Assembly (NCBI GenBank): GCA_947500825.1
Contig: CANMTR010000026.1
Span: forward strand, 1-33,336
Source of the DNA: an uncultured Paracoccaceae bacterium
GTDB taxonomy: Bacteria > Pseudomonadota > Alphaproteobacteria > Rhodobacterales > Rhodobacteraceae
DNA length: 33,336 nucleotides
Reading direction: 5' to 3'
This document shows positions 1-33,336 of the stretch, piece after piece. The translations under genes were made by a program, and so were the position numbers. Numbering within the stretch: position 1 is the stretch's first letter; each line of letters starts with the position of its first letter. The notes under the pieces are model-generated. The model saw only the letters and a program-made list of their open reading frames with translations. It ran no database searches and had not been told where the DNA came from.

Positions 1-74
1 TAAAGATCAGACATGTTCACCGCTCGTTTTCGAGCCGTGAATCACGCCACCCAATCAAGATCAATGGGTCCTGA

Positions 75-529
75 CCCGAGATCGTCAAAATATCTGGAGG
101 AGTTCCGGACGACTTTCGCCCTTACGGCAAGACCGATGCCCGCCAATGGGTGGAGTGGAACTTTGTGCATTCGCTTTGCTGGGCTGTCCGGCTTGATGGA
201 CGACTCCTGGGGGAGGTGCGTTTGGACGACCTCAGCCCGGATGACAACCGAGCGCGGCTGGCGACCGGGTTCTACGACGTCTCCCAGATCGGGCGTGGGC
301 TGGGTCGCGAAGCGATCGGCTTAGTCCTCCCCCATGCGTTCGTCACACAGGCTCCCTATAGAGGCGATCTGCGAGTACTGGTGTTCAATGCACTGCGAAG
401 CGATGCTACCGCGCTTGCGTACTCGTCGAAGAGTGCCGGGAGCGCAAAAGCGCCAACATCGGCGGTTCATGGCACGACGACGTCATCATGGGATTAGTTG
501 CCCGTGACTACCTTCGTCGCAACCAATAA
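75..529 (+). pseudogene. GNAT-family N-acetyltransferase, frameshifted remnant
   Basis: Conceptual translation across two frames gives a GNAT-type acetyltransferase (acetyl-CoA-dependent N-acylation). From 75 the frame reads PEIVKISGGVPDDF and continues to the acetyl-CoA loop region GRGLGREAIGLVLPHAF (about 286-336) and LRVLVFN (about 370-390). At about 393-396 the frame breaks; the next frame continues the family pattern with AKRCYRAC, a variant of the usual RCYxxxGF, then GGSWHDDVIMGLVARDY and a TAA at 527-529. Upstream of 75 there is an in-frame TGA (72-74), while MGPDP in another frame leads into the same motif, so a second shift is likely near 72-80. No intact start was found. The family is clear from the motif order; the substrate is unknown. 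It is probably inactive debris at the edge of the defence island. Confidence 0.65.
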
Positions 530-611
530 CTGGCGGATTGGCCTGATATCCGAACCAACTAAACGAAACACTAAATAATTCTATGCGCAGTCCGGCATCC
601 CTCTACATCTC

Positions 612-2363
612 TTAGTTCATACTTTGCCGCCGCCACGAACGAATAGAATTTGCAGTGTCGGACTTTGGTTCAGCCTCATTCCAGCGATCCCAAAAAGCCA
701 CGGTTTGGCTATCAGGCTTCATCTTAGGCTCCGCGATGCGTACCCGTGTAGGCAGAAGACTAGCATCCCCGACAACCAATGCTTCTCCAATGTCTAGGAC
801 TGGCAAAAGGTCACCAAAACTACCAAGACTCTCAGGTAAAAGTCGTTTGATGACACTTTGATCGTCGCCATTAGACAATCGCATTGCCACAACATTATTA
901 CATTGACTGAGAACGGTTCGATTTACTTCTGATGGCCTCTGGCTGATCACAACTAGACCTATTCCATATTTCCGCCCCTCCTTTGCAATCCTCTCAAAGA
1001 TTTCTACAGCAACGGAATCCGAACTATCGGCTTGTAATCTTTCAGGGATATATAGATGCGCCTCGTCGCACATAATTGCAATTGGATGACGTTCCTCAGA
1101 TTTCGTCCATAAGCTAGTAGAGAAAATAATCTGAGCAAGAAGGCTTACCATCAAAGGTAGAACATCAGATGGAACTTCAGAAAAATCTATAATTTTAATG
1201 CCGCCTTCGGCACCTTCCTGCGCCCCGCGCCCAGCCGATATTTCGTGGACCATGCGCTCTAGCCACGCCATATCCATGCATTCTTTCGGCGGTTGAAAAA
1301 GAAACGCAAGCCGGCGATCATTTCTTTTCGCTTCTAACCGACCAATAAGACGGCTCAGCTTGCCATTGTAATCCCCAGCCTTGCCATCAGGTTTGCCGCG
1401 GGAATCTGCCACCCGTTCCTCATCAAGGCGGCCCAGCTCGCTCAGAACATCAGACAGATCAAATGGAACAGGGCTATCGATCGTAAAGTTACTTAGAATA
1501 TCCCCGTGCTCTTTGGGATCGAGCTTTGCCTTTTTCATATTTACGATCGTTCGGGTCATGACCATTGATTGGTTTGGCGCGTTCTGATCGCTTCGATCAA
1601 CAAACATCGAAACCAGCGCCTCGTACCCTAAAAGCCAGTATGGCAAATGAAGGACCCCATCGGCCAAACCGCGCTTATGCTCAATGTCTGAGGGCCCCGC
1701 AACCCGAAGATGCTTAAACGCCTTTCCTGTAAGGGGTCGATACTCACCATGAATGTCGAATAGTACAGTATTGGCTTGAGATAACTCCGCGATTTGATCG
1801 AGCAACCTTGCGGTTGTCCACGATTTACCGGAACCCGTGCTGCCAACTATGATGGCGTGCCGCTGGAAAAGCTTATTTCCGTTGAGGTAAGCGATAGCTT
1901 CGTCATCTAGTGTGAAGTTACCAAGCGAAAGCTTTGGGCCTTCTGTCTTTACGTTGGATATTACCTGCATGAATCGCGTAAGCCGCTCGCCTTCTAATGA
2001 GAAGCAATTGGCGTCAATTTCTGGTACGGTCTCGAGGGTCCGGCGAAATACGTTTTTTTCCCTGCCAACACGATCTAACAGAGTCCCTATAAGAGTAGTT
2101 TTCACGAGGTTATTTTCATTGGGAATAAATTCGTCATCGCCAGCTTCTTCATCACCAAGTTCCTGATTGTCAGGTTTTCGGGTAATTTTGACGACGATGC
2201 CGATTAAGTGTTGCCCGGGCTTACTACTCTGGAGGACTACTAATCGATTTACTTGCAACCGTTTCAGGCGATCAAGATCATCAACGCGGATAGTGGCAGC
2301 GGCAGTATCGACAGAAATGACACTGCCTAGCGCCTCGGTATCAGAGAAATTGAAGATTGACAT
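612..2363 (-). CDS. herA: HerA-like hexameric ATPase of a SIR2-HerA (Nezha-type) defence pair
   Basis: 583-residue FtsK/HerA-superfamily ATPase (DUF87 type). An N-terminal beta-rich HAS-barrel-like region covers about 1-115; Walker A GSTGSGKS is at 174-181; Walker B IAIMCDEAH is at about 428-436; the SQRPSE sensor-type motif is at about 474-479, after GRKYGIGL. Bacterial HerA proteins form hexamers that move on or unwind DNA; paired with SIR2-like NADases they form a supramolecular anti-phage complex. The gene starts 9 bp after the stop of the SIR2-like gene, and its ribosome binding site (TTAGGTAAC) lies over that stop region, so the two are almost certainly co-translated. Both genes are visibly richer in AT than the rest of the window, a sign of separate acquisition. 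Assignment as a defence HerA rests on the SIR2 neighbour; as a lone gene it could be a DNA-repair HerA. Confidence 0.9.
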   Translation of the reverse strand: MSIFNFSDTEALGSVISVDTAAATIRVDDLDRLKRLQVNRLVVLQSSKPGQHLIGIVVKITRKPDNQELGDEEAGDDEFIPNENNLVKTTLIGTLLDRVGREKNVFRRTLETVPEIDANCFSLEGERLTRFMQVISNVKTEGPKLSLGNFTLDDEAIAYLNGNKLFQRHAIIVGSTGSGKSWTTARLLDQIAELSQANTVLFDIHGEYRPLTGKAFKHLRVAGPSDIEHKRGLADGVLHLPYWLLGYEALVSMFVDRSDQNAPNQSMVMTRTIVNMKKAKLDPKEHGDILSNFTIDSPVPFDLSDVLSELGRLDEERVADSRGKPDGKAGDYNGKLSRLIGRLEAKRNDRRLAFLFQPPKECMDMAWLERMVHEISAGRGAQEGAEGGIKIIDFSEVPSDVLPLMVSLLAQIIFSTSLWTKSEERHPIAIMCDEAHLYIPERLQADSSDSVAVEIFERIAKEGRKYGIGLVVISQRPSEVNRTVLSQCNNVVAMRLSNGDDQSVIKRLLPESLGSFGDLLPVLDIGEALVVGDASLLPTRVRIAEPKMKPDSQTVAFWDRWNEAEPKSDTANSIRSWRRQSMN

Positions 2364-2372
2364 GTATGTTAC

Positions 2373-3398
2373 CTAAAGAATTATTTTGTTGAAGCCATCA
2401 AGTGACCAAAGATCGGGTGTTCCGACCTCGCTACCCCCTGGATGGGTTGGGGAATATACTTTGCTGCCGGTCCCTGACTGTTCAATTCCGAGGTAGTTTT
2501 TTCCAGCCTTTGTTCTTAGGAAATCTTTTGCTTCGTCGGTTAGCGTGCGTGCTAATACTACGGTTGGTATATTTCTATCACGGCACCGTTCGTGGATTTT
2601 TGGATGAATGTGTTGGTCGCGAAACCCGAAGCCAATACATAAGAAGGCCGAGGCGTTTATTAATGCAGAATCGGCGCCGTTGATTGTGGTCCGAAATGGG
2701 TCTTCATAGGTTTTTTCGTATTTGTTTAGTCCGGGAGTCACAATAAGAGGGAAATATTTATCTGCGTTTGGTTGCTTAAACACTGGCAGACCAATTATTC
2801 TTTCATCAGCGGTCCGGAACCAATCAAGAGATCCGTGAACCTTCCAAATTTTGACGACACGCGAAGGTTTCGTTCCTTGGCGGAATTTTACGTGTCCCGC
2901 ACTTTCCCAGCGCTGAACGTATCCTGGTGCAAAACCTGTTTGAAATAAGATATTCTTCGAATTGCAGGCAAACTCGACAACTCGATCATAGTTTGTAGTG
3001 ACTACTTGGACTTCATTCTGGGTGCTACTGAACATGCTTGCTAGTAGCTTTCCGAGTTCAAAACCGCTGTCACTTGTTGCGGCGTCTTCCAGCAGTCTCA
3101 TATCTTTTTCGTTCACACAACGCCAGGTCAGGCCCACGATCTTAGATATCAAAGAAGGGGGCAAAGTCTTCCCTTCTAGGGCTGCCTCAAGGTGGTCGCC
3201 ATTTGCTAAGGCTGTTCTTACTAACATCCAAGCGTCATTTTCGACCTCTCCCTCAATTTCGATATTCTCACGGAGAAAGGTGCTAAGGTTTCCCATGCTG
3301 GGAAGACCGTGAGGCATCGACGCCCCGCTACCTAGAACAACTGTGGGACATCCTTGAAAACAGGACTGGGCGATTTTGGAGATTTCTTCTAGATCCAA
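2373..3398 (-). CDS. SIR2-like NADase effector of a SIR2-HerA (Nezha-type) defence pair
   Basis: 341-residue SIR2-fold protein. It shows the nucleotide-binding GSGAS at 23-27, TTNYD at 134-138, WKVHGSLDW around 185-193 with the likely catalytic His at 188, and a C-terminal CIGFGFRDQHIHP segment typical of SIR2_2-type effectors. Such proteins hydrolyse NAD+ when phage infection is sensed, leading to abortive infection; with HerA they form a two-gene system known as SIR2-HerA or Nezha. The start is TTG at 3396-3398; no ATG, GTG or TTG lies further upstream before the in-frame stop, and a weak GAG ribosome binding site precedes it. It is the first gene of the pair, with herA 9 bp downstream. The NADase activity is inferred from family; the conserved His and Asn-Asp motifs are intact. 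Confidence 0.88.
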   Translation of the reverse strand: MDLEEISKIAQSCFQGCPTVVLGSGASMPHGLPSMGNLSTFLRENIEIEGEVENDAWMLVRTALANGDHLEAALEGKTLPPSLISKIVGLTWRCVNEKDMRLLEDAATSDSGFELGKLLASMFSSTQNEVQVVTTNYDRVVEFACNSKNILFQTGFAPGYVQRWESAGHVKFRQGTKPSRVVKIWKVHGSLDWFRTADERIIGLPVFKQPNADKYFPLIVTPGLNKYEKTYEDPFRTTINGADSALINASAFLCIGFGFRDQHIHPKIHERCRDRNIPTVVLARTLTDEAKDFLRTKAGKNYLGIEQSGTGSKVYSPTHPGGSEVGTPDLWSLDGFNKIIL

Positions 3399-3431
3399 CT
3401 TTTTCTCAATCCGATAGTACTGATTTACTTG

Positions 3432-3460
3432 CGTAGAAGCGTGAGACTCACTCTCGTCAA
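3432..3460 (-). promoter_or_regulatory. Possible promoter with dyad for the SIR2-HerA pair
   Basis: On the minus strand a TTGACG box (3460-3455) is followed 17 bp later by a weak -10 (TCTACG, 3437-3432), about 35 bp before the TTG start. The spacer contains a perfect short dyad GTGAG-A-CTCAC (3441-3451) that could be an operator. The -10 is poor and no other support exists. The 3399-3686 stretch otherwise holds no gene I can recognise; two short minus-strand reading frames there look accidental. Confidence 0.3.
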
Positions 3461-3660
3461 TGGCATTGCAATGGTGATTTGACCAATCTGAGGGTTGATC
3501 GCAACTTCACGATGGTAAGCGGTATACTCAAGCGGCGCAGTTGAGCTATTCGCGGGTGAGGTGTAACTGGTTGCAAAGATGCAGCGGTTGCGAAGCTGGG
3601 TTCTCCGCTTGTGGACACGGCTACTACAGCATCGTCGAGCTGTTCTAGGATGCACAAATG

Positions 3661-3697
3661 TTGTTTTGTTGTCCGCTTGGTGCTATATGTATTACAT
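3661..3697 (+). promoter_or_regulatory. Promoter and operator of the ParD/ParE module (apparently leaderless)
   Basis: A -35 box TTGTTT (3661-3666), a 17-bp spacer and a -10 box TATATG (3684-3689) predict a transcript starting at about 3696, exactly the A of the antitoxin ATG. No ribosome binding site is present before that ATG. A perfect dyad ATGTA-T-TACAT (3687-3697) overlaps the -10 box and the start codon, the usual place for autorepression by a ribbon-helix-helix antitoxin. The element positions are read directly; leaderless translation and repression are inferred. Confidence 0.5.
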
Positions 3698-3962
3698 GCC
3701 AAGGCTCTCGATCGACATCACCCCTGAAGAGCACCAGAAGCTCAAGGCCATTGCCGCCCTGAAAGGGCAGAGCCTCAAGGATTACGTTCTCCACCGTGCT
3801 TTGGGTGATGCCCCGGCCGTCGAAGGCATGACGGAAGACGAGGCGCTCAACGCGCTTGCCGACTACTTGAAGCCCCGGATCGACCAGGCGCGTCGTGGCG
3901 AGCTCTCTGCGAAGTCCTTGGATGACATCCGCTGCGAGGCACGCGAGCAGGCTAGGCTGTAA
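3696..3962 (+). CDS. parD: ParD-like ribbon-helix-helix antitoxin
   Basis: 88-residue antitoxin. The N-terminal MPRLSIDITPEEHQKLK followed by AIAALKGQSLKDYVLHRAL matches the ribbon-helix-helix fold used for DNA binding and autorepression. The acidic C-terminal part (EGMTEDEALNALADYLKPR onward) would wrap and neutralise the toxin. An alternative ATG nine bases upstream (3687) would add MYY, but 3696 fits the family N-terminus and coincides with the predicted transcription start. It lies 8 bp before the parE-like toxin gene and is transcribed with it. The much longer open frame upstream of this start is not coding-like. Confidence 0.85.
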   Translation: MPRLSIDITPEEHQKLKAIAALKGQSLKDYVLHRALGDAPAVEGMTEDEALNALADYLKPRIDQARRGELSAKSLDDIRCEAREQARL

Positions 3963-3970
3963 TCGCCCCG

Positions 3971-4270
3971 ATGAGAGCCTACGACCTCACCCTCGCGGCC
4001 GAAGAGGACCTGCGGGGCATCTGGCGCTATACCTACGAGACATGGGGCGCAGACCAGGCCGACAGATACTTCGGCCAGATCGAAGAGTGCTGTGATGCCG
4101 TTGGGGAAGGCAGGGCTCGGTCAAGGTCGTTTGAGACGCTGCCCCAGGGCGTCCGCATCCACCGCTGCGAACATCACTACATTGTCTGGCTGGCTGCCGA
4201 CCGTCCTGTCGTCATCGCCATTCTGCATGAACGCATGGACTTCGTGCGGAGATTGAAAGACCGGCTATGA
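3971..4270 (+). CDS. parE: ParE/RelE-superfamily toxin
   Basis: 99-residue toxin of the ParE branch of the RelE/ParE fold. It begins MRAYDLTLAAEEDLRGIWRY, the standard alpha-hairpin opening of the family, and ends with the core strands IHRCEHHYIVWLAA and VVIAILHERMDFVRRL. ParE toxins poison DNA gyrase and are held inactive by the cognate antitoxin; RelE-like members instead cleave mRNA. The ParE-type opening and the lack of an obvious RelE catalytic Arg/Lys set favour gyrase, but this is inference. No ribosome binding site precedes the ATG, so translation is probably coupled to parD. The pair sits between two phage-defence modules and may stabilise the island. Confidence 0.88.
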   Translation: MRAYDLTLAAEEDLRGIWRYTYETWGADQADRYFGQIEECCDAVGEGRARSRSFETLPQGVRIHRCEHHYIVWLAADRPVVIAILHERMDFVRRLKDRL

Positions 4271-4354
4271 CTGCATCGCACGGTTTTGCCTTCACAGGAT
4301 CACCTGGCCCCCTCTACTGTTCGAGGAAACCCCGCCATTTCAGGCGAATACCAC

Positions 4355-4371
4355 GGGAGTGAATTCTGATC
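4355..4371 (+). promoter_or_regulatory. Ribosome binding site and non-ATG start region of the TerB-domain gene
   Basis: GGGAG at 4355-4359 precedes, in the frame of the TerB gene, a TGA (4360-4362) followed at once by ATT (4363), CTG (4366) and ATC (4369). CTG is 6 bases and ATC 9 bases from the GGGAG, both workable; ATT at 3 bases is too close. No ATG, GTG or TTG is in frame until 4630, yet the frame between them encodes two convincing membrane helices. A near-cognate start is therefore inferred. Confidence 0.5.
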
Positions 4372-6882
4372 CGCGCATTTCTGTCGTTCTGTTTCCTGTG
4401 CCTTCGTATTGCCGTCGTTTACCTGGTAGGGCTCCTGATCGCCGGCCTGCTGATTACCGGTCCGCTGCTCGAAACCAACGAGTTCGTCCAGGTTACCCTC
4501 GTCCTCGCCGGGCCCGTTCTCCTGGCGTGGTGGAACGAGCGTCGCATCACGAGGCGCAAAGCGAAGCAGGCCCCCACCCCGATCGATCACGACGACCCTG
4601 ATGAGGATCGCCTGGCAATTGCCAGAGCGATGAGCCGAGCCAAGGCGAATTCCGCGCATGACACGACATCGCGCCATCCCTCTGCAAGCGTAGGCAATCG
4701 ATCTTCCGAGGCGCTTGGAACGAGGTCGACGAGTTCGACTGCAGGCAAGGCGCCACCTGGACCGGTCGAACCGGCCCGAACCGGCAAGCCGGGACAACGG
4801 GGCTGGATCGGCCCTGGCCAGTCCGTGGAAGTCGCTGGCCGCGAGATTGGGGGAATGGTCTATATCGGTGTACCGCCGAAGGTATCCGGTCGCGGATGGC
4901 AGGAATCCTGCCGAGCCTATATCGATCCCTCGCTCCCAGTTGCTTCCAGGGTGAGCGAAGACCTCCAGAGCATGCCCTACTGGCCGGGTTATTCTGATAT
5001 CGGGCCGCAGCACCGGGCGATCTATCTCGACTGGCTGGCAGACGGACGGCGACGCACCGACATCGATGCCGGCTACATGTTCCTCTACTTCTACGGCCTC
5101 GAGCGTCGGTTCATCGCCGATGATCCGTCGGATGACGAGCGGCAGGCAATCCTCGACGAGGTTCTGCGCCTGAAAGACCTCTTTGCGGAGAGCCGTTCCG
5201 CGCAGCGATATCTCGGGGCCTTCGTCGCTGTGGCGCAGGTCAAACTCAATGCCATCCCGGACGATCCCCTCTCCGTTGATCGCAGCGGCTGGGAAGTGCC
5301 CCTGCCCCTGGCGATCGGTCTGGGCGCGCGCATTGGCCAGGGTGAGGCCTTGTCCGCGGACTGGTTGCTGGCCTGGTTTCTGTGCCACCCGGAAAGCAGC
5401 CTGCGCACCCCGGCCAAGAGGGCCCCCGACGAATTCGCGGCATTGTTCCGGGTGCTATTCGAGAAGCGGTTTCCAGACGGGTTAAAGGTCACGAAACCCC
5501 GCAAGAAGCTGTCGGCGACGTACGAAGCCGCTTCGGGTGAGTTCAAGGCGGACCTTGTCCCGGAGTTCGACGGCAGCCCCGTCCTCGATGTCTCCGGACT
5601 TCGGAAACCGATCGAGATTGCGCAGGAAGTTGCAGATGAGGCAATGGAGGCGCTCGACGGGTATAGCCGCCTCCTGGGCCGTGACGAGACCGCGGCCGGC
5701 ACGCTCCGTGGTCATCTGATGCTCCCCGCGGCCATCCGGGCGCAGTTCCCTTGCCCCGCCCGAGACGACCTGGCGGCATGGGCGCGTGACCGCATCGCCG
5801 CGGATGGTCTGGTCCCGGTCCGCGACGTGATCGAGCGGGTCACGGGCCTTCGACCCGAGAAGCCGAGCAAACGGGACCTCACCGAAACCTCCGACATGCT
5901 GGCTCGGATCGGGATCGGAATGGCCCCCGACCCACGCTTCGCGTTGCGTCGACCCAAACCCGAAGAGCCTGTGGTGCTATTCGACCTGGGCCGCGACGTG
6001 GAAGTTCTGGAGGACGTGTCGCCCAGCTATTCCGAGGCGACGCTCAGGATCGCGCTTGGGGCATTCGTCGCTCATGCAGATGGCAGGATTGTCGAGGCCG
6101 AGCGGGAGAGTCTCATCGCCCAGGTGCGCGCCACGCAGCTCCCCACGGAGGAGGAACGGCGCCGCTTGATGGCCAACCTGTGGTGGTTTCTCTCCGTCCC
6201 CCCTGATATGTCCGTTCTCCGCAAGCGACTGAAGGAAACCTCGGCCGAGGAGGCGGGAGCCCTGCGCGCCGCCCTGGTCGCGGCGGTCCATTCCGATGGA
6301 GAGGTATCGGCGGACGAGGTGTCTAGCCTGGAGAAGGCGTATCGCGCGCTTGGGCTGGACGCTGGCCTGGTCTACTCCGATCTCCACGCCGGCGATGCGA
6401 CCGCCCCCGTCACGGTCCGTGCCGCCCGTCCCGCCGCGTCCGGAGAAGCTATTCCGGATGAACCCGCGGCGGCCAGGGCCGCCACGCTGGATCTTGATCG
6501 AATAGCGGCAATCCAGTCCGATACCGCGAAAGTCTCCGAAGTGCTCGGCTCGATCTTCACGGACGAGGCCGAGCAAGATGCCCACCCTGTCGCTTCCGGG
6601 GCAGAAGAGCCGTCTTCCCCCGACACGCTGACGGGTCTCGATGCCGCTCATACTCGGATCGTGCAGAAGCTCTTGGCGCAGGATCACTGGAGTGAGGATG
6701 CCTTCGACGGGATCTGCAGCGCGCAGGGCCTGATGCCCGCCGGGGCGCTCGAGACGATCAACGAGTGGAGTTTCGAGCGCCATGACGAGGCTCTGATCGA
6801 TGCCTACGACGGCTACGATATCGAGCCCGAGCTTGCCGCCACTCTGCGCCCGCAACTGGAGGAAGTCCCATGTCCAAGCTGA
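4366..6882 (+). CDS. sngA: TerB-domain membrane protein, Shango system component A
   Basis: About 838 residues if started at CTG 4366 (750 from the first ATG at 4630). The segment before 4630 encodes two hydrophobic helices (about residues 3-35 and 43-60) followed by WWNERRITRRKAK, a positive-inside anchor, so the upstream start is preferred. A basic, Ser/Pro-rich linker follows. Then comes a TerB_N domain (MPYWPGYSDIGPQHRAIYL and GYMFLYFYGLERR, about residues 203-390), a TerB-like domain with two acidic metal-loop repeats (FVAHADGRIVEAE and AAVHSDGEVSADE, about 560-700), and a TerB_C-like end (QDHWSEDAFDGICSAQGLMP). The gene overlaps the downstream ATPase by 13 bp. A TerB protein with an ATPase and a DEAD helicase is the published make-up of the Shango anti-phage system; the membrane anchor suggests envelope surveillance. 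Confidence 0.82.
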   Translation: MIRAFLSFCFLCLRIAVVYLVGLLIAGLLITGPLLETNEFVQVTLVLAGPVLLAWWNERRITRRKAKQAPTPIDHDDPDEDRLAIARAMSRAKANSAHDTTSRHPSASVGNRSSEALGTRSTSSTAGKAPPGPVEPARTGKPGQRGWIGPGQSVEVAGREIGGMVYIGVPPKVSGRGWQESCRAYIDPSLPVASRVSEDLQSMPYWPGYSDIGPQHRAIYLDWLADGRRRTDIDAGYMFLYFYGLERRFIADDPSDDERQAILDEVLRLKDLFAESRSAQRYLGAFVAVAQVKLNAIPDDPLSVDRSGWEVPLPLAIGLGARIGQGEALSADWLLAWFLCHPESSLRTPAKRAPDEFAALFRVLFEKRFPDGLKVTKPRKKLSATYEAASGEFKADLVPEFDGSPVLDVSGLRKPIEIAQEVADEAMEALDGYSRLLGRDETAAGTLRGHLMLPAAIRAQFPCPARDDLAAWARDRIAADGLVPVRDVIERVTGLRPEKPSKRDLTETSDMLARIGIGMAPDPRFALRRPKPEEPVVLFDLGRDVEVLEDVSPSYSEATLRIALGAFVAHADGRIVEAERESLIAQVRATQLPTEEERRRLMANLWWFLSVPPDMSVLRKRLKETSAEEAGALRAALVAAVHSDGEVSADEVSSLEKAYRALGLDAGLVYSDLHAGDATAPVTVRAARPAASGEAIPDEPAAARAATLDLDRIAAIQSDTAKVSEVLGSIFTDEAEQDAHPVASGAEEPSSPDTLTGLDAAHTRIVQKLLAQDHWSEDAFDGICSAQGLMPAGALETINEWSFERHDEALIDAYDGYDIEPELAATLRPQLEEVPCPS

Positions 6883-8180
6883 AACCACGCGAGCGCGACG
6901 CTATCGTTCAGGCCTTGCGCGCGGGGGTCGTCCCCAAGCAGGGGCTGCGCCATATCCAGGTCGGCCGAGCGCGGGAAATCGGCGAGATGGTTCGCGATAT
7001 CGAGCGGATCGCGGACGGGGGCGCGGCGATCCGCTTCGTCATCGGCGAATACGGGTCGGGAAAGACGTTCTTCATGAACCTCGTCCGGCTCATCGCGCTG
7101 GAGAAGGGACTGGTCGTGATGTTCGCCGACCTCGCGCCCGATCGCCGCCTCCACGCCACCGGCGGACAGGCGCGCGGCCTCTATGCCGAAATGGCGCGCA
7201 ACCTCTCCACCCGAACGAAGCCCGATGGCGGTGCGATGGCCAGCGTGGTCGAACGGTTCGTCGGTCAGGCTGCGCAAGACGCCGAGACCCGCGACGTACC
7301 GACAGGCAACGTGATCCGCGAACGGCTCTCCCACTTCGAGGAGTTGACCGGGGGCTACGAATTTTCCGAGGTCGTGCGCCGCTACTGGGAAGGTCACGAG
7401 ACGGGCGACGAGGAGCTCAAGTCCGCCGCGCTGTGCTGGCTCAGAGGCGAGTTCGCGACCCGCACGGATGCCCGCAAAGCTCTAGGCGTACGCGGCATCG
7501 TCGACGATGCGAATGTCTATGATCACCTGAAGCTGATGTCCGAGTTCGTCCTGGCGGCCGGCTACAAGGGCTTGCTCGTCGGGCTCGACGAGATGGTGAA
7601 CCTGTTCAAGCTGACCTCATCGCAGGCACGGAACGCCAACTACGAGCAGATCCTACGCATCCTCAATGACGTCCTCCAGGGATCGGCATCGTCCCTGGGC
7701 TTTTTGCTTGGGGGGACGCCAGAGTTCCTGATGCATACCCGGCGGGGTCTCTACAGCTACGAGGCACTCCAGTCCCGTCTGGCCGAGAACACGTTCGCCC
7801 AGGGGGACCTCGTGGATCTATCGGGCCCGGTACTGCGGCTGGCGAGTCTGACACCGGAAGACTTGTATGTCCTGCTGGCAAACGTGCGGACCGTCATGCA
7901 ACCCGACGATCCGGTGCCGAACGAGGCGCTGACGGCCTTCATGGCCCATTGCCAGGACCGGATCGGAGAGGCCTATTTCCGCACGCCACGCAATACGGTG
8001 ACGGCTTTCGTCAACATGCTCGCGGTCCTGGAACAGAACCCGGGCACCGACTGGCACGATCTGATCGAGCGCGTCGAAGTCGTCCCCGAAAGTGGGGACG
8101 ATCTGAGCGACGTGGACGAAGCAACGGCCGCATTCCCTGGCTCGACCGGGGAGGACGATCTGGCCAGCTTCAAACTGTGA
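6870..8180 (+). CDS. sngB: P-loop ATPase, Shango system component B (DUF2791/BrxC-D-like)
   Basis: 436-residue AAA-like ATPase. Walker A GEYGSGKT is at 59-66 and Walker B LLVGLDE at 235-241, followed by the long helical GGTPEFL region and a C-terminal winged-helix-like part (FRTPRNTVTAFVNML). The layout matches ATP-binding proteins of the DUF2791/BrxD kind used in several phage-defence systems. Its ATG lies 13 bp inside the end of the TerB gene, and its TGA shares bases with the GTG of the helicase (GTGA), so the three proteins are translated as a coupled unit, probably in fixed ratio. The ATPase fold is certain from the motifs; the Shango role comes from gene order. Confidence 0.85.
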   Translation: MSKLKPRERDAIVQALRAGVVPKQGLRHIQVGRAREIGEMVRDIERIADGGAAIRFVIGEYGSGKTFFMNLVRLIALEKGLVVMFADLAPDRRLHATGGQARGLYAEMARNLSTRTKPDGGAMASVVERFVGQAAQDAETRDVPTGNVIRERLSHFEELTGGYEFSEVVRRYWEGHETGDEELKSAALCWLRGEFATRTDARKALGVRGIVDDANVYDHLKLMSEFVLAAGYKGLLVGLDEMVNLFKLTSSQARNANYEQILRILNDVLQGSASSLGFLLGGTPEFLMHTRRGLYSYEALQSRLAENTFAQGDLVDLSGPVLRLASLTPEDLYVLLANVRTVMQPDDPVPNEALTAFMAHCQDRIGEAYFRTPRNTVTAFVNMLAVLEQNPGTDWHDLIERVEVVPESGDDLSDVDEATAAFPGSTGEDDLASFKL

Positions 8181-10342
8181 GTGCCTTCGATCGGCTGGCG
8201 CGCCCGATCCAGAAGTGGATACGGAGCCAATGCTGGCGCGAGCTGCGTGAGATCCAGGTTCGCGCGACGGAGACAATTCTCGGAGGCGAAAGCGATGTCA
8301 TCGTCGCGGCGTCCACCGCCGGAGGAAAGACCGAGGCGGCTTTTCTCCCGCTGCTGTCGGATATAATCGACCGACCCTCGGACGAGGGCGGCTTCGACGT
8401 TCTCTATATCGGGCCGCTCAAGGCGCTCATCACCGATCAGGCCGCGCGGCTCGAGGCGATCTGCGGAGAGTCAGAACTCCCTGTTACCCCCTGGCACGGC
8501 GATATCTCCCAGTCGATCAAGACCCGCGCGCTCAAGGCGCCCCGCGGTGTGCTACTGATCACGCCGGAATCGCTGGAAGCCCTGTTCGCTCGCCGGGGCG
8601 CAGAGCTCCCTCGCCTCTTCGCAGCAACGCGTGCCATCGTACTGGACGAATTGCATACCTTGCTCGACACCGAGCGGGGAGTACAGGTCCGCTCTTTGCT
8701 GACCCGGCTGGAACTGGCGCGCGGCCGACCACTGCGTCGGATTGGCCTCTCCGCCACCTTGGGCGACTTGGGCCTCGCGCAGGCTTACCTCCAACCTAGG
8801 GATCCATCCTCGGTTCAGGTGATCGAAGCCGAGGGTGGAGAGGCAGAACTTCGCCTTCAAATGAAGGGCTACGTGGCAGGAAAAGACTCGGAGGGATCGG
8901 CTCAGTCTCGCGTTGCGCAAGAGCTGTTCGCCCGCCTGCGCGGCAGCGACAACCTAATCTTCGCCGGGACCCGAGAACAGGTCGAACTGTACGCGGACGC
9001 CCTGCGGGAGCTGTCCGAACGGCAGTCCCTGCCGCAGGAGTTCTACCCCCATCACGCAAGCCTGTCGCGCGAGCATCGCAGCTTCGTGGAGACGCGGCTG
9101 AAGAACGACCGCTTGCCGACTACGGCTGTCTGTACTTCCACGCTGGAACTGGGGATCGACATCGGCGACACCGCTTGTGTCGCCCAGATTGGCGCTCCTT
9201 TCACGGTCTCGGCCTTGCGTCAGCGGCTTGGCCGCTCGGGCAGACGTGCGGGCGTTCCCGCCATCCTCCGCCAGTACGCGATCGAGGCAAAAGTCGAGAC
9301 GACATCGGCGCTCCCGGATCGCCTGCGCCTTCGCCTCGTGCGCGCTATCGCAATGATCGATCTCTTGCTCGAGCGCTGGTGCGAGCCCCCAAAGACAGGT
9401 GCTCTGCATCTATCGACGCTGGTCCACCAGATCCTGTCGATCATCGCCGAACGCGGCGGTGCTTCGGCGGCGCGCCTGTACCGGGTGCTGTGCAAGGAAG
9501 GACCGTTCCATGCCGTAGACACCAGGACCTTCAGCGAAGTTCTGCGCGCCTTGGGCGATCCCGAAACCGGCCTGATCGAGCAGGCCGCGGACAACATGCT
9601 GCTCCTCGGCCGTGAGGGGGAGCGGATCGTCGAGCACTACTCGTTCTACGCCGTGTTCCGTACACCCGAGGAATACCGACTTGTTGCTGGCGGCCAAGAG
9701 CTGGGGACCCTGCCCATCGACAATGTTCTGGCCCCCGGAATGCTGCTCATATTCTCCGGTCGGCGTTGGCAGGTTCTCGAGGTCGACGACCGGGACAAGG
9801 TGATCGCGCTCGCGCCGGCACCTGGAGGGGCGGCGCCGCTATTCGGCGGAGACCCCGGGGATATACATGACAAGGTCGTGGCCCGTATGTTCGACCTGTT
9901 CATGGGGAACGAGGTGCCCGTCTACCTCGACGCCACGGCGACAGAACTTCTTGGCGAAGGTCGCCGAGCCTTCCGGCAGATGGGCTTGCACCACACGAGG
10001 ATCGTCGGGCGAGGCGACGGCGCCTGGACTGTCGCGACTCAGGCTGGAACGTCGACCACCACCACCCTGGCTCTCGCGCTCCGGTCACGGGAGTTCAAGG
10101 TCCAGGCCCATGATGGCTTCCTCGAGGTCTCTCATGAGGAAGAGGATCTTCGCGCGGCACTCAGGGAGCTTCGGAGTGCCGAGGCTCCTGCAATCGTGCC
10201 ATGGGATGCCACCCTTTTCTTCGAGAAGTTTCATCCATACCTGACCCGCGAACTGCTCGTTCGAGATGCACTGTCGTGCCGCTTGCGGCCGGCTGCTCTT
10301 CCTGGTCTGTGCGACGACTTGCTCCGCGAAACAGCAATCTGA
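8177..10342 (+). CDS. sngC: DEAD/DEAH-box helicase, Shango system component C (Lhr-like)
   Basis: 721 residues from the GTG at 8177, chosen because it forms a GTGA overlap with the ATPase stop and because sequence upstream in this frame is shadow. Superfamily 2 helicase motifs are complete: Q-motif region REIQVRATETIL, motif I ASTAGGKT (45-52), motif II DELH (157-160), motif III SAT (192-194), STLELGIDIGD (about 321-331) and motif VI QRLGRSGRRAG (349-359), as in Lhr-type helicases. A long C-terminal region of about 350 residues without obvious motifs follows. Helicase C of Shango is known to be required for anti-phage activity. No further gene is coupled downstream; about 250 bp of non-coding DNA follow. 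Confidence 0.87.
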   Translation: MSAFDRLARPIQKWIRSQCWRELREIQVRATETILGGESDVIVAASTAGGKTEAAFLPLLSDIIDRPSDEGGFDVLYIGPLKALITDQAARLEAICGESELPVTPWHGDISQSIKTRALKAPRGVLLITPESLEALFARRGAELPRLFAATRAIVLDELHTLLDTERGVQVRSLLTRLELARGRPLRRIGLSATLGDLGLAQAYLQPRDPSSVQVIEAEGGEAELRLQMKGYVAGKDSEGSAQSRVAQELFARLRGSDNLIFAGTREQVELYADALRELSERQSLPQEFYPHHASLSREHRSFVETRLKNDRLPTTAVCTSTLELGIDIGDTACVAQIGAPFTVSALRQRLGRSGRRAGVPAILRQYAIEAKVETTSALPDRLRLRLVRAIAMIDLLLERWCEPPKTGALHLSTLVHQILSIIAERGGASAARLYRVLCKEGPFHAVDTRTFSEVLRALGDPETGLIEQAADNMLLLGREGERIVEHYSFYAVFRTPEEYRLVAGGQELGTLPIDNVLAPGMLLIFSGRRWQVLEVDDRDKVIALAPAPGGAAPLFGGDPGDIHDKVVARMFDLFMGNEVPVYLDATATELLGEGRRAFRQMGLHHTRIVGRGDGAWTVATQAGTSTTTTLALALRSREFKVQAHDGFLEVSHEEEDLRAALRELRSAEAPAIVPWDATLFFEKFHPYLTRELLVRDALSCRLRPAALPGLCDDLLRETAI

Positions 10343-10586
10343 CCGTCCGCTTCTACGGAAGTCTGAGTTGGCTACGCTGCGATGCCGCAAGTCCGCTTTC
10401 CGCCCTCCCAAGACCTTGGGGCTCGACGCAGCGGTTACCTGGAAAGCTCCTGGTCTCTCGCGTCTTTCGCACGAATGGCTGGTCCGGGGGCGAAGGCCGA
10501 TGACCCCCTACCTTGTCGTCGGGCAAGGGTGCCTACCTGAAACACGTCGGGACACGACGACCAGGCGGCGTCCGACACCGCCGCAC

Positions 10587-10603
10587 GGGAGGACCGAGCC
10601 ATC
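10587..10603 (+). promoter_or_regulatory. Strong ribosome binding site in front of an ATC codon (SRAP gene)
   Basis: GGGAGGA (10587-10593) is followed by a 7-base spacer and ATC (10601-10603), then TGC AAC CTC TAC. SRAP proteins normally begin Met-Cys-Asn, so the ATC sits exactly where the family start ATG should be. The next ATG (10619) has no ribosome binding site at proper distance. Confidence 0.6.
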
Positions 10604-11263
10604 TGCAACCTCTACGCCATGACCAAGGGCCAGGCCGCGATCCGCGAGATCGTCGGGGCCACGACGGACCGGACCGGCAATCTGTCGCCCCTGCCCGCCA
10701 TCTTTCCCGACCAGTCCGCCCCGGTCGTGCGCCAGGCCTCGGACGGTCGTGAGCTGGCGATGATGCGATGGGGCATGCCGTCGCCTGCCTTCGCCCTGAA
10801 GGGCCGCAAGATCGATCCCGGCGTCACCAACGTCCGCAACCTCGGCTCCGCGCACTGGCGGCGGTGGCTGGGCCCGGAGCATCGCTGCCTCGTCCCCTTT
10901 ACCAGCTTCACCGAGTACCGCGTCGAGGCGGACAGGAGCCGCACCCCGGTCTGGTTCGCCCGCGGCGAGGCGCGGCCCCTGGCCTTTTTCGCCGGCATCT
11001 GGACCGAGTGGACCAGCGTGCGGAAGGTGAAGGAGGGCGAGGTGACGGCCGAGCTCTACGGGTTCCTGACCACCGAGGCCAACGAGACCGTCGGCGCCAT
11101 CCACCCCAAGGCCATGCCGGTGATCCTCACCGAGCCCGAGGAGTGGGAGACATGGCTGACCGCTCCGTTCGACGCGGCGAAGCACCTGCAACGCCCCCTG
11201 CCCGACGAGGCGCTGGAGATCGTGGCGGAGGGAGAGCGGCAGGATCCGGGGCCCTCTGCGTGA
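10601..11263 (+). CDS. SOS response-associated peptidase (SRAP/YedK/HMCES family)
   Basis: 220 residues if translated from ATC 10601 (214 from ATG 10619). SRAP proteins form a thiazolidine cross-link to abasic sites in single-stranded DNA through Cys2, exposed after removal of Met1, protecting the site during replication. Visible landmarks: (M)CNLYAMTKGQAAI at the N-terminus, the Asn in VTNVRNLGSAHWRRWLG, the Glu in PFTSFTEYR and the catalytic His in AIHPKAMPVIL. The codon preceding Cys2 is ATC, not ATG, although the ribosome binding site is ideal. Either ATC is used as an inefficient start, or the gene has lost its start and yields a Cys-less product from 10619. Its place after the defence island could mean a role in host or phage DNA damage, but that is a guess. 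Confidence 0.85.
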   Translation: MCNLYAMTKGQAAIREIVGATTDRTGNLSPLPAIFPDQSAPVVRQASDGRELAMMRWGMPSPAFALKGRKIDPGVTNVRNLGSAHWRRWLGPEHRCLVPFTSFTEYRVEADRSRTPVWFARGEARPLAFFAGIWTEWTSVRKVKEGEVTAELYGFLTTEANETVGAIHPKAMPVILTEPEEWETWLTAPFDAAKHLQRPLPDEALEIVAEGERQDPGPSA

Positions 11264-11367
11264 TCCCCGGCATTCCCCGTTCCGGCAGGTAATTTCGGGG
11301 ATTCACGGATCGGTCGCCCGTGGTAGGCTCTTGCCAAGTCCCCACCCCTCGCCCTTCCGGAGATGCC

Positions 11368-11946
11368 ATGCCCTCCCCAGACCGGACCCGCCTCGCCTCG
11401 CGCGCCACCGCCTGCGCCGCCGCCCTCGCGGCCCTGGCCAGCTTTGTCCCGTCCGGGGCCTCGGCCCAGGACTACGACATCGACTGCAAGCTGCTGCTCT
11501 GCCTGCCGGGCGGTTTCCCCGACGGCTGCGGCGACGCCTTCGACCACATGATCGACCGGATCCGCGACGGGAAGTCCCCCGTCGGCACCTGCGGCATGAC
11601 CGGGGGCGGAGAGTACGACGACTACGAGATCGCCACCTCGTTCAACTACCCGATGTCGCGCAACGGATGGTCCTGCCCCGAAGGGACCCGGCTCCACCAT
11701 TCGTCCCGCCCCATCGAGGGCAACCGCAGCCAGATCAACGTCTTCTGCTACGAGGACAGCGACAGGGTGCGTCTCGGGGACAGCTACCGGACCTACTATA
11801 CCGGCAAGACCCGCCCCGAGCGGACCGACTTCACCCTCGAGATGACGATGAACGCGAGCAGCGAGACGCCCTACGAGACCGGGGTGATGCGGATGAACAC
11901 CGGCTACCTGCGGGACTGGCGGAACACGATCATCTACGGCGAATGA
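11368..11946 (+). CDS. trbM: TrbM/KikA-like secreted protein
   Basis: 192-residue exported protein. The ATG at 11368 has GGAG 5 bases upstream. A signal peptide ends at about ASA-Q (residue 32). The mature start DYDIDCKLLLCLPGGFP, then DGCGDAFDHMIDRI, is the TrbM/KikA signature, with paired cysteines suited to periplasmic disulfides. TrbM is linked to mating-pair formation on IncP-like conjugative plasmids, though its exact function is not known. The C-terminal half (GNRSQINVFCYEDSDRVRL onward) is less recognisable. The stop overlaps the next ATG (ATGA). No other conjugation gene is visible nearby, so this may be a relic of a transfer region. Confidence 0.75.
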   Translation: MPSPDRTRLASRATACAAALAALASFVPSGASAQDYDIDCKLLLCLPGGFPDGCGDAFDHMIDRIRDGKSPVGTCGMTGGGEYDDYEIATSFNYPMSRNGWSCPEGTRLHHSSRPIEGNRSQINVFCYEDSDRVRLGDSYRTYYTGKTRPERTDFTLEMTMNASSETPYETGVMRMNTGYLRDWRNTIIYGE

Positions 11947-12284
11947 TCCGCGGCCTGCGTCTCCCGGTGGCGGCGATGATGCTCGCCCTGGCGCCGGCCA
12001 CGGCGGGCGCGCAGGTCGCCTGCCTCCCGCCGGAAGAGCCCTACCCCTACGAGCCGTCGAGCCTCGACGCCGAGCTGCGCCAGCTCGTGAACGCGCAGTA
12101 CGAGGAGTACGTCCGGGGGATCGAGGACTACATCAACTGCCTTGAAGCGGAGCGCGCCGAGGCGATGCGCTCCGCCCGGGAAGTCGTGCAGCGGTGGGTC
12201 CGGTATTTCGGGGACGATGCGGCGCTGCACTACGAGGTCGCGCCCGAGGGTCAAGCATCCCCGCAAGAGCCTCCGGTGAACTGA
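11943..12284 (+). CDS. Small secreted protein coupled to trbM-like gene
   Basis: 113 residues, unrecognised. The ATG overlaps the stop of the TrbM-like gene (ATGA). A clear signal peptide (MIRGLRLPVAAMMLALAP, cleavage near AGA-Q at residue 24) is followed by a Pro-rich start with one Cys (ACLPPEEPYPYEP), then a helical, acidic segment with a second Cys (EDYINCLEAERAEAM) and a Pro-ending tail. The two Cys could pair in the periplasm. Coupling to trbM suggests a partner in the same envelope process. This is inferred only from position. Confidence 0.7.
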   Translation: MIRGLRLPVAAMMLALAPATAGAQVACLPPEEPYPYEPSSLDAELRQLVNAQYEEYVRGIEDYINCLEAERAEAMRSAREVVQRWVRYFGDDAALHYEVAPEGQASPQEPPVN

Positions 12285-12299
12285 TAGCGTCCAGATTGC

Positions 12300-12331
12300 C
12301 TGTCATCTCCTTTCGTCTTTCGGGATGACAG
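12300..12331 (+). repeat. Inverted repeat after the trbM operon
   Basis: CTGTCATC (12300-12307) and GATGACAG (12324-12331) form a perfect 8-bp stem, extendable by T-G and C-G, around a pyrimidine-rich loop. It lies 15 bp after the stop of the small secreted protein and before the next ribosome binding site. No T-run follows, so it is either a factor-dependent terminator/mRNA-stabilising hairpin or an operator for the next gene. Confidence 0.45.
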
Positions 12332-12371
12332 CAAGGGTTCACGATGTGCCGGCGTCACGAAGGAGACCCCC

Positions 12372-12881
12372 ATGATATTCGTTCTTTTGCTCGTTGTTGG
12401 TGGAGGCGGCGGCCTGTCAGCCGAGTTCGAAACAGAGGCTGCGTGCCAATCCGCGCTTGAGCAGATGACCGAGGATGCCGGCCCGAACCCGGTCATCGGC
12501 CGATGCGTCCCGAAAGGCGAGGTACAGCCAGTTCGTGAGGCCGATCCGACTCTGGAGCCGCTTGCGGAACAGACGGCAGAGACGTTTCGACTGCAAATCC
12601 GACGGTGCTGGACCGTCGATGTCGGGTCGGAGGCGGCCGATGTGACCGTGGCTATCCGCTTCGATCTTGATAGAAGCAGCCGCGTGGATTCCGGTTCCTT
12701 GCGGATGGTCGGTGCGAGTGGTGGTTCGACATCCGCACAAAGAGCGGCCTTTGAATGGGGCCGTCGCGCGATCCTTCGTTGCCAGGTCGAAGACGGAGGA
12801 TACGATCTCCCACCTGAAAAGTACGAGCAGTGGCGGACCCAGACCGTCGTCTTCGATCCGCGTGACATGCGAGTAAGATAA
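12372..12881 (+). CDS. Short secreted protein with TolA/TonB-type C-terminal domain
   Basis: 169 residues with a strong ribosome binding site (AAGGAGACCCCC before ATG). Residues 1-18 are a hydrophobic leader; about 20-55 hold a small domain with two Cys (AEFETEAACQSALEQM and IGRCVPKGE). From about 65 the protein follows the TolA C-terminal domain of Rhodobacteraceae: LQIRRCWTVDVGSEAADV, FDLDRSSRVDSGSLRMV, AAFEWGRRAILRC and LPPEKYEQWRTQTVVFDP. TolA links inner membrane to Pal/TolB and is the entry target of colicins and filamentous phages. Here the domain lacks the long helical stalk and the usual TolA membrane anchor. It may be a diverted envelope protein or a decoy; no tolQRB genes are present. 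Confidence 0.7.
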   Translation: MIFVLLLVVGGGGGLSAEFETEAACQSALEQMTEDAGPNPVIGRCVPKGEVQPVREADPTLEPLAEQTAETFRLQIRRCWTVDVGSEAADVTVAIRFDLDRSSRVDSGSLRMVGASGGSTSAQRAAFEWGRRAILRCQVEDGGYDLPPEKYEQWRTQTVVFDPRDMRVR

Positions 12882-13297
12882 TTTTGGCGCCCCAGGCCGG
12901 CTATTACTGCCAAGAACCTGCGCTCCATACGGCCTGTCCACGGGCCTCCTCAAAACAACATGCGGCGTCCTTCCAGCGACTTGAGGAAGAAACGCACGAC
13001 ACGAGTTCGACGCTCCACATCGTCTGAGCCGTCACCGTAACCGGGTCCCGGTTGCAGTCGGGAGCGCCTCACCCGGTCCGGGCTCCAGGCTCCACCCTGC
13101 AAAGAGAAAAGACAGCCTCCTGTCGGAGTGAACGTGCCTCGGAAAAAGGTGGACACCCTCCGCCAGGACCGGGGCCCGGGGATCGGCCCGCGACGAAGAT
13201 CGCGGCCGAGGCCGTGCCTGTCGAGCAGGCACAACAGGGCGCGCGAAGACGCCCGCTCCACTCCGACACGCCAGCGACCCGAGAGGAGGTGATTATC
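12882..13297 (+). other. Non-coding stretch with several hairpins
   Basis: No convincing gene in about 415 bp on either strand; short frames here lack ribosome binding sites and family likeness. The DNA contains compact inverted repeats: CGCGA(CGAAGA)TCGCG near 13187-13203 and GTGCCTG-TCGAG-CAGGCAC (13214-13232, perfect 7-bp stem). It ends in a near-perfect Shine-Dalgarno AGGAGGT at 13284-13290. Confidence 0.4.
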
Positions 13298-13405
13298 CTG
13301 ATCGACTGGACCACGCGCCGGGCGGAAGCCTGGGCGCTAATGAGGAAGGGCGGCATATCGGCAAAGATCGCCCGCGCCTTCCTCACCCAGCACGGAACCG
13401 TCTGA
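13298..13405 (+). CDS. Possible micro-protein with near-cognate start
   Basis: A consensus AGGAGGT (13284-13290) stands 7 bases before CTG (13298) and 10 before ATC (13301). The frame then encodes IDWTTRRAEAWALMRKG and ISAKIARAFLTQHGTV before TGA, about 34-35 residues, basic and helix-prone. A GTG at 13289 lies inside the Shine-Dalgarno and is unlikely to be used. I do not recognise the protein. Support is the excellent ribosome binding site and the GC-rich hairpin shortly after the stop; lack of a standard start codon argues against it. Confidence 0.35.
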   Translation: MIDWTTRRAEAWALMRKGGISAKIARAFLTQHGTV

Positions 13406-13416
13406 CGACGGCTCCC

Positions 13417-13441
13417 GGCCTCGCCCCCCAGGGGCGGGGCC
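13417..13441 (+). terminator. Strong GC hairpin, probable terminator
   Basis: GGCCTCGCCCC (13417-13427), loop CCA, GGGGCGGGGCC (13431-13441): an 11-bp stem with a single T-G pair, 12 bp after the stop of the micro-protein frame. No T-run follows, so release would need Rho or the hairpin alone. Confidence 0.5.
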
Positions 13442-13705
13442 TACCTATCCCGCACATCCCTCCGACACCACTAAAAACCAGATCCCGGGCACTCATCGCG
13501 CCCGTGGCCGGTGCATGGAGGTCACGCGTTCCGGACGTCACCGCGGTCGCCGGAGACCTGTTTCGATGCTTGTCCAAACATGAAAGCTGCCATTCGGGTA
13601 GCGCGCGGCGAACGGCTGGAAGGAACCAACTTCGGTAAGTACTGCCCTCGGCATGAATGGCGGCTTTGGCGTTGCATCCGCCCACGTGGATTCACAAATG
13701 ATCGA
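13442..13705. other. Intergenic DNA between the defence/conjugal part and the metal island
   Basis: About 260 bp without a supported gene on either strand. It contains no clear promoter or repeat and marks the change from plus-strand genes to the minus-strand operon. Confidence 0.4.
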
Positions 13706-14569
13706 TCATCGCGCTAGCTCAACGAGCGTAATCAGCACACCGAGCAGCACGGGTTGATGGACGAGATAGATCGGGAGGCTGTGCCGACCGGCCCACGCCA
13801 GAAATCGAGCGACACGTCCGTCGATCGGCCGCGCGCGATGAAGCCAGCTCCGTGCAAGGGCCAGCCGTGTTCCGGCCATACCAAGTAGTGTCAGGCCGAC
13901 CCACGGAAAAATGGGAACGAAGTCGTTGCTGGACGGGGATGAGGCCGCAAAGCCGGTCCAGGCCAACCATCGCGGATCGAAGTCCGCCGACGTCCAGGTG
14001 AAGCCAAGAACGAGAGCTACGAGGCCAAGTATTGCGATTGTGAGTTTATTGAGGCGCAGTACGAGCGCGCCGACAACGCTCGCCGCCGCGATGGCGTGCA
14101 GGATGCCGAAATAGACGAAGGTCTGCGGAAAAGTGATGCGGGTCAGGAGGCTGATAGTCAGCGCCGCCGCTATCAGTATGGCGAGGCGTCGCATGAATGC
14201 GTCTCGTCGGAACCCACCCGCCGCGGCAAGAACGAGGCTCACACCGACGAGCACCATGAAGGTGCCTGCGAGCAAGCGGCCGAACAGCAGCCATAGCGGG
14301 TGGAACGCAACTTCTGGTGGAATAATGCGAAGAAAGGATAGGTCCCACACGAGATGGAAGAGCACCACACCTACGATTGCGATCCCGCGCGCAACATCGA
14401 CGATGACGAGACGCGGAATCCCGATCGTCTGGGACGCCAGCCCCCGTTCAGATGCCGCGCGATTGGCGTTGCCATCGCAGGAGGGATCGCCTGCAATTCG
14501 AAAGGAGGTCGGTTGGTCGTGCGGTCGCCCCGGGCCAGTTTCGAATGTATCCGGACGACGTCGACTCAT
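13706..14569 (-). CDS. HGSNAT/DUF1624-like integral membrane protein
   Basis: 287 residues. After a polar N-terminal 50 residues come about seven hydrophobic segments, starting with the family-defining RLVIVDVARGIAIVGVVLFH and including LLFGRLLAGTFMVLVGVSL, FGILHAIAAASVVGAL, FPWVGLTLLGMAGTR and the final HSLPIYLVHQPVLLG. This is the heparan-alpha-glucosaminide N-acetyltransferase-like family (DUF1624). Bacterial members probably move acyl groups across the inner membrane; the substrate is unknown. The ATG overlaps the stop of the SpoIIAA-like gene (ATGA), making it the last gene of the metal-transport operon. It may simply be carried along with that unit. Confidence 0.8.
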   Translation of the reverse strand: MSRRRPDTFETGPGRPHDQPTSFRIAGDPSCDGNANRAASERGLASQTIGIPRLVIVDVARGIAIVGVVLFHLVWDLSFLRIIPPEVAFHPLWLLFGRLLAGTFMVLVGVSLVLAAAGGFRRDAFMRRLAILIAAALTISLLTRITFPQTFVYFGILHAIAAASVVGALVLRLNKLTIAILGLVALVLGFTWTSADFDPRWLAWTGFAASSPSSNDFVPIFPWVGLTLLGMAGTRLALARSWLHRARPIDGRVARFLAWAGRHSLPIYLVHQPVLLGVLITLVELAR

Positions 14570-14958
14570 CTACGGCGCGCCCATTCGACGGCGGCACCCA
14601 TCTCGCCCGTATCGAACCTTCGCATCTCGGCTCGGGTCAGGGCGCCAACCAGGTTCGTGCCCCATTCCATCAGGGTTCCTTCGCCAACGATAGCCACGCG
14701 GCTGAAGTCGTTCGCATGGGCGGTGTCGAGTTTCAGGTCTTCCAGCATTGCGGGCGGTCCGTCGTAACCTTCGAAGTTTGCGAGATCGAGGACGAGGCCG
14801 GGTTTGGCCAGCCTTCCGAGCCGCTTGTGAAGAAGGGCGTGCATCCGCTGCAGATCGCTTTCGCTCAGCTTGCCCTCGCAGGCGAGGCCGATGACGTCGT
14901 CATGCGTGGTCTCGGTCTCCGTGAAAATGGGCGTTCTCCTTTTCGCTGGATTTTCCAT
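14566..14958 (-). CDS. SpoIIAA/STAS-like protein
   Basis: 130 residues from ATG 14958, or 120 from ATT 14928. The fold follows the SpoIIAA-like family (PF11964): an opening strand near FTETETTHDDVIGLACEGKL, the helix ESDLQRMHALLHKRLG, LVLDLANFEGYDGP, and a closing RVAIVGEGTLMEWGTNL and EMRRFDTGEMGAAVEWAR. Such proteins are small soluble STAS-like domains of uncertain role. The family N-terminus fits a start at Ile in PIFTETET: that ATT has AGGAG 7 bases upstream, while the ATG ten codons earlier has no ribosome binding site. The gene begins inside the His-rich tail of the CDF exporter and overlaps the next gene by ATGA. Confidence 0.75.
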   Translation of the reverse strand: MENPAKRRTPIFTETETTHDDVIGLACEGKLSESDLQRMHALLHKRLGRLAKPGLVLDLANFEGYDGPPAMLEDLKLDTAHANDFSRVAIVGEGTLMEWGTNLVGALTRAEMRRFDTGEMGAAVEWARRR

Positions 14959-15865
14959 GACCGTAGAGATTGGCGCCTTCGTGCGCGTGATCCTCGTGTT
15001 CGAATTCAAGGCTGGAATGGCCGATGCCGAACTCCTCTTTCAGCCGTTCCTTGATCTTGGCCTTGATGGCCTCGATCCGATGCCAGCCGCTCTCGGTCAG
15101 AACGACGTGGCAGTCGAGCGCCGCCTCGTGCTCCTGCATTTGCCAGAGATGGACATGGTGGACGTCCTCGACCCCGTCGATCGTGCGCATCGCGTCGATG
15201 ACGGCCTCGTTGTCCATATCCGGCGGGCTGCCCAGCATCAGCGTCCGGATCGGGCCGCCTATCTCGGTCAGGGCGAGATACAGGATGTAGAGCGCGATCC
15301 CGATCGTGATCGCCGGATCGACCCAACGGATATCGTAGAGGATAATGAGCGACCCACCGACGATCACTGCGACCGACGCGAGTGCGTCCGACAGATTATG
15401 CAGGAACAGCGCGCGGATATTCACGCTGCCCTTCTGCATCGAGTAGGTGAGCATCGCCGTCAGCGTGTCCACGACGAGCGCCACGCCGCCCAGGATCACG
15501 ACCGTCCACCCGGCGACCTCGGGCGGATCGATCATCCGCATCCCCCCCTCGTAGATCAGATAGAAGCCAATGAGGATCAACGTGGTGTAGTTGATGAGCG
15601 CGGCGACGATCTCGATCCGCCCGTAGCCGAAGGTCATGCGTTCGTCCGCCGGCCGCCGTGCAATCTTGCGCGCCGCGAAGGCGATCACCAGCGAGGCCAT
15701 GTCCGAGAAGTTGTGCAGCGCGTCGGCGATCAGCGCGAGACTTCCCGAGAGGATTCCGCCGACGATCTGCGCGACGGTCAGAAGCCCGTTGGCCCAAATC
15801 GCGATGGAAACGCGGCGATCGCCGGACTCGGGGTCGATATGCGCGTGGCTGTGATCGTGCGGCAC
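14900..15865 (-). CDS. czcD: Cation diffusion facilitator metal exporter (CzcD-like)
   Basis: 321 residues, GTG start with GAGGAG 7 bases upstream. A short His-rich N-terminus (MPHDHSHAHID) precedes six membrane helices. The transport-site motifs are SGSLALIADALHNFSDMASL in helix 2 (HxxxD: His51 region and Asp55) and LHNLSDALASVAVIVGG in helix 5. A cytoplasmic ferredoxin-like domain follows, with VEDVHHVHLWQM and LDCHVVL, as in CzcD/ZitB-type Zn/Cd/Co proton antiporters. The last 35 residues are again His-rich (HEDHAHEGANLYGHG). It has its own MerR-type promoter (15895-15925), so it can be induced apart from the genes upstream. It overlaps the SpoIIAA-like gene. Confidence 0.9.
   Translation of the reverse strand: MPHDHSHAHIDPESGDRRVSIAIWANGLLTVAQIVGGILSGSLALIADALHNFSDMASLVIAFAARKIARRPADERMTFGYGRIEIVAALINYTTLILIGFYLIYEGGMRMIDPPEVAGWTVVILGGVALVVDTLTAMLTYSMQKGSVNIRALFLHNLSDALASVAVIVGGSLIILYDIRWVDPAITIGIALYILYLALTEIGGPIRTLMLGSPPDMDNEAVIDAMRTIDGVEDVHHVHLWQMQEHEAALDCHVVLTESGWHRIEAIKAKIKERLKEEFGIGHSSLEFEHEDHAHEGANLYGHGKSSEKENAHFHGDRDHA
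14926..14940 (-). promoter_or_regulatory. Ribosome binding site facing an ATT codon (SpoIIAA-like gene)
   Basis: Minus strand: AGGAG (14940-14936), spacer AACGCCC, then ATT (14928-14926) and TTC ACG GAG. The spacing is ideal and the codon falls where family members start, so ATT initiation is suspected. The same bases encode the His-rich end of the upstream CDF protein in another frame. Confidence 0.45.
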
Positions 15866-15872
15866 GGAAAGG

Positions 15873-15893
15873 CTCCTCGAATCGTTCGAGGAG
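15873..15893 (-). promoter_or_regulatory. Perfect hairpin covering the ribosome binding site of the CDF exporter
   Basis: CTCCTCGAA-TCG-TTCGAGGAG (plus-strand reading), a 9-bp perfect inverted repeat. On the minus strand the 3' arm contains GAGGAG, the Shine-Dalgarno of the GTG start at 15865. The MerR-type promoter would start transcription within or just before the 5' arm, so the dyad might instead be a DNA operator. Confidence 0.5.
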
Positions 15894-15894
15894 G

Positions 15895-15925
15895 GATGTA
15901 ATGGCTACAGCCACTGTAGCTTCAA
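15895..15925 (-). promoter_or_regulatory. MerR-type promoter of the CDF exporter
   Basis: Minus strand: -35 TTGAAG (15925-15920), 19-bp spacer (15919-15901) and -10 TACATC (15900-15895). The dyad GCTACAG-TGG-CTGTAGC (15920-15904), which starts at the last base of the -35 box, is perfect. A spacer of 19 bp instead of 17 with a centred dyad is the hallmark of promoters that MerR-family regulators untwist when they bind metal. The regulator is probably the MerR protein at 16960-17388. Confidence 0.8.
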
Positions 15926-15936
15926 GCCCCGTTTCG

Positions 15937-16263
15937 TCATGTGCCTCGGGGTGCCATCAGGATGACCGCCGCGCCGGCGAGGCAGATTGCGGTGCCGATC
16001 ACGTCCCACCTGTCCGGGCGCTGCCCCTCGGCCAACCACATCCAGAGAACCGAAGCGGCGATATATACGCCCCCGTAGGCCGCGAAAGCGCGTCCTGCTG
16101 TTGCAGTCTCCACCTGAGTGAGCAACCACCCGAAGATCACGAGCGAAAGGATGCCCGGCACCAGCCTAAGCGGCGCAGCCCCGAGGCGCCACCATGCCCA
16201 GATCGCGAAGCAGCCGGCGATCTCAGCCAGCGCGGCCAGCGGATATGCGATTGCTGCGGGCAT
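15937..16263 (-). CDS. ynfA: YnfA family small membrane protein (UPF0060)
   Basis: 108 residues with four membrane helices, full length for the family. Recognisable by [38 protein letters not shown] and the end segment [21 protein letters not shown]. YnfA resembles small multidrug resistance transporters, but its natural substrate is not settled. It lies 17 bp after the short CDF-like gene and just before the MerR-type promoter of the exporter, within the metal operon. Confidence 0.9.
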
Positions 16264-16280
16264 GTCAGGCGGTTTCCATG

Positions 16281-16895
16281 CTATCCGACCGAGTTGTCGT
16301 GGACGGCCTTGTGGTGCTCGCCATGGGCATCCCGCAAGATGCCGATGCCGCCCCAGGCTGCAACCGCCGCTACCGCCACGCCAACCACGAGGTCAGGCCA
16401 GTTGCTTCCCAGCCAGGCGACCAATGCGCCCGCAACGAGGATGCCGAGATTGGCCACGAAATCGTTCAGGCTGAAGGTGTTGGCCGCACGCACGTTCACG
16501 TCGGGGTTCTGGATGCGACGCAGCAGGATCACGCAGACCAGGTTCACTGCCGCCGCGATCACCGCCATCACGATCATGATGGGACCAAGGGGGTCTGATC
16601 CTTCCAGGAACCGTCGCCCGGCATCGAAGAGGATCCCTAGGGCGAAGAGGATGAGGAGGCTCCCTGAAACGGTCGCGGCGATGCGTTTCCATCGGTCGGA
16701 TCGGGACATGGCAAAGAGGCTGAGGGCGTAGACGAAGGCGTCGGAGGTGTTGTCGAGCCCGTTGGCGATCAGGGCCGAGGAATCGCCGAAAGCACCCGTG
16801 CCGAAGAAGCCTATGGCAATGGCGAGGTTCAGGATCAGTACGATCCAGAGGATGCGGCGTTGCCTGGCGTCTCTCGGTTCGATTTTCTCGCTCAT
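16281..16895 (-). CDS. Short CDF-type cation transporter
   Basis: 204 residues from the ATG at 16895, chosen because the longer frame upstream is basic and unlike the family, while AAGG lies before this ATG. Helix 2 reads [20 protein letters not shown], with Asn-Asp rather than the His-Asp pair of Zn-selective CDFs, and helix 5 reads [20 protein letters not shown]. The protein ends right after helix 6 ([16 protein letters not shown]) and lacks the cytoplasmic domain. Such C-terminal-less CDF proteins exist and are linked to divalent metals, including Mn/Fe/Zn/Cd; specificity here is open. It follows merR by 64 bp and is probably co-transcribed with it. Confidence 0.82.
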
Positions 16896-16959
16896 ACCAT
16901 GCGCCTTTTGCCGGACGCACGAACGGACCAGCAAGACACGTGGTTCCGATCGCGAAATC

Positions 16960-17388
16960 TTACGCCCCGATCTCTTCATGATCCGTCAGGCACTCGGAAT
17001 GGTCACGCAAGACCTCGAGCACCCGGCAATCTGCCGTGCTCCCGCCGCTGCATTCGTGCACCATTCGTTGAAGTTCGGCGCGCAGCGCCTCGAGCCGAGC
17101 CATCCGCCGCTCCACCTGCTTCAACTGTCGCCGCGCAATTCCGTCGGCCTCCCGGCAGGGCCGGTCGGGATGGTCGCTGAGGTCCAACAACTCACGGATC
17201 GCATCGAGTGAGAAGCCCAGTTGTCGCGAGTGCCGGATGAAGGACAACCGGTCGAGTTCGGTGTCGGTATAGCGGCGCTGCCCGCCTTCAGTCCGACCCG
17301 GTTCGGGCATCAGTCCGATCTGCTCGTAGTAGCGGATCGTCTGCACCTTGGTGCCGGTCATCTTCGCCAGATTGCCAATCGTCAACAT
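16960..17388 (-). CDS. MerR-family metal-responsive regulator (ZntR/CadR/PbrR-like)
   Basis: 142 residues; ATG 17388 with GGAGG 5 bases upstream. The N-terminal winged helix reads MLTIGNLAKMTGTKVQTIRY YEQIGLMPEP, then GGQRRYTDTELDRLSFIRHS. A dimerising coiled coil covers about 83-115. Cys78, Cys113, Cys121 and Cys133 remain, with Cys78 plus the loop HECSGGSTADC matching the Zn/Cd/Pb-binding branch rather than CueR, whose C-terminal loop is CxxxxxxxC only. The gene stands between a minus-strand transport operon, which it leads, and a divergent SCO/Dsb operon. Three promoters in the window have MerR-type spacing and similar dyads, so it likely controls the CDF exporter, the P1B-ATPase and perhaps SCO/Dsb. 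Confidence 0.88.
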   Translation of the reverse strand: MLTIGNLAKMTGTKVQTIRYYEQIGLMPEPGRTEGGQRRYTDTELDRLSFIRHSRQLGFSLDAIRELLDLSDHPDRPCREADGIARRQLKQVERRMARLEALRAELQRMVHECSGGSTADCRVLEVLRDHSECLTDHEEIGA

Positions 17389-17405
17389 CTGCGCCTCCGC
17401 AAAAA

Positions 17406-17420
17406 GTACAGTCCCAGTAG
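17406..17420 (-). promoter_or_regulatory. Possible degenerate MerR operator upstream of merR
   Basis: On the minus strand CTACTGGGACTGTAC lies 18 bp before the merR ATG and shares the CTAC-N5-CTGTA(C/G) pattern of the dyad before the CDF exporter. No good -35/-10 pair with 19-bp spacing surrounds it; a TTGCAG box lies further upstream (about 17443-17438). Autoregulation is possible but weakly supported. Confidence 0.3.
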
Positions 17421-17456
17421 GTTTTAGGGCGCGGACCTGCAAGGTGGGCCAAATTT

Positions 17457-17470
17457 TCACATGCGTGTGA
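17457..17470. promoter_or_regulatory. Dyad TCACATGCGTGTGA between merR and SCO operons
   Basis: Perfect inverted repeat TCACA-TGCG-TGTGA in the merR/SCO divergent intergenic region. A nearly identical sequence occurs at 23138-23151 before the ZIP transporter gene. The sharing suggests an operator for a regulator not encoded in an obvious form here. Confidence 0.5.
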
Positions 17471-17498
17471 CAGGGGGCCATGAACTTGGCAAAAGTGT

Positions 17499-17529
17499 TT
17501 GAACCTCCAGTGGCTAGAGCATGTATCCG
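17499..17529 (+). promoter_or_regulatory. MerR-type promoter of the SCO/Dsb/PCuAC operon
   Basis: -35 TTGAAC (17499-17504), 19-bp spacer (17505-17523) and -10 TATCCG (17524-17529). The spacer core CTCCAGTGGCTAGAG is an imperfect dyad closely matching the CDF-exporter promoter. Transcription would begin near 17536, before the GTG start at 17565. Confidence 0.65.
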
Positions 17530-17564
17530 CGTCGTTAACCAAGAACGGCAGGCAGGCGATTTAC

Positions 17565-18173
17565 GTGACGCTGGCACTCATTCGGAAAGCGCTTTGGGCG
17601 CTGGCAGGCGTTGCGGCTCTGGCCTTTGTCTGGCTTTTTCTATGGGCCGACTATCGCGCCGACCAGACGCGAACCGAGACGGAACCCGCTTTTCGAGCGG
17701 ATTTCGAGTTGACGGACCACAGGGGGATGGTCCGCTCACAAGAAGATTTCGCGGGCCGGTGGATGCTCGTCTTCTTCGGCTTCGCCAACTGTCCGGATGT
17801 CTGCCCGACCACGCTCTCCGAGGTGGCCGTGGTCATGGACGGTCTGAGGGAAGACGCGGAGCAGGTGCAAGCGCTCTTCATCTCGATCGACCCGGAGCGC
17901 GACACCCCGGCGTCGTTGGCGGAGTTCGTTCCGCGCTTCGACGCAGGCATCATCGGGTTGACCGGAACAGCCGACCAGATCGCGACGACCTCGAACACAT
18001 TCAAGATCTTCTACGAGAAGGTCGAAGAAGCCTCCGCACCGGACGGCTACACGATGGGTCATTCGTCGCAGCTGTTCCTGTTCGGCCCCGAGGCGGGGTT
18101 CGTGACGTCCTGGGCGTACGGCACGTCGGCAGAGGAGATCGTCGCTGATCTGCGGGAAAGGATCAGCGGATGA
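17565..18173 (+). CDS. SCO1/SenC family copper chaperone (first copy)
   Basis: 202 residues from GTG 17565. Longer frames would begin inside the promoter, so this start, downstream of the predicted transcription start, is preferred. One membrane anchor (LWALAGVAALAFVWLFLW) is followed by a periplasmic thioredoxin fold. The copper motif CPDVCP lies in FFGFANCPDVCPTTLSEV, followed by SIDPERDTP; the third ligand His is in GHSSQLFLFGPE. SCO proteins deliver or reduce copper for the CuA site of cytochrome c oxidase, or act as thiol reductases. It overlaps dsbB (ATGA) and leads a seven-gene operon. Confidence 0.9.
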   Translation: MTLALIRKALWALAGVAALAFVWLFLWADYRADQTRTETEPAFRADFELTDHRGMVRSQEDFAGRWMLVFFGFANCPDVCPTTLSEVAVVMDGLREDAEQVQALFISIDPERDTPASLAEFVPRFDAGIIGLTGTADQIATTSNTFKIFYEKVEEASAPDGYTMGHSSQLFLFGPEAGFVTSWAYGTSAEEIVADLRERISG

Positions 18174-18595
18174 TGCAGAGGTTTTTCGCCGACGCTGCGC
18201 TTGCCGGCGCATGGATCGTGGCGCTGACCGCCTCGCTTGCCGTGCTGTTCATCGGTGAGGTGCTGGGCCAGATGCCTTGCCTCCTGTGCTGGTATCAGCG
18301 CGCCTTGATGTTCCCGCTGCCCATCGTTCTCGGACTCGGGCTGTGGTGCCAGGACCGTCGCGTCGGGCGCTACGGCGTGGCGCTCGCTCTCGCCGGCGGC
18401 GCCGTCGCGCTCTGGCATCTGGGTCTTTATGTCGGTCTCGTCCCCGAGCGCATCCAGCCCTGCACCGCGACAGGTCCGTCCTGCACCGACGCCGGCCAAC
18501 TCATCCTCGGCGTGCCCATCCCGCTTCTGTCGTTTCTCGCCTTCGCACTCATCGCCGGCCTCTCGGCCGCTTCGCTCACGGATACCAAGAGATGA
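18170..18595 (+). CDS. dsbB: DsbB/BdbC-type disulfide bond formation membrane protein
   Basis: 141 residues with four membrane helices. The first active pair is in GQMPCLLCWYQRALMFP (CxxC) and a second pair Cys-Cys lies in the periplasmic loop QPCTATGPSCTDAG, as in the DsbB/BdbC family. It re-oxidises a DsbA partner and passes electrons to quinone. The length is close to the short BdbC type. It overlaps SCO upstream and the DsbA-like gene downstream by ATGA, so the pair is stoichiometric. It may oxidise the DsbA partner to act on SCO or cytochrome oxidase cysteines. Confidence 0.9.
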   Translation: MMQRFFADAALAGAWIVALTASLAVLFIGEVLGQMPCLLCWYQRALMFPLPIVLGLGLWCQDRRVGRYGVALALAGGAVALWHLGLYVGLVPERIQPCTATGPSCTDAGQLILGVPIPLLSFLAFALIAGLSAASLTDTKR

Positions 18596-19251
18596 CCCGC
18601 AAATCCCTGATCCTTGGCGCGCTCGCGCTTGCTCTCGCCGCCTTTGCTGCCGCGGCCTGGCTCGTAACCCGCCCTGCGCCGGTCGCCGACGCCGTGCCCG
18701 TGGCACCCGAGATGGCCGAGGCTCTGCTGCGCCCCTATTCGCCGATCCTTGGCCCGGAAGAGGCACCCGTCACCATCGTCGAGTTCTTCGATCCGGCCTG
18801 CGAGGCGTGCCGCGCCTTCTACCCCGTGGTGAAGGACATCATGGCCGAGCACGGCGATGCCGTCCGGGTCGCGATCCGATACACGCCGTTTCACGGGGAG
18901 GCTTCCGAAGAGGCCATTCGGGTTCTTGAGGCGGCAAGAATGCAGGGCGTTTTCGAGCCGGTACTGGAGGCGCTCCTGCGCGAGCAGCCCCGCTGGGCGT
19001 CGCATGGGGCGCCGGAACCGGGGCTGATCCTCGAGATCGCCGCATCGGCCGGTCTCGACGCCGAAGCCGCCAAGACGCAGATGCTGGCACCCGATGTCCT
19101 CGGCATCCTCAACCAGGACCGTGCGGATGTCGAAGCCGTCGGTGTGAGGGGGACGCCGACCTTCTTCGTCAATGGCAAGCCCCTGGATCCGTTCGGAGAG
19201 GCGGAACTCCGGGCGCTGGTCGCGGCGGAAGTCGCGGCGGCAGAAAGCTGA
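18592..19251 (+). CDS. DsbA-like periplasmic thiol-disulfide oxidoreductase
   Basis: 219 residues; ATG in an ATGA overlap with dsbB. An N-terminal signal or anchor (KSLILGALALALAAFAAAAW) is followed by a DsbA fold: APVTIVEFFDPACEACRAFYP with the active CEAC pair, a helical insert with about 90 residues, and the cis-Pro loop VGVRGTPTFFVNGKPL. It is a disulfide donor probably recycled by the adjacent DsbB. The hydrophobic N-terminus lacks a clear cleavage site, so it may stay anchored. Confidence 0.9.
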   Translation: MTRKSLILGALALALAAFAAAAWLVTRPAPVADAVPVAPEMAEALLRPYSPILGPEEAPVTIVEFFDPACEACRAFYPVVKDIMAEHGDAVRVAIRYTPFHGEASEEAIRVLEAARMQGVFEPVLEALLREQPRWASHGAPEPGLILEIAASAGLDAEAAKTQMLAPDVLGILNQDRADVEAVGVRGTPTFFVNGKPLDPFGEAELRALVAAEVAAAES

Positions 19252-19291
19252 TCTGGCGGGACGCACGACCGATAATCGAAAAGGAGCAGAA

Positions 19292-19756
19292 ATGAAGTCC
19301 ATCCTCATCGCCATGCTCATGGCCATGACCTTGCCCTTCGGCCTCGCGACATCCGCACGCGCCGGAGCCGGAGATGTCGTCGTCGAGAATGCATGGTCGC
19401 GTGCCTCCATCGGCACCTCCCGCCCCGGCGCGGCCTACATGGACATCCGCAATGCGGGCGACGAGAACGTCACGCTGACCGGGCTCCGGACAGACCTTGC
19501 CGGGATGCCCGAAATTCACCTGACCTCCACCAACGAGCAGGGCGTGAGCTCGATGAGTCCGGTGGGCGAGATCGCCATCGCACCCGGTGAGACTGTCGCA
19601 CTCGCGCCCGGCGGTATGCACGCCATGCTGATGCAGCTGAGACGACCGATGGAAGAGGGCGAGACCTTCCCGCTCACGCTCCTGTTCTCCGACGGCGGTG
19701 AGGTGACGGTCGAAGTGCCGATCCGCGGCATCGCGGCGCGCGGGCCGGACGACTGA
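19292..19756 (+). CDS. PCu(A)C periplasmic copper chaperone
   Basis: 154 residues. ATG 19292 has AAGGAG 7 bases upstream. A signal peptide (about 1-24, ending SARA) precedes the cupredoxin-like PCu(A)C fold, with WSRASIGTSRPGAAYM and the copper-binding Met/His set: MPEIHL, then SSMSP, then MHAMLM, following the family's H-x-M-x-HxM order. It carries Cu(I) to SCO or directly to the CuA site of cytochrome oxidase. It sits between two SCO genes, consistent with a copper-delivery relay, and overlaps the second SCO gene by one base (TGATG). Confidence 0.92.
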   Translation: MKSILIAMLMAMTLPFGLATSARAGAGDVVVENAWSRASIGTSRPGAAYMDIRNAGDENVTLTGLRTDLAGMPEIHLTSTNEQGVSSMSPVGEIAIAPGETVALAPGGMHAMLMQLRRPMEEGETFPLTLLFSDGGEVTVEVPIRGIAARGPDD

Positions 19757-20382
19757 TGCGGCGGCGCAGTTTTCTTGGATACGGCGCCGCAGCTTTCGGC
19801 GTGATCGGGCTGACACTTATCGCGGGCTGGTGGCGGGTCGACGGCCCCGGCGCGCCGCAAGCTGTCGGTGCGCGCCCGCTACCGCTCACCGAGATGGATT
19901 TCAGCCTAACTGATCATGAAGGCCGCACGGTCGGACCGGAGACGTTGATCGGATCGCCAACCATCGCCTTCTTCGGCTTCACCCACTGTCCTGACGTGTG
20001 CCCGACCACGCTTGCGGACATTTCCGATTGGCTGGACGCATTGGGAGGGGATGCGGAGAAACTGAATGTCGTCTTCATCACGGTCGATCCGGAACGCGAC
20101 ACCGTGGAGGCAATGGCGGAGTACGTCGATTACTTCCACCCGGCGATCCGGGGCTGGACCGGTACGGAGCGGCAGATAGCCCGAGCGGTTGAAGGTTTTC
20201 GGGCGACCTACGAAAAGGTCCCGACCGACAATGGCGACTACACGATGAACCATACGGCGAGCGTCTTCCTGTTCGACGCGCTGGGGCGCTTCGTGACCAC
20301 CATCGACTACCACGAACCGAGAGAATTCGCGGTGCCGAAGATTCGCCGCGCAATGAACGAAGAAAAAGCAGAGGGGGCATGA
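19756..20382 (+). CDS. SCO1/SenC family copper chaperone (second copy)
   Basis: 208 residues. An N-terminal membrane anchor with twin Arg-like start (MRRRSFLGYGAAAFGVIGL) precedes a thioredoxin fold with FFGFTHCPDVCPTTLADI, TVDPERDT and the His ligand in MNHTASVFLFD. It differs enough from the first SCO to be a paralogue rather than a recent duplicate; two SCOs around PCu(A)C may do copper transfer and thiol reduction separately. The stop overlaps the M23 peptidase start (ATGATG). Confidence 0.92.
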   Translation: MRRRSFLGYGAAAFGVIGLTLIAGWWRVDGPGAPQAVGARPLPLTEMDFSLTDHEGRTVGPETLIGSPTIAFFGFTHCPDVCPTTLADISDWLDALGGDAEKLNVVFITVDPERDTVEAMAEYVDYFHPAIRGWTGTERQIARAVEGFRATYEKVPTDNGDYTMNHTASVFLFDALGRFVTTIDYHEPREFAVPKIRRAMNEEKAEGA

Positions 20383-21767
20383 TGAGGTTGAGATACTGGG
20401 CGGCAGGATTGGCGATGACCGGCAGTGCGATGGCGATGGCCACGGTACCGATCGGCACGGCCATGAGCGAGCCGGTCGCGCCTGGGCCGGCCGAGGCGGT
20501 TCTGGGGATGCCCGGGCCTGTCGCGTTTCCGGAACAGCTGGACGCCGTTGCGCTCGATGCCGCCCTTGCGGTGCCGGCCCGGGATTCCGACACCCTATCC
20601 CTGGCCTTTCCGACAGAAGCACAGGCCCTGTCGATAACCGGGAATCCCCTGCTCAAGGCCGACCCTCAGCCGATCATATGGTCGCGCGAAATTGGCTCCG
20701 GCGAGACACTCGACGCGCTTCTGACGCAAGCCGGCCTTGCCAAGGCGGATCGTGACGAAGCGGCGCTGGCACTTGGCGTCGAATACGATCTCCGGCGCCT
20801 GCAACCGGGCTTCGGGGTGACAGTCACGACGATGCCGGACGGCATCCTGCGCAGCGTTTTTCTTGACGTCGAGGATGGCATGCGGGTCGAAGCGATCTTC
20901 GGCGCCCAGCCCGAGATCCGTGTAGTGACCCCCGACCCGGAAACCGTGACCTTGGCTGGAAAGGTCCGTATCGCGAGCTCACTCTTCGCGGCTCTCGACG
21001 AGGCGGGCATTCCGGAGCGTTTCGCCGTCGATCTGGCGCAAATCCTGGGGGGTACCGTGGATTTTCACCGCGATCTCAGTGGCGACGAAACGCTGCGCGT
21101 CCTCTGGCGCGAGGCGCGCCTGGAGGGTGAGATCATCGGGCAACCCGAGATTGCCTTCGCCGCGCTCGATCTCGGGAACGCGCTTTACGAGATCGTCTGG
21201 CCCAAGGACGGCACAGGCCGTGCCACGGTCTATCTCGACGGGGAGGTGGTTCGCGTCTTTGCCCAGCCTGTGGAGGGGTCGCGGGTCAGCTCCGTATTCG
21301 GCCAGCGCAAGCACCCCATCTATGGCAACGTGCGCATGCATACCGGTGTTGATTTCGCAGCCTCACGCGGGACGTCGGTGCATGCGACGGCGCCGGGGCG
21401 CATCGCCTTCATCGGTCGCCGGGGCGGCTACGGGCGCGTCGTCGAGATCGCTCACGGCACGGAGACCATGACGCGCTATGCGCATCTGAGCGCCGTGCCC
21501 GATGGCCTTGCGAAAGGTCAGCGTGTCTCAGCCGGCGACATGATCGGACGGGTCGGGGCGACCGGAACGGCGACGGGGCCGAACCTGCACTACGAGGTGC
21601 GCGTGGACGGGCGTCCGACCGATCCGCTTTCCGATGAGCGTCTTGCGGAGGCCATCGAGCACGAAGCACAGGACGGCGCAGGCCTGGGTCGGCTGACCGA
21701 GGCGCGCGCGCGCCTCGAGGACGCGCTCTCCCTGGATCTTGCATCGAGCACTCCCGAAAGGCTCTGA
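20379..21767 (+). CDS. M23-family (LytM) murein endopeptidase
   Basis: 462 residues with a signal sequence and a long N-terminal region containing a LysM/OapA-like segment (IGSGETLDALLTQAGLAKAD). The C-terminal peptidase starts at SRVSSVFGQRKHPIYG. Zn ligands are visible as HTGVDFA (HxxxD) and NLHYEV (HxH family position), with the extra His in RYAHLSAV. Such enzymes cut peptidoglycan cross-links or activate amidases. It is coupled to the SCO operon. In Rhodobacterales, M23 proteins often accompany periplasmic metal genes, though the reason is not known. Confidence 0.9.
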   Translation: MMRLRYWAAGLAMTGSAMAMATVPIGTAMSEPVAPGPAEAVLGMPGPVAFPEQLDAVALDAALAVPARDSDTLSLAFPTEAQALSITGNPLLKADPQPIIWSREIGSGETLDALLTQAGLAKADRDEAALALGVEYDLRRLQPGFGVTVTTMPDGILRSVFLDVEDGMRVEAIFGAQPEIRVVTPDPETVTLAGKVRIASSLFAALDEAGIPERFAVDLAQILGGTVDFHRDLSGDETLRVLWREARLEGEIIGQPEIAFAALDLGNALYEIVWPKDGTGRATVYLDGEVVRVFAQPVEGSRVSSVFGQRKHPIYGNVRMHTGVDFAASRGTSVHATAPGRIAFIGRRGGYGRVVEIAHGTETMTRYAHLSAVPDGLAKGQRVSAGDMIGRVGATGTATGPNLHYEVRVDGRPTDPLSDERLAEAIEHEAQDGAGLGRLTEARARLEDALSLDLASSTPERL

Positions 21768-21770
21768 ACC

Positions 21771-22226
21771 ATGAGAGATCTGCTTAACGCGATGACGACC
21801 GTTGCCGGCGTCCAACCTGCCACCAATGCTCCGACCGAACCGGACCGGATCTACGATGGCGTCCTCAGTCGCGATGACGGATCGACGGTCGTCTTCGCGC
21901 GCGACGAAGGAAACGGCTCGGTGTCGCAAGAACGGGCTGCGGGCAAGACGATCATCCTTTTCGCAGGGTTGCTGGCGCTCGGGGGTTGCGCTGTTCCTTC
22001 CCGGGAGGTCGTGGACCCGCAGCCGACCACCTCTCCCGAGGTGCTGATGCAGCTGAGCGCCTTGGCCGCCCCCTACCAGGATCTGCAGTCGGTGCGTCTG
22101 CGGCCCGAGGACGGGTGCTATTGGTACCGGCATATCGGGCCGGTGGAGACGACCATGCTGCCCCTTCGCACGCCTGAGGGACGCCCGATCTGCACTCAGG
22201 CCATGGCGCAGACGGCGCGGTGGTGA
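21771..22226 (+). CDS. Putative lipoprotein or short membrane protein
   Basis: 151 residues from ATG 21771, unrecognised. An internal segment GKTIILFAGLLALGGC has the form of a lipoprotein signal with lipobox LGGC, and a GTG at 21921 has an AAGGA-like site upstream; starting there gives a 101-residue lipoprotein. The first 50 residues (MRDLLNAMTTVAGVQPATNA and onward) are polar and may belong to a membrane protein, or to a short peptide fused by a lost stop. The C-terminal part has two Cys (EDGCYWYRHIGPVET and PICTQAM). It follows the M23 gene by 3 bp, so it probably acts with it at the envelope. Confidence 0.6.
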   Translation: MRDLLNAMTTVAGVQPATNAPTEPDRIYDGVLSRDDGSTVVFARDEGNGSVSQERAAGKTIILFAGLLALGGCAVPSREVVDPQPTTSPEVLMQLSALAAPYQDLQSVRLRPEDGCYWYRHIGPVETTMLPLRTPEGRPICTQAMAQTARW

Positions 22227-22370
22227 ATGAGCCTGTACCGACGCCAGAAGCCGACATGTCGGGCCCAATCAGAGCCCCTCTTTGCCTGGAAGGTCGCAAG
22301 CAAGGAACGCAGGGATCGATACACCCCCGTTCCGGCTGGAAAGCGCGGTTTACGGGGGCGCAGGAAACGA

Positions 22371-23042
22371 TCAGCTATGCGCCGTGACCGGCCCGTCACC
22401 CTCGGCCGGGTAGAGGAAGGCCGTCACCCCGGTTTCGACCTTCTCGTAGAGATCGTTGATATGCGGCATGACCATGCGCACGCAGCCCGAACTCGCCCGG
22501 CTCCCGATCGAGCGAGGGTAAGGTGTGCCGTGGATCCGAAGATACGTGTCGCGGTTGCCGACATAGAGATAGAGCGCGCGCGACCCGAGCGCGTTTCGAG
22601 GACCGGGCTCCATCCCGTCTTCGTACTGGGCATAGGCGTCCGGCTCTCTCTCGATCATCGCCTGGGTCGGGGTCCAGTGCGGCCACTCCACCTTGCGCCG
22701 GATCGTGTAGGTGCCCGGCTCGTAAAGACCGCCCCGCCCGATTGCCACGCCATAGCGCATGGCGGTTCCGCCCGCTTCGATATGGTAGAGATACCGCGCG
22801 GTCGCATCGACATGGATGTCTCCGGCCACCAATCCCGGCCGCGCCTCGACCCGTTGCGGCAGCAGACGCGGGTGCAGGCCCCAGGGGTTCGTCGTGGCCG
22901 GAACGTAATTCGGCGGCGTCACCTGCGCGTCCCAGGCGCTCTTCTGAGCCCCCGTCGGCCAGGTGCTTGCGAGAACGGGCCCGGCGATCGGGGCGGAGGC
23001 CATCGCGGCGGTCGTCGCGATGAAATGGCGTCTGGTCAGCAT
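22371..23042 (-). CDS. L,D-transpeptidase (YkuD family)
   Basis: 223 residues. The N-terminus TRRHFIATTAAMASA is Tat-like, ending near VLA-S. The YkuD domain follows: RYLYHIEAGGTAMRYGVAIG, TPTQAMIEREPDA, and the catalytic block IHGTPYPRSIGSR with SSGCVRM, carrying the nucleophile Cys and its His. These enzymes form 3-3 peptidoglycan links or attach lipoproteins such as Lpp. The gene faces the M23 and lipoprotein genes; the shared theme is cell-wall remodelling. It diverges from the ZIP gene across 212 bp containing a dyad. Confidence 0.92.
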   Translation of the reverse strand: MLTRRHFIATTAAMASAPIAGPVLASTWPTGAQKSAWDAQVTPPNYVPATTNPWGLHPRLLPQRVEARPGLVAGDIHVDATARYLYHIEAGGTAMRYGVAIGRGGLYEPGTYTIRRKVEWPHWTPTQAMIEREPDAYAQYEDGMEPGPRNALGSRALYLYVGNRDTYLRIHGTPYPRSIGSRASSGCVRMVMPHINDLYEKVETGVTAFLYPAEGDGPVTAHS

Positions 23043-23135
23043 TTTAGAGATCCGCTCCCGGGAGTCTTTGGTGTTTCAGAGCTTCCTGCGAAGCACCCCT
23101 TCAGCCTAGAAAAGATGCCCGCGGATGTCTTGCCT

Positions 23136-23153
23136 CGTCACATGGGTGTGACG
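23136..23153. promoter_or_regulatory. Dyad CGTCACATGGGTGTGACG between ldt and ZIP genes
   Basis: Perfect 7-bp inverted repeat CGTCACA-TGGG-TGTGACG, in the 212-bp divergent region between the L,D-transpeptidase and ZIP genes. Its core TCACATGGGTGTGA differs by one central base from the dyad at 17457-17470. A shared operator is likely; the regulator is unknown. Confidence 0.55.
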
Positions 23154-23254
23154 GAGCATCCTTTTGCGGGCCGATCCGACGCGCTAGGCATGCGCGGCCG
23201 CGGGATACTAACTTCACCGTTTCCTTCGATTCCCCTGTCTTCTCAGGAGAGGCC

Positions 23255-24037
23255 ATGAACGAGTTGTCCCCGATCGCTCTCGGCTTCTTCGGCAGCCTCG
23301 CCGCTGGATCTTTGACCGCCATCGGCGCCGTGCCGGTGCTATTCGGCCGGGTGCCGTCCCGGGCCACCCGCGATATGGCGCTCGGCTTCGCGGCCGGCGT
23401 GATGCTGGCAGCGTCCTTCTTTTCGCTGATCATTCCCGCGCTGGATGCGGCCGAGCCCATGTTCGAGAACGGCGCGATGCCCGCCGCCATCGTATGCGTC
23501 TCGATCCTGCTCGGGATGGGTGCGGTCGCACTGATGAACGAGCGCCTGCCGCACGAGCATTTCAGGACCGGGCGCGAGGGACCGGAAGCGGCATCGTTGC
23601 GGCGCGTCTGGCTCTTCATCATCGCGATCACCATCCACAATTTCCCCGAGGGTCTGGCGGTCGGGGTAGGTTTCGGCGCGGACGGGTTGTCCGGTGGTTT
23701 GTCGCTCGCGATTGGGATCGGACTGCAAAACGCGCCAGAGGGACTGGCGGTCGCTGTGTCGCTCCTCGGCGAGGGTTATCACAAGGCCCGCGCATGGGGT
23801 GTCGCGGCCCTGACCGGCCTGGTGGAGCCGGTGGGCGGCCTTCTGGGTGCCGGGATCATCACGTTGTCCCAGCCGCTCCTGCCCTGGGGTCTCGCCTTTG
23901 CGGCCGGCGCGATGCTCTACGTCATCAGTCACGAGATCATCCCCGAGACCCATCGCAGCGGGCATCAGAACCGCGCGACGCTTGGCTTGGCTATAGGCCT
24001 GGTCCTGATGCTCTTTCTGGACGTTTGGCTGGGATGA
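23255..24037 (+). CDS. ZIP family divalent metal transporter (ZupT/GufA-like)
   Basis: 260 residues with eight predicted helices; ATG follows AGGAGAGGCC. The metal-site motifs in helices 4 and 5 are HNFPEGLAVGVGF and QNAPEGLAVAVSLL, and the helix-5 His is replaced by Gln/Asn as in GufA-like members. ZIP proteins import Zn(II), Fe(II) or Mn(II) into the cytoplasm, opposite to the CDF and P1B exporters of this island. It overlaps the lspA-like frame by ATGA. The upstream dyad suggests control separate from MerR. Confidence 0.9.
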   Translation: MNELSPIALGFFGSLAAGSLTAIGAVPVLFGRVPSRATRDMALGFAAGVMLAASFFSLIIPALDAAEPMFENGAMPAAIVCVSILLGMGAVALMNERLPHEHFRTGREGPEAASLRRVWLFIIAITIHNFPEGLAVGVGFGADGLSGGLSLAIGIGLQNAPEGLAVAVSLLGEGYHKARAWGVAALTGLVEPVGGLLGAGIITLSQPLLPWGLAFAAGAMLYVISHEIIPETHRSGHQNRATLGLAIGLVLMLFLDVWLG

Positions 24038-24597
24038 CGGCAATGAAATCTTCCAGTTCTTATCTCTCCATTGCAGGGGGCGTTGCCGTAGCGGCATTCG
24101 CACTCGATCAGGCAACGAAGGCGCTAGCCGCCGCGAACGCTGAAATCCTCGCCAGCGGCCTTGCCGTCGCTCCCGGTTTCAACCTTACCTTTCACCGCAA
24201 TACCGGCGTGAGCTTCGGCATGTTCGACGAGGTGCCGTCCTTCGCCCTGGTGTCGCTCCTTCTGGCCATCATCGCCTGGCTTGCGGTCCGCGCGTTCCGG
24301 GCCGAACGGTTGGATGATGCTGTCGGCTCCGGGTTGATCCTGGGGGGCGCGCTCGGCAACGTGACGGACAGGCTGCGGTTCGGCGGCGCTCTTGGCGCTG
24401 CCATCCTATTCGATCCACGTCCTCACTCCCCTGGCCTGGGGCGCATTATTTCTGCTGCTGCGAGGCCACTTCCCATTGGCAGCCGGAGCAGCGAGATGGC
24501 TTTTAGAGCTGGGCTTTCCTGGAGCGATGAGAGTTTCCAGATGGATGCCGAGCCTTCCGGACCGTGGCGGCGCGACGATGATCGGATGCAAAGCTAA
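24034..24597 (+). pseudogene. Truncated LspA-like signal peptidase II with foreign C-terminus
   Basis: The first about 115 residues follow LspA: AAFALDQATKALAAA, FNLTFHRNTGVSFGMF, a central helix and GGALGNVTDRLRFG, which carries the first catalytic Asp. The second catalytic block (FNxADxxI) and final helix are missing; residues from about 120 become Ser/Arg/Pro-rich. In the +1 frame, 24365-24622 encodes a hydrophobic stretch IHVLTPLAWGALFLLLRG ending just before the CtaG start, so the 3' half seems to be a deletion or fusion joint with the tail of another membrane gene. It is coupled to the ZIP gene by ATGA. It is not expected to cleave lipoprotein signals. Confidence 0.65.
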
Positions 24598-24618
24598 CAT
24601 GGCTTCGGGACTGCGCCG

Positions 24619-25599
24619 ATGACGAATCTGCTCTCCTTCGACCCCCTTGGGGCACAACTGTCCCCGGCATCGTTCATCGTGATCGCTATGTCGGCCTGGC
24701 TCTACATGCGTGGGCTTGCCCGGCCTGGACGGCTGCGGCCGCAGCCTGCCCACTGGCAAGGCGGGGTTCTCTTCGTCGGTCTTCTCTGCCTGCTGCTGGC
24801 CTTCAACGGACCGCTTCCGCCGCTTGGTCGGTCATTTTTCTCTATTCATCAAATCAATCACCTTCTGATCCGGCTCCTCGGCCCTCTGCTGATCGTTGTC
24901 GCACAGCCATGGGGCGTCTGGGCGGCGGGGCTGCCGCGCAATCTGCGAAGGCAGATCGCCGCCACGGCACGCCAACCGTTCGTGCGTGTCTTGCGAAGCC
25001 CGTGGGCTGCCACCGCTCTGCTCATCGCGGCCCTCTACATCTGGCAGGTGCCGGCGGTCTTTGGGCTCGCGCAGCGAAATCCGGCCATCGAACTTGGTGC
25101 GCATCTCGGCATGGCCGCGGCAGGACTCTGGTTCTTTACGCTGCTCCTCGATCCGCGCGATCCGCCCGAGGGGATGCGGCGCGGTGCGCGCCTCCTCAGT
25201 GGGATAATCGTCATCGTTTCGAACATCCTGCTGGGCTCGCTGACAACATTGAAAGAGATCGCGCTCTATAGCGCGACAGATAAAGGCGCTGGTCTCACAC
25301 CGCTTACGGATGAAACAGTCGGCGGTTACACGATCTGGGTGCCGTCCTCGATGATCATGATCGTGGCCATCGTTCTGGTCTTCAATGGCTGGAACCGGGC
25401 CGAAGAGCGCCGCTGGAATGCCCGGCACGCTCTGATGCGACAATCGAACTCGGCCGCTCTCGAATTTCCCGAAACGGCGGAAGAGCTTCGGCTCAAGGTG
25501 ACGCGGCCCAACCGGGATCTGGGCCGCACGCTGGCATTGTCGGCGTTTTCGATGTTCGCCATCGTCATGGTGACGGCCATCACCGTGGCATCGCTTTGA
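24619..25599 (+). CDS. ctaG: CtaG-type cytochrome c oxidase assembly protein
   Basis: 326 residues with about seven membrane helices of the CtaG_Cox family (PF09678, caa3 type). Recognisable by FSIHQINHLLIRLLGPLLIV, PWGVWAAGLPRN, ALYIWQVPAVFGLAQRNP, ELGAHLGMAAAGLWFF and the late GGYTIWVPSSMIMIV. It helps insert copper or heme into cytochrome oxidase in the membrane. Its presence next to SCO, PCu(A)C and DsbAB genes supports an oxidase-maturation role for this part of the island, although no oxidase subunit gene is in the window. Confidence 0.85.
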   Translation: MTNLLSFDPLGAQLSPASFIVIAMSAWLYMRGLARPGRLRPQPAHWQGGVLFVGLLCLLLAFNGPLPPLGRSFFSIHQINHLLIRLLGPLLIVVAQPWGVWAAGLPRNLRRQIAATARQPFVRVLRSPWAATALLIAALYIWQVPAVFGLAQRNPAIELGAHLGMAAAGLWFFTLLLDPRDPPEGMRRGARLLSGIIVIVSNILLGSLTTLKEIALYSATDKGAGLTPLTDETVGGYTIWVPSSMIMIVAIVLVFNGWNRAEERRWNARHALMRQSNSAALEFPETAEELRLKVTRPNRDLGRTLALSAFSMFAIVMVTAITVASL

Positions 25600-25830
25600 T
25601 GAAGGTAATGATCCATGTCAGCCCGCGTCTTGGGGATTCCTGTCGTTCGACCTGAAAGCCATACGGATGCCGCTCCAGCGCCACAGAGCGGAAAAGCGAT
25701 GCTTCATCGCACTCGAAATTGCCGCTCCAACAGCTCTGTAACACATTGGGTGTCTCGTAAGCCGGCTCCAGATGGCTGTGCAGTGATAATCCATGCGTTA
25801 TCGCCCGGCCAATCTCATCAGTGGCACCTC
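25600..25830. other. Intergenic region between ctaG and the P1B-ATPase promoter
   Basis: No supported gene. A minus-strand frame (25580-25882, about 100 codons) is open, but its start would run through the MerR-type promoter and it has no recognisable domain, so I leave it out. No terminator was identified after ctaG. Confidence 0.4.
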
Positions 25831-25861
25831 TTGAAGCTACAGTTGCTATAGGTCGTATATC
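25831..25861 (+). promoter_or_regulatory. MerR-type promoter of the P1B-ATPase gene
   Basis: -35 TTGAAG (25831-25836), 19-bp spacer (25837-25855) and -10 TATATC (25856-25861), 35 bp before the ATG. The spacer core CTACAGTTGCTATAG is a dyad with one central mismatch and matches the CDF-exporter promoter in 12 of 15 positions. It is a strong candidate for control by the MerR protein of this window. Confidence 0.8.
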
Positions 25862-25896
25862 GACATCCGATCGGGGAATCACGACGGAGAGCCATC

Positions 25897-28182
25897 ATGG
25901 CCGACGGGAGCGCAACACCACGCGAATGGCGGGTGACGGGCATGGATTGCGGCGCCTGCGCCGCGAAGGTGCGCGGCGCGGTCGAGCGCCTGCCCGGTGT
26001 CGATGACGTCGATGTCGCGCTCATGGCCGAGCGGCTGCGGCTGACGCTCGACGAGACCCGGACATCGCCCGAGCGGATCGAGAAGGCCGTGCGCGGCGTC
26101 GGGTTCGGCATCGCGCCCCAGGGCGCGAAACCGGAAAAGCCCAAGGGTGGCTTCGTCCTGCCGGAGGGGGCGTTCCCGGATGCTGCGGAGAGCTCGGAGG
26201 CCGATAGCAAGCCGGAGGAGGAAGTCGGACCGGCCGAAGATGGGCCGACCTCTTGGATAAAAACCTCCAAGGGCCGCCTCGTGCTCGGCACCGGCGCATT
26301 GCTTGCGGCGGCCTGGGCGTCCCGCCTCGTCCTCCCGGCCGAGATCGCCCATTGGGCCTTCGTTCTGGCAACCCTCGTCGGGATCGTGCCCGTCGCGCAG
26401 CGTGCCTTCGCCATGACGCGGGCCGGCATGCCCTTCACCATCGAGATGCTGATGACCATCGCCGCCGGCGGGGCGCTGGTGATCGGCGAGCCGGAGGAAG
26501 CGGCGCTGGTCGTCTTCCTCTTCGCCGTGGGCGAGCTTCTGGAGGGCGTCTCGGCCGGCAAGGCGCGCGACAGCATCCGGGCCCTCTCGAAGCTCGTGCC
26601 GAAGACCGCGCGGCTCGAAGCGGACGGCAGGACGCGGGAGGTCCCTGCCGGGAAACTGCGCGTGGGCCAGATCGTGCAGGTCCGGCCCGGCGACCGGGTC
26701 CCCTGCGACGGGGAGGTCGTGAGCGGCATGTCGGGCGTCGACGAGAGCCCGGTGACGGGCGAGAGCGTCCCGAGCCTGAAGGAGCCCGGCGCGGAGGTCT
26801 TCGCCGGGTCGATCAACGCCGAGGCGCTCTTGCGCGTGCGGGTGTCGAGGTCGGCCGAGGACAACACCATCGCCCGCATAGTGCGCCTCGTGGAGGAGGC
26901 CGAAAGCGCCCGCGCGCCGACCGAGCGGTTCATCGACCGGTTTGCCCGCGTCTACATGCCCGCCGTCGTCGGGGCCGCCGCGCTCGTGGCGATCGTCCCG
27001 CCGCTGGCCTTCGGGCTGGCATGGGGCGAATGGGTCTATCGCGCGCTGGCGCTGCTGCTGATCGGGTGCCCTTGCGCGCTGGTGATCTCGGTGCCGGCCT
27101 CGATCACCTCGGCGCTCTCCACCGGGGCGCGCAACGGCCTGCTGATGAAGGGCGGTGCGGTGATCGAGGCGGCGGCCCGCACCACCCACGTGGCCTTCGA
27201 CAAGACCGGGACGCTCACCCATGGGCGTCCGCGCGTGACCGACATCTCGGTGCCGGGCGGGAGCGAGGACGCGCTCATGGCGCTTGCGGCCGGTGTCGAG
27301 AGCGGCGCGAGCCACCCGCTGGCCCTGGCGATCTGCGCGGAGGCCGACCGGCGGGGCGTGAGTGACGCTGCGGCCACGGGCGGCCGCGCGCTACCCGGCA
27401 AGGGCGCGGAGGCGTCCATCGACGGCGTGACGGTGTGCGTGGGGTCCCCGCGACTGGCGGAGGAGCGCGGCGCGCTCACGGACGAGCTGCGCGGCCGCGT
27501 GGCGGCGCTGGAAGCCGAAGGAAAGACGGTGGTGATCGTGCTGCGCGAGAACGTGGCCCGAGGTCTCGTCGCGCTGCGGGATGAGCCGCGCGCCGATGCG
27601 GCGGAGGCCGTCGCAGAGCTGCGCGGCCTCGGCATCTCGCCGATCATGCTGACCGGGGACAATCCGCGCACGGCGCAGGCCATCGCCGAGGGGCTCGGGA
27701 TCGAGCACCGCTCCGAACTCCTGCCGGAAGACAAGGTGACCGCGATCCGGGACCTGACGACGGACGCCCGGGTGATGATGATCGGCGACGGGATCAACGA
27801 CGCGCCCGCCCTCGCCGCCGCGCATGTCGGCGTCGCCATGGGATCGGGCACCGACGTGGCGCTGGAGACGGCCGACGCCGCGATCCTGCGGAACCGCGTG
27901 ACCGATGCGGCGGGGGCGATCCGCCTTGCGCGCGCCACCATGGCGAATATCCGTCAGAACGTCGCCATCGCGCTCGGCCTGAAGGCGGTCTTTCTCGTGA
28001 CGACCGTGTTCGGGATCACCGGCCTCTGGATCGCGATCCTCGCCGATACCGGTGCCACGGTGCTTGTCACGATGAACGCCCTGCGGCTGCTGCTCTTCCG
28101 GCCCTCGGGGGTCTCTGAGACGGGGCGCGCCCGTCGAGACGCCGGGACTGTCCGCGCCGGACATGCATCCGCGACGACCTGA
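25897..28182 (+). CDS. zntA: Zn/Cd/Pb-exporting P1B-type ATPase (ZntA-like)
   Basis: 761 residues. An N-terminal heavy-metal domain has GMDCGAC (15-21), the GMDCxxC form typical of Zn/Cd/Pb pumps, then a polar linker to about 125. The catalytic core shows TGES, the membrane metal site CPC (391-393), the phosphorylation motif DKTGT (Asp435), SHPLA, and GDGINDAPAL. The last helix has ILADTGATVLVTMNALRLL, whose Asp corresponds to the ZntA transport-site Asp, and KAVFL supplies the partner Lys, so this is the P1B-2 group. It pumps Zn(II), Cd(II) or Pb(II) out of the cytoplasm. A MerR-type promoter precedes it and DUF411 follows by 12 bp. Confidence 0.95.
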   Translation: MADGSATPREWRVTGMDCGACAAKVRGAVERLPGVDDVDVALMAERLRLTLDETRTSPERIEKAVRGVGFGIAPQGAKPEKPKGGFVLPEGAFPDAAESSEADSKPEEEVGPAEDGPTSWIKTSKGRLVLGTGALLAAAWASRLVLPAEIAHWAFVLATLVGIVPVAQRAFAMTRAGMPFTIEMLMTIAAGGALVIGEPEEAALVVFLFAVGELLEGVSAGKARDSIRALSKLVPKTARLEADGRTREVPAGKLRVGQIVQVRPGDRVPCDGEVVSGMSGVDESPVTGESVPSLKEPGAEVFAGSINAEALLRVRVSRSAEDNTIARIVRLVEEAESARAPTERFIDRFARVYMPAVVGAAALVAIVPPLAFGLAWGEWVYRALALLLIGCPCALVISVPASITSALSTGARNGLLMKGGAVIEAAARTTHVAFDKTGTLTHGRPRVTDISVPGGSEDALMALAAGVESGASHPLALAICAEADRRGVSDAAATGGRALPGKGAEASIDGVTVCVGSPRLAEERGALTDELRGRVAALEAEGKTVVIVLRENVARGLVALRDEPRADAAEAVAELRGLGISPIMLTGDNPRTAQAIAEGLGIEHRSELLPEDKVTAIRDLTTDARVMMIGDGINDAPALAAAHVGVAMGSGTDVALETADAAILRNRVTDAAGAIRLARATMANIRQNVAIALGLKAVFLVTTVFGITGLWIAILADTGATVLVTMNALRLLLFRPSGVSETGRARRDAGTVRAGHASATT

Positions 28183-28194
28183 AAGGAGACACCC

Positions 28195-28662
28195 ATGACC
28201 CTCACCCGACGCGCCATGATGGCCTGCGCCGCGAGCTTTGCCGCCGTCGCCCCGACCGCCGGGCCGGCGCAGGACGCCCCTTCGATCCACGTCCTGAAGG
28301 ACCCGAATTGCGGGTGCTGCACGGCCTGGATCGAGATCCTGCGCGAGGACGGTTTCGCCGTCACGACCGAGCGCAGCTTCGGCACCCTCTTGATGCGGCA
28401 CAAGCTCGAGAACGGCATCCCCCGCGAGATGACCTCCTGCCATACCGGCGAAATCGCCGGCTACATGATCGAGGGGCACGTGCCGGCCGCCGATATCCGC
28501 AGGCTTCTCGCCGAACGGCCCGAGGCCGTCGGTCTCGCCGTGCCGGGCATGCCCTACGGATCGCCCGGCATGGGCCCCGAGGACGCGCGCGAGGCCTACG
28601 AGGTCTTCCTGATTCGGAAAGACGGCAGCACGGAGGTATTCTCGAGCTACGAGGCTGCCTGA
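28195..28662 (+). CDS. DUF411 periplasmic metal-binding protein
   Basis: 155 residues, ATG with AAAGGAGA upstream. A Tat-like N-terminus (MTLTRRAMMACAASF) ends near GPAQD. The DUF411 core has KDPNCGCCTAW, then MTSCHTGEIAGYMIEGHVP with the conserved Cys-His, and AVPGMPYGSPGM, which is Met-rich and suited to soft metals. Family members usually lie beside copper or other metal resistance genes and probably bind metal in the periplasm. It is in the same operon as the P1B-ATPase, so it may accept exported ions or protect them from back-flow. Confidence 0.9.
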   Translation: MTLTRRAMMACAASFAAVAPTAGPAQDAPSIHVLKDPNCGCCTAWIEILREDGFAVTTERSFGTLLMRHKLENGIPREMTSCHTGEIAGYMIEGHVPAADIRRLLAERPEAVGLAVPGMPYGSPGMGPEDAREAYEVFLIRKDGSTEVFSSYEAA

Positions 28663-28825
28663 GAGACAAGTCTCGCTATCAGGCCACGGAGCTTATCCCG
28701 AACCGTACATTTGCAGGGAAGATCCGGAATGTCCCGCGTTGCTGCTTTCCCGGCAAGGCGCAACGAATGACCTCTCCGGGATAATGGCGCCTGGTCGGCT
28801 GGTCCTGAGCGCCTGACGGTCGGCC

Positions 28826-28926
28826 CTCCGGGGGAGACGCCCCGCGGGCCGGAAGTGTCCCGCCCGAAAGGTAAGAGACGGCCTTTTTTCATGGTGATTT
28901 TCACCCCGGAAGAAGGATCGGGACAG
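28826..28926 (+). other. Structured leader module, copy 1 (extended form)
   Basis: Leader of the first micro-protein: a CTCCGGGGGAGACG block, a GGCCG...CGGCC stem (28847-28851 with 28879-28883) enclosing CCCGAAAGG, then T6 (28884-28889), a hairpin GGTGA-TTT-TCACC, and a CCGGAAGAAGGA site before ATG 28927. The order matches the leaders at 29391, 29770, 30943 and 31466; the 5' part is closest to the 30943 copy. It could terminate upstream transcription and shape translation of the next gene. Confidence 0.5.
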
Positions 28927-29031
28927 ATGACCACCAAGCAGAAGCTGGACCCTGCGCAGCGCGCGGTCGATTATCTCGTCGCGGCATCGGAGGCGGGCAT
29001 GAAGAAGGAGACGATCCGTGAGGCAGCGTGA
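28927..29031 (+). CDS. Micro-protein 1 of the small-gene array
   Basis: 34 residues: MTTKQKLDPAQRAVDYLV then AASEAGMKKETIREAA. Helical and charged; unrecognised. The GGAAGAAGGA-like site lies about 10-20 bases upstream and the stop overlaps the next frame's GTG region (29018). Too short for standard gene callers, but the leader and tight coupling support it. Confidence 0.5.
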   Translation: MTTKQKLDPAQRAVDYLVAASEAGMKKETIREAA

Positions 29032-29239
29032 CCCGGTCGGAGGCCACAACGAGCGCATGAAGCTCCTCGCGACCAGTATAAACGCCGTGGGGCTGGCTTT
29101 CGTCGTCGTCGGGATCGTGCGCCCCCTCGTCAACGCCACGATAACCGCGTCCCCGGAAACCCTGGGCTACATCTTCGGCGCGCTGGCCTTGCACGCCCTC
29201 GCGCATTACGTTGTCAGCCAAGTGGAGATCGACAAATGA
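29018..29239 (+). CDS. Small two-helix membrane protein
   Basis: 73 residues from GTG 29018, or 60 from ATG 29057. Two hydrophobic helices: SINAVGLAFVVVGIVRPLV and LGYIFGALALHALAHYVV, ending with a short polar tail. Unrecognised. It overlaps micro-protein 1 (stop 29029-29031) and its own TGA is shared with the next ATG (ATGA at 29236). The three small genes form one translation-coupled unit. Confidence 0.6.
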   Translation: MRQRDPVGGHNERMKLLATSINAVGLAFVVVGIVRPLVNATITASPETLGYIFGALALHALAHYVVSQVEIDK

Positions 29240-29361
29240 GTATCGAAGCAATCATCTTCATCTCTGGCGGCCTGGCCTTCGGCATCTGCGGTGCGATCTA
29301 TGCACGCTGGTCCCGCTGGCGCCTCGAGCGCGAGAACTACCGCGACCATCCCGCGGAATAA
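29236..29361 (+). CDS. Small single-helix membrane protein
   Basis: 41 residues: MSIEAIIFISGGLAFGICGA, a membrane helix, followed by a basic IYARWSRWRLEREN tail, as in type I holin- or stabiliser-like micro-proteins; no family recognised. The ATG overlaps the previous stop. It ends 29 bp before the next leader hairpin, which would terminate the unit. Confidence 0.55.
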   Translation: MSIEAIIFISGGLAFGICGAIYARWSRWRLERENYRDHPAE

Positions 29362-29390
29362 CCGCGCCACCCGACCGCTGGACTGAGACC

Positions 29391-29456
29391 GAGGCCCCCG
29401 CTCCGAAAGGAGACCGGGGGCCTCTTTTCGTCTGGACCCCAGCCAGACGGAAAGGA
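29391..29456 (+). terminator. Leader module copy 2: terminator plus second hairpin
   Basis: GAGGCCCCCG (29391-29400) pairs with CGGGGGCCTC (29415-29424); inside it CTCC-GAAA-GGAG forms the tip, and TTTT follows, a Rho-independent terminator. Next, CGTCTGG (29429-29435) pairs with CCAGACG (29443-29449), followed by GGAAAGGA, 10 bases before ATG 29466. The same order recurs at 29770 and 31466. Confidence 0.7.
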
Positions 29457-29465
29457 TGTTCCCCC

Positions 29466-29762
29466 ATGCCAGATCGAACCAGGTACGTCGTCGCCCTCTA
29501 CGAAATCGACCGCGCCTACGGCGGCCCCGAGGAAGGCGGCTGGTGGTACGAGTGCGGCGAGCTCCGCCGTGTGCTGCGCGTCGTGCCCGGCGCCGACGCC
29601 GCCTACGACCTCGCCGCCCGCGCCAACCGGCTGATGGAGCGCCTCCAGCGCGGCAAGCGCGATGTCGGCTCCGTCATCTACGCGGGAGGACGGTACGCGG
29701 CCGAGGTCTTCGAGGAGACCGCCCCGCGCGCCTTTCCCGAGACCCGGCCCCACTACGAGTGA
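29466..29762 (+). CDS. Small soluble protein of the array
   Basis: 98 residues, unrecognised. Begins MPDRTRYVVALYEIDRAYGG, then EEGGWWYECGELRRVLR and AAYDLAARANRLMERLQRGK; a mixed alpha/beta profile rich in Arg, Tyr and acidic residues. Ribosome binding site GGAAAGGA within leader copy 2. Proteins of this kind are common in accessory-gene arrays of plasmids in Rhodobacterales, without known role (recalled pattern, not checked). Confidence 0.7.
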   Translation: MPDRTRYVVALYEIDRAYGGPEEGGWWYECGELRRVLRVVPGADAAYDLAARANRLMERLQRGKRDVGSVIYAGGRYAAEVFEETAPRAFPETRPHYE

Positions 29763-29773
29763 CGCACAGGTCC

Positions 29774-29838
29774 GGGCCCCCGGGTCTCAAAGAGAGAGAG
29801 GGCTTTGCCCGTTCGAGAACGATCTTGAACGGAAAGGA
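29774..29838 (+). other. Leader module copy 3
   Basis: GCCCCCGGGTCTC-AAAGA-GAGAGAGGGC (about 29775-29802) is a hairpin with mismatches, then TTT, then CCGTTC (29809-29814) pairing with GAACGG (29827-29832), then GGAAAGGA 6 bases before ATG 29845. Same order of parts as copies 2 and 5, but a shorter T-run. Confidence 0.5.
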
Positions 29839-29844
29839 CACGCG

Positions 29845-30069
29845 ATGGAGATCACCCGGATATCCCTGCTCACGGGCGAGGCGCACACACGCGATATGGA
29901 CGTCACCCCGGCGCAGCTCGCGGCGTGGGAGGCGGGCACGTTCATCCAGGACGCGGCACCGCATCTCCCGAAGGAAGAGCGCGAGTTCATCCTGACCGGG
30001 ATCACCCCGGAGGAATGGCGCGACACGTTCGGGACCGGGGACGAGGACCCGGCCCCCGACGCGCCCTGA
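29845..30069 (+). CDS. Small acidic protein of the array
   Basis: 74 residues, unrecognised: MEITRISLLTGEAHTRDMDV, TPAQLAAWEAGTFIQDA, HLPKEEREFILTGITPEEW and an acidic Pro-rich tail. The motif "GITPEEW" after a helix recalls small plasmid proteins that describe a fold but not a function. Ribosome binding site GGAAAGGA from leader copy 3. The following leader is broken by inserted DNA, so the gene order here is not ancestral. Confidence 0.65.
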   Translation: MEITRISLLTGEAHTRDMDVTPAQLAAWEAGTFIQDAAPHLPKEEREFILTGITPEEWRDTFGTGDEDPAPDAP

Positions 30070-30095
30070 TCCGGACCGGCCCCGCCTGACACGAA

Positions 30096-30116
30096 GCCCC
30101 CGCCTCGAAAGAGGAG
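30096..30116 (+). repeat. Broken leader module copy 4 (left half only)
   Basis: The bases GCCCCCGCCTCGAAAG (30096-30111) and AGGAG (30112-30116) match the 31466 leader (GCCCCCGCTCCGAAAG, AGGAG) with two differences. From 30117 the match stops: the expected GGGGGC and T-run are absent. This marks an insertion or rearrangement joint at 30116/30117. Confidence 0.6.
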
Positions 30117-30294
30117 AGCATCTGTCTTGAAGCGCAAGGTCTGAACCGTGGCGATGAGCCTGACCGGACCGGAGATCTCCAAAAATCGGAGGTCCGGTCA
30201 GGCGGCGTCGAAGCAAGAGCTGCCGTCCAATCAACACGCAGCGAATGACCCGAGAGAGCCCAAAGTGTCGAATGCTGCGACGCCTACACAACGC
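30117..30294. other. Rearranged block between leader half and IS110 remnant
   Basis: About 180 bp with no recognised gene. It contains the inverted repeat at 30158-30203 and separates the cut leader from the truncated transposase. Source unknown. Confidence 0.4.
30158..30203. repeat. 13-bp inverted repeat with palindromic loop
   Basis: GCCTGACCGGACC (30158-30170) and GGTCCGGTCAGGC (30191-30203) are perfect complements. The 20-base loop contains the palindrome GGAGATCTCC (30171-30180). It could be a transposon end, an attachment-type site, or a terminator-like hairpin (a short A-run lies inside the loop). Confidence 0.5.
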
Positions 30295-30819
30295 GATCCG
30301 GTCCGCGATCTGCGCTTTCACGGTTTCGAGGATTGCTTCCCCGTACTGCTGCTCCAGAGCGACGCGCTCGTCGACGATCTGGCGACGCGCGACGGAGATC
30401 TCGGCCAGTTCTGCCATGAGCTCTGACGGCGGTTCACTCGGTGCCGGTTTCATCGTGGCTCCGAAGGTCGCCAGCGTCACGGCGTCGATCCGGTCGGATT
30501 TCGCCAACTGGCCCATGACGTCCGCGAAGCGGCGGGACCGGTACGGATTGACCACGGCGACCCGGAAACCCGCCCCATGCAAAGAGGCATGAGCCTCGCG
30601 ATGGTAGCGGCCCGTGGCTTCCATCACGACCAGGTCGGCCCCTGCGGCAGTACCGAGCTTCTGAATTTGCTCAAAGCCGGAGGGATCGTTCCGGACCCGG
30701 ATCTGGTCTCCCGCAGGATGAACAGCGGCATCAAGCCATCCCTTGCTGACGTCGATTCCCACGGTTGTCCCACCACTATGTCGCGGAACGGATAGTGCCT
30801 TACCTTTTATCCGGGACAT
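30295..30819 (-). pseudogene. IS110-family transposase, N-terminal fragment
   Basis: The first about 175 codons follow an IS110/IS1111-type DEDD transposase: GIDVSKGWLDAA (Asp23), VVMEATGRYHREAHA (Glu67), NPYRSRRFADVMGQLAKSDR with DRIDA (Asp109, Asp112), so the whole RuvC-like catalytic tetrad is present. After ETVKAQIADRI the frame turns into unrelated Arg-rich sequence, and the C-terminal Tnp domain with its Ser is missing. The ATG is at 30819. The 30820-30942 stretch upstream could be the non-coding end where IS110 elements encode their bridge RNA, but I did not identify that RNA. It cannot transpose alone. Confidence 0.85.
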
Positions 30820-30942
30820 TGAAGACTCCCCATCATCTGTTCAGGCCCAAATCTAGATTGGGGACCGGCCCTGCTCTCCTTCGGCCCTGGAAGACCCAGG
30901 CGGCGACGGCCCAATCCCCACCCGGACATCCCACACAGCAGG

Positions 30943-31030
30943 CTCTCCGGGGAGACGTTCCGCAAGCGGTGACGTCCCAAGGGAAAGATAAAAGGCGGCG
31001 CCTCCTCTTCGTGGTTTCAAGCACCAAGGA
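30943..31030 (+). other. Structured leader module, copy 5 (extended form)
   Basis: Leader of the DUF3768 gene. The CTCCGGGGAGACG block, a CCGCAAGCGG hairpin, GTCCC-AA-GGGA, then AAAGATAAAAGGCGGC, CTCCTCTTCGTGGT...ACC hairpin and AAGGAGAG. The first 60 bases line up with copy 1 at 28826 with small changes (shared blocks: CTCCGGGG, GAGACG, GTCCC, GAAAG-TAA-AG-CGGC), suggesting a conserved RNA. Confidence 0.5.
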
Positions 31031-31038
31031 GAGAGACC

Positions 31039-31428
31039 ATGACCGACACGATCCCCGATCCCCGGATCGACAATGCCGCCGGGATCGCCCGGCAGAACGA
31101 CGCCTTCCGCCGCCACGTCTGCCTCAACGCCCCCTATCCCGACGGGATGCCGGCGCTGGAAGGCCGCCTCGTCGTGACCGCCGCCCTCCAGGGCGAGGGA
31201 CTGTCCTTCGCCCTCGACTGCATGTGGTGGATCGGCCGGGTCGAGCAGTTCGGGGAGGAGAACGATCCCGAGGGCCACCACGACTTCGGTGCCGTGGAGG
31301 TCCGGGGCCGGAAGGTCTTCTGGAAGATCGACGCCTACGACAGCGACTACGCCTACGGCTCGGAGGACCCGTCCGACCCCGCGCAGACCGCGCGCGTGCT
31401 GACGATCATGTTCCCCTCCGACTGGTAG
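31039..31428 (+). CDS. DUF3768 family protein
   Basis: 129 residues. The family pattern is clear: IARQNDAFRRHVC, GRLVVTAALQGEG, then FGEENDPEGHHDFGAVEVRG, KVFWKIDAYDSDYAYGSEDP and VLTIMFPSDW. DUF3768 proteins are small, soluble and frequent on alphaproteobacterial plasmids and integrative elements; their function is unknown. Ribosome binding site AAGGAG, spacing 7. It is followed by a strong terminator at 31466. Confidence 0.88.
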   Translation: MTDTIPDPRIDNAAGIARQNDAFRRHVCLNAPYPDGMPALEGRLVVTAALQGEGLSFALDCMWWIGRVEQFGEENDPEGHHDFGAVEVRGRKVFWKIDAYDSDYAYGSEDPSDPAQTARVLTIMFPSDW

Positions 31429-31465
31429 GGACGCGCGCCGCTCCCCGGTCTCGCCCGACCGCGAC

Positions 31466-31500
31466 GCCCCCGCTCCGAAAGAGGAGTGGGGGCTTTTTTT
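31466..31500 (+). terminator. Rho-independent terminator, leader module copy 6
   Basis: GCCCCCGCTCC (31466-31476), loop GAAAGA, GGAGTGGGGGC (31483-31493), then seven T (31494-31500). An 11-bp stem with one G-T pair. Then CGGCC-ATGA-GGCCG (31507-31520) and GGAAAGAG continue the repeated leader order up to the ParB-like ATG. Confidence 0.85.
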
Positions 31501-31546
31501 CGTGTGCGGCCATGAGGCCGGAAAGAGACAGACACGGAGACAGACG

Positions 31547-33336
31547 ATGACCATCAAGCCCGACCTGACCGACACCGACGTGGCCCTGAAGGACCTCGTG
31601 ATCCACGACCTGAACGCCCGCGCGGGCTCGCCGGAGGCCTACGAGGCCGATGACATACCCGTCCTCGCGGCCTCCATCGCGACGCTGGGGCTTCTGAACC
31701 CGCTCATCGTCCAGAAAGTCGGCAAGGTCTGGGGCGTCATCGCCGGCGGCCGCCGCCGCGCCGCCCTCCTGCACCTTGCGAACGACAAGGAGGCAAAGGG
31801 CTGGACGATGCGGACGAAGGTGAAGTGCCGGGCAATTCCCGACGACGTGGCCGCGGCGACCGCGATCACCGTGGCCGAGAACGTGACGCAAAAGGCCATG
31901 GACCCGATCGACGAGTTCGAGGCGTTCGCGCGCATGATGGAAACGGGCGGCCATACCCCCGACAGCATCGCGAAGATGTTCGGCGTCGAGCGGCGCCGCG
32001 TGGTCGATCGGCTGCGCTTCGGCCGGGTTCATCCCGATATCCGCGCCGCCGCCCGTATGAGGCAGATCACGCTCGACGCGATGAAGGCGTTCGCCGAGCA
32101 TCCCGACCAGGAGGTGCAGGCCGCCGTCTTCCAGGAGATGCAGGGCCAGTTCATGGCCGCGTGGGCGATCCGGGACAAGCTGCGGAACCGCGGGGTGAAG
32201 ATCGGCGACGACCTCGGCCAGCTCGTCGTGGAGGGCTACCGGGCCGCCGGGGGCGACATCGCGGCCGACCTGATCGAGGAGGACTCGGTCCTGACCGACG
32301 GGGGGCTGGTCGATCGGCTCCTTCTGGAGACGCTCGACGCCCGCGCCGAGGCGGAGCGCGCGCGCCTCGGCTTCAAGTGGGCGGCGGCCGAGCGCAGCCC
32401 CGACTACGAGGCGCTTCGTTCCTACGGCCGGGTCTACTGCGACCAGCTCGCCACCGAGGAGGCCGGTCCCCGCGCGGCCGAGATCGCCGACCGGATGGCC
32501 GCGATCGAGGATCTGCGCGAGACCGACGAGAGTGCCGACGCCGACGCGCTGGAAGAGGAGTGGGATCGCCTCGAGGACGAGTACGACGACCTGACCACCC
32601 GCTACGATCCCGAGGACCTCGCCCGCGCGGGCGTCATCGCCACGTGGGAGCGCGGCGAGGTCACGTTCTTCCACGGCCTCGTCCGGCCCGAGGACAAACC
32701 CGACGCGGCGCCCCGGAGCGGCGATCCGGCCCCGGGGGGAACCGGCGAGACGGGCGGAACGCCCGGCGCGGGGGACGAGGCCCCGGAGGAGACCGGCCCG
32801 GCGCCGCTGGTCCTGTCCGAGAGCCTGAAGATGGACCTGAAGACGGAGCAGGCCGCCGTCGTGGGCAGCGCGCTGGCGGGCGATCCCGCGCTGGCGCAGG
32901 ACCTCGCCCTCTTCAAGATCGCGGCCGACGTGATGGGCCGGTTCTCCCGCATCTCCTATGCCCTCGGGATCAGCGCCTCGGAGGCCAACCGTCCCCATGC
33001 CAAGCCCGAGGGCGTGGACGCCCGCGCGGCGGAGGCGCTGGAGGCCCTGAGCGGCGATCTGGACCTCACGTGGTGGGACGAGCGCAGCCCCCGCGCCCTG
33101 CCGGAGCGGTTCGAGGCGTTCCGGGCGCTGGACGCGGACATGAAGGCGCGGATCGTCGCCGTGGCCATGGCCGATACCGTCCAGCCCACCGCCTACGGAT
33201 GGGGCGAGGAACTGCTGTCCCACGTCGCCCGCCAGGTCGTTCCCGACATGCGCGCCGCATGGCGGCCCACGGGGGAGGCGTTCTTCGGCCGCCTGAAGAA
33301 GGGCGAACTGCTGGGCATCCTCGCCAACGACCTCAA
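31547..33336 (+). CDS. parB: Large ParB-like partition/nuclease-domain protein (3' end outside window)
   Basis: At least 596 codons open to the window edge; ATG 31547 with GGAG 7 bases upstream. ParB/Srx-type N-terminal domain: VALKDLVIHDLNARAG, IATLGLLNPLIVQ and box II IAGGRRRAALLHLA, followed by AENVTQKAMDPIDEFEAF and a helix-turn-helix SIAKMFGVERRRVVDRLR. A middle acidic region (DADALEEEWDRLEDEYDD) and a disordered Pro/Gly linker lead to a C-terminal helical domain (MKMDLKTEQAAVVGSALAG-like, then EALSGDLDLTWW). ParB proteins centre partition on parS or bind DNA on mobile elements. The size matches plasmid/ICE ParB proteins of alphaproteobacteria. No parA is visible here. Confidence 0.88.
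   Translation, partial: MTIKPDLTDTDVALKDLVIHDLNARAGSPEAYEADDIPVLAASIATLGLLNPLIVQKVGKVWGVIAGGRRRAALLHLANDKEAKGWTMRTKVKCRAIPDDVAAATAITVAENVTQKAMDPIDEFEAFARMMETGGHTPDSIAKMFGVERRRVVDRLRFGRVHPDIRAAARMRQITLDAMKAFAEHPDQEVQAAVFQEMQGQFMAAWAIRDKLRNRGVKIGDDLGQLVVEGYRAAGGDIAADLIEEDSVLTDGGLVDRLLLETLDARAEAERARLGFKWAAAERSPDYEALRSYGRVYCDQLATEEAGPRAAEIADRMAAIEDLRETDESADADALEEEWDRLEDEYDDLTTRYDPEDLARAGVIATWERGEVTFFHGLVRPEDKPDAAPRSGDPAPGGTGETGGTPGAGDEAPEETGPAPLVLSESLKMDLKTEQAAVVGSALAGDPALAQDLALFKIAADVMGRFSRISYALGISASEANRPHAKPEGVDARAAEALEALSGDLDLTWWDERSPRALPERFEAFRALDADMKARIVAVAMADTVQPTAYGWGEELLSHVARQVVPDMRAAWRPTGEAFFGRLKKGELLGILANDL

Follow-up and report, generated by a model that had tools for sequence, protein, structure and literature searches.

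A repeated double-hairpin leader before putative establishment-type plasmid genes of Rhodobacterales

Why should unrelated genes at one locus of an uncultured Paracoccaceae bacterium be introduced by the same folded leader? Only for a few model plasmids is it understood how protective genes are turned on in a new host, and a leader common to unrelated genes would be a directly testable control point for marine and soil Rhodobacterales plasmids, as well as a sequence tag by which the many unknown genes behind it could be named. Our literature search returned no paper mentioning DUF3768, and none of the papers listed dealt with this leader. The window analyzed here is the whole stretch of 33,336 nucleotides of contig CANMTR010000026.1.

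Leader copies and genes of the region

In the general layout, a purine tract ending in GGC (AAAGNRRAAGNGGGC) is followed by a short T/pyrimidine tract and then by a second hairpin, which ends on the Shine-Dalgarno (SD) sequence or covers it (Table 1). In many copies this tract is also the 3' half of a terminator stem whose tip is A-rich. The SDs themselves are variable (GGAAAGGA, GGAGAG, GGAGAC), and the modelled unit comprises 81 positions.

Table 1. Leader copies and genes in the window, with matches to covariance model R1 (CM R1)
Feature	Position	Strand	Evidence
Leader copy 1, before deleted ardC	28826..28926	+	sequence, fold; CM R1 match 28847-28929, E 1.3e-13, near copy of training sequence
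Copy 1 purine motif	28867-28882	+	sequence
Copy 1 T-run	28884-28889	+	sequence
Copy 1 second hairpin, T-run paired with GGAAGAAGG	about 28882-28916	+	fold (SD paired 0.95)
ardC remnant, 34 codons, in-frame internal deletion	28927..29031	+	comparison with C56
73-aa gene overlapping ardC end, without own leader	29018..29239	+	
41-aa gene overlapping 73-aa gene, without own leader	29236..29361	+	
Leader copy 2	29385..29465	+	CM R1 match 29386-29468, E 1.5e-18, near copy of training sequence
Copy 2 terminator hairpin	29391-29424	+	
Copy 2 T-run	29425-29428	+	
Copy 2 second hairpin, contains SD GAAAGGA	about 29425-29455	+	
98-aa gene, without Pfam family, behind leader copy 2	29466..29762	+	
Leader copy 3, degraded terminator-like stem with TTT	29768..29844	+	folding; CM R1 match 29768-29847, E 1.3e-10, near copy of training sequence
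Copy 3 second stem, abutting SD AAAGGA	29809-29818 / 29823-29832	+	
74-aa gene, without Pfam family, behind leader copy 3	29845..30069	+	
Leader copy 4, 5' half only	30092..30115	+	comparison with C56
IS110 transposase N-terminal (DEDD) domain remnant	30190..30819	-	Pfam DEDD_Tnp_IS110, E 2.3e-24
Leader copy 5, before DUF3768	30943..31038	+	CM R1 match 30964-31041, E 8.8e-15, itself in training set
Copy 5 motif	30984-30999	+	
Copy 5 second hairpin	about 31005-31033	+	
DUF3768 gene, 129 aa	31039..31428	+	C56 copy, PF12599 E 6e-28
Leader copy 6	31457..31546	+	terminator scan, fold; CM R1 E 8.5e-14, near copy of training sequence
Copy 6 terminator	31466-31493	+	
Copy 6 T-run	31494-31500	+	
Copy 6 inner hairpin	31507-31520	+	
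Copy 6 SD GGAG, paired with T-run side	31536-31539	+	fold
ParB-like gene (HTH_ParB), runs past contig end	31547..33336	+	

Another contig of the same genome, C56, carries an intact second version of the ardC-DUF3768-ParB region. There the leader opens all six gene groups, and the three genes that overlap their upstream neighbor have none, which bears out the earlier proposal, made from the sequence alone, of a combined terminator-like and translation leader before each gene group. Other parts of that sequence-only reading did not hold. What remains of the first gene is 34 residues of an ardC with an internal deletion, the intact C56 protein having ArdcN and MPTase-PolyVal domains; nor are leader-borne genes always small, as strawberry-notch proteins reach ~1,420 residues. 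A tblastn with the ParB-like gene gave 207 plasmid records, and the plasmid search found no match for the IS110 stretch. Judging from ArdC and the shared gene order, the region (ardC, DUF3768, ParB-like, strawberry-notch helicase, DUF6878 and DUF736) would be of the plasmid establishment type.

All six copies are present where they had been proposed; copy 4 is cut, and copies 1, 3 and 5 make poor terminators. Good terminator stems were obtained by folding for copies 2 and 6 and for the intact copy 4 of C56 (L013:6888-6968). Outer stems are weak in copies 1 and 5, with no T-run in copy 5, and copy 3, whose stem is mismatched in the window, has a run of only three T. A simple terminator scan of 20000-33336 gave eight sites against 6.3 expected, copy 6 being the only leader copy flagged. 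The 16-mer said to be shared by copies 2, 4 and 6 is indeed identical in copies 2 and 6 (GCCCCCGCTCCGAAAG, 29394-29409 and 31466-31481) and differs at two of 16 positions in copy 4 (30096-30111). Within the window it is nevertheless barely above chance: at up to three mismatches it matched three times against 1.04 expected, and six of 100 shuffles reached three.

The remainder of copy 4 was lost by an insertion/deletion with the IS110-type remnant alongside. Likeness to C56 ends at 30115 and picks up again at 30993, and the upstream half of copy 5 resembles copy 1, unlike C56. One might regard the leader as a recombination seam or insertion hotspot, at which genes are shuffled together with their leaders. 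The breakpoint between the two own versions inside leader 5, the cut in leader 4 beside the IS110 remnant and, by eye, the IS110 within the ParB leader of Phaeobacter pP88_c are in keeping with this suggestion, carried over from the sequence-only reading. Such events are few, however, and the fixed layout with variable letters and compensatory changes (see below) points to an RNA function; we consider the seam very unlikely as the explanation.

Distribution in plasmids and family genomes

Fifteen whole plasmids searched with the motif yielded 30 matches, spread over 12 records, and none with the reversed-pattern control. Every match lies in sense within about 165 bases upstream of a gene of the region or its remnant (ardC, DUF3768, ParB-like, strawberry-notch, DUF6878 or DUF736), with one orientation per plasmid. 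Behind two matches the gene was unannotated, namely a strawberry-notch-like frame (L050) and a disrupted DUF3768 frame (L051), and the DUF736 gene of L101 was confirmed. In the plasmids searched, the leader is restricted to these region genes.

In family genomes, the exact motif was found 42 times in 26 of 295 genomes, against two control matches. Among the 30 loci fetched, assigned by N-terminal likeness, 17 lie before DUF3768, six before strawberry-notch and five before DUF6878-type genes, and two are unassigned. In the own genome the Roseobacter form of the motif is never matched exactly; a looser pattern matched there nine times versus seven for the control, five of the nine being leaders. 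By the expression used, the motif is present at only 13 of the 30 DUF3768 loci taken from family genomes, and the 17 without it, the own diverged locus included, are mostly distant homologs. A cross-lineage motif model, trained on other plasmids only, placed six of six own leaders above all 45 control genes (p 5.6e-8). No better than several controls were the own DUF3768 leader with the two-plasmid model, Jannaschia ardC, Actibacterium DUF3768, and Mameliella ardC, DUF3768, reg, hyp3 and DUF736.

As for covariance model R1, all 21 non-training plasmid matches at E up to 0.071 were sense-strand leaders of the region, the list becoming mixed from E 0.13 onward. In the own genome it gave 13 matches at E<=0.001, 11 of them training leaders or near copies; the two new ones lie on C69 and on C21, which carries a strawberry-notch end and DUF736. 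The same cut-off gave six matches in 197 other family genomes, of which only two are true leaders and four fall inside coding sequence (by eye, three alcohol-dehydrogenase-like and one ABC-ATPase-like). The model search put forward in the sequence-only reading finds untrained leaders on plasmids; across the 198 genomes the model is a poor leader finder. A 141-base blast of the own genome was likewise set aside, as it gave many weak matches beyond the region, the six listed being GC-rich and, by eye, without the layout. At the Rfam gathering cut-off the window had no match, and nine related loci gave two tRNAs only.

Folding, SD pairing and covariation

The second hairpin had a mean z of -1.95 in 21 leaders, anchored by hand and with several orthologs among them, versus +0.09 in 45 control genes (48 entered, three dropped for a bad start codon; p 3.7e-8). 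The own and Jannaschia leaders alone (n=11) gave -2.24, and the C56 version of copy 2 reached -4.64. Predicted SD pairing averaged 0.73 in the same leaders and 0.51 in the control genes (p 5e-4). Against shuffles keeping leader composition it was only modestly raised (Fisher p 9e-4), because T-rich tracts of every kind can pair with an SD rich in purines, and it falls below 0.5 in the own C56 copies 3 (0.26) and 5 (0.44) and in three Roseobacter-type DUF3768 leaders (0.47, 0.40, 0.36). A stricter reading, in which SD masking exceeds composition-matched shuffles in every copy, is unsupported by folding. By eye, a pseudoknot is a conceivable alternative fold of the Roseobacter DUF3768 leaders. 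When terminator-RBS-ATG places were chosen mechanically, z<=-2 was found at 7/14 in the islands (one being -2.0 by rounding and four strawberry-notch orthologs) versus 0/14 elsewhere (rank test p 0.04).

The expectation that both stems would show compensatory changes was borne out, as the observed covariation score was reached by none of 500 shuffles; the number of doubly changed pairs stands out less (reached by 9/500 and 81/500). From the 30 DUF3768 loci, 19 were folded and 11 without a clear start omitted (L033, L037, L038, L041-L048). The alignment omitted seven more leaders, six without the motif (L020, L034, L035, L036, L039, L040) and the diverged, motif-bearing L017; the resulting alignment A2 holds 20 of the 34 distinct remaining leaders, three own/Jannaschia rows being poorly aligned at the SD. 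Taken together, the motif tests, the covariance model, folding against controls and the compensatory changes confirm on comparative evidence that the leader repeat is real, well above chance.

Could these be ordinary intrinsic terminators of upstream genes followed by ordinary ribosome sites, resembling each other because GNRA tips are stable, stems rich in GC and SDs rich in purines? Many terminators have GAAA or GCAA tips, the U-tract and SD pair readily through composition, and the 16-mer count in the window hardly exceeds chance. Yet the purine motif is kept even without the terminator arm in Roseobacter DUF3768 leaders, where the terminator is weak or absent. Moreover, leader folding exceeds that of control genes and, less strongly, that of other terminator-RBS places, and the motif was found nowhere else in the 15 plasmids. 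We regard this explanation as unlikely.

Leaders of different genes within one plasmid have a similarity of 0.61 (n=37; random 0.345), whereas across lineages the same gene (0.525, n=12) and different genes (0.526, n=102) score alike, the anchors for these comparisons being picked by eye. Such likeness within plasmids fits co-evolution of the purine motif with a plasmid-specific trans-acting factor, an RNA-binding protein or processive antiterminator that would unlock all copies together, or else copying among leaders. Homogenization by recombination would give the same pattern, and no candidate factor was identified; we hold such a factor to be possible, at clearly less than even odds.

A putative double lock and its relation to known systems

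The comparisons establish the layout, the conservation of the motif, folding above that of control genes, the compensatory changes and, for the plasmids searched, the restriction to genes of this region. The reading we favor, with a probability of roughly 55%, is that the conserved repeated leader acts as a fail-safe double lock on plasmid establishment-type genes of Rhodobacterales. The first hairpin would stop transcripts arriving from upstream; in RNA that reads through, the terminator U-tract would be reused as the 5' arm of the SD-masking hairpin, forming a second lock. With both in place the genes should be quiet in a settled plasmid, and a putative factor or RNA state would open them in special circumstances, perhaps soon after transfer. 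Only 40-50 bases separate the T-tract from the ATG, so that an ordinary promoter would hardly fit, and each gene group probably relies on transcripts reading through or on promoter sequences that overlap the hairpins.

The shared attenuator or antitermination target suggested from the sequence would be compatible with such a lock. A more speculative extension, which we think unlikely, makes the leaders one regulon: a plasmid-specific factor would read the nascent RNA of all leaders at the purine motif AAAGNGAAAGCGGGC, polymerase would pass the terminators, SD hairpins would open, and anti-restriction and related genes would switch on together after entry. If true, establishment control of the pLS20 type would have a counterpart in proteobacteria at the RNA level, and the motif could serve as a tag for unknown establishment and anti-defense genes.

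Folded sequences, the Frpo/ssi single-strand promoters, are described before leading-region anti-defense genes and as frequent in leading regions (PMC11541004). The leader is likewise a folded sequence upstream of leading-region-type genes, in a single orientation in each plasmid, and might act as such a promoter on the strand entering in conjugation. However, a scan of the double-stranded sequence, for the sigma-70 type only, found no such site in 20000-33336, and by eye the GC-rich stems have no -10/-35-like boxes, unlike the promoters described (PMC11541004). We judge this explanation extremely improbable.

The double lock finds partial parallels elsewhere. In phage T4, an RNA helix encloses the SD, the start codon or both of genes e, soc, 49 and I-TevI; with gene e and I-TevI the masking affects longer, upstream-started transcripts, and late promoters of gene e give transcripts without the 5' arm (PMC3014915). 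By prediction the leader SD also lies inside a helix, weakly in several copies; unlike for gene e, the sigma-70 scan, the only one used, identified no promoter omitting the 5' arm, and the pairing with a terminator and the repetition before each gene are leader features not described for T4 in that account (PMC3014915). EGeRS1, a repeated sequence of the pLS20 family of Bacillus plasmids, contains inverted repeats and stands before establishment genes, ardC among them; a constitutive promoter was not detected in it, and in its native orientation it blocks upstream read-through (PMC8708921). The leader is similarly repeated before an ardC-containing region, whose genes may have an establishment role. 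By description EGeRS1 is set apart (400-600 bp, conserved, Gram-positive hosts) from our leader of about 80 bp, and the account cited describes no SD-masking hairpin for it (PMC8708921).

In turn, the SAS/ESAS repeats of cluster K mycobacteriophages lie where translation of some of the genes begins; about half of them are preceded by imperfect inverted repeats, and they vary by phage lineage (PMC3203893). They are well conserved 13-bp SD-containing phage repeats, unlike the plasmid leader with its varying SDs, and the source describes no terminator part for them (PMC3203893); position near gene starts, inverted repeats and lineage-specific variation are common to both.

The leader-bearing region and its intact counterpart

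The window is a complete contig, C26. By sequence comparison, Rhodobacterales plasmids are the nearest relatives of this genome in the leader-bearing region. An intact version lies on another contig of this genome, C56, where Pfam and gene calls give ardC, genes of 73, 41, 98, 74, 132 and 159 aa, DUF3768 and a ParB-like gene. Each of the 82–118 base gaps between gene groups holds one leader (terminator-like hairpin 1, T-tract, hairpin 2 at the Shine-Dalgarno [SD] sequence, ATG), and one more stands upstream of ardC; thus, 6/6 gene groups there start with a leader. The genes overlapping their upstream neighbor (73, 41 and 159 aa) have none. Relative to C56, the window version is damaged at two places, in ardC and by a stretch with IS110-type sequence.

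IS110-type sequence lies within leader hairpins in two plasmid regions, the window and locus L017, at an almost identical spot past the A-rich tip (positions by eye); no DNA similarity was found between the two stretches when compared with each other. Leaders may be targets of IS110 elements. The upstream halves of copies 5 and 1 are similar beyond the common module, and the C56 DUF3768 leader differs (by eye); leader halves have possibly been swapped between these copies.

Features of the window and of fetched loci
Feature	Location	Strand	Remark
ardC remnant, 34 codons	window 28927-29031		middle lost between short GCGCAG repeats; intact copy on C56
Stretch with IS110 N-terminal-domain remnant	window 30116-30992		replaces C56 leader 4 second half, two genes and leader 5 first half
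IS110-type stretch	L017 ~6220-7800		other plasmid region
Upstream half, copy 1	window 28826-28882		
Upstream half, copy 5	window 30943-30992		
Additional leader copy	L106 (contig C69) 2266-2347	-	covariance-model E 2.9e-12; no clear intact gene behind
ardC upstream stretch	L059 3728-3776		Agrobacterium plasmid
HerA-like and SIR2-domain genes	window 612-3398	-	
SngA, SngB and SngC matches	window 4630-10342	+	

Recurrence of the leader in related plasmids

The 16-mer described as common to several copies was indeed found three times in the window at ≤3 mismatches, but 1.04 are expected and 6/100 shuffles reach this count. Evidence from the window by itself that the leader exceeds chance is thin, and it is the sequences of related plasmids that decide the question. 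The synteny of ardC, DUF3768, ParB-like, strawberry-notch helicase, DUF6878 and DUF736 genes recurs in many Rhodobacterales plasmids; the ParB-like protein is present in 207 plasmid records, and DUF3768 is matched in 32/149 family genomes. Leaders of the related plasmids have in common a purine tract with GGC at its end, running into T. The pattern GAAARGNNAAAGCNGGCYTT gave 42 matches in 26 of 295 family genomes (reversed pattern, 2) and none in the genome studied here; the 30 loci fetched place it before DUF3768 (17), strawberry-notch (6) and DUF6878-type genes (5), with two lacking assignment. With ≤3 mismatches, GAAAAGNGAAAGCGGGCTTT matched 30 times in 12 of 15 whole plasmids, against 0 control matches, and was not found in the remaining Jannaschia, Agrobacterium and Sphingobium records. 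Placed by annotation tables, or by translation where the gene was unannotated, all 30 lie upstream of, and on the same strand as, an ardC, DUF3768, ParB-like, strawberry-notch, DUF6878 or DUF736 gene or remnant. Since the motif is present in only 13/30 DUF3768 loci, the other 17 being mostly distant homologs, the leader is not bound to DUF3768 as such. A looser pattern matched nine times in this genome (five being leaders of the region) vs. seven control matches.

The test set of the cross-lineage motif model is free of by-eye anchor bias. The 30-position model, whose training set of Jannaschia, Actibacterium and Mameliella leaders contained nothing from the genome studied here, scored 6/6 own leaders above 45/45 control genes (p 5.6e-8); with Actibacterium and Mameliella only, p was 2.2e-5 and the own DUF3768 leader fell under 10/45 controls. 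Other training directions missed the Jannaschia ardC leader (6/45 controls equal or higher) and the Actibacterium DUF3768 leader (4/45), and Mameliella ardC, DUF3768, reg, hyp3 and DUF736 were also missed (9 to 28 of 45); for the Mameliella set of eight genes p was 0.025.

A covariance model built from seven own and four Jannaschia leaders gave 21 non-training matches over 20 sources with E up to 0.071, all sense-strand before ParB, strawberry-notch, DUF3768 or ardC, but the list is mixed from E 0.13 upward. In this genome, 11 of 13 matches at E≤0.001 are training leaders or near copies, and two, on contigs C69 and C21, are new. Because C21 opens with a strawberry-notch C-terminus and DUF736, it is probably the downstream portion of an island like that of the window and C56. 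Across other genomes the model is a poor finder: 197 of them yielded six matches at E≤0.001, two real leaders and four in coding sequence.

Covariation and predicted folding of the two hairpins

Across the alignment of 11 leaders, the outer stem of hairpin 1 pairs in 97.7% of cells; one pair varies GC/CG/UG and the next CG/UG/UA. The stem's covariation score was reached by 0/500 shuffles and slid controls were lower, the structure coming from the same alignment, which favors it. For hairpin 2, the helix over the SD pairs in 72% of cells in 20 DUF3768 leaders, with 16 double changes (counts inflated by relatedness), and 0/500 shuffles reached its score. The compensatory changes anticipated for both stems are thus borne out.

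Compared with shuffles, the T-tract-to-ATG segment of 21 leaders folds more strongly, with a mean z of about -2 (Fisher p 1.6e-11), vs. +0.09 for 45 control genes of three such plasmids (difference p 3.7e-8). Predicted SD pairing is 0.73 in leaders vs. 0.51 in control genes (p 5e-4), and only modestly exceeds that of composition-matched shuffles. Among mechanically chosen terminator-RBS-ATG places, 7/14 in eight island loci (sense strand) and 0/14 elsewhere (392 kb of strand) have z≤-2; a rank test across all places gave p 0.04, and several on both sides lie inside coding sequence. For the majority of leaders from this genome and from Jannaschia, the predicted folds place part of the hairpin 1 T-tract in the 5' arm of hairpin 2, so that the U-tract would be common to both hairpins. 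Layout, conservation, predicted folding, covariation and gene set are shown for the leader.

A putative double lock and its relation to known elements

We favor the reading that the leader locks establishment genes twice, as a fail-safe. RNA would be released at hairpin 1 by the U-tract and, on read-through, the same U-tract would cover the SD via hairpin 2; we infer termination, SD masking in the cell, timing and that the genes act in establishment. A scan of window 20000-33336 gave no sigma-70-like promoter.

Among elements studied by experiment, the leader is closest to EGeRS1 of pLS20, which stands before establishment genes such as ardC, lacks a detectable constitutive promoter and, when natively oriented, blocks read-through (PMC8708921). 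The leader, whose SD masking is predicted by folding, can also be likened to T4 gene e and I-TevI, where the SD is masked on RNA begun upstream (PMC3014915). The mycobacteriophage SAS/ESAS are start-associated repeats with inverted repeats (PMC3203893), and anti-defense genes and Frpo-type promoters occur in leading regions of conjugative plasmids (PMC11541004). Polyvalent proteins and ArdC are treated in PMC5512222. No Rfam family matched the leader in searches with the window and related loci, and a literature search, with many journals outside its coverage, found no mention of DUF3768 and no description of the leader.

Leaders were compared over a 30-base stretch whose anchors were set by eye, a choice that pushes every leader value upward. 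Leaders of different genes within one plasmid are 61% alike (37 pairs) and those of the same gene across lineages 52.5% (12 pairs); across lineages, leaders of different genes are 52.6% alike (102 pairs), whereas the value for random GGC-anchored stretches is 34.5%. Judged by sequence likeness, the leader goes with the plasmid rather than the gene, as would be expected from a factor specific to each plasmid or, equally, from leaders being copied from one another. Upstream of ardC in the Agrobacterium plasmid of L059, a purine tract like that of the leaders is followed by GGCTTT, an SD and ATG with comparable spacing, and for this reason the leader type may extend to Rhizobiales; the second hairpin was not clearly present in the predicted fold of a longer stretch, and a search of this plasmid with the strict motif gave no match.

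Elsewhere in the window, a gene for a HerA-like ATPase adjoins one for a SIR2-domain protein; PADLOC HerA and SIR2 models match, and the two are probably a HerA-SIR2 defense pair. Three further genes match the PADLOC models SngA, SngB and SngC, which we take to be Shango defense.
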